From contig OX387190.1 of NCBI GenBank assembly GCA_947561395.2, forward strand, positions 26,592,858 to 26,656,857: DNA of 64,000 bases. The letters are read 5' to 3'. The DNA comes from Buxus sempervirens. Lineage: Eukaryota > Streptophyta > Magnoliopsida > Buxales > Buxaceae. The translations under genes were made by a program, and so were the position numbers. Shown in pieces: positions 1 through 64,000 of this stretch. The stretch's first letter is position 1, and each line of letters opens with the position of its first letter. The notes beneath the pieces are model-generated. The model saw only the letters and a program-made list of their open reading frames with translations, had not been told where the DNA came from and made no database searches.

Positions 1-1189
1 TGATGTGGACTTTGGCTCATAAACGACCATTGCTATTGTTGTTTCAGGCATAAAGCTGAGTTAGCTCCTGCTCAAGCGGTGCTTCCTCCTAATCAAACAT
101 GCTGATATATTTGACTAATGTAGTTCCTTTTCGCGCATTTGAGACGTAGTCCCACGTGGAGTTTAGGGTTCATCTTAACTTATTGTGTAGTTGAATGAAA
201 AGAAACAAACCAATATAACAATGCTTGGGGAAGCATGTGAGAATGTTGGATTACTTACCTATTTGTAATGTGCTTGAATTCAGAAATTGCTTTTGGATAA
301 GAGGGTAAAACAATATTCCAAAGATCTTTTTCTTTTTCAGTTGCCTTTGGTATCATAAATTTGCTTTTACTTGAGCTTTACATTCTTGTTTTGCCACCTT
401 GTCAAATTTAATTTTTGTTCTTTGGATCTTCTATTGCAGAACTGCTCATTTTTTAGCATGTCTATCATATCTCTGGTACTCAGTCCAACTGAGTGAGATT
501 TATATAGGAATATATAATTTGCATATGTGGCACCATGTTCAAAACGTTTATAATCAAAATCTGACTCTGGTTAATGAAAAATTCTTTACTAATCCATTTG
601 ACCTATTACTGTGACAATGATCTTGTGGGAAATAATCCAGTTCCATGCTTCTTGTTCTATAAGGGGTCATCTTGATTTGTAACGTGCTTGATAATTTCAC
701 TTACCTATTTAATGTGAGAAATGAACCTATGTTTTTTGGCTTGGAAGTTGGAACCAAGTTTTTCAGTTGTTTACTTTCAAGCACCCTTAACAATGCGTGG
801 GGAAGACTAAAGAAAAAACAAAAACAGGTGTCATACACTTACCTAATTAATGTGAGAAACGAACCAATGTTTTTTGGCTTCGATGGAGGGCATGTAGGCA
901 AGGTATATTTTTGGTAAGTCCCTCATACCCCTGGGGCATTTGAAATCTGCCTTGTCGCATCTTTTCTTGTATTTATTTTCTATTTATTCGGTTTGCAAAA
1001 ACAGTAAGTATACAACGGCGCAATTGTCACTGAGAATGCACATAGCCTTTGCTACTCCTAGTTTGAGTACAAAAGTATCATGAGATTGATATGTAGCTGA
1101 ATGTATAGAATGCGCTTTGTGATGGGATGATTTGAAGGTCTTAAGGATACTTATATATGTTAGGAAGCAGTATAGAAAGAATTAGAATT
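1..1189. other. non-coding flank with a short internal duplication
   Basis: I see no gene here. A 47-bp segment at 698-744 recurs with a few substitutions at 836-882, a spacing of 138 bp. It reads through 'aatgtgagaaa' and 'gttttttggctt' in both copies. A related 'cttggggaag'-type block occurs near 222 and again near 792. This looks like an old local tandem duplication inside intergenic or intronic sequence. The short open frames here have no recognisable domain. Confidence 0.5.
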
Positions 1190-1711
1190 ACGTTAGACAA
1201 GTTCGCAATTGTTATAAGTGAACTAACGGATTTAACGTTCGAACGGCGTCGAACGCCAAGAATTACGTAAGCCCATTTTGCATATGTTATAAGCGAACGA
1301 ACGGATTTAACGTTCGAACGGGGTCGAACGCCGAGAATTACTTAAGGCAATTTCGCATATTTTAATAAGGGAACTATCGGATTTAACGTTCGAACAGCAT
1401 CGAACGCGGAGAATTACAATTGTTATAAGGGAACTATCGGGCGTAACGTTCGCACAGCGTCGAACGAGGAGAATTACAATTGAAATAAGCGAACTAGCGG
1501 AATTAACGTTCGAACGCGGAGAATTACAATTGTTGTAAGGGAACTAGCGGAATTAATGTTCGAACAGCGTCGAACGCGGAGAATTACAATTGTGATAAGG
1601 GAACTAGCGGAGTTAACGTTCGAACAGCGTCGAACGCGGAGAATTACGTAAGGCCAAATGCTTATGTTATAATGGAATCATCGGAATTAACGTTCGAACA
1701 GCGTCAAACGA
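1190..1711. repeat. CGTTCGAACG minisatellite, eight units
   Basis: Eight tandem units each carry a core close to AACGTTCGAAC. Cores start near 1233, 1309, 1385, 1445, 1505, 1555, 1615 and 1689. The outer units are spaced about 75 bp and the inner ones 50-60 bp. Most units continue with a 'gcgtcgaacg' box and end in 'gagaattac'. CGTTCGAACG is a perfect 10-bp palindrome containing TTCGAA. The array is CpG-rich in an AT-rich setting. It may be a subterminal repeat of a DNA transposon; a related block lies at 5860-5980. Confidence 0.85.
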
Positions 1712-3133
1712 TAACCATAAAATCTTCATTTCCACCCAGATTGGGGTGCCATTTGGACCATAGCTTCTCTAACTTATATGTAACCAACGTAGACACTTTA
1801 AATACTCGTACTTGAAGGAATGTTTGAACGAATGTTGGCGTTGGTTACTATTGTAACTTTCAACTTGTGCATAGACCCCGATTATTGTTAGTATCAGGTG
1901 CAAAAACTTGCTGTTTCATATAAATGCTAATTCGGGAATGCACTTGACATTCCTACACCCACACCACACCCCCACTTCTTTCACAGGGCACAAACCGAAC
2001 AACAACACCAAAATACTGAAAAAAGTAATAAAATAAAAATAACCTCTTTTGCCTTAATGGAAGTCATATATTCATAACTTTTGCAAATTAAGTTGATCGA
2101 TCAGTAGCATGAATCTTGTTCTATAAAGAAACGCTGACAAGCACTACAAATAATATTGGACCATGCATTTGCAGATCACTTAGCACTAACTAAAAAGTAA
2201 AATAATAACCCACAACACGAGGGGATGTAAATGAACGACACACTTAAAAACAGATACATGGTGTGATTCGCAGCTATCAATGTTATCCCATACTAATGGA
2301 TCCAGCAATACTAATATGTAAAGAGTCCTATTTTAACAATTCTACAAACATTATCCTTGTGTCATCATACATGTGAATAATGGTACAGGGGAAACACCAA
2401 TGTCAGAACAAAACCAAAAAATTCTAGTCTTGATAGTAAAGACATGAATCAATATACCTGCATATTCCTTTCTCTCATCCAAAAAGAAATGACATATATC
2501 TAGAATTGAAACCAGGAAGCAAAAATATATAAGCAACTGTCCTAAACAACATAAGGAATGGACTATTCCATGTCAACATGCTTGGGGAAGACAACTAGAA
2601 GTCTATGACTAACCACCAAAATGTGGGTATCATGGCAACTGAAAGTTGAATTCTTGGAAAGGCAATCAACTCGTTCATTATGTTAGTAGCTAACATAATT
2701 TCTGCTCCAACAAATGGTCTGCAAGCTGTACAATCTGAAGATACATGGGAATGAGAAAAAAACAAAAATATAAAAAGTAAAAAACACCATTCAAAGTGGT
2801 CAACAGTACTAACAATAAGCATTTATCTGATAGACTGAATATATATTTAGGGAAAGCCCAAAAGTGGCCATAAACATGGAGATGGCCATATAGCATGGTT
2901 AATGCATGGACTATTCCATGCGTGACTTGAACAAGTACATTAATTACAATTGTCGAACCAAAGTAACAGATATACACAATCCTTCCATCATCAAAATAAC
3001 CTCAAAAACCTATATCCACATGCCCAAAAAACCTACATCCACATCCAAGACCTATACATCCACATCTAAAAAAAGAGAGACATCATATCCAAAAAATATA
3101 CATCCACCACTGCCACTAGGGCCAATAACATGA
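1712..3133. other. intergenic, no gene seen
   Basis: No recognisable gene. At 3005-3110 there is a short imprecise repeat of 'acctacatccacat'-like words, directly beyond the 3' end of the transposon-protein pseudogene. Short open frames on the minus strand (2351-2977) are low-complexity and hydrophobic, with no family signature. Confidence 0.4.
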
Positions 3134-4287
3134 CTACAAACAGCCATGGGACCGGGAGCGTGTGCGAGGAGGACCCCTTCTACCATCCGCTGCACGTGGA
3201 GCTGGCGCTTCCTTAGGAGCTGTATGTCGCTCCCCTTCTTGATCATTGTCAGGCTGACTGAGGAAAAAGTCTACCAACTCCTTGTACCGCTGCTGATGCT
3301 GTTGCTCAAGCATTTGAATTCTCCTCATACTGTCTTCATGATTCTTAGTCACCTGTTCTGTCATAGATTGGAGAAGCTGAAGAAGTTGAGAAATTTGGTC
3401 CTTGAGGAAAGATAATTCCTCATGGAAGTGAGAAGGAGGTGGAGAAGAAGGGTCATCAGGGTTAGGAGGTGGAGAAGAAACAAGATGGCCTCTACTCTGA
3501 TGCAAGGTAATGTCAGTGATAGGTTGGGCTTCTTTGACAAGATCAAATTGAGGGAAAGGCACACTAAGACCAGCAACCAAACGGGCAATGAGACAACAAT
3601 AAGGAAGGCCATTAGACCTTTTGGAATGAATAAAGACTTCCAACATTCTAGAACATATCACGGATGGAAGATCAATAGAATGCTGTTTTTTTAAAGCATA
3701 GAGGAACAACAGCTTAGGAAAAGGAATGGACGATTTGTGGGCCACAGGATACAAGTTAGTGCTTTGAATCCTAAAAAGCACTATGGTTTCGGCAGACAAT
3801 TTATTGGATTCAAGTCGTTCACCCTTGTAAACCCATTGACCTCTTGGTTGATCTGCAAGAGTGTCAAACAACTCATTCTTAAACTCCAAACTCTTCGTTT
3901 CGGGATATGGATATTGAGGGTTAGTAACCCTCGGAAGACAAAAGGCAGAAGCAATGAGATCCGGAGTAATCTTAAGAGTAGTTCCCCTCAAGTAAGTGGA
4001 AAAAGACACTTCATCCAGACCTCATGAATATTGGAGTAAAACTCTCTAATCAGCTCATAGGAGGGCATGGTAAAATTATCAAACATCGACTCCCAACCTC
4101 TCCCAGTGAGGCAATCAGTGATATCGGTGGGAAGCTTAGTAAGCCTCACCACCCTCTCTACAATGAGAGATCGGTCAATAAAATATTTCTCATACTTCTT
4201 CCGGTGACTCTCATCAAGAAACGCTGATTGGTCAATCCTAGGTCGCTTTTTGGTTTGTGTAGCACCTGTGGATTTGGTTCTAGGCAT
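3134..4287 (-). pseudogene. putative plant transposon protein, frameshifted
   Basis: Two overlapping minus-strand frames, 4287-3988 and 4009-3134, together resemble the 'putative plant transposon protein' domain found in transposon-associated ORFs of many dicots. The first frame starts with a short basic tail (MPRTKST, KKRPRID) and runs into the conserved RxxxxERxV and EFYxNI region. The second begins at a GTG with SFSTYLRG, the next block of the same domain. The frames differ by one base near 4010-4025, so a single indel broke the ORF. The C-terminal third has a proline-rich linker (SSPPPNPDD), a heptad-like coiled coil (residues about 195-250 of the second frame) and a basic RTRSRSHG end. 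The function of the family is unknown. It lies between two CGTTCGAAC-rich blocks (1190-1711 and 5860-5980). Confidence 0.6.
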
Positions 4288-5690
4288 CTAAGAGTGGAGT
4301 GGACAAGAGGGCAATATGAAGGAAGAAAGAGAAAAAAGAAAATAAAACAAGATGATACACATGTTAAAAAGGAATTTTCGCAGTTAATTCTATCAATAAA
4401 TCCGCAGAACAGCATAAGAAGTGTAATTGGATACGTTAAGGAACTTATGTCATGCAAGAGTAAATAAATAAACTATCCAAATGCAACTAATGCTTTGTTG
4501 ACACATTCTCAATAGTGTCGAGAAGTGGCACACAAACATAGATTTTTTGAGACTATCTCATATGCTTTCTTTTATAGCAATAAAAACTGTTTCAAGGTCC
4601 TTGCTATTCTCTCTAAACTTTACTACTTGTTCTCCTTTGAAGATTCTCACGCCCTGATTTTCGATCACATAACTTGGTATGCTTGTGAAACACTAACACA
4701 TGACCTGACATATCAACCACTCTATTGGTATAAGTGACCCATAAACTCATTATAAATTCTGAATATTCCAAGTAAAAATTCTTGCAAACAGCCTACTACA
4801 ATAATGTTACAAATTCGTTAAACAAATTCCATTTAAAATAAAATTCCCAAGCAGAATTTAAAGCAGTGCAACGTTCACAGTTTAAATCATCAAAATCATT
4901 TACACTAAAAAAAATCTAACAACACATGAAACTCTCAACAAATCTTCCTCAGGTTTCAGTTTCATTCCAATTTCATAAACTAATATGATGCATAAATTTG
5001 AGAAGTATAAAACATTAGATTATCACTAAAATAATCGAATGATATAATCTATCAAACAATTACATGGAAAATTAAAAAGAATCAAAATAGGATACTAAGA
5101 ACACTCACATAACACAAATTGCCATAGCTTAAAGCATGGATTTGTTTTACAAATCCACCATGGACATCATCCCAACAGAAATTCAGAAAGCATGGATGAA
5201 TGTAACAGGCAGCAAAGTGCTAGATTGAGATAAGTTGAAATGGCAATCACAACAATGAAATAAAGCACAGATGCTTTGTTTTACTTTTGTGCATTTTGCG
5301 GGTTGGTCGATGTGTGCGGAAGATAATGGAGTTTAGTGCTTGTGGTAGAGATTGAGAGGGAGATGTGTAGGACTGCTGCTTTGTCAAGAGAATGAGGGAA
5401 TATGGTGAGAAAGAAATGGGTGAAAAAGAGAAAAAACCCAGTGGTAAGATACGTCTTATCAGATTTGGGGATTTGCGTGTCAAACACCAAACGAAGATCA
5501 AATAACCCACAAAATCTCTCGAAACATATAGTAATAGACGATTACAAGTTTCTCAAAGGGATTTGAAACCAAACATTGCTTAAAACAAGCACGAATCAGA
5601 GATTAAAGACCTAAAACCCTACAAGAGACACAAAATTGAAAATGTCTCCATAAACCCATTCCACAAAGCATTGTTAACCACAACTCTTAC
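4288..5690. other. intergenic, no gene seen
   Basis: AT-rich sequence without a convincing ORF, RNA gene or repeat. The minus-strand frames at 5247-5510 are low-complexity and have no family signature. The stretch could be intron sequence of a minus-strand gene whose possible first exon lies at 5691-5830. Confidence 0.35.
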
Positions 5691-5830
5691 CTTTGTTGGC
5701 GAGATCCTCCGGTAAACTCCTCGAATATCTGAGAATCGCCAATCGCCTCCGTTTGCCTCTCCTTTGAAAGTTCGACTTCAAGTTTTGGGGTTTTTGAGAC
5801 ACGTTGCGCGTTTTAAGTTATAACCATCCC
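5691..5830 (-). promoter_or_regulatory. possible non-coding first exon and promoter
   Basis: On the minus strand a GC-richer stretch ends in a good splice donor (AACAAAG|GTAAGAG, boundary at 5691). No ATG precedes it in a long frame, so it would be a 5'-UTR exon. Its downstream exon was not identified. Support is only base composition and one donor site. Confidence 0.25.
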
Positions 5831-5859
5831 ACACGCGACTTACATGGGAGAAGGGGGTT

Positions 5860-5980
5860 TAAACTTAACGTTCGACTGCCACGTCTAACAAGGGTCGAAC
5901 GTCATACTTAAAAAAGGTCAACAAACAGACTTACAACCGTGGTCGAACAAGGAGTCCCGTTCGAACGTCGTAATTGCTTT
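5860..5980. repeat. second GTTCGAAC-rich block
   Basis: This stretch contains 'aacgttcgac', 'gggtcgaacgt', 'gtggtcgaac' and 'cccgttcgaacgtcgtaatt', the same vocabulary as the 1190-1711 minisatellite, but it is not arranged in clean tandem units. It could be the opposite subterminal region of one element enclosing the transposon-protein pseudogene. No clear terminal inverted repeat or target duplication was found to confirm that. Confidence 0.5.
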
Positions 5981-6838
5981 GATTTTATTGTGACAGTACT
6001 CAAGGATTTGCTCAATTATTGAAGAAAGTGTTCCGAAGTTAAACCCCTTTGCTGAGGGAGTTTTGTATGCAATAGTGAGCAAGCTAGCTTTGCAGGAATT
6101 CAGTACTCAAAGATTTGCTCAAAATGCTTGATTGCTGCAGAGACGCACTTGAAATATTTATGAGGAAATTTCATGCAATAAAACTTTCAGAATTATAAGT
6201 TCAGAAAATCCCTTGGGGGTTATGCATTTTGGTTTCTGAGAGTGGTGTTTTCATTTTAATGGGAGTTGAAATAGAAAGAAAATGTTTGAAAGTACTTAAT
6301 TAAAATTTTGATTTGTCTGCAGAAAATCAGAGGAAAAAGATGAAAAAGAAAATTATAATGAGAGAGCAAAAGCAGCAAAAAAATAGGATATAAGTAAAAA
6401 TACAGAATATTTGAGAGCATGGGAGAGTTTCATAAAATCTTGGTCACTTAACTCCTGGCATTTTCAAACTGGTAGAACCATAAATGACACTTGGCCAATG
6501 TGTCTATTTGAAGTTGTTTTCTTGACTGGATACTGATCAACCATGACTAATTTCAGGATAAGATGGAAAGAAGAATAAAAACTCTCGACAGGCAATGTAA
6601 ACAAAATATATTTTCATCTATAATCTCATCAACTACAAGTAATGGCAACATCCAAGAAGACACAAAATATAGAATCAAAAACATACTACTGAAGACAGGA
6701 AGGTACCCTGCCTTTTCAATTTGTTGATTTCAATGTTCCAGGGAAAAATGCAACTCTAAAATCTTGGCAACACAATGAAAAAGCGAACTTCACATGAAAG
6801 AGATAGTACTGAACTAGCATGTATGAATACTTCCAAAC
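5981..6838. other. intergenic, no gene seen
   Basis: No ORF, RNA gene or repeat supported. The next exon expected for the hydrolase remnant (the block following GYPLK) was looked for here on the minus strand and not found. Confidence 0.4.
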
Positions 6839-7146
6839 CTTAAGAGGATACCCCAGATACCCCAAGCAAACTATTGCTGAAGCATGAATCCCTTCTTCAA
6901 CTGCCACCATACAGCTTACTCTGTAACATTAAAAGAACTAGAGTCAGAGCATAAATTAGCACCTGTAATTTATGATGATGTTGTAAAGATTGAAGGAATC
7001 CTTTGTTTGCATCAGCAAACCTTTTCCACAAGTTTCCACAAGATATGAAAGTATAGGAACTTTACCTTGCTCCCATGGACTTTCCCACCAAAACAACAGT
7101 TTTCATCCATGATTCAGTATCATCATATGCAAGACATGAGAATAAA
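6839..7146 (-). pseudogene. KANL3/TEX30-like alpha/beta hydrolase remnant, two exons
   Basis: Two minus-strand exons join in frame across a GT/AG intron. Exon a (7146-7066) ends with VVLVGKSMGAR, and exon b (6920-6839) reads VSCMVAVEEG then IVCLGYLGYPLK. The split Arg codon (AG|A) confirms the junction. This matches the nucleophile-elbow region of plant alpha/beta hydrolases of the KANL3/TEX30 type; GKSMG holds the predicted catalytic Ser. Relatives usually read CLGYPLK, so the extra three residues in LGYLGYPLK look like a small in-frame duplication. Neither the upstream part (HGAGAPSSSDW-type) nor the downstream acid/His part was found nearby, so this is a fragment rather than a working enzyme. 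The biochemical role of the plant family is not settled. Confidence 0.6.
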
Positions 7147-8016
7147 CTGAAAATGTTTTGTGAGGGATCAATCAGTAATTTGAGAAAAGCTTAGAGTTGA
7201 TCAATAATTACATAAATTAGTGCATGTTGAAATGATCATGAAAATAAGGTAGAATATGATATTCTACAATTCATGAACCTCAAACACCCTTTGTTGACTT
7301 TAATAATATGAAATTCTCAAATGTTAAAATACATTCCAAAATTAATATATGTTGGTCATGGTCTCCATAAACGAAGAAAAGTATAGATGATAGATACAAT
7401 AATCAACCCCAAATGGGCCTCCACATTACAAAATCCATGCTTCGAAGTTGTGGGACAAGACTCCGGCTTTTTGACAAACTCGTACTTGAAGGATTCCGCT
7501 ACCTGAAAAGCAAACAAGTCACATAATGAAAAGCAACCCAAAAGCTATAGATTATTCAGAAGTGGAAGCATTCAGCTCAAACTATTCCACATGCAAGCAC
7601 ACTAAGACAAATGTGATTTAGAAGGGGGAAAAGATTGGTAGCATGGAACAAACCTTAATGCGAGATGGTCATGCTGGCACTCTCATTTGGCATTCACTTT
7701 CTCATTTGGCATTCGGTGGCTTGCCATGGGAGAACACAAATGGCTGCCAAAGGAATGAAGATCTTTAGCACAATGAAAACTGTTTTTTGTGAATCGATCA
7801 ATTTCAAATATTACCTGCAGCATTTGAGTGAAGGCATAATTGCCTTGAAGGCCTTGAAGACCCTGGGCCAACATCATATGATCACCAACAGTACTGTGCG
7901 ACACTTGGTTGGAGGAAAGAACTACCTGCATATTTTATCATCTACCTGATAAGAAACAAAGTATACTGTGGTTGTATGGAACAACTAAACAATGAATTTA
8001 AGTATACCTGAAATGC
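7147..8016 (-). other. region 3' of the FAR1-like pseudogene, possible extra exons
   Basis: After the stop at 8017 the minus strand has a donor-like CAG|GTATAC. It is followed by an exon-like open stretch (about 7931-7812) with a glutamine/glycine-rich reading (QGLQGLQGNY) ending at CTGCAG|GTAATA. Another open stretch near 7505-7360 follows a TTTTCAG acceptor. These could be 3' exons or UTR of the FAR1-like gene, but no conserved domain supports them. Confidence 0.25.
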
Positions 8017-10506
8017 TTAAGTATGTGGAGTCAACGGACTAATAGGCATCATAAAAGCATCCCTCATATATGGTGTTAGTGGAGTGAATGCACTCTGAGT
8101 AGGTTGGCTATTAGGCCCTAGTGGCATGAAAGTTGCTGCATCCATTTGTTGTTTATGGTTTTCCTGTCCTAATGCATTGCAATCTATATTGGCGGCTTGT
8201 TTGCCTTTTTTCCGTGTACGCTTGATAGACTGTTCCAACGCACTTTTCTGCCTACGAACACTTTTTTCAACACGACCACCCCTTACTTTCTGTTTAATAC
8301 CTTTTGCCCTTGACAGGATTTCCGTGTCATCTACACTGGTAGACTGATAATCGTTGTCCCCAACGCTATCTCGATTTGCGCAATCCAGATGAAAACTCTG
8401 TTCTGACACATTCACCCTTCTGACTTCACTTTTACTTCCTACTTTTCGTGATGCATTGTCCCCACTGATAGATTTGTTCTTTTCTTTTATCATACGATTT
8501 ACCCCGCTTTCAATTTCTTTAACCAGATCACTAGCAAAATCAGAGATCTCTTCATGCAGTGTAGCCTTTCTTGCAGTTTGGACGAACATGCGGCACAATT
8601 CCCTAAACCTCCATCCAACTGCCGCTTTGGGATCATCACCAACATCAGACCCTTGCTTATATGTAGCCAACCCACTCTTTGCCTCTTTTGTCCATCTTTT
8701 CAAAATATATTCATTGGGTATCTTCCTTATTGTATTTATACGAAGAATATAAAATGCATGACATCACAATATCCCACTGAATTCAAATTTCTTACAGCTA
8801 CAATTCACTGAAGTAGTTGAACGATCAAATGTAACAGTATGTTCACACCGCCTGGGCATGGATGCATTACTGACTGTGTAATCAACCACTTCGCCAACTT
8901 CCCGACAAACATGCATATCACAATTGAGGACACCATCAAGTACTTCTCTCTAAACTAATTCATATATTTCTTCCGTGTAGACATCTCTTGCGGATTCCAA
9001 CATTTGATTTCCCTCGATTGGCAACACTGGAGTACTGTTCATCATCTTGCAATCAGCCTTCAATTCCTCATACCGTCTATCATCCAAGAATTCATCAAAG
9101 TGACCCAAGAACCCTAATAAATCCTTCTGGGAATGTAGATGTGTTTTTAGTGATGCATTCATGCTCTCTGACCTCTGTGTTGTACTCATGTTTGCACAGA
9201 ATGTGTTCCTTCCGTATGCTAGCGACCATTTCTCTTTTTCAGCAAACTTTGCTTTCAACCACTTATTCGATGATAAATCATACTTATTAATCATTGTGTT
9301 CCATGCTTCAATGAATTCATCCGCGTCTTCATACTCATAAACACATCTACTAAAATCTCTTGCGAATGATTTATCACGGTTAAATACATCACTAAGATGC
9401 TTTGCAGCATTTTGGAACATGTGCCAAACACAAAATCGATGGTATGTATCCGGAAGCACCGCAACTATTGCACTCGTCATAGCTTGGTCATGATCTGTCA
9501 GAATTGTCTTCGGCCTCTTACTAGACATATCTCTTACAAAGCTTTCAAATAACCAACTGAATGTCTGCGTGCTTTCATCGTACAATAGCGCAGCGCCAAA
9601 GATTTTTGTTTGTCGATGATGATTAACACCAACAAATAACCCAAATGGTCTACCATACTTGTTTGTTTTATATGTGTTGTTAAAACAAACCACGTCACCA
9701 AAATAACTATAATCTGCCATCATCCCAGAATCAGCCCAAAATATGTTACTAATAAGATCTTCATTATCTAACTGAATGACATAGAAGAAGAATGCATCTT
9801 CCGATTGTTTTTTCTGAAAGTATTCCAATAAGGCTCCAGCATCTCCTTTTTGCATGCCCATCATACGTTTAGACTGCAAATAATTATGACAATCTTCCCG
9901 CATGAATCCTAAGCATTCAACTCCACCTGCTTCCCTTTTCATCATTTCAATCGTTCTCTTGGCTTGTATCCCTGTGGACTCTGCCACATCAATCTCAACT
10001 GCTTGGGCCTCTGTTACTTTTCGGTGCGATCGTAACATGTGGACCATGCTTGGCAAAAGCAACTCGTGATTATGCATCTCCTCAAACACTGTAATGATAT
10101 ATTTTCCACTTGCTTCAAGAACAATTTTTATTCGTACCATACACCCAGTCCTAGTTTCTGCACGCTGTTTTACAACCGTTAAATCCCTTTTATCTGTCCG
10201 GCGACACCCTTCCTTTGAGCAACAAAAAACCCTATCTATGACTATGCCAGTACGTCGATGCTTATGCATTACGTGAATTCTCGTTCCAAATCCAGTTCGT
10301 CTTGCATACTCATTATAAAACTGATGTGCATCATCTTCAGAATCAAACACCATCCCAATCTTTGGTAAATAATCAATCTGTGTTGATTCTTGCAAACCAT
10401 TTACATCCTCATTGATGGTGTCTTCAATACCATCAATTGATCTCGACGACGTCTCCTCCCCAATATCCATTCCCTTCTGTCCTCTATTTACATATACAAC
10501 TGACAT
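8017..10506 (-). pseudogene. FAR1-RELATED SEQUENCE (FHY3/FAR1 family), two in-frame stops
   Basis: One minus-strand frame of about 830 codons covers a whole FHY3/FAR1-type protein, a transcription factor domesticated from a Mutator-like transposase. I chose ATG 10506 (MSVVYV) because it follows an acceptor-like TTCAACAG; MDIGEE at 10470 is an alternative. In order: acidic N-terminus; FAR1 DNA-binding region (FYNEYARRTGFGTR, then CCSKEGCR and MHNHEL); MULE transposase core (FGDVVCFNNTY, TDHDQAM, FCVWHMFQNA, RSESMN); SWIM zinc finger (CSCKKFEF then CHAF); IRKIPNEYILKRW block; basic C-terminal tail. TAG at 8950-8952 cuts just after the transposase core. TGA at 8764-8766 falls exactly at the third zinc-ligand Cys of SWIM. 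The frame stays open across both stops. The first catalytic-position Asp (usually FDTTY) is Asn here. A recent pseudogene is the simplest reading. Confidence 0.85.
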
Positions 10507-10649
10507 CAAATCTCCAACTGTTGAACTCAATTTATTGTGCATGCGGTCACTAAATAGGACTTGATAACAAAGCACATTAAAACATTGACATAGCACACTA
10601 AAGTTAATGCTTTACAGCTGCATCGACCAGTGGAGTGGCTCAACCTCTA

Positions 10650-10935
10650 TAGTAAATATGTTGAATTAATTTCATAACAAGAACAGATTCGTGATGAAGA
10701 CAAAAAAATGTGCTTAATTAAATCGTGAGCAACAACCAACCGAGAAAACAAAAACAGAGTCCCAGAAACAAACGTGCTTAATTTAAATCCTGAGCAACAA
10801 TCAACAGAGAAAACTCAAAACAGATTCATGATGAACACAAGCTCCGAAAATGTGCTTAATTAAATTCTAACCAACAATCAACAGAAAAAACTAAAAACAG
10901 AGTCCCAGAAACAAATTTATATTTCTAAATAAGTA
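10650..10935. repeat. degenerate tandem repeat upstream of the FAR1-like gene
   Basis: Three to four imperfect units share 'gtgcttaatt', 'gagcaacaa', 'caacagagaaaa' and 'cagagtcccagaaacaaa'. The unit is about 70-80 bp, with alternate units most alike. The repeat sits in what would be the 5' UTR or first intron of the FAR1-like gene. Confidence 0.55.
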
Positions 10936-11077
10936 AATAACAAGAACAGATTCAAAGACTATTGAATGTTGTTGAAAACCCCATTTGTTTACAACATTAA
11001 CGGTTTCTTTCATGAATCAAATGCCATGGCCGAAAACAAACCTCTGATTAATTGATAATATTAGTTGAAAATCTCAC

Positions 11078-11330
11078 CTGTTCTTCAAGATGTGCGCTGC
11101 CTTCGAACAATCAAGTTGATGCCTTTTGCAGGAGACGAGTGAAAGAAAGCTTCTGGGTAACAATGTCCAATCAGCGACAGTTAGCGGAATACAAGTGCTT
11201 CAAGACCTGAGCTGCCAATCTTTTTCTTCTTTTACGTTCTCTTGCATTTGCATTCCTCACATCTCATTCCTTTCAGAAATTCCAAACACATTCTTACGCA
11301 TCGCTCTCTTACGATTGACATCGAACACTG
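11078..11330 (-). promoter_or_regulatory. possible 5' UTR exon and promoter of the FAR1-like gene
   Basis: A minus-strand stretch rich in C and T ends in a good donor (GAACAG|GTGAGA, exon end 11078). With the acceptor-like site just before 10506, it would give a non-coding first exon for the FAR1-like gene. No clear TATA box was picked out. Confidence 0.3.
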
Positions 11331-11482
11331 TTACTCGTCGTTGCTATTTCGCTTCAGCGTACGAGGTTTCAAAGTTTTCAAAACTTGCGCGTAAAACCGA
11401 TTTCGCACAAAGTCGATTTCGCCCAAATTGTTTTTCGTACGAAAACTAACGACAGTAACGTGGGAACGGCCGACGTCATTAG

Positions 11483-11595
11483 TCTTCTGTCGCTAACGTT
11501 GCCAGCGACCGATTTTTGGTTTTTTAAACGTTGTGGACGCGTGTCGCGTCCACAAAATGCGTTATACGAAACGCAACACTATTGGCGACAGAAGA
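11483..11595. repeat. 113-bp imperfect hairpin with a 25-bp palindromic core
   Basis: The outer arms TCTTCTGTCGC (11483) and GCGACAGAAGA (ends 11595) are perfect inverted repeats. They extend imperfectly inward to GTTGC/GCAAC. The centre, 11531-11555, is a perfect inverted repeat: 11-bp arms TTGTGGACGCG and CGCGTCCACAA around TGT. The segment is CpG-rich and looks like a small foldback or MITE-like element. I could not define a target-site duplication. Confidence 0.65.
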
Positions 11596-13032
11596 TGCGG
11601 GTTCAGAAAACAATGACCATGAGATGGTCCACATGGCAACATCTCACAGCCACATAGGGAGCAAATCAGGGAGGCAAGACAGACAATTTCAACTCCGTCT
11701 AGATCACCATCTCTTACATCTAGATCATTAGTGACGTCTATGATGTGTTTCCTTTTCTCCCTGGACCACGTAAACTGTTGTTTATGATCTGTACAAGTTG
11801 GAGTTTGAAAATTCAACATGTCCCTGTATTTGATATTTACTTTTTAACTAAGAATGAATTAGAATAATATTTTATCAACTTCCTAAGTTCAACGTGGCCG
11901 TTGCTTAATATATCATTATCGGAGTTTATAATTGGAGCCCACATGGTCATTGTGAAGGTTAGTTCAAATTTTTGGACTAAAATTTCAAATAAGAAGTTTT
12001 TGCAAAGTTTAATACTTCCAATTAATCGGGTGCCTTTTCCAGTAACATGCTAACAGTGCTTTCATTGAGTGCAGGATTAACTATTATTCTTTCCCCTGTT
12101 TTATATTGCAAATGCTTATTGGCGGTTCATGGCCTTGTATATTTACTTGGAAATGGTGCTCAATCTGTTAAAAATGAGTTGCCCGGATCACATATCATTT
12201 CCAGTAAATGGTACTCAATCTGTCAAAAATCCATTAATGGAGTTAATGAATTTTCTTAAGGCATTTTTTTTGGATTTGTTCTCAATGACCAGATTGTTCT
12301 TCCTCGTCCATAAAAAAGCTTCAAAGCAAACTTGGGCAATTGAAACCCCTTTAAAATGTGTTCTGAAAATTGCTGTGAACATAAGCGCCTTTTAAAGAAG
12401 CAAATTTGTTTATGTCGAGGAAGACAATTCCAAAAATTTCATTTGCAAGAAGCTAGGTTCAATAAAATTTCTAAGATGTTCACTTGTGTGAGAAATTGAG
12501 TAACTACATCAAATTGGGTAGCTCTGTAACTACAAAATGCTTGAGTAAATATTTTGGTAATGCTTCAGCAAGCTCCCCACAGCCAAAAATAAAAACCCTC
12601 CTCCCCCCTCTCTATCACCCTACCCTCCCGCTACAGCTGCGAAACGTGACTTACAAAGGGATTTTTGCCCTATTGGGAAAGAAAATTTTATATCTTTCTT
12701 ATACCCTTAAAAGAGGGGGAGAAAAGCCTAAAAAATCTTTCATGAGAAAACTGATGATCCTAGATAGAAATTCACACCGGTTAAAATAAGCACAAGTTAC
12801 AAATATACCATGAAAGTGATACCTGAATGCCAAATTCATATACTATCAAATTATTCACCGCCAAGGTGTAACTATTTCTATCAGGTGCACTGTCTATATT
12901 TCATAGGCATTTCCACAAATAGAAAGTACTCAAAAAGGTACCAAATTTAAAAATGATAAAGGCAATGCCAATAGAACATCACAGTACAAAAATTCAATGA
13001 AAAACTAAATGCAAAAACTAAAACACTAGGAA
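11596..13032. other. intergenic, no gene seen
   Basis: No supported gene. 'ggtactcaatctgt' near 12208 echoes 'ggtgctcaatctgt' near 12153, a very short local repeat. A C-rich stretch near 12595-12640 has no coding signature. Confidence 0.4.
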
Positions 13033-13523
13033 TAGGGTTGCTAAATGGGTCGGCCCGGCAGGGCCCGGGCCCGTTTAGCATGTGCCAGGTGGGCCGCGGG
13101 CTGAGCACGGCATGGCCCGCCTGGGTAACAGGCTGTGCCAAGCCAGCCCATATGTCAAAACCCCAGGCACGGTCCAGCTCGTGGCACAACCAGGGCTGGG
13201 CCATGCCGGGCCTGGTTATATTTTTTTTTTTAAAAAACAAAAAAATAAGGAAAAACCATAAAAAAATCTGAAAAATATGTTTATTATTCACAAAATTTCT
13301 TATACATACTGGGATATAATTTACTCAAAAAATTTAAATAAATTAATTATTACATGTAGAAGTTACTTACCTCTTGAACCGTGCCGAGATGATGAATTAC
13401 AAAAGAGTTACTTGCGTCTATTATCGCTTGACTGTCCAAGCAGTAATCGACGCAAATAACACTTTTTGCAACTCCTATGTAGACTTGAAGAGACTTTCAA
13501 AAGTGTTTTTTATAGCTTTCCTA

Positions 13524-13624
13524 GAGTCCTGTTTAGAGACTTGGCAATGGTCAGCCTAGAGACGCCCCCATGTGAGCACTTTGCCGAGTCTGTCATCCAT
13601 TGGCCAAGTCACTAAATAGGACCC
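13524..13624. mobile_element. Tourist-like MITE, copy 1
   Basis: 101 bp with imperfect terminal inverted repeats (GAGTCCTGTTTAGAGAC and the complement of GGGTCCTATTTAGTGAC). Both ends extend into a shared CCATTGGCCAAGTC-type word. Flanking trinucleotides are CTA and TAA (TWA), as in PIF/Harbinger MITEs. The 70 bp to its right recur after copy 2, so copies 1 and 2 may have arisen by a tandem duplication of about 175 bp. Confidence 0.55.
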
Positions 13625-14414
13625 TAAGAAAGTAAGAAGAGATGAGAAGAGGTGAGGTTTGGAGTGAGAAGGGTTAGGCCTATATATAACTTTCTTAGAC
13701 TCTTGTTTAAAGATTGGCTAATGGTCGGCCTAGGGACCCCGCCATGTGAGCACTCTGCGGAGTCTGCTGGCCATTGGCCAAGTCCTTAAACAAGATGTCA
13801 GCACCCTATTTTTACACCATAAAATTGCCCAAGAAGCATATTTTAAACCGACATATAACAAGCCCATAATACAGAGAATTCTGAGCCGATTTCGATGCAC
13901 CAAACCGTTTTCAAATCGAATCTCAAACGGCTAAATTATGAACAAAAGAAATAAAGGGTAGTCTGGGGATTTTTATAAAACCGAAATTGGATGCCACATG
14001 GCAATCACGTGTACGTCATGGTGGCTGCCATGTAACCAATGATAAATTAAAAATTTCGAGGTTCTTTTAGTAAATAATTAAATTTCCTAATGTGGATTGT
14101 TATGCGAATAAATAAAAAATTTAATAACAAAGCTAATAAAAGTTTTAAGATTAAAAGAAAAAAAAATAGACATGAATTGGACGAACTGCTCCAACTTATA
14201 TTCTCTTAAGATATTGAGACTAAGCTTAAGAAAAATATAAGCCTAATAAAAATATGGGACAAAATAGATTTTGACCAAACCTAAATGAATGATGGTGTTT
14301 AAGAGAGGAAGAGGAAGAGTTAAGGATTTAAGAGAGGAAGAGGAGGAGTTAGGCGGTTAGGTTTTTAAGAGAGGAAGAGGAGAAGTTAAGGAAATGAGAG
14401 GTTTAATCAAAATC

Positions 14415-14422
14415 TATAAAAA
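14415..14422 (+). promoter_or_regulatory. TATA box of LTR A
   Basis: TATAAAAA lies about 620 bp into LTR A, at the expected U3/R boundary, downstream of purine-rich direct repeats. It would drive plus-strand transcription. Confidence 0.5.
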
Positions 14423-16719
14423 GGCTTGAAGTTGGGAGCAAAAGGGGAGGAGATCTAAAGAAGAGAGTTCTTTAAAAAAAAAGCAAAGAAGGAAGTGAGA
14501 AAAGAGGTGGAAGGAGTTTGTGCAGGAGAAGATAGGACACTTGGAGAAGGTTCTCCATTTGAAGAAAGCACTCAATCGTCCACAACACCTGAATTTGAAA
14601 CCCAAAAGGTAGAGAAGGGAAACTAGAAGGGAAACTGCTGTTCACAACATTAGAGTTCTAAACTTGGTTCAACAACAGATTAAACAAGTAATTTTCTTTA
14701 TTTAAATACAATGAAGGATCATTCGTTTTCTTTCAAGTTTCAGAAACATGATTATATGATTTCTTAAGAATGTCAGTTTGGTGCTTCACTGTTTTAATAG
14801 GCCAAATAAGGTTCGTTTTGTCTCATCTATTTTTTTTTACTATATTCTTGTTTGTGTTATCATGATCTTTGTGTATGAATAGCCTGGTAGAAATTTTATT
14901 TTTATACTGTAGTGATCCCCACCCCCTCAAGCTCTTGCATATATGAGATAAAAAAAAACGGGAATAGAAAAGAGAAAAGTTGGCGTTTGGTCTGAGAAAC
15001 CGAACGTCGCTGTTTGGTTTCTCATACCAAGAAATTGATCAAATATAGCAGGTTCAAAGGCTTCAACCGAATGCCCATGTTCATACTTTTTTTTAACTTA
15101 TTTTCATGGTTCTCTAATTTATTAAGAAGATGTTGATCTAATAAAATGATTAATGAGTTTTATGATGATTCATTCATTTTTGCTGCAATAAAATATTCAA
15201 GTGGTCGTCCAAATTTAAAAATGACAAAGGTGTTGTTCGGTGCATATTAAAATGTGTATAAAAGCAAATTGGATTCTTTGTTCTTTTTGTATTAATCAAT
15301 ATGTAATGATCAATGCCAAGCACTTCATTTCTGTCCCATTAAATTGTTTACAAGACATGACTTTGTGAAGTTTCAAACTAATGAGTCCCTTTGAACAACC
15401 ATTTTGAACCAATTTTTGGGCTTTAACAGCAGCCCATATCTTGAAATATTTTAGTTTCTAAGTCATTTGTTTTTTTTTATTATCTCAATAAACTATATGG
15501 GTGAGGAAAATACAATTTCTGGTTGTATTACATTGTTTAATAGCAACTTGAGTTGTAGAAATCAGCAGTCATTTTTTTAGTTTGTTTATGTTTTATTCAT
15601 TTGTGTTATTGTAATTGAGCCGCCAAAGTGGATGCTTTTGATTATTAAGGTGTAAGTTGTGGAGAAAGAATGCATGAGAAAATAAAAAGGGAAAAAGAAT
15701 AAAAAATGGAGGGAAAAGAAGTGTGTTCGGTAATTGCCAAACCCATGTGTTTGGCAATAGCCGAAACCATACTTAGGCTAAGAGTTAAATAAAAATAATA
15801 ATATAAAATGAAAAAAATAAATTATTGATGCGAGACACATGGTTGTGTTTTTGTCCTCGTTTCATTTATGTTAATTCACTACTTTTAGGTCTCATACTTT
15901 TGTCTATTTTTTTTTTATTCTCGGCACATGTACACCTTACTTTGTTTTTTTTTATTCTTATATGCCATGTAGTATAGCAATCCCTTATTTCTTCAAACTC
16001 TTGTACACATGGGATGTAGCATAGCAAACCCCATTCCTCTAATATTTGTACATATGTGATCATAAAAAAAATAATAAATAAAAAAATAAAAATAAAAGAA
16101 AATAATAAATCAGCCCCAAATATAGTCCAACTAATTTAAGGGAACTCATTTCGGTGGGGCAACCCATGGTGTAAGCACCTCATTTTTGCGCTCCCGGAAA
16201 AGCTAGAAATGCAAAAACCCGGCTAAAAAGTCAAACCCTGAGGGGTGAAAAGTTGACTTTTTAATCCAGTGAAAATTGGCCACCTTGCTTTATCTCAATG
16301 GATAGAGAATCCCGACACGAGTCCAACGCAACTGAGTTTGCAGGAATCGGAGTCCGAATAAGGGTTTTGCGGGCGGTCAAACTTAAGAGAGAGCCGAAAG
16401 TTGACTTTTCCTTGAACCCCCTGGCAAGTGCTTAGCCCTATGTCATTGAATAGGGGGCTCCGATACGAGTCTAACGCAATTGAGTTTGCTCAAATCGGAG
16501 TTCGGATAAAGGAGATATGATCTGTCAAAGTTTCCGAGCAGCAAAGCTAGAAACTGCACATGTGGCGCAGGAACTGCCTACGTGGTAGCCAACGCAGCAA
16601 AATATCTCGGGGACTAAATCTTAAATATCCAAAATTCGCAGGGACCAATCCGTAGATATCCAAAAGTGTCAGATCGATCGAATCGGTCGAGTCGAAGGGC
16701 AAATCCGTAATTTTCCAAC

Positions 16720-16970
16720 TTGTATCCGGCCAAATATGCCGGATACACTAGCTCTCCTTCATGGCCGGACTTAAATGCCGGATACAAGAAGATTTTCGCG
16801 CGAGATTTGCGCCGATCGCCCGACAAATTCGCGACGGCATTTAATTTTCGAATGATCATGTTTTGTATCCGGCATTGAATGCCGGATACAAAGGGACCTC
16901 TGTGTAACCGGCCATAGAGACCGGATATGAAGGGTACTTAGTGTATCCGGCCTGAGTTGCCGGATACATT
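16720..16970. repeat. cluster of GTATCCGGC/GCCGGATAC hairpins upstream of a TATA box
   Basis: Within 250 bp just upstream of the LTR B TATA box there are five short inverted repeats of the form TGTATCCGGC-(spacer of 7-8)-GCCGGATACA or slight variants, near 16725, 16760, 16863, 16904 and 16942. They look like repeated binding sites or small hairpins in the U3 region. Confidence 0.75.
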
Positions 16971-16979
16971 AAGTTTGTC

Positions 16980-16987
16980 TATAAATA
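16980..16987 (+). promoter_or_regulatory. TATA box of LTR B
   Basis: TATAAATA directly follows the GTATCCGGC hairpin cluster and precedes a CT-rich leader starting about 30 bp downstream, the layout of a U3/R boundary. Confidence 0.55.
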
Positions 16988-17585
16988 GGAATCAGCAGCT
17001 CGTTTTCGGGGTTGGCTTCTTTTGCGATTTTTCCCACCTCCTTTCTCCACTTTTCCTCACTCGAATCCCTCCCTCTTCAACCCCTTTTGGCCACCATATC
17101 CCCCCATACCACCCCACCCTTGCTTCTCTCTTCTTCTTCTTCACTTTCTTAAGCAAGCCAAAGGAGGCTAGCTGCTGGTAGAGTGGAGTTTGAGCATCAG
17201 AGGACTTTCCAACAACCTTTTGGTCTCAAGGAGGAGGCTCCACCTCGTGTAAGAGTCTGAGAACCCCTAGGTAAGGTTCCTCATCATGCTATATTCATCA
17301 TATATTAAATTCAATTTTTTTTTCGCTGCTTGTCTTCTTGTCTTACTTCTTGGCATAGGCTTATTTCCATGCAATTTTCTGCATGCATTTGATTCTTTTT
17401 CATGGCACGGAGCCACCACGGGCAAAAAGCCCACGTAGGTTCGTTTAAGAAGCATGAAAACTCAGTTTTACACACCTTTTAGTACCCTATAGTTGCTGCT
17501 TTGGGTTTGGTTTTAAGCCTCTCACAAAGGGGAGCTGGTTCCTCTATAATTTTATCTAATGTATCCCCTGTAAACCCACCCCCCA

Positions 17586-17612
17586 CCCCCCCCCCCCCCC
17601 CCCCCCCCCCCT
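17586..17612. repeat. poly(C) run of 27
   Basis: An uninterrupted run of 27 C follows CCCACCCC. It lies inside LTR B. Length is prone to sequencing and assembly error. Confidence 0.8.
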
Positions 17613-18549
17613 CCTTCACCTTTCTTTTTCATTTACTTTGCTGTTAACTTTGTAAGCATGCGGGTCATCCTTGGGCTTACGGTTGGCGGCAGCCGTATCA
17701 AGTCTTCCTCTTGGCAATCTCAGCTCACATGCTATGCTTTTCCTTCACTTTATCTGATTTTTTAAGCATGGATGCATGCACCCTTCCCCCTTTACTTGCT
17801 GTTTTAATTGCGTTATCTCACCCCCCAAGCATGAAGGCCCCTTCTCCTACAGAATTAAGGTCGTGTCCAGCCCTGATAGCATGCCTAAAACCCTTCTCCT
17901 TTCATTTTTGAGTTGCTGCCCTATCTACAGCAGGTTTCTCGTTAGCTCTTATAGGTGATTACATGTTTTGCTTGGTGGTTTATTTGCTTTAAATGCATGC
18001 TTGCGTATATAAGATCCATGTGAGCATGATTCCCTACCTCGGTAGCCCACTATTGTGGCTCATGCAAGTTGTTGTTGGGAGACAACAGCAGCACCTCCAA
18101 ACCCATGCATGAAGATGGTTGCTCCTCGTGAACCCCCATGTATCCTGGGCCTACTTAATAATGCTTAATCACTGTTTTTTAGTAGATATTCCCTTTTAAC
18201 TAGTGGCTGTTCCATGCTCCACCGTATGTTGGTTTTATGTCTGATTTGTATAGCATGAGATTTGGGTCCTTGGTTTGGGATTATTTGTTGCTTGAGGGCA
18301 TAATGCCACGAAAATTGGGGTGTCAGGACCCCCACCTTGCTGCTGTAGTTGTTAGAAAAAGTGGGGAGGGCAGCACCTCCATGCCTTCTCCCACCCACTT
18401 GCTTTAGTTAGGAAGCTCCAAAAATGGAGCCAAATGAGGCCTCTCTCCAAACTGGGACCAATGTGGGCCTGCCCAAGGGCCCACAGGACTAATAGAAAGC
18501 CCTAGGAAGCCCCTGGAAGCCACTCCCTTGGCCAAAGCCCGAAAAGGCC

Positions 18550-18665
18550 ACTTTTGTGGTGATCCGGCAACTCAGGCCGGATCACCTACAGTCCATATGT
18601 ATCCGGCCACTCAGGCCGGATCACCTCTAGCCCATGGGTATCCGGCAACTAAGGCCGGATACACA
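18550..18665. repeat. second cluster of ATCCGGC/GCCGGAT hairpins
   Basis: Three inverted repeats within 110 bp. Each has an ATCCGGC arm, 'aactcag', 'cactcag' or 'aactaag' as spacer, and a GCCGGAT arm. They use the same core as the U3 cluster but lie 1.6 kb downstream of the predicted transcription start in LTR B. Confidence 0.75.
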
Positions 18666-20319
18666 AAAAAATGCAGTTTTTATGTTTTGCTGATCCTTGT
18701 CGAATTTTGAGATGATTCCGACCAAACCAAGTGAACCAATAGGGTTTCCGGGTCACCCGGAAACCCAACTTGGGACATGGACCGCCGGTCCAACTCAGAA
18801 CACCCGTGGGCCTTCCAACGGGGCCCACTAAGCCCGGTAAATCTAAGAGCATGCAACTTAAGCAAGATTAAGTGAAATTAACCGATCTAGTCGGATGGGC
18901 TAAACCCTATGCAGCCCACCCGTACCTTGTTTTGTGGAATTAATGCATGAATTGTGTGGTTTGGCCGAGACCCAGGGTGAGGGCCTATTGGGCCCACCAA
19001 AGCCCACTAACCAAACCAAGTGAAGGGTTCCAACCCTAACTTCACGGGATTTGGGCTTTCAAGCCCAAAAACTGGGCTACGGGCCCCAAGCCCAATGTCC
19101 AAAAGACTTCGGCAAATGTAAACAAGATAAGTTAAAAACACTTTGGCATCTACCATGGGGGCCCATCCGGGGCCCGCAAACCAAGGCCGACCCACTTTTG
19201 CATGAAAATCACCTAAAATACCAACTTAAACAATTAAGTAAAATCAACACACTAACCTAAGCCTAAAGGGCCTCATAGGGCTAGACAGGGGCCCACCAAG
19301 GGTACTTGGGCTTGACCAAGCCCGCCAAAGACACCGTGGGCTTTCCAATGGGGCCCACCCAATCAGACTTAGACAGCTTAAGTGAAACAAGATAAAATCC
19401 ATTAAAGGGACCCACACCACCCAGGTGGTCCCGCCAAGACTCAATCTAAATTGCATGCTGGATTAGGAACCGGGTGAGAACCAACTAGAAAGTTGACTCA
19501 AACCAGGGAACCCACGGGACCCGTCATCCGACGGGGTGGACTGGGGTGTCTACGGACTTCCCCAGACCACAACCGAGAATCGACTTAGAATCTCAAGCCG
19601 CAGACCAGACTAATAGACAAGATTAGGCACCCAGGTGTCCGCCTACACCCCATCAGGCGGTGGCGACTCAAAATTACCCCGTGCCGCGTCCCCTACGCGC
19701 GCACACAGGGTGTTCAAGGACTTCCCTGGGTTGTAATTGGGTCACTTATTCGGAATCACTGGTTTAGACCAATAGTCAATAAGATGTCTGCCTGTACCAT
19801 TTCAGGTAGTGGCGACTCCATAACAGATTGTAACACGCATTTTCCACGCGCTCGAGGTGAGCACACAAGACTCTAATAAAATAATAAGAGAAGAGAAGAT
19901 ATGAGAAGAGGTGTGGTTTGGAGTGGGAAGGAATAGGCCTATTTATAGAAAACCAAAAGTGATATTTTACCACCTCTATCCTCAAATATGACTGTTATTT
20001 GACTGTTAGAAATGTAGAAATGGTTATTTATAGTCAATTACAAGTATACCCCCCTAATATGGCTGTTGGGGCTGTTGGGGTGTAAAAGTGTAAAAAAAAA
20101 TGCACTTTTGTACTTTTTGGAGAAAAAAATGGCTAACCGCCCAGCCGAGCCAGCAGGGGGGTGGGCCCATGTCTATCGGGTCGTGCCCTAACAAGCCGCA
20201 TGCCCACTAGGGGGCCTGGCACGACACACGCGTGCCCGGGCCGACCCAGGCACACAAAAACGTACTGCACTTTGTCAGGTCCGTGCTAGCACGGCCTAGT
20301 TAGCAACCCTAACCAGGAA

Positions 20320-20935
20320 GACAAGTTTATGTGCATTTGAACATATCAAAGAATAAATCAAAAATTAAAAGATTCTACAAGTGAGGGTAAGAGCACAGAA
20401 AAGAACTTACCACAACCTAGAAATTGCATACCGCGACAAATGAGTCCCCGAACCAGACCGATGAGCTTGGAGTTTTGATGCTGTTCTTGACTTCCCCGAA
20501 GTCTGCAATGAGAAGCTTTAAAATAAAAGGAGATTGAGGCATTAAAAAAGGAAATCATCCAAGTCCATGTAAGATAGAGAACCGAAAGGGAAACTTGGGA
20601 AAGCTCCTCCTTTACATGTGACAAAAACACTCAGAGGTCTCTGTTTCAAAATGAAGCCAAAAAGGTCAAGCGGCAAGATGGAAAAAAATAACAAACGATT
20701 TTAAACCCTCTCCAAAGTTCAAGGATCCGTCTTTCAAATCCTAAATTTCACAGAGATCTGGAGAGAGAGGAAGAAAGAAGAAGAAAATGAAATACCTGAA
20801 TCATGGCAACGGGAAAATTGAGATGTTTATTGGGGATCTCTTTGAACTCCTCAGAATCAATCTGAACGTCCAAAACTGACAGGCGATACATCTCAGTCTC
20901 AAATTCTCAATAACATCATCATCTTGCCCACTAGG
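20320..20935 (-). other. exon-like sequence between the hAT and the LINE
   Basis: On the minus strand an ATG at 20891 opens a 32-codon frame (MYRLSVLDVQ...NFPVAMIQ) that ends at a good donor, ATTCAG|GTATTT (boundary 20796). A second exon-like stretch follows CTGCAG near 20508 and is open to about 20420. I do not recognise the product. The LINE poly(A) end lies 44 bp upstream of the ATG, so the insertion would have hit a promoter or 5' UTR if this is a gene. Confidence 0.25.
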
Positions 20936-21123
20936 TTTTTTTTTTTTTTTTTGATGAATAATACTAATAGATTCATATGTAACTTAAATAAAAAGGAAAT
21001 ACCCATGAGAAATGGGTAAAGAGGCAAAAGTATCAATCCTTGACACAGGACTGTTTGCCAATACAGTAGCAAAAGGCCAAAAACCAAAAAACCCAACAAC
21101 CAATCCGCTGAACTCCAACCCCT

Positions 21124-24100
21124 TCAAATTCCTTCCCTGGCTATCGTAGTCCACTCACTAAATATCTCACCAGCAGATACTCCCTGGAAAAGTCTGTGCA
21201 AGGTCAAATATCTACTAACATTAGATACCACATCCTCAATCACCGCTTGAAGGCTTGGCTTGTGATCCTCAAAAATACATCTGTTTCTAGCTTTCCAAAT
21301 ATTCCATCCCACTGCAAAAAAAACCGCCCAGTACATTGTTCTGCCTTTCTTCCCTAGAGCTGAAAACCTCCACTGATAGACAAGATTATCAAATTTTTTT
21401 GGCATCACCCAAGACATTTGTATTAACTCTAAGAAGTGATTCCAAATTTTTGAAGCAAATTTGCAGTGGATGAAGAGATGATCAACACTTTCTTCGTCTT
21501 GAAAACACAATACACATACCGATGGAGACCTACACATGTTCTTCCATCTACGCTGTAGCATATCTGAAGTGTTGATTTTGTACAACATTGCTGTCCAAAC
21601 AAAACCTCTTATTTTTAATTGGGCAGGAGCTTTCCATATGAACTTGTGAGGGAAAGTAGGAGAAGAAAATTGATTCCCAAGAAGCAAGTGTTGAAATAAA
21701 GACTTGGAAGAAAACCTACCTGATTTATCAGCCATCCACACATAAGAATCTTCCGTAGGATCCAATATCACATCTTTGAGAAATTCTAACAATAATCCTA
21801 ACTCTGTCATCTCTGAATTCCTCAAATCCCTCCTGAAACGCAAATTCCATTGAGCACCTGAAACTGAATATTTTAGAATATCACTCACAAAAGGGCTTTC
21901 AATAAGCCTGATGGCAAACAGTCTAGGAAATTTATTAGCCAGGGGTTGCTCTCCATGCCAAACATCAGCCCAGAAAAGAGCCTTGTCTCCTGAGTTCACC
22001 TTGATTTTCATCAACGGTACCACTTCTCTAATAGCCGATGCTATAGACTTCCAAGGGCAGACAGAAGATCCTCTACATTGAGAACTCATATGCGTAATAT
22101 TTCTTGATAAACCCCACTTGCTTACCAAAACCTTCTGCCATAGAGCTCCTTCCTTTCCCAATCTCCACACCCATTTCCCAAGTAAAGAGATGTTTTTTTC
22201 CCGAATGTTCCCCAAAGCTAACCCCCCAACACAACGATGCCGACAAATAGCCTCCCAATTCACTAAATGGCATTTCTTTTTTTGACTTCCTTCCCAAAGA
22301 AATTCCCTTTGAAGCTTCTCAATAGCTGAGCACACCTTACCAGGAGCTTTAAACAGTGATAAATAGTAAACAGGCAAGCTCATTAGAGAGGACTTGATCA
22401 AAGTTATTCGTCCTCCAAAAGATAGATGCTTCTTCTTCCATCCTTCTAATCTTTTGCTAATTTTCTCCACAATTCCATCCCAAAAGCTATTTGCATTTGA
22501 TCTTTTCCCAAGAGGGAAACCCAAGTACTTTATGGGCCATTCCTTAACCATGCAACCCAAAGTTGATGCAAAATCAGCCACACACCTTTGATTCAAATGG
22601 ATACCTGCTATGATAGTCTTGTCCATATTAACCCGTAGGCCAGAAATCAACTCAAACGTATTTATGACACTTTGTATCCAAAATACTGTCTTCTTAGACG
22701 GTTCTGCAAACAGCAGCGTGTCATCTGCATATTGAAGGTGGGACACAAGGACTTTGTTCCTGCCCACTTGAAATCCTTGGATCAAACCTTTCTTGCCTGC
22801 CCACTCCATCATTCTACTAAATGCATCAGCCACTAAAGTGAACAAAAGGGGGGACAAGGGGTCTCCTTGACGCAGTCCTCAAGATGATCCAAAAGATCCT
22901 ACCACCCCGCCATTCAAGATGAAGGAGAACGATACATTGTGTAGACATCCCCTTATCCACCTTCGCCATTTCTCCCCAAAGCCTTTCCATCTCAAGACTT
23001 CATCAAGAAAAGACCATTCAACCCGGTCGTAAGCCTTCTCCCAATCCAGCTTGCACACTAACCCTGCTTTCTTGGATCTCCATCTCTCTTCTATGCATTC
23101 ACTGGCCACCAACACATTGTCTAGGATCTGTCTTCCTTGGACAAAGGCACTTTGACTATCGAGGATTAAAGGGTTCAGAATTGCTCTCAATCTTGAAGAC
23201 AATACCTTTGCTAATATTTTGTAGACACTTGTGATAAGACTAATAGGGCGAAAGTCCTTGATCTCTGTAGCACCACTGAATTTCGGGACAAGACACAATA
23301 GAGTTGCGTTTGTTATCTTGTTAACTATGCCATGTGAATGAAATTCCTGAAAAACTTGCATCAAATCAATTCTCACCATATCCCAACTATTTTGGAAGAA
23401 TGCCATCGTGAATCCGTCAGGGCCTGGTGCCTTATCACCTGCTAGATCCATCACTGCTCTATGAACCTCTTCAACTTCAAATGGTCTTTCCAACCAGTCA
23501 CGAGCTTGAACTTCTAATGTGGGAGAGTCTAAGCCATTTAAATCAAATCTGAAAAGCTGTTCCGATGAGTACAGTTTTGAATAGAAACGTTCCAGAGCTT
23601 CAATTATGCCCGTTGAGTCTTCAATAGGGGTACCATCCACAACCAACTTGTGGATGCTATTCATATTTCTTCTCCCCGTTGCAAAGCGATGGAAGAACTT
23701 AGTGTTTTCATCCCCTTCCTTTAGCCAGAGAGCTCTTGACTTTTGTCGCCAGTTAATCTCTTCCATTCTGATAATCTCATCTAAGTTCACTTTCATTTCC
23801 TGTCTCTTATTAATCTCCAACTCCAGTAGTGGCCGAGACCCTTCCAGCAGGTCTAACCTCTCTATCTCCTTCAGTGTTTCTTTCTTCTTGATCTCTACTC
23901 GACCAAATACCTCTCGGTTCCATGTCTGAATATTTCGCCGCATCTTTTTCAATCGAGACATAAACCGAAAACCTGCCCACCCTACAGATCCCCTACATGA
24001 ATCTTCCCACCAACTAGACACGAGGGGTTTAAAGCTTGTGTCTAAAAGCCACATGTTAGCAAATCTGAAAGGGGGGAATCCGATTCTTTGGGATGAATCA

Positions 24101-24795
24101 TCTGAGCATAAAATTGGGAAATGGTCAGATGTAGACCTTACCAAAGTGGTCTGACGAATGTCTGGAAACTTTTCTTCCCAATCTGCAGAAGCAAGAGCTC
24201 TATCAATTCGGCTACACACAAGTTGTTCTTGCATATTTGACCATGTAAATCGTGCCCCCGATAACTGGTAGTCGATTAACTCCCATCTATTAACAAAGTC
24301 CGAAAAGTCTTTCATGCTTTTGGTTATTCTGCTACCCCCTGTTTTTTCCCAAGTGAAGCGGATGGAATTAAAGTCCCCCATGACAAACCAAGCTCCTCCC
24401 CAGTTTGTTCGAATCTGATCCAATTCCTGCCACAAATCCTTCCGCTGCCGATACTTATTAGGGCCATAGACACAGGACAGATACCATTCAAAATTATCCC
24501 CCAAGCGGACAAAATGAACATTTAGCACATACTGACCATAATAACTCAGATCCCCTCTCAATAACTCTGAATTCCAAATTACGACCATTCCTCCCGACGT
24601 CCCCATTGCAGGTTTGAAAGCCCATTGTCTATTTCTTCCTCCCCACAAATAAGAAATTAGATTTTCTGATATACCTTCCTTCTTAGATTCCTGAATTAGC
24701 AAGATGTCAGGCCTACTTCGAGCACATAAATCTCTGATGGCTCGTTTCTTCTCAGCACCCCCAATTCCTCTTATGTTCCAACTAATTATCCGCAT
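21124..24795 (-). pseudogene. LINE ORF2: endonuclease and reverse transcriptase, one stop
   Basis: About 1,220 codons in a single frame, opening at ATG 24795 (MRIISWNIRG). An APE-type endonuclease comes first, with NIRGIG, IQESK, GDFNSIRF and the SDHFPI motif. The reverse transcriptase follows, with DKAPGPDGF, FRPISLITSVYKI, SAFVQGRQI, KLDWEKAYD and the catalytic YADD (LQYADDTLLF). The C-terminal zinc-binding RT domain ends it (CVLCFQDEESVDHLFIHC, then WNIWKARN). A TGA at 22879-22881 interrupts the frame directly before GLRQGDPLSP, where relatives commonly have Arg, so a CGA-to-TGA change is likely. The enzyme would nick target DNA and copy the LINE RNA there. As it stands only the endonuclease and the first part of the RT would be made. 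Confidence 0.85.
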
Positions 24796-27718
24796 AATAA
24801 TTTTCCTTCCCTGCCTCCTTGCTCTTCTTCCGAGCTCTTCTAGTCTTATAGCTCACAGACCATTCTAACTTTTTCATTTCTCGGCTTCTATAAGAGCTTG
24901 ACATCAAGACACCCTCCTTCCTCTCCCAAAATCTATCTACTGCTTCTTGTGGAGAAATTCTATGTCCCTGATTATCCGAAATCTGAATCTGCAGGTCAGA
25001 TAAAATTTCTTTCATCCCTGCCCAGACAGACATATTCACCTCTTCTGGATCATGTCTAACATCCTGATTTACAACCACTTCCGTCTGTTCTGCCACATCA
25101 TGATTGCACGAAATTTCCTGACACTCTATAGGATGATCTTTAAGCTCTTCAACCAGCAGCGGACCATAATCTAACAAGCATCTTTCATCATCTTCAATAT
25201 GGGAACCTGAGGCGCAGCACTTTGATGACTCCAAAAGGTTTTCTTCAACATTCTGATTTTCTATCAGCTCTGCTTGAAATGCACCACCATGTGCTTCCTC
25301 GAACATATCCTGCAGATTATGACGCACTCCTTCAAGTAGACTTCCTGCATAAATATTTTGACCATGCCAATCTGTCACTTGCTTTGAAATCAACTCTTCT
25401 TTGAAAAGCTCATCCAGCCCCTTTCTAGTGAGACTCCCATCCCATCTTTTCTCCCCTTCCATCTCAACAGAGAAATCTGATGCAGATAGACCTTCTTCTC
25501 CTAGAGAAGCTCTAACTATAGTAGGAAGCTCACCATCTTCATCTGTGAAACCTTTTGAGATGGTTGTTGTTATGGGTGAGGGAGATAATTCCTTTCTCCA
25601 ATCGTCATTGACCACCCAAGACGACGTCCATCTCTCGTCGTCCTCACGCGAGCCAGAGGAATTGCATTTCACTGAAGTTTTTTCCTCCAGCCTACCTGAA
25701 GGAGAAGCCTTACCCCATTCGTCAACCAATAAGTTTGAGCCCCGATTTGGGTCAGGTCCAAAAACGTCTTGGGCTTTCCTTTCGGCCAGCTCCTTCCCCA
25801 TCTCATTTGACGCTGTCCAACCCGCATAATGATTCACTGGAGTCTTGCAACCCATATTATGATTCCCTGGTGACCCGCAAATTTGAATATGTCCATCTGA
25901 CTCGGAAGCGACCGCAAGTTCAGACTGAAAACGCTGTTGGGGCCCACCCTCTTTGCCGCCAACTCTCTCGTTCTGACCTCCGTCGAAGCCTTCCTTGCCA
26001 CCTGTATATCGAATAGCCACGTCATCATCTTCAACCTCAGTCGATCTTCCCATACTCTTCACAGACATTCCAGGCAGTACGGAAATTTCTGTTTCAAAGC
26101 AAGCTGAACCATCCCATAAGCACATCGATCTCGGAATACGCCTGGAATTCTCCTCTCTAACCAACAATGTCACCAATCCAAAATCATTGTGAAGGACTTC
26201 AATATCTCCAATTCTGACCAGACCCCCAGAGATTCCTCCAATCATCTCCAACGTCTTCCTTGCAATAAGAAATAGAGGGATTCCTGCTACCTGAATCCAT
26301 GTTCCACCATGCGAGAAAGTTCCAACCCTCTGGTCACCTGACAAAGGGAACCTTCGAAAGCAGACCGATTCCTTGTTACTAAACCTGATCTCCTTACTCC
26401 TTAAAAGGGTATCCATCTCCGTATCAGTCTGAACAAAGACAATCGCCTTTTTAGAAGATAACTCGAACAGGTCACACTGGACTCTTTTCGAAAGAAGGAT
26501 TTCCGTCTTCACCCTCGACCAATCGACGTCCGAATGCAGTTGATGACACAGAACCGCTCGACACCACTTGGTTTCAGTTGGACAAACCCCCACTACTGGG
26601 ATCCACCCCATATTCTGAATACTTCCGGATACTCTGTTTCCCTGAAAAAGCTCAGCCACCGACTTCACCGATGCTTTTCCTTGTGTTTCTTCACAACCCC
26701 TCTCGCATGCCTTAGAGGGTCCAGCTACCGTTTTATGTATTTGTAGAACCTACTCAAAACCCATTCGAAGATATTCCCAATCACCACTTTCAAGATTCGT
26801 GGGAAAAATCAAGCTCCGTTGCCGGTTGTCCGCAAATTCTGAGATTTGAAGAAAGCTGCCCCAATCGTTAAATTTCATTTCCACCATCAGCTTCCGATTC
26901 TTAAATCTTCTTGTGCCGAATAACTCATATTTTCTCCCATCTTCCTTTGGCAACTTCTCAATCACCCATCTTGCTTCCTCCTCCTGGAAAATCAAGGACC
27001 TCATCCTTTTTCCAGATACCTCAGAGATACGAGCCACAGAGCCTATGACTGCAGCAAACCCCTCAAATAAAAAGGACTTACGCTGAATACTGAAGATCCT
27101 CTTCTTCACCTTATTGACGGATACCTCTTCATGTGTAGTTCTCCTACCTCCAGGGCTATTGAAGCTGCTATGTCTGTTTCTTATCGGCACGTATTCAGCA
27201 ACACGTCGCTTTCCCCTATTCTTCCAATACATCATCTTCTCTCTTTTCAAAGGCTCCCTCTGTAAACTTCTGAAACTCCTCGACCACCTGTTATTATTTC
27301 TCAGCCGATTCCAACTCTGCCTTCGATGGATATCTCTGCTCCATTTCGGTCGCACCGACAGAGGCCTTCTCGAAGAAGATGGAAAACGCCCCCATCGACG
27401 CTCACGAGATCTCCCCCTCCACTCAAGATAATCAGTTCTCGAAACCGAATACTTATCATACCGACGGTCATCTTTAACATCAGGCCGCCGTTGAAATTCA
27501 ATCGATTCAAGACGCCAACGGTTGCCTCTCGACGCCAACCGTCTCTCGTACCCGCTTCTATGCGAAGCCGCGAAACGTCTTGCCTCTCGCCTCCAGTCGT
27601 CTCGCCAATCGTCACGCCGGCCGTCTCGCCAGTCGTCTCGCCTCAAACCAGACGCCAGTCGTCGCGCCGGTCGTCTCGCCCGTCGCCATTCGCCGTCTCG
27701 CCAATCGTCTGGCCTCAA
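24782..27718 (-). pseudogene. LINE ORF1: nucleic-acid-binding protein, one stop
   Basis: One minus-strand frame of about 979 codons broken only by TAG at 26750-26752. The N-terminal part is extremely Arg/Asp/Trp-rich (DDWRD-type repeats, roughly codons 1-50), then basic. The conserved plant L1 ORF1 region (KSFLFEGFAAVIGSV, then GKRMRSLIFQEEEARWVIE) comes before the stop. After the stop come WIPVVGVCPTETKWCRAV and the DUF4283-like block (FRRFPLSGDQ, GGTWIQVAGIPLFLI). The C-terminal half is acidic and poorly conserved. I saw no CCHC zinc knuckle. The frame starts with TTG at 27718 and the first in-frame ATG is far inside, so the true start is uncertain. It would coat LINE RNA. It overlaps the ORF2 start by 14 bp. 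Confidence 0.7.
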
Positions 27719-27795
27719 ACCAGTCGCCTCCGATCGTCTCGCCAGTCGTCGCGCCAGCCGTCTCGCCTCAAACCAGTCGCCAGTCGTCGCGCCGA
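27585..27795. repeat. GTCTCGCC tandem repeats at the LINE 5' end
   Basis: About ten copies of short CG-rich words related to 'cgtctcgccagtcgt', with 'cctcaaaccag' interspersed three to four times. On the minus strand they encode the Arg/Asp/Trp-rich start of ORF1. They look like promoter-proximal monomers or an expanded coding repeat. Confidence 0.75.
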
Positions 27796-27836
27796 TTGTT
27801 TCATTTCAGTGGATTTTGGAGATGGTTGTGATTGAC

Positions 27837-30198
27837 AGAGCAAATACCAAATGAGAACAGACTGAAACAGCCCTACTTTATAGCATACCGTCAAGAAATG
27901 TTCAGGAATAGGTAATTGATGCCACAATGTACGAGCTAATTGTGGTACAAACATGACTATTTAAGCCTTCCTAGTTCATCGAGATAAGCAAGCAAACTTG
28001 TAGGTAGTGCAAAAATATACTTTAAACCTGTAATGTAAAAGCTTCAAACTTGGAGGCTCCTCAAGCCAGTTTGCAGTCTTTCGTTGTGGGGTTACATTTA
28101 TATAGCTCACTTCTACTAAAATTATCCATAAAGCAAACCAACCCACAAGATGATGCTATAAATCAATTGGATGTCTCAATACATTGCAGTTCAAAGCTAT
28201 CCATTTTTGAACGATGGGGTCATATGCATAACCAATGAGCTCATCAGAGCTGGTAAAAATGAAGTCCCAAGGTTTTTGCAACAATTCATTTGAGAAATTC
28301 TATAATAACCTTCTTGAATTTACTATGCGTTCCATCTTTTACATGCGGAACCTACTCTTAAAATGCTCACTAGGGGTAGATAAGCAAGGATCCATTCCGA
28401 AAAGTCATCGGGGAGGACTAAATCCATGGAAACCATAGTGCGTTCTTTAATGCCTTCATCACCAGGCTCTGAAAATGAATCAAATTTGCCAACCCCTTTT
28501 CTAGTGTCGCCAAATCAATGAGAAATCCATGATGATTCACCCTACATGATCAACAAAGTAAAGACTCCTGAACATAAGTAGGAAGCAACACTAAGGTATC
28601 AAATTATTCAACAAAATCATGGGAAAAAAAACTCCTCCATCAATTATAAGCACATCATATTTGAGGGATATCCAACAAAAATCAGGCTCATAACCCGCAG
28701 AACCCAAATCACCTCTATAACATATATGAGCTAAATGTTAAATCGAAGATGAGGAACCCAAAGATTAAAGAAAATTTTGTAGACAACTTAATTAAAACAT
28801 TCATGAAGCCAATAGATCACATAAAGGAAATGAGAAAGAGGTCAGCAAAGTATTCTTATCTCATTGAACAAGAATGACAAGACTGGTATGCAGCTAGTTC
28901 TAGATGATGATTGCTGTATCATCTCATTCAATAAAATAAAACAAAGCTACAATAACGTCTTAACAAAGAGAATTGACCACTTAAAATGAGGATGAATAAA
29001 TAATGTGTTCCTTACAAAATACAGATACACCTTAATCTCCTTTCTCACAGGATGAAAGGTTATAAAAGATTTTTTTTAAAAACAAAAAAGTAGCAAAGAA
29101 GCCTCAAGAACACTGGTAAAGAAAGTAGCAGAAAAAGCCAATTGAAGAGAGAGAACAGAGAGACCTTATCTCCAAGCATCGTTCCTATAAGTAGAGATGC
29201 TATTGCAACTGGACCAACGCTGATACATGTAGGACTCCAAAGGACAAAATATATATCAATGGTGGCACAAAGCTAGAATCTGCATGAAACCAAATTCATG
29301 AAAGATTACCAAAAGCAACAAAAAGAGAAAAAAAAAACATATTTTTTCGTCATAATAGAATCCAGTACTGAATAGGAAGAGAAAACCAAGTGTAGATTAA
29401 TACGCACAGAGTCCTAATATTGGATGTCAATTGGCAAGCTTTGCATAAATAATTCCTTGAAAGACAACCAAAGTGGGTGTTAATTTTTCCCCATCTTTCG
29501 TCCTCCAATTCACTTGATAGAGTCACGTGTTAAATAAGAAATACAAATTCACTTTGAATAGAACAAATCATATAACCCAATTTCTGTCAAAACCTTGAAA
29601 CCAAACTCACTGTCAAAAAATATTTTTAAAAAAAAATACCTGCTAAATTCAATTCAGAAAATAAAAAGGCTCATACAGAAGCTTTTTGAAATCCAGTTTA
29701 TGTCTCTCTCCACACATTAAAGAAAAAATTTGTAGACAATTTAGTTAAAACATTCAGGAAAGCCAATAGGAAGTGTAAATCCAAATCAAAGCCCTCACAA
29801 CTGAACCAAACCTACATGTAAATGCGCAAATTAACCAACAAATCAGATTCTGCATTTTTTTTTCCTGTTTATTCTGGATTGGGGATTTTGGGATGGGGAT
29901 ATTCGTTTAGATTCATATAATAGGTCTCAACATAGCATGAGTAAAAGAGGAAAAATCTAGCTTACAGTAATTCAGCTCAACATGATGTGAGAAACCAGAA
30001 TCACAAGAAATAGTTTCATGAACTTCCCGTCGAGATAAGCAGCAATGATGTGGGGATACCAGGGTTCAGAGCATGAGATTTGGAGTTCTGACGTGAATCG
30101 AGGGAAAAAGACCTTTCACCACGTGATTCTTTTAGATAAAGAGACATCTCTGGGGAAGGAATGAGAAGTGATACAAAAGGAGAGAGGCATTAGGCATT
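27837..30198. other. intergenic, no gene seen; direct repeats
   Basis: No recognisable gene. A ~50-bp segment near 28763-28812 (gtagacaacttaattaaaac, then 'gaagccaata') recurs near 29730-29770 with a few changes. A 27940-28020 segment (cctagttcatcgagataagc, then 'gtgcaaaaatatac') recurs at 31555-31605. These suggest old dispersed duplications. Confidence 0.4.
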
Positions 30199-30450
30199 TT
30201 AAGGAACTCTAATATAGATTAATGTCGCTGTGGCAAAGTCTGGAGGAACCAAGATGGTTCCGGTGCTGTTCCAAATGTCGATATCAGATGTGGCGTCGAT
30301 GGTGTTGGCAAAGAGGAAATAGCCCCGGTTATGGAGAAGGGAAGAAGCTGCGGCGGCGGCGGTTGAGGATGGCTGAGCAGGCGCGGTTGTGGAAGAAACC
30401 CATGAAAGCAATAAACAGAAGAGAGGAGGGGAAACAGAGGAGAACTTCAA
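30199..30450 (-). pseudogene. fasciclin-like AGP fragment
   Basis: An 83-residue minus-strand frame opens with a signal-peptide-like N-terminus (MKFSSVSPPLFCLLL) and a Ser/Thr/Ala/Pro-rich stretch. It is followed by LLHNRGYFLFANTI and a TILVPPDFA-like motif, which resembles the start of a fasciclin domain as in FLA19-21-type cell-surface arabinogalactan proteins (RGYxLFxNAI ... FAPPD). It stops at TAA 30199, long before a full fasciclin domain (about 130 residues), and nothing matching the rest was seen downstream. It is most likely a 5' gene fragment or decayed gene. Identification rests on short motifs only. Confidence 0.4.
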
Positions 30451-32717
30451 GAGGGTTGTTTTTTTTTTTTTTTGGTAATAATATTGAAGAGGGATGTTAA
30501 CGTACCTTCACGGAGAAAGGTCACCATTAATGACTTCTGTTAGGCGTGTCCATGTTTTAGTAGAGGAGATCAATGGTTTAATGAAAATGATTTTGTTGAT
30601 TTTATTTATTTTTTAAACAAAATCAATTTTATTGTTGAGTATTTAATGGTCTTTTATTTATTTATTTTTTTCTGGTTCTTTGGTTTTTTCAAAATTGAAA
30701 GCCTACTCCAAGTCTCCAACCAGTTGCAATAAAACTGGGAAAATCCATTAAGCTAAAACTTCAAATTAAGTTTACAGGAGTGTAGTAAATTTGGGTTTAA
30801 TTGTAAAAATTAGAAAAAAAACAACAATACAACATCATTTCAATATTTATACTCCTTTAACAAAATTTCCTAAAGGCCTCTAAACTCACTTGGAGTTACA
30901 GTTGAGATGGTTCGGCATATTTTAAATCACAAATTTGGTTTTTAACTTGTTAGGGGAGAAAAAAGATCACTATATAATATTATTAAAATTTATACCATTC
31001 AAAAAATTAAATATACACCTATTCACGTTTAATAACAAAGAATCTAAACTAAAACTCAGCTGCTGCCCTAATATATCCAAACATGGATATGTTGTTGGAC
31101 GAGAGAGAGAGAGGGGAACAACTTTGCTACTTAATTACAAGCAGATGTATCAACTATTATTCCATAATTGATCCTAAACTGGAGTTCAAGATGAAATTGA
31201 GGAAAGCCATATTACCATGTTTACAAAGACATTATACATATCATACATCCTCACCTCACATAAGTAGTCTTAAACTGCTAGGTTTTTAAGGAATCGATAA
31301 TCACCTCCATGCAATTGATTGATTTTACAAACTTTACTATCATCAAAATATACTTCAAAACAATACAAATCAATACATGTAAAGTGGTTATTATTATTAT
31401 TATTATTATTGGTACAAAAGGTAAGGTTGTTTGCTCCTTTTGATAGAGCATCTATGATGTGCAACTAATTAGGAAGAATGTACTCGTATATGGGTTTGGC
31501 TACAACTAATTAATTTGAAATAGCCTTGTTTTATATCATGCCATCAAGAAGCCATCCTAGTTCACCAAGATAAGCGAGCTACTTGTAGGAGGTGCAAAAG
31601 TATACTTGTAGGAGCTAATTTTTTAGGGCCCCACAACAAAGTGTCTTTTTGTAGGGCTTTATATGGAATCAAAGCTGTAGATGATACAGCCCCCTCATAA
31701 GATACAAGAATATTTCACTTTTGCACAAAAAGAGATTTATAAAAAGAATTGCACAATATTTCTATACAAAAAATATCTTAAGGGTTTAACCATTTGATAT
31801 AAAATGCCCGTACATGCAAAAAGATACCAACTAGCTAGATATTTATATAAATAAGAGGAACATTGTCTCATTGGGCTTAATTATTTTCTTTAAGTCATCA
31901 AAATGATAATATTATTGGCCGCAAGGCTTTAAAGAGATTTACAACAAAAAAAAACCATGGTGATCACTTTTTAGAGCAAGAGAACCAACTTCTGCAACTC
32001 TTTCTTTACTTTTAAGGATGGTTACTCTAAATCCTGTCAAAAACATCGGCGCAGCCAAACACATATTTTCAAGTAATTTATATAAGAATTCAATGAGTTA
32101 AATTGATTATGTACAATACTACAAATTATGTAAAAGAATTGACGAAGTACCCAAACCACCACATGATAATGGTTGTAACACATTTCAAGTAGTTTCTTAT
32201 CAAGGTACGTTTTTCTTCTGTCTCTTAGAATAATTTGCTAAGGTAAGTTATGTATCTTCCTATTACTACTAACTATTTCTTTTGTTTTCTTTCAAATTTT
32301 TGATGGGTTAAACTTTTCCTATTGCATCTTGTCTACTAACCAAAGTAACATGGACTGAATGTTCTTCACAAGCTATTACACAATATTAGGTTGTGCAAAT
32401 GGGGAGCATTGAAATAGTCACATCATTATAATTAGCTAGATGGTTTCTCATATGAGCTTTTAAGAAGAACAATATTGTTAATGGGGAAGCATTGATTAAC
32501 TTGCGAATAAAAATCATTCAAGAAGATAAAAAGTATCAAGGACAAAGCTAAAGAATTTTTTAGCACTTAGGGGGTAACATCTTAAAAAGAGAATTGGATG
32601 GTTTCTCATAAAATTTTAAATATTATAATGAATTTATCATAATATAATTATTATTGTAATAATTATAAATTTCTAACTTAAAATTAATTATCTTTTCTCT
32701 ATTAATTAATAATTACC
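30451..32717. other. intergenic, no gene seen
   Basis: AT-rich, no supported gene. It contains a (TTA)n microsatellite at about 31387-31411 and the second copy (31555-31605) of the segment also present at 27940-28020. Confidence 0.4.
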
Positions 32718-33120
32718 TTAATTATAAGTCCACTTCCCTATTTAGAAGTGGGGTACGTGGCTTATTTAATTCTACATGCAATGCCCATGTGACGCACGGC
32801 CTGTCCGCACTACAAAAAAGGACGTTTTTACCGACGGGGTACGTGGCTTATTTAATTCTACATGCAATGCCCGTGCGACGCACGGCTGTGCGCACTACAA
32901 AAAAGGACGTTTTTACCCTTAATTATAAGTCCACTTCCCTATTTAGAAGTGGGGTACGTGGCTTATTTAATTCTACACGCAATGCCCATGCGACGCATGG
33001 CCTGTCCGCACTACAAAAAAGGACGTTTTTACCGATGGGGTACGTGGCTTATTTAATTCTACATGCAATGCCCGTGCGACGCACGGCCTGTGCGCACTAC
33101 AAAAAAGGACGTTTTTACCG
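32718..33120. repeat. four tandem copies of a CACTA-end junction
   Basis: A block 'gtggggtacgtggcttattt', 'tctacatgcaatgccc', 'gacgcacgg' leading into CACTACAAAAAAGGACG occurs four times. CACTA starts are at 32808, 32893, 33009 and 33095. Spacings alternate 85, 116 and 86 bp, so a dimer of about 201 bp is itself duplicated. CACTACAAAAAA is a typical CACTA (En/Spm) terminus; each copy is the same host/terminus junction. Only the last copy continues into CACTA subterminal repeats. Confidence 0.8.
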
Positions 33121-34430
33121 GCGGTAAGCTACCGCCGGTAAAAACTAACTTACTGCCGCTAAAAACATCACCGGCGGTAACACCTCTTGTTGAAAAAGAT
33201 GCCGTTACTAAAGGTTATAGCGGCGGTATCTACCACCGCTATTTCTTGCTCATTAGCGACGGTAACTTACCACCGCTATTGCTTACTCATTACCGACGGT
33301 AAGTTTCCGCCGCTCTTGCTTTACCGGCGGGCCTTACCGCCACTAACAATGGTATTTAAAAAATAAAAATAATAACATCACAATTTTTAGCGGCGGGACG
33401 TACCACCGCTAAAAGTAATATTAAAAAATAAAAAAATTGCTGCCGTTCTACGGCAGCATACATACTGCGAGAGAGAGAGAGAAATAGAAATAGAGAGAGA
33501 AATATATATATATATAGAGAAATAGAAAGATAGAGAGAGATTAACATACCTTTAGTTGAAGAGAAGAAGAGGCTCGGGTGGTATTTGTAGAGTTGACTTT
33601 TACCGGCGGTAGATAAGTTACTGCCCCTAAAAGTCAACATTTACCGCGCTGCAAGCCGAATGAAATTTGAAAATTGCGCTTTTACTTTTAGCGGCGGCAA
33701 TTTACCGCCCCTAAAAATCGAAATGAATTTGAAAGGCGCACTTTAGTTTTAGCGGCGGTAACTTACAGCCCCTAAAAAGCCCAGTCAAAATTCAACCCAT
33801 TAGCAATGCGGGGAAAATTCCCGCTCTCATTTCGCCGAAAGGCCTTTTAGTGATGGTAATGTACCGCCGCTAAAAGACGAGATTGATTTCATCGAAAAGG
33901 CCTTTTAGCGGCGGTATCGTTACCGCCGCTAAAAGACCTTCTCCATTCTATTTTTCTTTCTAAGTAATACTTGTTTTAAAAAAAAACGAAGGAAGCCCTA
34001 TTAGTGGCGGTAGGTGAATTATCGTCGATGAAAAAGGCCTTTTCGGGGCGGTAAATATGTTACCGCCGCTAAAAGTTTATTACCGACGAACTGTTACCGC
34101 CGGGAACAACTTTCTATTTGGCGGGAGGTTTGCGCCAACTTTTTACCAGCGGTAAGCTACCTACCGCTGCTAAAACTGTTATTTTATTTGAATGAAGAAG
34201 CCCTTTTAGGGACGGTAGCTATGTTACCGCCGGTGAAACTTAATATAGTGGCGGGACCTTCCGCCGCTAAAGGCTTTTCGCAGGCAAAAAACTCGCGCCA
34301 TAAGTTTTTCGTGTGAAAAAAATTGATATATTAATTTTTAGGGGCGGAAAGTGCCTTTACCACCAGTAATAGTGCTTTTAGGGGCGGAATTTACTTACCG
34401 CCGCTAATTCGCTAGAAAATTTGTTGTCCA
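33095..34430. mobile_element. CACTA (En/Spm)-type non-autonomous element, one end clear
   Basis: From the CACTACAAAAAAGG terminus at 33095 the sequence is packed with subterminal words ACCGCCGCTAAAA and TTTTAGCGGCGGTAA in both orientations until about 34400, as in CACTA elements where such repeats bind the transposase. No transposase ORF is present. The expected TTTTTTGTAGTG right end and 3-bp target duplication were not found, so the right boundary is approximate or deleted. A purine-rich GAGAGA/TATATA stretch lies at 33470-33540. Confidence 0.7.
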
Positions 34431-34786
34431 CTAGGAAATTTGTTAATTCCGCAAGTGATCTATGCCTTAAAGTTTATGTAACTTTTATTTTGTCGTGATT
34501 ACAAACAACTTGCTCAAAAACCCTTTTTAAGAACTCATATTAGGTTTCAAACATGTGCATTTTTCTTGGAAAATACAAACAACAACAATAGTGTTTCTTT
34601 TTTCCCAAATTTTTTGTAGAATAAACGATTTAATTAGACAACCACTATCACTTCGACCCTAAATTGTAAGTTAGATATATGTGCAGAATTCTTCTTCCTT
34701 CAATTTTTACAAGTAATGGTCATCAGTTGGATTGTGTCCAACTTCTTTTACAACTCCTATTGAATTATGTTCACCACAACAAATTT

Positions 34787-34815
34787 CCCATGCATAGCAT
34801 GGGTTCCAATGCTAG
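34787..34815 (+). mobile_element. Helitron-like 3' terminus
   Basis: A 7-bp stem CCCATGC/GCATGGG with an ATA loop (34787-34803) is followed 8 bases later by CTAG and then T. This is the hairpin-plus-CTRR arrangement of a Helitron 3' end. The 5' end was not identified with confidence. The junction blocks at 32718-33120 contain a similar hairpin (CCGTGC-GTC-GCACGG) in inverted orientation, so the CACTA block may lie inside this element. Confidence 0.4.
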
Positions 34816-35649
34816 TATAAAAATAAATAAAAACCCACGATAAGCATACGTGTTCTGCCAGAGGCCTCCTCGGGCTAGTGAAAATATTTAAACAAGGATT
34901 TTATTCCAAGAAGCGGAATCAATCAGCCCAGACTTGTCGCAAAAATGATGACGAGAGGCCTTATCCAGGTCAGTGAGAGACCAAAACCATTTCAATGTTT
35001 AGCCTCAGTTCCATCCTTCAATGGGCTGTTTGGAGCAGGAAACCTGATCTGAGTGATTTGGCAACTGGACCTGTGGAGCACCATCTCGTAAGTCGAATTT
35101 TGAGAAAGTTATGGGAATGGAAAGATAAGTTACACTTATACATATCGCTCAAAAAGGATAGTTATAGTTGATTATCTCTACTACAGATCCTAGTTGATCA
35201 CCACTCGAGATTTGGGCAGGCCCCTTGCCCATTGTCTGATCCAGCAAGATTTTTCAAGCCAACTTTTATATCGTTGCTGGAGAAAAGCATACATGGTGGA
35301 GTAGATATTCAATAGTTGCTGCCTCAAACATCATGAAGAAATGAAGAATCATTGGGAGCTTCCCGTTGCTCCCATCTCAGAGCAGAGAATCATTCATACT
35401 GGGTGTTGATCCTTCCCTGGAAGTGAATGAAAAATCGGAGATATTTGGACTACATTTGGCCATCTGGTCCCAATCCAAAATGAAGGAGGCTTGTGTCAGG
35501 TCGATAAAACATTCACCAAATCACTGTACAGATCCTATTCTAAATATGACTGCGTCATCTTGATCACCATTCAAGAAATTTTGAACCACTTCACATATTA
35601 GTTTGTGAATGGCCAACTAAGATATTGCAAAGCTAAACCAAGTAACTAA
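34816..35649. other. intergenic, no gene seen
   Basis: No supported gene, RNA or repeat. Confidence 0.4.
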
Positions 35650-36518
35650 GGCCTCGTTTGACTTTCATTCCGGATTAGGAATTCATTCCGAGAATGAGTT
35701 CTTAAAACTCATTTTGCGAATCAATTTTGAAGTTTTTCTAATTGCGTTTGGTTAGCACGTAGCAAAATGAATTTTCACCTAGAAAATTATTTGGTTAACA
35801 AGTAATAAAATGAGTTCCATGAAATTTGTTTTTTCTTTTTCTATGAATAATTATAAGAAATTGATTGATCCCTGAAAGATAAAACTCGAAACACCTAAGA
35901 AATGAAAAAAAAAAAATAAATAAAATACAGGGAATCATAAAGCATGACGTTAACTGCATGTTTTAGTGGCCATCTGAAACATTCTATTCACATTTCTTTT
36001 TCTTCTTAAAAACATTGAACTTTCAAATACTGTTAAGTTGACCTAATTAACATTGTATTGGTTATATATTATCAGGGAATCACTTGTACATCAGCAATAG
36101 AAATTTATTATTTCTATTTTTACTCATTTTTTGTGTGAAAATGAATGCATGCTACAGTCCCAAAGAGTAACAGGGCTAAACTTGATGCATTCAATCAATC
36201 CCAGTGCTTCTGGAATGCAACATTTGGTATAAGAGATAATACCAAATCCCCGGTTCAAGGCAGCTAGAAGACAAGTAGGTGCAGGGTATTAGCAGTGAAA
36301 AGGAAAAAGGGCTACGTATTGCCAGAGTGAAAGCTGCCTAGAGAATGGAAGTCACTAATGGTGTCACTACAAAAGCGTGGTGGTCTGTTATGATTAGTAA
36401 ACCAACATCGTGGGCTTGACATTACATCCATTGGGGGGATTCCGGCATATTAGTCAGGTTCATGATACACACCCTTGAACACAAAGATGATATTTGGGAA
36501 ATAAAAACAGAGTTCCTT

Positions 36519-36851
36519 CTAAAGAAAAAGAGGAATTAGACAGGTGCATAATACCTTGGAGGATTTATAGTATCCAGAACCACAATCTTCTCCACAATTT
36601 CCACAAACGTATCCCTTATGACGTATCAGATCCCCAAAAACGTCTGAGTAAGATGCCAGTGGAGGCAATCTAAATCCGTTCTCGACTACCTCTCCATGAT
36701 CGGATGCAATTGGCGGCAATGAAACAATTTTTGAGGAGTTAGGAACAGCAACCACCCGAACTCCATTGGGAGCTCCTTCCTCAAATCTGACCTTCAGCCT
36801 GTCATCATCTTCCCGCACCGTCGTGTGATCATCGGAAGGCGACGATGCACT
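36519..36851 (-). pseudogene. SWI3A fragment (SWI/SNF subunit), captured
   Basis: The minus-strand frame reads DRLKVRFEEGAPNGVRVVAV, then NGFRLPPLASYSDVF and GYVCGNCGEDCGSGYY. This matches the middle of SWI3A, a SWI3-type core subunit of plant SWI/SNF chromatin remodelers, ending in the CxxC pair that starts its ZZ-like zinc finger. An acceptor-like TTTCAG lies just before 36851 and a donor AAG|GTATTA at 36555. Neither the SWIRM domain upstream nor the SANT domain downstream is present. The following exon-like stretch shows only EG before diverging. It lies inside the Harbinger-type element, about 170 bp from the amidase exon. Confidence 0.75.
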
Positions 36852-37018
36852 GAAATTTATCAACCCCGATCTCTCTAAGTACGCATCTTTGGATCTAACG
36901 TATTTAAACCTAGAATTTCAACTCCGGTGAAACCAAGTACGCATAGCATCAAAGGAAATTTGAAGAAGAAGAAGAAGAAGAAAACAATATAATAAGAAAA
37001 GGTGAAAAGAGGCAATAC

Positions 37019-37104
37019 CTTTCTGCTGTATCGACATTGGTGGAGACGTCATCGGAGCAAGCGAATTGCACAGCTGAAACGGAAACGACTCTTCTTTCCT
37101 CCAT
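37019..37104 (-). pseudogene. N-carbamoylputrescine amidase exon 1, captured
   Basis: ATG 37104 opens a 28-codon frame, VVSVSAVQFACSDDVSTNV then DTAER. It ends at a donor AAAG|GTATTG (37019). This closely matches the N-terminus of plant N-carbamoylputrescine amidase (nitrilase superfamily; polyamine synthesis), where exon 1 ends at the same TAER. No further amidase exon follows; the intron runs into the SWI3A segment instead. GC-rich sequence upstream of the ATG (to about 37260) looks like the native 5' UTR and promoter and was probably captured with the exon. A chimeric transcript from the amidase promoter into the SWI3A exon is possible. Confidence 0.75.
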
Positions 37105-37540
37105 TAGTCGCTTCTATTCTTCTAAGTAAACTCCAGAGACTAGGCCCTTCCTCTGTCTCTCCGCCTCTTTAAAAACTCAAATAGAAACAGTGTAACGAGG
37201 CAGGAGAGAAGACAACCCACCGCCTCGACAAAGTCTCTTTCCTCATCTCAGGGCTCCGACCAGAAAAGCACGTATTGCAATATTACGTTTTATGCCATTG
37301 TCTAAACTTCTTATTATTTACAAGTTTGCCACCGAAAAAATGCAAAACTCATTCTTCAATTTTAAAAACGGGTTGGAGGCCGTTTCTGTCTGCTACGGTT
37401 TTTTTCATTCTCATTCTACTAGAATGAGTTCTAGCATAGCTTACCAAACACTCATTTAACTCCTGAAATGCATTCTAAGCCTTGGAATTCATTTCAAGCC
37501 TTGGAATGAGTTCCCAAAATGAAAGCCAAACGAGGCCTAA

Positions 37541-38539
37541 CTAGATAGAGTGAAATGAAAATGTATGCCTCACGACACTATCTCCAAAGTAGACGATATC
37601 AAGCTTAGGAAATGCCACTACTGCTGATGCTGCTGCTACTGCTGAGGACAACAATAACAGGCATATATGACCTTAAGCATGATAATGCCTGACTAAACTT
37701 ATGCACGATAAAGTGGCCATACTGGTTACCCTGAAGATATAAAAGAAAAAATAATGTTATCTTTCATTCATAAGTAATGAAAAGATACTTTGTAGCCTAG
37801 ATAAATCAAATCAGTGTTTGAAATTTGATCTCCTATTATGCCATGATATAAAAAAATTCTAAGAGATGGTGATCATTAAATAACTCATACGGAGTCCTCT
37901 ATAGCCCAGACATAAAAAGTCATTGTTTAACATTTGGATTTCTAACTATGCCATCAATACTTAAACTTATATATCAGAATTATAACAGATTGTATCCATT
38001 AAGTGACCAAAAAAAAAAAGGCCTTATTTGGTCCAGTTACAACCCTTAAGAAGAACCAGTATAAATGTCAGTGTAAAATAGGGAATCTTTTCTAGCATTT
38101 TGAGTGGGGATCGAAGCTCTAAGTACGGATCCACTTAAACTCTGTGAATTAAAAGTTTATAAATCACAAGTTGATGATAATGAACTTGCATGCTCTGTGA
38201 GTCTGTGACCACACTATAAAGCCTATCCAAAGACTGCCACAAGTCCTTATTACCAACTTGTGCTTTATAGAGCAAGAGATAGAGCAACCATAACGTCACC
38301 CACCTTAAAGCAAAAGGGCTATACCATTTCAGGGTTTTTGTAAACGACTGAATCAAAAGACTTGTCATCGTTGTTATACTAATGGTCCTACTACAAGAAG
38401 AATCTACTAGTTTACTAATCAAAGAGAAATTATCATCTCATAATGGACAAAAAAAATAGGCCCAACCATTGACAAGCACCATTTGAAATTGCCAAATTTC
38501 ACCAATGAAAATAAAAATGAGAATAATATTTCATATTCG
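37541..38539. other. intergenic, no gene seen
   Basis: No recognised gene. A short (CTGCTG)n-like stretch lies near 37621-37645. The minus-strand frame at 38135-38422 has no domain I recognise. Confidence 0.4.
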
Positions 38540-38781
38540 ACAATGTTTAGAATATTATTTAAACATTAGGACTATAAAATATGGATGTTTTCATTTTTTT
38601 TTTAAGTCACACTGCTTAACCATGAATAGGTTAGATGAGATGACAAAGACAAAATATTGCAACAAGAAGCATAACCCAAACTTAGGTATTGTTTCAATCC
38701 TGAACTACATTTAACATTTGGAAGGATTTAATGAAGAGCAGGGGCTTGTCCAAAGGAGATGAAAAGACAGATTTGGCATAC

Positions 38782-40475
38782 CAGTTCGCTTCCATAATAT
38801 TGAACAATATTCGGATGTGAAAGCTGACTTAGCATCTTTATTTCCTGTTCACATAGAAGTGAAAAATGTTACCGATCCGTCAGCAAAAGTAGATTAATAC
38901 TTATAAATGGAGTTACTAATGCACCAAATTCAACAGTGCAAAAACCAAATGCAAATAAATATAAAATGGGAAATACATAGGATTCCCAGAATGAAAGAAA
39001 ATACCTGGTTCAGTTGCTTAAGACACTCGTTTGAGGTCTTATCATCAGCGATGACCTTGACTTCTTTTATTGCGCACATTTGTCCACTTTCACTGTTAAA
39101 TAGAAGATACAACATTAGCATGGAGCAATGACAAACTTACAAACTTTCTTTCTTGTTTTAGTCAAGGACTTTCTTCTTTCTGATATTGGAATATCAGTTT
39201 TGTTAGTACAAAACCTCAAAAAAGAAAATCAAGGAAATAAAGAATAATAAGAGTAATCAAAGACAATTCACCTGTTAAATCCAACATAAACCTGCCCAAA
39301 TGTATCCCTTCCCAAAAGCTTTCCCTTTCTCCATTTTGGATGATAACACTGAGTTTTCATTCGATCCAGTATTTTTTTGGGTCTGCAAGTTAATAGTTCT
39401 AGTTGGGGAAACCGGAGGAAGGGGCAGTGGGTGACTCGGAATCCTCTCACCTTCATTTTTCCCTGTCGGTGACTCCATAAACATTCCACACAAACGTGGA
39501 TGTGTCGGTGATGTGGGTGTAGTGAATGCTCTGGATCCTTGTTCCAGACTTCTTGATCTTGGGTCGACTTTGGCATCTCCATGTACTCTGAAAAATGCCA
39601 TATTACATGTGTTTCTATTAGGGCAACCATAACCAAATAATCTCTTTCTAGAAAAAGGTTCTAAATTTCAACCTCCTCAGCATTTCGAAAAGGTCAGAAG
39701 CCATTGTTTCATTCTCTAATTTTAATGAAACTTCCAGCACATGCTACAAATCTATGACTATGATTAAAGCAGTAAAAGAGAACTATAAGAACTGAAATAA
39801 CAAATTTCAGTGAACACAAACTTTTGTTAATGAGATGAAAGACATGGCTCCTAATTCTCTACTGACTTTTCACCCTCAAAACACAATCAGTTCTATGGTT
39901 GAAGCTCCATTTTGTTATTTCATCTTCATCCAACATATATAATCCTCAATAGAAACCATAGAAAAATTCAGATAAAGTGAAAAAAGAAGGGTTACAAGAG
40001 CCACAGATATCAACCTGCATATAGAAAATTTTATGGAAATACAGAAGAGTGCGACAGAGCACAGACAAAATACAAACACAAAATTGAAAGAGAACCGAAG
40101 TCCTCAGTCATTAAGTCCCATATAAATTGTAAATCTCCCCCATCAGGATCAACCCATCTATAAACTAGAATCAATTGCTTAAAAACAATCCAAAATCCCA
40201 AAACCGAATCAATAGAAGTAACCAAAAATCCAATCTCTAAATTTCACTCTAAATTTCAACATAAACCCACAAACCCAAAATTCCAACTCGGAGAAGTGGA
40301 AATGACACACACCTGTAAACAGGAGACAAGCCCTGATCGGGAGGAATTTAATCCGAAGAATCAAATGAGCTAGCACGGGAAACCGAGAACGACCCAGATC
40401 CCAATACAACCCCATGATCAACACCCACAGACAAGGCCGACGAGATCGATGGCCGGGGCAGAGGATGACCCCTCT
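38782..40475 (-). pseudogene. truncated MAPKKK3 pseudogene
   Basis: A partial minus-strand duplicate of the kinase at 43531-48534. It contains the 3' end of exon 1 (about 40475-40318), exon 2 (around 39590-39272), exon 3 (about 39093-39005, with [12 protein letters not shown]) and exon 4 (about 38844-38782). It ends before the catalytic loop exons. Exon 2 has lost two bases relative to the intact copy just after TGSNENS, which shifts the frame ahead of the glycine loop. The loop itself reads GRDTFG instead of GRGTFG. The 5' half of exon 1 and the promoter are absent. It cannot encode a kinase. Confidence 0.85.
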
Positions 40476-40552
40476 ACTCCAGGAGATATTCTGGGTCCGA
40501 AACCCAGAGGAATGCACGAGTAATTATTTACATTTATTTACAGGAAAAAGAA

Positions 40553-40874
40553 GGGAAAATTGGTTTTCAGTGATTTTTTCAAAATAATTAATATTTACTC
40601 ATTAAATTATTAGCAATTGAGAAATAATGATATTTTTTAAAAATAATTGAACATAAATGTCATTTTACTGTCCATAAAAATTTTATTCCATTAACTAAAT
40701 AACAAAAGGTTTACAAGTTGTTGATTTTTTTTTTTTTTAAAGAAACTCTTCATTAACAGTAAAATAACATTTATTCTCAATTATTTTTAAAAAGCATCAT
40801 TGTTTCTCAATTATGAAGAATTGAATGACTGAATCTAAATTATTTAAGAAAAATATCACTTAAACCAATTTGCC
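40553..40874. mobile_element. MULE-type MITE, nearly palindromic
   Basis: 322 bp with long imperfect inverted repeats spanning almost the whole element. The left arm starts GGGAAAATTGGTTTTCAGTG and the right arm's complement starts GGCAAATTGGTTTAAGTGAT. Flanks are gaaaaagaa and aaaaaaaaa, compatible with a decayed 9-bp duplication. The right arm shares AATTTAGATTCAGTCA with the terminal repeat of the foldback element at 48821-53853, so the two are probably of one family. Confidence 0.6.
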
Positions 40875-42460
40875 AAAAAAAAAAGTATGTGCTTGTGATG
40901 CACGTAGAGAATCTCTTAAATTTGCTCTCCTTATTATCCTTTTTTACTTTTACCTTTTCTATTTTTTTTGTATAGGCACATGGATAATCCAAAAGTTTAG
41001 TCAAACACCAATTTTATAATGAGAGTAGAAGGCTAAATTAATCCTAGTAAGCCTCAACCAACCCAACCCTATAGTTGACTTTTGAGAGATGTGCTCAGGA
41101 TAAAGTTGATGCACCCCAAAGCTCAGCAGAAATTCTTAATTATTTCCCTTTTTTTTTCCTGAATAAATTATTAGTTAATGATGGTTTATATAATGGCTTA
41201 TAAGTTCAAGCCAATTAAATCTATATTGTCCTGACCCCGAACTGGTCAGGTTCCATCTGAAAGTTGGGGAAAAGTAGTAGTGGGTTTGGGTTGGATTTCA
41301 ATTTCTCTCTAGCTGTACTTCACATTTCCTGCTATGGATTTTAAATATGGTGTCTAAAACTATAGAAGAAGAGAGCTAAGGTGATGTTGGGCATAGATGT
41401 GGGAATAGATTATTTATGCCAAAAAACTATTGGGAATGTAAACCCCTAAAAGATGACGACTCAAATTTGCTTTAAGGGGAATTAATAGTGTAGTGAGACT
41501 TATTTGGTTAAACCAACCTAATGACATCACTAATAAGATTTAAAGATTCCTTTTGCTTAAACTAAGCTAGTGGATGGAACGTGCAAATTGGGATATCGAA
41601 GACAATATGAAAGAGGGAAGAGGCTATTTAGGTAGGATATCTCATTTAATAAAGATATAGAAGTTAATATAAAAAAAAAAGGAAATGGACGCTTAAGGCA
41701 GCAAATATTTGTTTATTTGCGATATAGAAGTTAATATGTAGAAAGAAAAGAGAACTTTTAGCAGCAAATGTCAGTCAAATCTGCCCAGTTCACATTTATG
41801 ATAGTATAGATAATGCATCTCAAAATCTAGATTATTATTTTTTTTTTTGCATTCACATTCTTAGTTATTATTCATTCCATTAATTCATGTGTTCAAACAA
41901 AATTCAAATGCTTCTAAAAAGAAGAAGGCAATATTTCGTTTTAAATTACCTTCTAATTAAGGAAATTCCTTTGTGAAAGGTCTCTTTCAAATTCACCATT
42001 GTATGCACGTTTATATTTTCATATGGATTGCAGAAGGAGTACGACAACTACAGTGTAGTCTAGATGCAATGATTTGTCAACTTGAATGAAGATTAGGGCT
42101 TAATTTGCTTATTGACTGAACAATGAAGTTTTGAAGAAGTCATGTTCCTGGCTTTAACAATAGAGATGCAGTCAACAACTGTATTAACTGTTGTTATATT
42201 GGTGAAGTCAAGAAACTGTTATTCTTCATGGGAACCAAACAAATGGAACAGAGAACTTTTTCCACAGTGGACAAACAATCACTATTAGCTGGAATCAAAA
42301 CAAAAATGGAAATCATATTTTAATTATTTTGTCAATGATACAAATTATATCAAATCCCATAAAAGAACTTTTAAAAAAACAATGGGTTTTATAATATTCT
42401 TTTGGAATAATCATCATCATCTTCATCATAAGGTAGTTCCCATTATAGAGAAAATATGAT

Positions 42461-42501
42461 CCCCCCCCCCCCCCCCCCCCCCCAATTCTCTCTCTCTCTC
42501 G
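42461..42501. repeat. poly(C) run and CT microsatellite
   Basis: 23 C (42461-42483) are followed by a short (CT)n. Copy B has only a long (CT)n at the matching place (55611-55737). Repeat length is unreliable in assemblies. Confidence 0.75.
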
Positions 42502-42941
42502 TGAAACTTTGACTGCAGGCTTTCAGGAAGATATATATTAGCCATTGCAGCCACCATTATAGTCATATGAAGAGAGCTGGTTTCAATAAATGTCTTGAAG
42601 ATATATTCTATAGACTTCTTCATATTTATGATTAATAAATTCTAATGATCTTTAGAAGAAAATGCACAGACAGAACAATTATTTCCCTTCTCAGCTTTAA
42701 TGGTGGTCAGATAGTATAGGTATAATACATGTTTTTGATACAAGGACTTGATGTTTTCTTCCCCATCATTAAAAGAGAGAAGCTTCTAAAAAATCAAACT
42801 TGAAACAGTTCTATAAGTTGATTTCCTTATTAAAATTTATTTTAAGACTTAAGCTTCTAAAAGGGATAAATTGGATGTTTAGACAACCCTTGATTCAATA
42901 AATTATTTAGATTTTTCTACTTTTAGCATAAATTGTAACAA

Positions 42942-43530
42942 TTTTTGGTACTATAATTTTCCTGTTCTGTATTAATAACTCTACTTTAAATTTCATATTA
43001 CTTATTTTGTAATTCCACCAAGAAAGGTAACGTTTAATTCAGAAATTCTTAATGAGGAGAGGATATTAATATAGGCAATGATCCAAATATTCATGTTGGA
43101 GAGGAGAGTATAGGAAAAAAAATTATGGAAAAAGTTTCACAATCCAAACGGCTATAAAATGGTGAATATTTGATCTTTTAATTTTCTTTTATTCATCCTC
43201 CAAACAACAAAACATTATCGCTTCCTTTATACATATATAACATCTATATTTGAGTTACAAAGAGAATGATCAAGAAAGAATGTACAGAACCAAGAAACTT
43301 AGCACCTTCACATCCATGCTTCCCGACAAGGAGATCCATTCCGTCTCTGATCTTCTCTCTTCAAGGTCTCCCCTGAAATCCGACGATGGGTCTAGTCTGC
43401 ATAGGATGGGGGAGTAAAGAAAAGACTCATCCAATTACTACCCACATGGTTCATTGAATTCTTTTGTGCAAAACAAGATTTTATCTGAGAGGGCGTCTGG
43501 TGTGACTGCAAAGAAATCTTCCAATGGGAG
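42942..43530. other. 3' flank of MAPKKK3, no gene seen
   Basis: AT-rich sequence downstream of the kinase stop codon; the nearest part should be its 3' UTR. No other feature is supported. Confidence 0.4.
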
Positions 43531-46500
43531 TTACAAAGATGTCCTTCGGATGGGTCCTGCTCTGGGGGACCCTTCAGGTGTTGGGACTTTTACCTGGGGC
43601 ATATCTCCCCAAAGATCAGCAGGGTGGGATTTGTTTGGCCTTGTTGACAAGACGGAATAATCTTTCATGGCATAACTGCTATGTTTCCCGGAAGAATAAG
43701 CCAGATGAGGTGGAGAATACAAACAGCTCCGATGTTCTCGTAATGGACTTGAACATGGAGACACAGGTAAGGATGTGATCAGTCTCATACCATCGCTGCA
43801 GACATAACATTGAAGGATTTTACTTGAAATGATTCACAAGTACAAATGAAGAAAGCGAGGATGGGAAAAGATTGCTGTTACCTCGAGCAGCTTGAAGCTC
43901 TTGAACATGCTACCTTTGGTTTGTTTGAACAATCTTCAACAGGTAAGATCATTCTTGCTTTGTTAGAATGTAACTCAGAGGCTATCTGCTAGAATGTATA
44001 ATAAGAACGAGAGATAAGTTTATGAATGCTTTTTTTTTTGTGTGCATGTGCATGTTTCTCTTTTTGTATGGATAAGTGAGAATTTTCTACTTATTTAGAA
44101 TATATGATGTATGCTACAAAAGTAAAAAGGGTTTAGAAAGCAAGGTGAAAGTTTATGCTGCTATTGCATTAACGAAGAAGACGAAGAAGAAGAAGAAAAA
44201 TAAAAAGGAGAAAAAAATGTCAGACTAAAAGCTATAAGAGATTAAAGCAGTGAGATTTGCCCATAAATTAGATAGTCCAGATTGATAAGAAATTAAATAT
44301 GTGTGCATTGAGCATTTAACGGGTACAGATTATTACATTAAGATGGGCCCAAATTATCATGTAGTTTAAATTATAGGCCTAAAGATGAGCAGAAACTTTA
44401 GGGTGATGGTGGAAGGAGAGGAACAAAAAGATATTTGAGTGAATGTCATCATGTTGGGAGGGGATATTTTAGTTTATTAGGTGCATCTTGGTTGGTCAAC
44501 AATCCAGAGTTTGTGGGGTGTACTATTGCAGACTTCATGTAGAATTGGAAAGCCTTGGCTGAGATTACTATTTAAATTGATTAGATCATCCTTATTGGTT
44601 CATGTGGTTCTTTGGTTTGAATATCAATCTTCTCTCTTGTTTTGTCCTCTTTTTGTAGTCTTTTTTTTTTTTTTTTCTTTCCTTTTTTCAATCTTGGGGC
44701 GGGGCTACCGCCGGCATATGTGAGATTTTCCTGTGTTTTTGGTATGGATGGGTGGCAAGTTCTGATTTGATGATTTTTTTTATTGATGGGTGGGTAACTT
44801 CTGGTTTTGATGTTGAACAGGACATTGTTGGATCTTTTTCCTTGTATTCTACCTTAATTTCAATATATATATACTAGTACATTTTCATTAAAAAGGTGAG
44901 CAGAAATTTCCAGATCTCCACTGGAACTATTTCAACTTGATCCCAAAGAGAACTAAATAATAATGCAAATATATTTTAGGTTCAGAGAGTCTAAAATTCA
45001 AATGGTTCTAAATTTAAATATAAACATTAATTTACTTTCAACACTTTACCTGTCTGTAGCCTCCATCAATGGAAGAGGGAAAACCATCATTGATTACATT
45101 GTTTTTTGCAACTTTTCTCACAGCTTGGTTTCGAATGAAAGGGTGATCTAGTAGTTGCACAGCCGTAGGACGTGCAGATGGGTCACGTTGTAGACAAAGA
45201 TTAATAAAACTCTTTGCCTCACTAGAAAGGTGATCAGGGATGTTGGGCATATCTTTGCTGTTTCCAATTTTGAAGATTGCAGCCACCTGTTAATAACAGC
45301 AGGAGAATATGAGGTTGGTGCTAGGAATACATCCAATATCATAGAAAAGATACATATCATAGAAAATATGGTATTAAATCTCACCCCTTCATACTGGCTC
45401 CAAGGCGGTTTTGTTGTTGCCATCTCTATAACTGTACATCCTAAGCTCCAAATGTCCACTGCAAGGTTGTAGCCACTGATATTCATTATAACCTGAAGGA
45501 AAAACAAATATCAGACAAAAGGAGAAAAGCAATGACCTATAGACATGAAGGAGGAACTAAGATTTGAACTACCTCGGGTGCCATCCAGTAAGGGCTTCCT
45601 TTGAAAGAAAGCATTGATGTATGAGATGTTATCTGGTTCAAAGAAGAAGTGCATTAGAAACAATCCTTTCAGGTAAAAGAAAGGTGTGTGTGTGTGTTTG
45701 CGGGGGGGTGGTGGGTGGGTGGGTGTTTTGGGGTGTGGTGTTAACCGGCCAGAATTATGTGCCTTATTCAATATTATGTCCTCAAGGGAATCTTCTTTTT
45801 TCCTTTACTTTTCTTGCCCAGCTTTATTTCCATTGGCATTATCCAATCAATATAGATATATAAAGAGTCCATATCAAAGATTAAGGAGAGGCATACATGT
45901 TTAGCCATGCCAAAGTCTGCAAGTGTGATTTCACCATTAGGACCCACTAGAATGTTAGCCCCTTTGATATCCCTGCCAAGAGAAAAAAATATTTTGAGTT
46001 ATGAAGACAGTAAGAGAAAGCTTGAATTTCTTTACCAAAACTTCTCCATAACTGAATCAAGCATACCAATTAAGTACCTGTGTAGAGTATTCTTTCCATG
46101 CAAATAAGCAAGTCCAAAAAGAATCTGCCTAGCATAATTTTGAATAACAGGTTCCTTGAACGGACCATATTCCTGAAGTAGCTTTTGGATAGAACCCCCG
46201 GAAACATACTCCAGATACACCGAGAGAGCATCTTCCCCCTGCATACATAAGGTATCACGATCAATCAGTTGGGGAATTTAATTTTCATGTTCCCACTTCC
46301 ACTGAAGGGAGTGGAAACTGTTTAGAATTTATCTACATTCCAATATTATTTAAGTTATATTAGGACTATAAAATATAGATGTTTTCATTTTTTTTAAAGT
46401 CACACTGCTTAACCATGAATAGGTTAGATGAGATGACAAATACAAAATATTGCAACAAGAAGCCTAACCCAAACTGAGGAACTGTTTCAATCCTGAACTA

Positions 46501-48534
46501 CATTTAACATTTGGAAGGATTTAATGAAGAGCAGGGGCTTGTACAAAGGAGATGAAAACACAGATTTGGCATACCAGTTCACTTCCATAATATTGAACAA
46601 TATTCGGATGTGAAAGCTGACTTAGCATCTTTATTTCCTGTTCACATAGAAGTGAAAAATGTTACCGATCCGTCAGCAAAAGTAGATTAATACTTATAAA
46701 TGGAGTTACTAATGCACCAAATTCAATAGTGCAAAAACCAAATGCAAATATAAATAAAATGGGAAATATGTAGGATTCCCAGTATAAGAGGAAATACCTG
46801 GTTCAGTTGCTTAAGACACTCGTTTGAGCTCTTATCATCGGCAATGACCTTGACTTCCTTTATCGCGCACATTTGTCCACTTTCACTGTTAAAATAGAAG
46901 ATACAACATTAGCATGGAGCAATGACGAACTTACAAACTTTCTTTCTTGTTTTAGTCAAGGACTTTCTTCTTTCTGATCTTGGAATATCAGTTTTGTTAG
47001 TACAAAACCTCAAAAAAGAAAATCAAGGAAATAAAGAATAATAAGAGTAATCAAAGACAAAATCACCTGTTAAATCCAACATAAACCTGCCCAAATGTAC
47101 CCCTTCCCAAAAGCTTTCCCTTTCTCCATTTTGGTTGATAACACTGTGAGTTTTCATTCAATCCAGTATTTTTTTGGGTCTGCAAGTTGGTAGTTCTAGT
47201 TGGGGAAACCGGAGGCAGGGGCAGTGGGTGACTTGGACTCCTCTGACCTTCATTTTTTCCTGTCGGTGACTCCATAAACGTTCCACACAAACGTGGATGT
47301 GTCGGTGATGTGGGTGTAGTGAATGCTCTGGATCCTCGTTCCAGGCTTCTTGATCTTGGGTCGACTTTGGACTCTCCATGTATTCTGAAAAATGCCATAT
47401 TACATGTGTTTCTATTAGGGCAACCATAACCAAATAATCTCTTTCTAGAAAAACGTTCTAAATTTCTACCTCCTCAGAATTTCAAAAAGGTCAGAAGCCA
47501 TTATTTCATTCTCTAATTTTAATGAAAATTCCAGCACATGCTACAAATCTATGACTATGATTAAAGCAGTAAAAGAGAACTATAAGAACTGAAATAACAA
47601 ATTTCAGTGAACACAAACTTTTGTTAATAAAATGAAAGACATGGCTCCTAATTCTCTACTGACTTTTCTCCCTCAAAACACCATCAGTTCTATGGTTGAA
47701 GCTCCATTTTGCTATTTAATCTTCATCCAACATATATAATCCTCAATAGAAATCATAGAAAAATTCAGATAAAGAGAAAAATGAAGGGTTACAAGAGCCA
47801 CAGATATCAACCTGCATATAGAAAATTTTATGGAAATACAAAAGAGTGCGAGAGAGCACAGACAAAATACAAACACAAAATTGAAAGAGAATCGAAGTCC
47901 TCAGTCATTAAGTCCCATATAAATTGTAAATCTCCCCCATCAGGATCAACCCATCTATAAACTAGAATCAATTGCTAAAAAAAATCCAAAATCCTAAAAC
48001 CAAATCAATAGAAGCAACCAAAAGTTCAATCTCTAAATTTCACTCTAAATTTCAACAGAAACCCACAAATCCAAAATTGCAACTCGGAGAAGAGGAAGGT
48101 GACACACACCTGTAAACAGGAGACAAGCCCTGATCGGGAGGAATTTCATCCGAAGACTCAAATGAGCTAGCACTCGAAACCGAGAACGACCCAGACCCCA
48201 ATAAAACCCCATGATCAACACCCACAGATAAGGCCGACGAGATCGATGGTCGAGGCAGAGGATGACCCCTCTTCTCTCTATCTGAGTAAAAACCCGCGAA
48301 TCCCGAAGACCCAGATAACTCACTACCAAAGCAGGGAAAATCCAAGCTACTCCTAGGCGAATTACGCGGCGTAAGCTTCAGCGAGACTTCTTCCAAGCTC
48401 TTGGGCTTCTCCCTGTCGTCCTTCCTCTTATCGTTCTTTGTTGAAGCTCTGTTACAGTTTTGGTAGACTTGTTGTTCGTCCTGGTGCGGTGGTTTGTTCC
48501 TGCAGGACTTGCTTCTTCTCCAGAAAAACGGCAT
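43531..48534 (-). CDS. MAPKKK3: MAPKKK3-type protein kinase, 11 exons
   Basis: A MEKK/YODA-family MAP kinase kinase kinase. It phosphorylates MAP2Ks in cytoplasmic cascades for immunity and development. Exons by GT/AG sites with consistent phase: 48534-48110, 47384-47067, 46885-46798, 46637-46575, 46238-46078, 45972-45897, 45632-45573, 45492-45385, 45286-45050, 43913-43882 (uncertain), 43795-43531. The total is about 611 codons, against about 609 in Arabidopsis MAPKKK3. ATG 48534 ([12 protein letters not shown]) is the first in frame. The N-terminal ~220 residues are Ser/Pro-rich and regulatory (KKGHPLPRP-like, [11 protein letters not shown]). Kinase motifs: GRGTFGQV loop, CAIKEV Lys, [10 protein letters not shown] catalytic loop, [26 protein letters not shown]. 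The conserved tail is [14 protein letters not shown]. All motifs are intact. A transposon lies 286 bp upstream of the ATG, and exons 1-4 lie in segmental duplication copy B. Confidence 0.9.
45702..45734 (+). other. G-rich, G-quadruplex-capable tract in an intron
   Basis: On the plus strand, four or more runs of G3+ with 1-4-base loops follow a (GT)n tract. They lie in the MAPKKK3 intron between the DFG exon and the activation-segment exon. The kinase pre-mRNA carries the C-rich strand, so a quadruplex would form on the DNA or on antisense RNA. Confidence 0.6.
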
Positions 48535-48811
48535 TTTAGAAGAATTAAGCAGAGAAATTCTCGGAAGAAGTAGAGACAGGTATACAGAGAGATCCAAGTT
48601 GGGTCTCGAATACGATATTTCGAATTATGTGTATTTGTAGGAGACAGACAAACCTTGAAGATACGACGAAGAAGAAGAAGAAGAGAGCGAGAATGAGAGC
48701 AAGCCAAAGTAGCTGACAGCTCAGCCAATCGAGCCGGCGTTCGGTGGTTGGACCAACCGTGGTGCTGACATGGATAACAGATTAAAAAGGCTTTGATTAC
48801 TCCATGACATA
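48535..48811 (-). promoter_or_regulatory. MAPKKK3 5' UTR and remaining promoter
   Basis: Upstream of the ATG the minus strand has a CT-rich leader with (CTT)n (48661-48690), typical of plant 5' UTRs. A possible donor follows it (TTCAAG|GTTTGT near 48653). Only about 280 bp remain between the start codon and the foldback transposon, so distal promoter elements have been displaced by 5 kb. Confidence 0.4.
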
Positions 48812-50769
48812 TTTTGATAAGGGAAAATTAATTTTTAGTGGTCCTTTATTAATAAATTTAAGATTCAGTCACATAAGTTTGCACTTATACGTTTCAGATC
48901 ACCTTTATCAAACTATTTAAGATTCAGTAATCTTTTACTATTCCAACCTCCTTTCTTCCGATAATGCCCTTTTCTTCTTTAAATAAATTTAAAATTAAAT
49001 AAACAGGTTTCCAAGATTGCCCTTCTTACGTTTGAAAATGTGTATATTTCCAAAAGTACCCTTTATCCCAACTTTCTTATTTTTTGTCTTTATTTCTTTT
49101 TAAAAAATAATAAAAAAAGAAAAGGAGGAGAGATAAGGTTTCAACAAAATGACTTGTACAAATATTGTATCTTGACTTATACAGTTATAAGAGAACTAGT
49201 ACCATTTAACCAACATATATATATAATATGTTTATAAAGAGGCTTGTACATATTTAACAAATGACATGTACAATTTTATGTACCGACTTGTACGGTTCAA
49301 TTAAATGATTTGTATCTTCTACCAATTGACTTGTACAATAATACATACTAACTTGTATGACTAAATAGGCTTATACCTCCATATCAAATGACTTATACAA
49401 TACAATGTACTGACTTGTACCTTTATAGGAATATCAAGATCACTCAGTTACATGAGTTGTACCTTCTATCAATTAACTTGTACAACAATATACATTAACT
49501 TGTACGATTATATAGACTTGTTAAATGACTTGTACAATGTTAAGAACTGACTTGTACATTTATAGGAGAACCTGTACAATTAAATTAAATGACTTGTACA
49601 TTCTACTAATTGACTTGTACAACAGTATATACTAACTTGTATAACTAAATAGAAGTACTTCTATATCAAATGACTTGTAGAGTACAATGTACTGACTTAT
49701 ACCTTTATAGGGATACATGTACCACTCAATCAAATGACTTGTATCTTCTATCAATTGACTTGTACAACAATATACACTAACTTATACGATTATATAGACT
49801 TATATCATCTCTATTAAATGACTTGTACAATGTTAAGTATTGACTTGTACATTTATAGGAGGACCTGTATAACTTAAGCAAATGACTTGTACAACTATAT
49901 ATACTAACTTTTGTATGATTAAATAGACTTTTACCTCTCTATCAAATGACTTGTACAATATAATTTTCTGACTTGTATCGTTATAGGGGTACCTGTACCA
50001 CTCAATTACATGACTTGTGCCTTCTATCAATTGACTTGTACAACAATATACACTAACTTATACGATTATATAGACTTATATTTCTCTATTAATTGACTTG
50101 TATAATGTTAAGTATGACTTGTAAATTTATAGGAGGATCTGCATAACTCAATCAAATGACTTGTACATTCTATGATGGACTTATACAATAATATATATTA
50201 ACTTGTATGACTAAATAAACTTATACCTCTTTACCAAATAACTTGTCCAATACAATATTTTGACTTGTACCTTTATAGGGGCACCTGTAGCACTCAATCA
50301 AATGACCTGTACATTTTACTAATTGACTTATACAACAATATACACTAATTTGTATGATTATATAGACTTATACCCCTATATTAAATGACTTATACAATGT
50401 TAAGTACTGACTTGTACATTTATAGGAGGACCTATACAACTCAAGCAAATGACTTGTACATTTTACCGTTTGACTTGTACAGCAATATATACTAACTTGT
50501 ATGACTAAATAGACTTTTACCTCTCTATTAAGTCAAACTGTAGAATGTACAAGTCATTTGCTTGAGTTGTATAGGTCCTCCCATAAATGTACAAGTCAGT
50601 ACTTAACATTAAAGCCGGCAAAAAACGAACCGACCCGACGAGTCAACCCGATTATAAATGGGTTGGGTTGACCCGTTTATTAATTGGGTTGGGTGCGGTT
50701 GAGGTTTTCTTAACCCGTCCGTAATCGGGTTAACCCGATTATAACCCGTCCACCTGACGGGTTACCCGA

Positions 50770-51107
50770 TTAAGCTGCTGTTACACCATCCCTGATTCCA
50801 GATGGAGATGGAGCTCCTGGTGCCGTCGGAGTAGGACCACCCGCAAGAGGAGCCTGAGGAGAAACAGCAGAGTTCGGTGAAGGAGATGATGCCGGTGGAG
50901 TCACAATCGGAGCAAGAGCCACTACCGATGGCTTCGTGACCGGGGAAGGTGCCAAAGCCGACGGAGGAGAGGCCTTCGGTGGTGATGCCGTGGGAGGCTG
51001 AGTTGGTGCAGCAGCTGCAGCTCGTGGTGCTGCTCCGGTGCCTGTGCCAAAGCCGATCCGATCACCAAAGCGAAGATCATTAGAACAATAGCATTTGAAA
51101 GAGCCAT
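50770..51107 (-). pseudogene. arabinogalactan-protein gene fragment, captured
   Basis: ATG 51107 opens a signal peptide (MALSNAIVLMIFALVIGSAL, then AQAP) typical of classical AGPs, the Hyp-rich cell-surface proteoglycans. The Pro/Ala/Ser/Thr-rich body continues in another frame (PPTASPPKASPPSALAPSP, then TPPASSPSPNSAVSPQAP), so one base has been lost right after the signal peptide. The frame ends with SPSGIRDGVTAA at a stop at 50770, where the hAT subterminal repeats begin. The usual C-terminal hydrophobic GPI-anchor signal is missing. Sequence to the right (51108-51290) looks like captured 5' UTR and promoter, including CT repeats. It is a non-functional fragment inside the hAT-like element. 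Confidence 0.75.
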
Positions 51108-51409
51108 CTTCTACCTCTCTCTCTCTTTCTTCTAGAAATCGATAGAGAAAGAGACGAGATTCGCAGATATCGATTTGAGGAACAAAACAAGAAATAGATT
51201 ATATAAGAAGGAAAGAGAGCGACGAGTAAGTAAGTTGGATCAAAAGCCTTTGAAAGTATTCTAAATTCTAAAAACGCAATCCTCATCATTGCTGTTACAA
51301 AAAGATCAAAGCTGCTTGGGGGTAAGGCTTCGTTACAGGTACGATTTCAGATTCTTGGGGGTAAGGCTTCGTTACAGGTACGGTTTTCGTGACTTTAAAC
51401 GTCCTTTTC

Positions 51410-51765
51410 CTCAACTTCGTGGCGATGCACCATCAGCGGTAGAGACGTCGTCGTCTTCCAACACAAGTTCCGCCATTCAATCAAATTGTCTCAGCTCCGA
51501 GAACGGCTCGCCTTGATTTGCAGAAGTCATCATGTAAGCATAATCAAACTCCTAGGCGTTTCGATCTCCGGAGGCAATATCTACCTCGTCTACGAATACG
51601 TTAACGGTGCTAACCTCCATGATTGCCTCTGAAACCCTAAAAACCCTAATTTCACAGTTCTATCTACCTAGATTTCACGAATGCAAATCGCAACCGACCT
51701 CCACACGGACTGCCTCCGAAACCCTAAAAACCCTAATGCAGATCGTAACCGACCTCTGTGAGTCC
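51410..51765 (+). pseudogene. LysM-type receptor-kinase fragment, captured
   Basis: A plus-strand frame reads SWRCTISGRDVVVFQ, LALICRSHHVSIIKLLGVSI and NIYLVYEYVNGANLHDCL. A TGA follows, then NPKNPNFTVL and ISRMQIATDL. This resembles the N-lobe of a plant LysM-domain receptor-like kinase (LYK type); the exact member is uncertain. Two stops interrupt the frame, and the CLxNPKNPN segment is duplicated about 100 bp further on. A 38-bp tandem repeat ('cttgggggtaaggcttcgtt') precedes it at 51317-51390. Neither the extracellular LysM part nor the C-lobe is present. It is oriented opposite to the AGP fragment. Confidence 0.6.
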
Positions 51766-54730
51766 TTGACAACTGGTTTTTGGCTTTTTGCAAAAAAAAT
51801 AAATAATAAAAAAATAATCGGGTTGGCGGGTTGAACCGATTAGTGGCGGGTTGGGTTCGGTTTGGGGGTTTTCCAACCCGCCACTAATCGGGTTCAACCC
51901 GACCCAACCCGATTAATCATCAACCCGATTATGACCCGCCCGAACCCGACCCAACCCGACCCGTTGCCAGCTCTACTTAACATTGTACAAGCCATTTAAT
52001 AGAGGGAATATAAGTCTATATAATCATACAAATTAGTGTATATTATTGTACAAGTCAATTAGTAGAATGTATAAGTCATTTGATTGAGTGCTACAGGTAC
52101 CCCTATAAAGGTACAAGTCAGAATATTGTATTGTACAAGTTATTTGATAAAGAGATATAAGTTTATTTAGTCATACAAGTTAGTATATATTGTTGTATAA
52201 GTCCATCATAGAATATACAAGTCATTTAATTGAGTTGTGCAGGTCCTCCTATAAATATACAAGTCATACTTAATATTGTACAAGTCAATTAATAGAGAAA
52301 TATAAGTCTATATAATCATATAAGTTAGTGTATATTGTTGTACAAGTCAATTGATAGAAGGCACAAGTCATGTAATTGAGTGATACAGGTACCCTTATAA
52401 AGGTACGAGTCAGAAAATTGTATTGTACAAGTCATTTAATAGAGAGGTAAAAGTTTATTTAGTCATACAAGTTAATATATATTGTTGTACAAGTCAATCG
52501 GTAGAATGTACAAGTCATTTGCTTAAGTTATACATGTCCTCCTATAAATGTACAAGTCAGTACTTAACATTGTACAAGTCATTTAATAAATGTGATATAA
52601 GTCTATATAATCATATAAGTTAGTGTATATTGTTATACAAGTCAATGAATAAAAGGTACAAGTCATTTGATTGAGTAGTACAGGTATCCCTATAAAGGTA
52701 CAAGTCAATACATTGTACTGTACAAGTCATTTGATAGAGAGGTAAAAGTCTACTTAGTCATACAAGTTAGTATATATTGTTGTACAAGCCAATCGATAGA
52801 ATGTACAAGTCATTTGCTTAAGTTATACAGGTCCTCCTATAAATGTATAAGTCAGTACTTAACATTGTGCAAGTCATTTAATAGATGTGATATAAGTTTA
52901 TATAATCGTATAAGTTAATGTATATTGTTATACAAGTCAATTGATAGAATGTATAAGTCATTTGATTGAGTGGTACAGGTATCCTTATAAAGGTACAAGT
53001 CAGTACATTGTACTCTACAAGTCATTTGATATAAATGTACTTCTATTTAGTCATACAAGTTAGTATATACTGTTGTACAAGTCAATTGGTAGAATGTACA
53101 AGTCATTTAATTTAGTTGTACAGGTTCTCTTATAAATGTACAAGTCAATTCTTAGCATTGTACAAGTCATTTAACAAGTCTATATAATCGTACAAGTTAA
53201 TTGATAGAAGGTACAAGTCATGTAACTGAGTGATCTAGATACTCCTATAAAGGTACAAGTCAGTACATTATTGTATAAGTCATTTGATATGGAGGTATAA
53301 GCCTATTTCGTCATACAAGTTAGTATGTATTATTGTACAAGTCAATTGATAGAAGGTACAAGTCATTTGATTGAACCGTACAAGTCGGTACATAAAATTG
53401 TACAAGTCATTTGTTAAAGATGTACAAGCCTCTTTATAAACACATATTATATATATATATATTGATTAAGTGGTACTAGTTCTCTTATAACTGTATAAGT
53501 CATGATACAATATTGTATAAGTCATTTTGTTGAGACCTTATCTCTCCTCCTTTTCTTTCTTTATTATTTTTTGAAAAGAAATAAAGACAAAAAATAAGAA
53601 AGTTGGGATAAAGGGCACTTTTGGAAATATACACATTTTCAAACGTAAGAAGGGCAATCTTGGAAACCTGTTTATTTAATTTTAAATTTATTTAAAGAAG
53701 AAAAGGGCATTATCGGAAGAAAGGAGGCTGGAATAGTAAAAGACCACTGAATCTTAAATAGTTTGATAAAGGTGATCGGGAGAGGGATAGGGCGAACTTA
53801 GGGGACTGAATCTTAAATATTTTAATAAAGGACCACTAAAAATTAATTTTCCCTTTTGATAAACAGCACACCAAAAGCCAAAAAAAAAAAATAATAATCC
53901 CAGTAAGCCTGAACCAACCCAACCCTATAGTTGACTTTTGAGAGATGTGTTCAAGATAAAGTTTTTTTTTTTGGTAATATGTCTTCAGGATAAAGTTGAT
54001 GCACCCCAAAGCTCAGCATAAATTCTTAATTATTACCCTTTCTTTTTCCTAAATAAATTATTAGTGAATGACAGTTTATATAATGGCTTATAAGTTCAAG
54101 CCAATTAAATCTATATTGTCCTGACCCCGAACTGGTTAGGTTCCATCTGAAAGTTGGGAGAAAAGAAGTAGTGTGTTTGGGTTGGATTTCAATTTCTCTC
54201 TAAGCTGTACTTCACATTTCCTGCTATGGGTTTTAAATATGGTGTCTAAAGCTATAGAAGAAGAGAGCTAAGGTGATGTTGGGCATAGAGATGGCAATAG
54301 ATTATATATGCCAAAAAGCTATTGGGAATGTAAACCCCATTCCATCTTAATAAAACCCTAAAAAATGACAATTCAAATTTGCTTTAATGGGAATAATGTA
54401 ATGGGACTTATTTGGTTAAACCAGCCAAATGACATCAATAAAAGGATTTAAAGATTCTTTTTGCCTAAACTAAAATAGTGGATGGCACCTACGACTAAGT
54501 TTTTAATTGGGATAGATATCGAAGTCAACATGAAAAAGGGGAGGGATTATTTAGGTAGGATATCTAAGTTTAATTAGGATATATAAGTTAATATAAAAAA
54601 AAGAAGGGGAAATGGCTCTTAAGGCAGCAAATATCAGTTTATTTCGGATATAGAAGTTAATATGTAGAAAGGATAGAGCACTTTTAGCAACAAATGTCAC
54701 TCAAATCTGCCCAGTTCACATTTATAATAA

Positions 54731-54920
54731 CTAGGGGGCTGCACGCACTACGCACGTAAAAAAACGTGGGCACACTTAGATAAACAATCCGAGGTAATTA
54801 CAATATGTTTAAAATAGTTGGATATTATTTTGTTTGAGGAGGGCAATGTTTAGAAAAAGAAAAAGGGGGCCAGAATCTGGAGGAAATATTCCCCTTTCTT
54901 TTCTTTATTAATATTATAGA
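54731..54920 (-). mobile_element. 190-bp non-autonomous Helitron
   Basis: On the minus strand it starts TCTATAATATTAATAAAG and ends GTGCAGCCCCCTAG, inserted between A and T. A weak G:U-containing hairpin precedes CTAG. The duplicated segment in copy A (around 41804/41805) is uninterrupted there: joining the flanks gives a 25-base match with only three differences. That empty site defines both ends exactly. No coding capacity. Confidence 0.8.
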
Positions 54921-55606
54921 TATAAATAATGCATCTTAAAAGCTAGATTGTTATTTTTTATTTTTATTTTGTTTTTTGCATTCACACTCTCAAATATTAT
55001 TCATTCCATTAATTCAAATGTTCAAACAAAATTCAAATGCTTCTAAAAAGAAGAAAGCATTAGTTTGTTTTAAATTACCTTCTAAGGAAATTACCTTCTT
55101 AAATTACGCACGTTTATGCTTTCATATGGATTGCAGAAGGAATACGACAACTACAGTGTAGTCTAGATGCAATGATCTGTCAACTTGAATGAAGATTAGG
55201 GCTTAATTTGCTTATTGACTGAACAATGAAGTTTTGAAGAAGTCATGTTCTTGGCTTTAACATTTGAGATGCAGTCAACTACTGTATTAACTGTTATTAT
55301 ATTGGTGAAGTCAAGAAACTGTTATTCTTTATGGGAATTAAACTGAAGGATCAGAGAAGTTTTTCCACAGTGGACAAACAATCACTATTAGCTGGAATCA
55401 GAACAAAAATGGAAATAATATTTTAATTATTATGTCAATAAAACAAATTATATCAAAACCCATAAAAAAAATTTTTAAAAAAAATAATGGGTTGTATAAT
55501 ATTCTTTTTGAATAATCATAAGCTAGTTCCCACTATAAAGAAAATATGATCAACAATAATGGTTATCCACTTATCTGAGAATCTTTGACTCTCTGAGAAT
55601 AATCAT

Positions 55607-55610
<4 letters not shown>

Positions 55611-55672
<62 letters not shown>

Positions 55673-55680
55673 GTTCTCTT

Positions 55681-55737
<57 letters not shown>
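55611..55737. repeat. long CT microsatellite
   Basis: (CT)n of about 58 bp and about 49 bp are separated by 'tccgttctcttctctt'. Another (CT)n lies at 56343-56370. In copy A the matching place has the poly(C)/(CT)n tract. Confidence 0.85.
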
Positions 55738-55740
<3 letters not shown>

Positions 55741-56181
55741 AATCTTTGACTGCATGCTTTCCGGATGATATATATTATCCATTGCAGCCGCCATTGTAGT
55801 CATATGAAGAGAGCTGGTTTCAATAAACGTCTTGAAGATATATTCTATAGACTTCTTAATATTTATGATTAATAAATTCTAATGATCTTTAGAAGAAAAT
55901 GCACAGACAGAACAATTATTTCCCTTCTCAGCTTTAATGGTGGTCAGATAGTATAGGGATAATACATGTTTTTGATACAAGGACTTGATGTTTTCTTCTC
56001 CATCTTTAAAAGAGAGAAGCTTCTAAAAAATCAAACCTAAAACAGTTCTATAAGTTGATTTCCTTATTAAAATTTATTTTAAAACTTAAGCTTCTAAAAG
56101 GGATAAATTGGATGTTTAGACAACCTTTGATTCAATAAATTATTTAGATTTTTCTAGTTTTAACATAAATTGTAACAATTC

Positions 56182-59177
56182 TAGCAGGATGTTTTCTCTA
56201 TTGCAATTTTCCTTGAAATTGAATGTGGAATAATTAGAATTATATTTTCGTCTAAAACATCAATGAAATTAGTTCTCATAAAATATCAGAGTAATTTATG
56301 TATTTATGTTAATCTACAAAAGGTGTTCAAATCATTCTTTGGCTCTCTCTCTCTCTCTCTCTCTCTCTCTACCAAAAAAAAAATTCTTTGGCTCTTTGTG
56401 TGATACTACTTTTACAAGTCAGTTACAAGAAAATTTTTGAAATTTATTGGGGCAGTTGTAAAGACATGGAGCCAAATTACTTCATGGGATCAAGTGTGAC
56501 TCGAATAGATCTTAAGATCATTCACTCTATTATAGCTATTTGAATGCAATATCTATAGACCCAAAAAATTGATTAACAAAATTAAAATAGCCAGTAAAAA
56601 GACCAAAAATTACTTAAATTAGTAAATAAGTTTAATTCAACCTAGTAGATACGAGTTCTATTAATGGTTTGATTAGAGGAATAGATGTAATTAACATGAG
56701 CTCCTTAGTAGTGACATTCAAACAAATCATATTAATTTTTACGGATTTTCAACATTTCTGACGAATTCGCACCGACATTCTCATAAATTTTCAGCATTCT
56801 TTCAAATCCTCGATTCGACGTTCTCACGAATCGTCGACGACATTCTTATGAATTTTCAATGCTCCTATAGACTTTCAACATTCTTTGAGAGCCTGTTGAT
56901 AATTTAGATCCCATAGCTAGCTACACAACATTTTCTATTCATAAATCTACATTTGCCTTTATAAAGTTATATATCAAATTATTAAACTAATTAATAGAGA
57001 TTTTCTTGAAACAAACTAGGAGTCAAAATGTCCAAAACTACATCTACACCTGAAATTTGATAAAAATATAAAAACCCTTTTAAGAAAAAGTACATTTATC
57101 ATAGTAATAGTCAACATTATGACCCTTAGGACATAAAGAAAGGCACCATGAGTTAAGGGGTTGTTGTTTCAATTGGGACTTCAAAATTGTTCAAAGTTGC
57201 CCTTAAGGGGGTCCCTCATGTCATGTGAGTACAAATTCTGAAGGACCCAAAAGATGAGTACATAAGTGAGGTGCAGTGAACCAAGACAAAGAGTGTCTAC
57301 TCCAAGAGACTAGGGTTGACCCTGTACTTGACCTGATATTTTTAAATTCTGGGGTTGCTTTGTAATTGACCTGATTGCCTCTGACTCTGTCTTCTCTCCT
57401 TCGAAAAAAATAAGTAGCAGCCATGAATGAATAAAGGCTGGAGGCCAACAGTGGATGTCTGCATCTGAGTTACTCAAGACCAATTATTTCCGGGTCAAAA
57501 GAAAAGGACTCGCCATGTCAAACCGATCTTTTCCAGTTTGTTTTGTATTAGCCCCGTGGCTTATGGGTTTAAACGACTCGGTCATCTTCGCTTGTTCAAA
57601 GCACAGTCAGAAGAGACCTGGTCCTACGTGAGTTTGGGTCCAATCATAAGCAGACATTGTTCAGTCCAGTGAAGTTACCAGCCTAGTTTGAATGGCTCCA
57701 ACCATGGATACGAGACATTCGAGCCATTGCACGCATGGATGATATCATGCATAGTCACCAGCATATCATTATGATTAGCAAGAATACTTTTGCCTCAGTT
57801 TGACGTTCATTTTGGCAACAGGGCTCTGAACAATTTCCCTGTAACAAAATGGTTTCATGTTTTGTTGCAATTGGGTATGTAATGAGGTTTTTCCGTAATA
57901 GTAGCAAACTTGTAATATTTATAACCTCTACAAGAATAGAAAGTGGGCTATTAGATGCTCAAACGGAGCTTCCATCATATCGGGAAAACCCATTCTAGGA
58001 AATTGAGAATGAATTTCAAACAGAAAAGGTTCATTTTTAAAAGCAATTGCATAATAGGTCACTTTTTAAAAAAATTAAAAAACAGTGTCATTTTATTGTA
58101 ACTAAGAAACATTAGAATCCGCGTACGATGTGCTCATGTTTTATGTAGGATGGTTTTGTGTTCCACAAAGGATGCACTCGATTGTATCCCATATAGGGAA
58201 GCTTGTGTCACAATATGTTCGTGTACCAAATAAGCTGCACTCTTATCCCACATAAGAAAAGTGACCCCGCAGTTTAAATCTTTCTTAAATGTATTTTTGG
58301 AAATAAGTTTTTTGATTGACTACTTTTATAAATACTAGCCAAAAGTGTCCCTTTCTCATAATTTACCCTAAATAATAAGTAGTCAGCCGGGTTGAGTCCA
58401 ATGCATTGGCTGGAGAAGGGCCAACAAAACCATCTACCGCAAGGCCTGGCCCCCAAATATCTCAATTTAGATGAACCGGATGAACCAGTCAAAGCCGAGT
58501 GTGAACAAGTATATCAACAGGGTGTGAACCTGACAAATATATGTTTGATTTTCTCTAGTTTCCTTAAACTGCGTTTATTTCTGATGTCTCTTTGTTCAAC
58601 ACAAATGCAATCCAGTTTTCAAAGCATGGATTTTGTTCTAATGACTTAAATGCAACCGACTGCAAGCTGTCTCAAGGTCACCCTGCAAAGCCTTTTAGGG
58701 CAGCTTCAAAGGTGCAGCGGCAACACCGGGGTTTGCATATTAATTAGCTTGAAAACACCTGCTCCAGTTGTCTGATCGATGGTTGTCATCCAACATTGAA
58801 AAAATTCTTCTCTACAACTTTATTATTTAAATCCTTTCGGAAGAAAATACTCAAATTGCTCCATTTTCGTGGAGAGACTGCAACTATCATTGAATTGGAA
58901 GACCCATTGTAAATGCATTGTTTCTTTTCCTGCAGTTGTACGTGGAATGGTTCAAATTCTAGAAGATATATACATATACAAAGCAGTTCAAGATGACTCA
59001 GGTAGGTTCTGGGGATTTGGCGATGTTGAAGTCTTTATAAATTTTTAGGGGTATTTTAAAAAAAAACCAAATATCGGGTCAGAATCTCCCTTTATATATA
59101 ATTCTTTTTTGGTATACAAAAACTTATAGTATATAAAAAAATGTTCCCAACGTATAATCTTCCTCAATCGGTTTGGA
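56182..59177. other. intergenic, no gene seen
   Basis: No gene could be supported. Short frames at 57221-57448 and 58274-58492 (minus) have no family signature. At 56760-56890 there is a loose repeat of 'tcgacattct' and 'tttcaacatt' words. Confidence 0.4.
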
Positions 59178-59395
59178 CTAGGGCTACAACTCAGTGCGGT
59201 TTGGTTCGGGTTGGCCTCAACCCAGGACCAAACCAAGGTTACTGATGGTCAGTCCATAACCGAACCGAACCGACCTCAGAACCGAAATACCCAAACTGAA
59301 ACCGAACCAGAACCAATTATTTATAGAAAACCCAAAACCCAACCCTGCAATTCGGTTCGGGTCATTTTCCCATACTTTGTATTACATTTATACAA
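59178..59395. mobile_element. possible hAT-like end
   Basis: TAGGGCTACAACTC is followed by GGTTTGGTTCGGGTTGG and many ACCGAACC/GGTTCGG words, like the subterminal regions of plant hAT elements. No matching opposite end or 8-bp duplication was identified, so this is tentative. Confidence 0.3.
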
Positions 59396-59544
59396 AATTC
59401 GGTAACACATTAATTCAATCAAGCTCAAATTTACAAAATACCAGTACAGTTGTTCCTTTAATTGTGTAATTAAACTTTATAGAAAATTAACATTTACAAC
59501 GATCATTGTGATAAAGACAATCAAGAATAGAACTTGTAGGTCTT

Positions 59545-61232
59545 GGCTTGGAGTATAATGTCCCTTCGACAGAGAGGATTTCAAGTTTTGCCCACCAGAG
59601 CGGAGAAAGTCTTGGGGTCGCTGCATCAGGTGAAATACCATTAACCAGAAAGTTTAAGACAATTTATCCTGCCTATGTCCTCGCTACAAAGGAAGAACGC
59701 AAGCATTGAATCAGTTGTTAAGCATGGATAGATATTTTTTAAATATAAAAGTAATATGGTGCAGTGCTTCCATGATCCTGAAAACACCAACAGTTAAAAT
59801 CCAACAACAGAAACAAGAGGACATAGACCAAACACTTAGGCCATTTATATGTCAACATGGTGTAGGAACCTGCATCAATACTTTATATTCTATTCTAGAA
59901 TGCAAAAGCAAAAACAATAATAACATGAAATATCAGCACAAACCTTCTCATGTTCAGTTACCATCCATGTCTCAAAACCGAGTGAAAATATACAAGAGGC
60001 AAGAGACAGACAGATACTTGCCACCCACACACCTGGGTCTGGGTGCATGCTCAATTTCTTCCATATTCCAACAGAAAGGTGGAGTATGTAAAAGAGAATA
60101 CAGAGTTTCTTCTGACCTCTACATATATATAAGAAACAGTAAGTAAAAGTCTATTACAACTGTTACAAAGGAATTAAGAAAGCTTATTAAATAAGATATT
60201 ATGACAACTGAAACAAGACATAGGGACTGAAAGGTAAAAGTCACGATCAGGAAATACCTTCTCAATGCAACAATTTAAGATTATAATTATGACAAACTAT
60301 TTTTAAAACATGAGTTCCCAACCCAATTTGTGCAATGGCTAATTCAAAGGGTCAACAAGCACTCACAAGGAATAATAGCCCAAAACTGTATATCTACCCA
60401 GAAACTGATATCAGCAATCTGGGATAATAGCAAGAAAATAAAATTGGGGACTAATCAGACCAAGACAGCAACATGAGAAAAAGCTATTCAAATAAAAATG
60501 CCATTTGAACATGACACTACGGTGATGGTGAAATATGCATACCTTAGCAGCATAATCATCTGTCAAAAAGATAGAAGATGACTGCAGATTGAGATGAGCT
60601 ACAGGAGGGTTCAGCTCATGGTGCATGTATTGAAGACAATAAGCAGTTCCCAATAATGATCCTCATCCTAGTATTCCAATCAAGATGTTCAAATTCTTTA
60701 ACTACAAAACAAGAAACAAATATTTGCACTCAAATTTTTGAACCTCTAAATCATGTAATCTATGGTCCAAATAAAAAAGTAAACATATTAAATATTACCA
60801 TGCAGATGCTCACAAAGTGTCCCATTAGAAGCACACTCAAACACCATCATTCTGAAGAAAGGTTCATCCTCCTCACAATAGCCAGGGAGATTGACAAAGT
60901 TCTTATAGTTGACCCGTGACAGTGTATCAATCTATAGTAGGTTCAAAACAAAAAATAAATAAATATGATTAAAAAGAAGAATAACATAAAAAATTGGGTG
61001 TGCATCTTCTAGTGTATACCATGAAATGATGAGCTAACATTTCCGCAACAACCAAAATCACATACCTTTTTCCTGTAGGCCATTTCTGAATGCTTTAACC
61101 AATTCTTTGAAGATGCAATTGCAGATGATGCAACTGCAATCTCAACTCCACTTGAAAGTGTTCCCTTGAACACAGTGCAGTCAGGCAAAGTGTCAATAAT
61201 ATTGCTGAAATCTTCACAAGCTGTCTTCTAGT
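59545..61232 (-). pseudogene. MRH1-like LRR receptor kinase, decayed
   Basis: Minus-strand exons resemble the pseudokinase-like domain of plant LRR receptor kinases of the MRH1 group. About 61220-61067 reads ACEDFSNIIDTLPDCTVFKG and VEIAVASSAI. About 60930-60800 reads DTLSRVNYKNFVNLPGYCEE and RMMVFECASNGTLCEHLHG. About 60690-60540 reads EFEHLDWNTRMRI and GTAYCLQYMHHELNPPVAHL, then FLTDDYAAK. About 59690-59545 reads SPDAATPRLSPLWWAKLEIL, the family's C-terminus. One extra base between RIII and GTAYC shifts the frame, and the C-terminal exon has upstream stops. The C-lobe exons between 60540 and 59700 and the LRR ectodomain were not found. It directly neighbours a hAT transposase pseudogene on the same strand. 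Confidence 0.7.
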
Positions 61233-61638
61233 GTAAAAAGAAAACAATTAACCAAAATAGTCTATTACAAAGCCAAGATACCCAAAAAGTCAATACATAA
61301 ATAGTAAGCATCAGTCAATAAAATGCTAAAAGAGATAGGAAAAAAAAACCCACTGCAAATCCAGTAATCTTCAATTTACTTGACACCTGAAAAATATTTA
61401 ATAGAGATTGAAATTAAAACCATTAGCATAAATAGTAACCAATAAATACTAAAAAAAGACAAGAACCTTTAAGATCTATTTACCTCAAGCATAAATTATT
61501 GAGAAGCACCTAAAATGAATTCATGAACAATGACAGGCTCCTCTGTTATGGCTGAAAAATATAGAGAATAAATTATAATACATAAAAATAAATATAATAC
61601 GATAACCAACAAGCATGCAATAGGTGGTATGAAAAATA

Positions 61639-62643
61639 TCACTTACCTGATTCAGCTTCTTCAAACTCTTCTAAGCTTTCCTCAATCTCAATAGGGGTTG
61701 GAGAAGCCCGTAACCAATCTTGTAAACAAATCAAGCATTCCACAAGCTTTGGAGTCAATGAACTACGAAATTGGTCAAGTACACAACCTCCTGTACTAAA
61801 TGTAGACTCTGAAGCAACTGTTGATACTGGAATTGCCAAAACGTCACGTGCTATATGAGAAAGCACACAAAACTTCGAACTATTCATCTTCCACTAACAT
61901 AAAATATCAAAGCCAGGATCATCTTTCTCAACACTCTCTTCCAAATATCTATCCAATTCAGATTTTGATTGAATGACCTCTTCTTCTTCCAAGTGTTTGT
62001 AAAACTCATTTTGAAGATTATTTATTTGGACAGATGCATCAGGAATAAGTTGTTCAACGTTCATCACATCAACATATTGGCTTGCATTGTTTGAAGGCAC
62101 ATCTGGTGACTACTTGAATCAAGTACTTGATAATGTTTGAACAAACGATCCATTGCTTCTTTAACTTTTGCAATCAATTCTATAACCTTCTCAACAGGAG
62201 AAACTTTTGCATAACAAAACCTCACGTACTTCAACTTATATCTAGGGTCCAAAACAACTGCAAACAATAGCACCATATTTACTTTGTCAGTGTTTCCCCA
62301 ATACTTGTCAAACTTTTCTTTCATCTTCATTGTCATATCAGATAAGCAAGGATCATCACACTTCGCCCATTGAACCAAAAGATTTTCAATCCTACAAACT
62401 TTATGAAAATAAGAATTTGAAGTTACGTATAATGACCCTGACAAACGCTTTGTAATACTGTAGAAACACTTGAAAAACTTACATAAGACCATTGCTGTTT
62501 CCCAATCATCTTCACTTGGAGGTCCATCCTTCAAATCATTCATAAAATGGAAATCATCTTCTTCAAGACGCTCAAAAGCCTTTTGAAATTTTAACGCAGC
62601 TTCCAACATAAAGTAGGTAGAATTCCACCTTGTTGGAACATCT
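61639..62643 (-). pseudogene. hAT transposase (RICESLEEPER-like), broken
   Basis: Minus-strand remains of a plant BED-type hAT transposase. DVPTRWNSTYFMLEAAL starts near 62635, followed by the central block (LDPRYKLKYVRFCY, the hAT-like RNase-H-fold region). After a frameshift near 62100 the spacer continues, and then the C-terminal dimerisation domain (VLAIPVSTVASESTFSTGG, RSSLTPKLVECLICLQDW). TAG at 61894-61896 replaces a position that is normally Trp, just before WKMNSSKF. The N-terminal BED zinc finger and the first catalytic residues are missing: an LTR inserted at 62644 cuts the ORF. It cannot produce a transposase. Confidence 0.85.
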
Positions 62644-64000
62644 TGTAAAACCCCAGATTTTACTTAGCATAATTGGAGGAATTATTTAATAATAATAATA
62701 ACTAATATTGGTGGATATTTCAGGTAACTGAAAGGCGAGGGTATTCTGAGAATTTCAAGAGTTAAGTGAAGAGGGATGTAATTTAAGTTAAGTGATTGTT
62801 CTAATACTAATCTGAATATTTAATAATAACATGATTAAAAATTAATTAAATTTGGTGTTGGTGCTAGTGTAGACAACTTGGTGGAGTGGCAAGCATCTAA
62901 TCATGTGTTAATGAGCTTATTAGGTAGGAAACCTGGGTAAACGAGCGTGTAGTGGATCAGGAGATGAAATTCGTTTGAGCGCCAACAGCTGACCTATAAA
63001 TAGGTCGATGCTAGTTGAGACAGTGTTTGGCCAAATTGAAATTGAAGGAGCTGCAGTGATTCAAATCGTTTGAAGAGTGAAGGAGCAAAATTCGAAATTG
63101 TCAATTCTGAATTGGAGGTCGTTTGAAGTTGATCAGAGACAAAAATTCTCTGTTGTTGGAGAATTCAGCGTCTCCATTGCTGTGGAGATCTCGTTCAATT
63201 CATCTGAAGATCTCAGAGGGAACTGGTAAGTGTTTTCTGATCTGAATTTCGAGAGTAAATGGAGAGAGGAACTAGAATTCGATTTAGATCTAACCAGATC
63301 CAATTCGGTTGGATGAAACAACTACCGATCAATTGTAGAGCAGTCGTGAATTTCAGAGTTGCAAAGATCAAAGGACTCTAGATTCTGGTCGTTCTGAAAT
63401 CTCAAGTAAGTAGCACTTTCGTTTAGCCGAATTGTGTGTGAATTGTGATTAAATCGACACATAACTTTCTTGAGAGAATTTTTGAAATGTCTGTGCGGCT
63501 TTGCAAATTTTTTGTTTTTGTTAGCTATTAAATGGTGAGTAATTACGATTGGATTTGAACATGATTTTGAATGATAATAGAAGAGAATTCAAGTGTTGTT
63601 AGTAGTTAAGGTTAGTTTAGAGATGCTTAGCTTGGAGTTACAGAGAGTAGAAACTTACCGGAATGAGCAAATAGGTGGTCGCCTACTGGTTGCTAAGTTC
63701 AGTCAATAGGTGACTGTTTAATTTTAATGAGGTCGCTTAGGGGCGCCTAGGCGACCAGCTTGTTTAATGGCAGTCGTATGTGGCTATTGGGTTATGAATT
63801 TTTTTTTTGGATTTTCCTCTCACCTATCATTCAAGCTGAATTAAATGGACAATATAATCATTCTACAGTAGTATTAAATGGAAGATTTCATGTGACTTAA
63901 TATTGGTTGATGATGAAGGGAATATGAAGTGTATATTCATTGATGGACTGGGCAATTAGGAAACCTGTTTTTTGAATTATGCCTAATTGAAGGTTTCTCA
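62644..64000 (+). mobile_element. LTR retrotransposon end, runs off the window
   Basis: TGTAAAACCCCAGATTTTAC starts exactly where the hAT transposase frame is cut, a typical start for plant gypsy (Tekay/Del-like) LTRs. A TATA box (CTATAAATAGG, about 62994) is followed by a leader. No LTR end, primer-binding site or gag was seen before the window ends, so the LTR is at least 1.36 kb. The presumed 5-bp duplication on the left would be catct (62639-62643); the other side is outside the window. Confidence 0.6.

Follow-up and report, generated by a model that had tools for sequence, protein, structure and literature searches.

Gene fragments captured by a Pack-TYPE PIF/Harbinger element of Buxus sempervirens: order of the captures and a probable role of template-switching repair

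The element in the window

The window studied here is a stretch of 64,000 nucleotides of the Buxus sempervirens genome (contig OX387190.1, positions 26,592,858 to 26,656,857 of the forward strand). At 35650-37537 it harbours a non-autonomous PIF/Harbinger element of 1888 bp, in which fragments of a SWI3-type gene and of an amidase gene lie between two blocks of parental element sequence (Table 1). The longest open reading frame starting with ATG within the element is only 55 aa long.

The sequence GGCCTCGTTTG is found without mismatch at the left and right ends, as a sequence-only reading of this DNA had stated; the terminal inverted repeat is actually 20 nt long and contains one mismatch (19 of 20 bases are paired). 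The perfect repeat of 11 bp ends at base 12, which is A in the window copy and G in two related copies, designated L039 and L040. When the 20-mer of the end was searched for in the window (R at base 12, up to three mismatches allowed), it was found at two places, both of them the ends of the element, with 0.01 places expected. A TIR-like 11-mer with one mismatch at 18431 was dropped, since a match of this quality is expected 0.46 times in the window.

TAA borders the element on the left and on the right, which had also been noticed earlier. On C19, a paralogous sequence (90% over 462 bp) represents an empty site and reads through with a single TAA. Thus the element was inserted at its site in the window with a duplication of 3 bp of the target.

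Table 1 Features of the element and its cargo (coordinates are those of the window)
Feature	Position	Strand	Remarks
Target-site duplication TAA, left	35647..35649		single TAA at the C19 paralogous site
Pack-TYPE PIF/Harbinger element	35650..37537		1888 bp; ends, family alignment, empty site
Left terminal inverted repeat	35650..35669	+	20 nt, 19/20 paired with the right repeat
Left parental sequence (element 1-433)	35650..36082		about 90-99% to family members
Captured SWI3-type segment	36080..36879	-	800 bp; colinear with the C10 donor, L051 4433-5232, 99.1%
Part of the following SWI3 intron	36080..36554	-	without native acceptor or next exon
3' part of the SWI3 exon	36555..36879	-	frame open; native donor GT follows at 36554
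TACGC filler joining the SWI3 piece to the amidase piece	36880..36884		5 nt; junction alignment, randomisations
Captured amidase segment	36885..37199	-	315 bp; exon 1 with part of intron 1 and about 95 bp before the ATG
AAGTACGCAT, probable source of the filler	36935..36944	+	50-60 bp inside the amidase piece; repeat match
Amidase exon 1	37019..37104	-	86 nt; ATG at 37104-37102, donor after 37019
Right parental sequence	37200..37537		338 bp; alignment to family members
Right terminal inverted repeat	37518..37537	-	pairs with the left repeat
Target-site duplication TAA, right	37538..37540		single TAA at the C19 paralogous site

The family in the genome

A search of the genome (676.5 Mb) with the element gave at least 43 matches, the best 40 of 1009 candidates being scored. 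The matched elements include ones that have both ends in common with the window element and carry different interiors. The common exact 20-mer of the end occurs 139+152 times in the genome, and its backwards control does not occur at all. TWA stands before 252 of these 291 ends (119+133). Among 12 elements that were aligned, nine have an identical TWA on both sides. The exceptions include L039, which has no duplication, and L046, which is truncated at one end; in L056 there is TGA on the left, and the end is shifted by one base.

The left 275 bp of the window element are common to L055 and L056 at 91%. L055 contains a DDE_Tnp_4 stretch (Pfam, 7.6e-14), and L056 contains Myb_DNA-bind_3 (7.2e-25) together with a weak match to DDE_Tnp_4 (0.0033) that falls below Pfam's cut-off; transposase and Myb-like coding regions are present in family members as pieces. 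Because L055 and L056 share the ends and carry such pieces, we place the family in PIF/Harbinger. This bears out the earlier view that the element is Harbinger-type: its ends are common to transposase-bearing relatives, and the target-site duplications are mostly TWA. The element belongs to the Pack-TYPE (Pack-PIF), an already known kind.

The same terminal repeats also occur with other cargo, namely LIN-type and Methyltransf_29 fragments. A fragment of a LIN-type E3 ubiquitin ligase gene was observed in L043 (1848-2738; PF23568, 2.7e-51) and in L045 (C15 and C3). A Methyltransf_29 fragment (PF03141, 1.4e-16) lies in L050 at 6383-6691 (C11), and L049 (C8) has a related interior. No donor of the methyltransferase fragment was found among 40 of 1527 candidates scored; the methyltransferase is probably a further captured gene in the family, besides LIN. 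Two other candidates for cargo were rejected: about 720 bp of the L050 interior are a high-copy repeat (40 of 1527 candidates scored), and a phytochelatin synthase stretch in L042 falls outside the element.

Donor genes and the captured segments

The donor of the amidase segment is located on C1 (L053). The peptide of exon 1 and exon 2 of the donor matches an N-carbamoylputrescine amidohydrolase in PDB (3.6e-15). A genome search with the amidase piece gave five places (all five candidates were scored): the donor, L040, L041, the window element, and L039. Exon 1 of an amidase gene with intact ATG and donor GT had been recognized from the sequence alone, and the comparison with the donor agrees with this: the exon 1 of the window copy has two changes, both silent, and its peptide equals that of the donor. 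The frame is also kept in L040 and L041, with one missense change each, and exon 1 of L039 has a frameshift of one base. An altered start of exon 1 in L040 was considered and rejected, since the aligned copy has an intact ATG and frame. Taken together, this pattern would be too little to argue either for constraint or for its absence.

The donor of the second segment is on C10 (L051). The donor exon matches SWIRM (1.2e-25) and SWI3/RSC8 chains. The sequence-only reading had spoken of a SWI3A segment; the segment is indeed SWI3-type, being 99.1% identical to the C10 gene over 800 bp, and the letter “A”, as opposed to another SWI3, is our presumption. The homology begins at 36879, which corrects the start proposed earlier. 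The acceptor proposed earlier (first base 36849) proved to be an AG inside the coding exon (AGT of ...INFSAS...) and not the native one. A native acceptor inside the cargo was rejected, because the donor exon continues upstream of the break.

The SWI3 cargo starts at about residue 78 of the donor exon and therefore retains only the last nine or so of the 79 SWIRM-matched residues (the match spans residues 8-86). A Pfam search with the 105-aa frame of the SWI3 cargo found nothing. A genome search with the SWI3 piece gave eight matches (six of six candidates scored), which comprise the window element, L039, the donor, an 88% paralogue, and two short fragments on C9 and C3. The latter (C9:20306640-20306817 and C3:10504551-10504741) are 84-93% identical to the piece and have a similar internal gap; possibly, they represent a separate capture.

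Alignment to the donor genes thus places the donors of the two segments on C1 and C10, i.e., they are unlinked and lie elsewhere in the genome, and the Pack-type capture suggested from the sequence alone is upheld.

Order of the captures

L040 (C8) and L041 (C12) have the parts 1-433 and 1236-1888 in common with the window element. Between these common parts their sequence is different and includes an amidase piece (976 and 974 bp, respectively) and no SWI3 piece. The amidase segment in the window is a remnant of these approximately 980 bp. The window element and L039, which carries the same cargo and is 99.15% identical to it, lost the part 433-1902 of L040 (1470 bp) and gained the SWI3 segment of about 800 bp. 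In L040 and L041 the amidase piece runs colinear with the donor, and of this piece only the right end remains in the window element; hence the amidase piece was captured first.

Divergence from the donors agrees with this order. The amidase piece differs from its donor at 36 of 973 positions in L040 and at 47 of 971 in L041, and the SWI3 piece differs from its donor at seven of 800 positions in the window element and at five of 800 in L039.

Junctions of the captured segments

Our reading of the capture junctions covers three captures (SWI3, amidase and LIN) with seven junctions. Three of the junctions have a supported templated filler, two have microhomology only, one is blunt, and one has a filler whose template is unsupported. 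For three of the four junction fillers, the apparent source is DNA no more than about 60 bp away.

At the left junction of the SWI3 segment, TCA (36080-36082) is common to the parent and the donor, i.e., there is a microhomology of 3 bp; by our estimate, one such microhomology by itself is near the chance level. At the right junction, ...CTAAG is followed by the filler TACGC and then by ATCTTTGG... The filler with its flanks AAG..AT makes the 10-mer AAGTACGCAT, which recurs in the window element, in L039, and in L040 (at 1953), and is absent from the amidase donor stretch and from L041. Such a recurrence has a chance of 0.009 when the whole element is considered and of 0.0007 for a distance of up to 100 bp. 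For a match covering the filler within 200 bp the value is 0.0026, and with flanks of 3 nt it was reached in none of 400 randomisations; the five bases of the filler alone give 0.32, which is not significant.

The left junction of the amidase segment contains a filler of 11 nt, CTTTTCATGTC, which repeats, in inverted orientation, sequence lying 13 bp inside. In L040 this match extends over 16 bases (0 of 20000 randomisations); homogenisation between the arms may have made it longer. When the present-day donor is used for comparison, the value is 0.0025 for the filler alone, and with its flanks the match was reached in 0 of 400 randomisations. The right junction of the amidase segment is blunt.

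The donor of the LIN fragment is on C1. Its left junction has a TGA microhomology and a filler of 27 nt that repeats nearby donor sequence (0 of 400 with flanks of 3 nt), and its right junction has the 3-bp microhomology TTC. About 590 bp are also deleted from the interior of the fragment; the joint holds a filler of 6 nt, for which no template found support (0.53 alone, 0.61 with flanks, 0.125 by another measure).

The sibling copy

The 99% sibling of the window element occupies positions 1001-2887 of L039, which correspond to C8:26664842-26666728. Its ends are intact, and it has no target-site duplication. It is not a segmental duplicate of the window locus: a comparison of the 400-bp flanks of both gave no similarity (E 1e-3). 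Three paralogous sites on C21 hold 26 bp that are absent from L039, and L039 has five extra nucleotides (AAAGG). With 26 bp of the target lost and five bases gained in comparison with these sites, an ordinary insertion was rejected as well. No template is supported for the filler AAAGG (0.90 by itself, 0.09 together with its flanks). Judging from these sequences, L039 looks like an excised element that was end-joined into a break. The same cargo is therefore present at more than one site, in L039 and in the window, with a non-canonical entry in L039.

Mechanism of capture

Two models describe how Pack-TYPE elements pick up genes: tandem insertion with re-mobilisation, and gap filling during repair. 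Parents, derived copies, donors, and empty sites are available here in one genome, which makes the capture order, the joints, and the fillers readable, and these favour repair synthesis. We estimate at roughly 75% the probability that the window element is a non-autonomous Pack-TYPE element which obtained its cargo in two sequential captures by template-switching repair and which moves in trans.

The course of events would be as follows. About 980 bp of the amidase gene would have entered an ancestral element first. Later, a break or gap would have arisen inside an L040-like element, and repair synthesis would have jumped to the unlinked SWI3 gene and copied about 800 bp of it. The synthesis would next have used the element itself as template for a few bases before it reached the amidase part again, with 1470 bp deleted, and the product would have transposed to the window site with duplication of TAA. 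Movement in trans is presumably due to a PIF-type transposase. The break may have followed excision, and it is the type of footprint that points to synthesis-dependent, Pol-theta-like repair, with excision or an internal break as the putative trigger and the polymerase putative too.

Repair synthesis with template switching is favoured because three of the four fillers look templated and the flanks of two donors lack ends of the family. The junction fillers fit template-switching break repair better than the published tandem-insertion model. The ends of the 12 aligned elements have no match in the 9.9 kb around the SWI3 donor or in the 9.0 kb around the amidase donor; the LIN donor was fetched at its borders only. 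An interior repeat of L050, not its ends, matches near the edge of the SWI3 donor stretch. Family elements could have stood beside the donors in the past and could since have been cleanly lost.

Tandem insertion with re-mobilisation, in which two elements come to lie around a host piece, the inner ends decay, and the outer ends move the whole block, was proposed for Pack-PIF in maize (PMC8903248), and with hundreds of family ends in the genome close insertions must occur. However, the borders of the cargo consist of microhomology, blunt joints or fillers, and no internal element ends are seen there. The donors are on C10 and C1, whereas the elements concerned are on C8, C12, C15, and C3, and no element ends occur in the stretches retrieved around the SWI3 and amidase donors. 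Besides, the SWI3 segment came in place of 1470 bp of the parent and not in addition to them. We regard this course as unlikely for the elements studied.

The SWI3 piece could instead have come by exchange or gene conversion with an element that already carried it, as the mosaic nature of the family, with ends in common and interiors swapped, would allow. We find this quite improbable, since the homology at the junctions does not exceed 3 bp, the filler excepted, and the SWI3 search (six of six candidates) gave only the window element, L039, the donor, the 88% paralogue, and the C9 and C3 fragments, which may themselves lie in elements.

Template-switching repair may also have a broader part in this family. 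We tentatively suggest, at a little under even odds, that host genes are taken up by such repair repeatedly and not by tandem insertion, and that L039 entered its site without duplication, as an excised molecule end-joined where 26 bp of the target are deleted. In that case a single repair pathway would write the cargo and could also integrate the product, and the ordered series of parent-type elements, derived elements, donors, and empty sites would let the rules of capture be measured.

Coding potential of the cargo

The sequence-only reading had suggested that the amidase promoter possibly drives a chimeric transcript. In such a case the amidase 5' part would drive transcription and exon 1 would be spliced to the SWI3 piece, with a 138-aa fusion or a regulatory RNA as the functional product. 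Exon 1 of the window copy is intact with ATG and donor, its frame is kept in the parent-type copies as described above, and the amidase and SWI3 pieces are on the same strand in one order. With exon 1 ending in phase 2, a transcript spliced from 37019 to 36849 would stay in the SWI3 frame, for a predicted product of 138 aa.

The suggestion is weakly founded. The captured sequence upstream of the ATG is about 95 bp long. The native SWI3 acceptor is missing, so any splice needs a cryptic site. The tract before 36849 has pyrimidines at eight of 19 positions, and the best tract (17 of 19), at 36518, lies beyond the SWI3 exon. Among the 28 AG sites scanned, seven yield a product with the SWI3 test peptide, and hence the in-frame option is unremarkable. 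Exon 1 of L039 is frameshifted by one base, and nearly all of SWIRM is missing from the cargo. We therefore hold a functional chimera to be very improbable; most likely, as far as the sequences go, the cargo has no protein function, and the fusion is probably of no functional consequence.

Relation to known systems

Non-autonomous PIF elements bounded by terminal inverted repeats and carrying gene fragments were described as Pack-PIF in maize and rice in 2022, and that source explains them by tandem insertion and re-mobilisation, a model first put forward for Pack-CACTA (PMC8903248). One maize cluster holds two gene pieces, one of 163 bp and, in four elements, a further one of 58 bp (PMC8903248). 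The window element is alike in having two gene pieces within a TIR-bounded non-autonomous PIF element. In contrast to the Pack-PIF of that source, the second capture in the window replaced a part of the element, and the cargo is longer and includes intron sequence. In addition, donors and parent-type elements are at hand in the Buxus family, and its junctions carry templated fillers (compare PMC8903248).

Transduplication in PIF elements was reported for grapevine Pifvine-3 in 2008, with target-site duplications of mostly TAA/TTA and extra genic sequence (PMC2528002). In the Buxus family, parents, derived copies, and donors can be compared and the junctions analysed; the sections of that source considered show no such series for Pifvine-3.

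In animal Pack-TIRs, microhomology at the breakpoints was explained by gap filling or FoSTeST template switching, and gap filling has been put forward for plant Pack-MULEs as well, where a test is called worth exploring (PMC8277862). Short microhomology at the capture breakpoints is common to the animal Pack-TIRs and the Buxus elements; the differences are that the hosts are animals and that Harbinger is not named in the main text (PMC8277862).

In Arabidopsis, short templated fillers are described as a hallmark of end joining by Pol theta (PMC10923293), and in yeast short inverted insertions arise by foldback (PMC11724301). The fillers of both are like those described here in having a nearby template, direct or inverted, and small microhomologies; they differ in that they were obtained at induced breaks and not inside transposons (PMC10923293, PMC11724301).

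Among the titles and abstract openings covered by our literature search, with subscription journals mostly outside its scope, there is no Harbinger capture resolved with parent, donor, and fillers. Gene capture by PIF elements is already known, and it is the readable capture history that adds value. With hundreds of ends, and with at least LIN and probably also a methyltransferase gene captured in addition, the mechanism becomes countable across the family.

Other features of the window

A protein-kinase gene lies at about 45000-48624 on the minus strand (Pkinase, 3.8e-10); we take it to be MAPKKK-like. The 5' part of this gene is duplicated at 38551-40479 (95% over 1937 bp), about 1 kb from the element. 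An inverted pair, 49147-50546 and 51974-53534, adjoins the kinase gene, each arm having internal repeats of its own.

Several other mobile elements or their remains were observed. A LINE-type element with endonuclease and reverse transcriptase (RVT_1, 1.7e-17) occupies 21124-27805 on the minus strand, these limits being those of the long open reading frames. A frame of 553 aa of FAR1/MULE type is found at 8953-10611, also on the minus strand (FAR1, 2.4e-24; MULE, 1.2e-28), and a fragment of a hAT-type transposase is located at 62067-62663 (PF14372, 5.2e-31).
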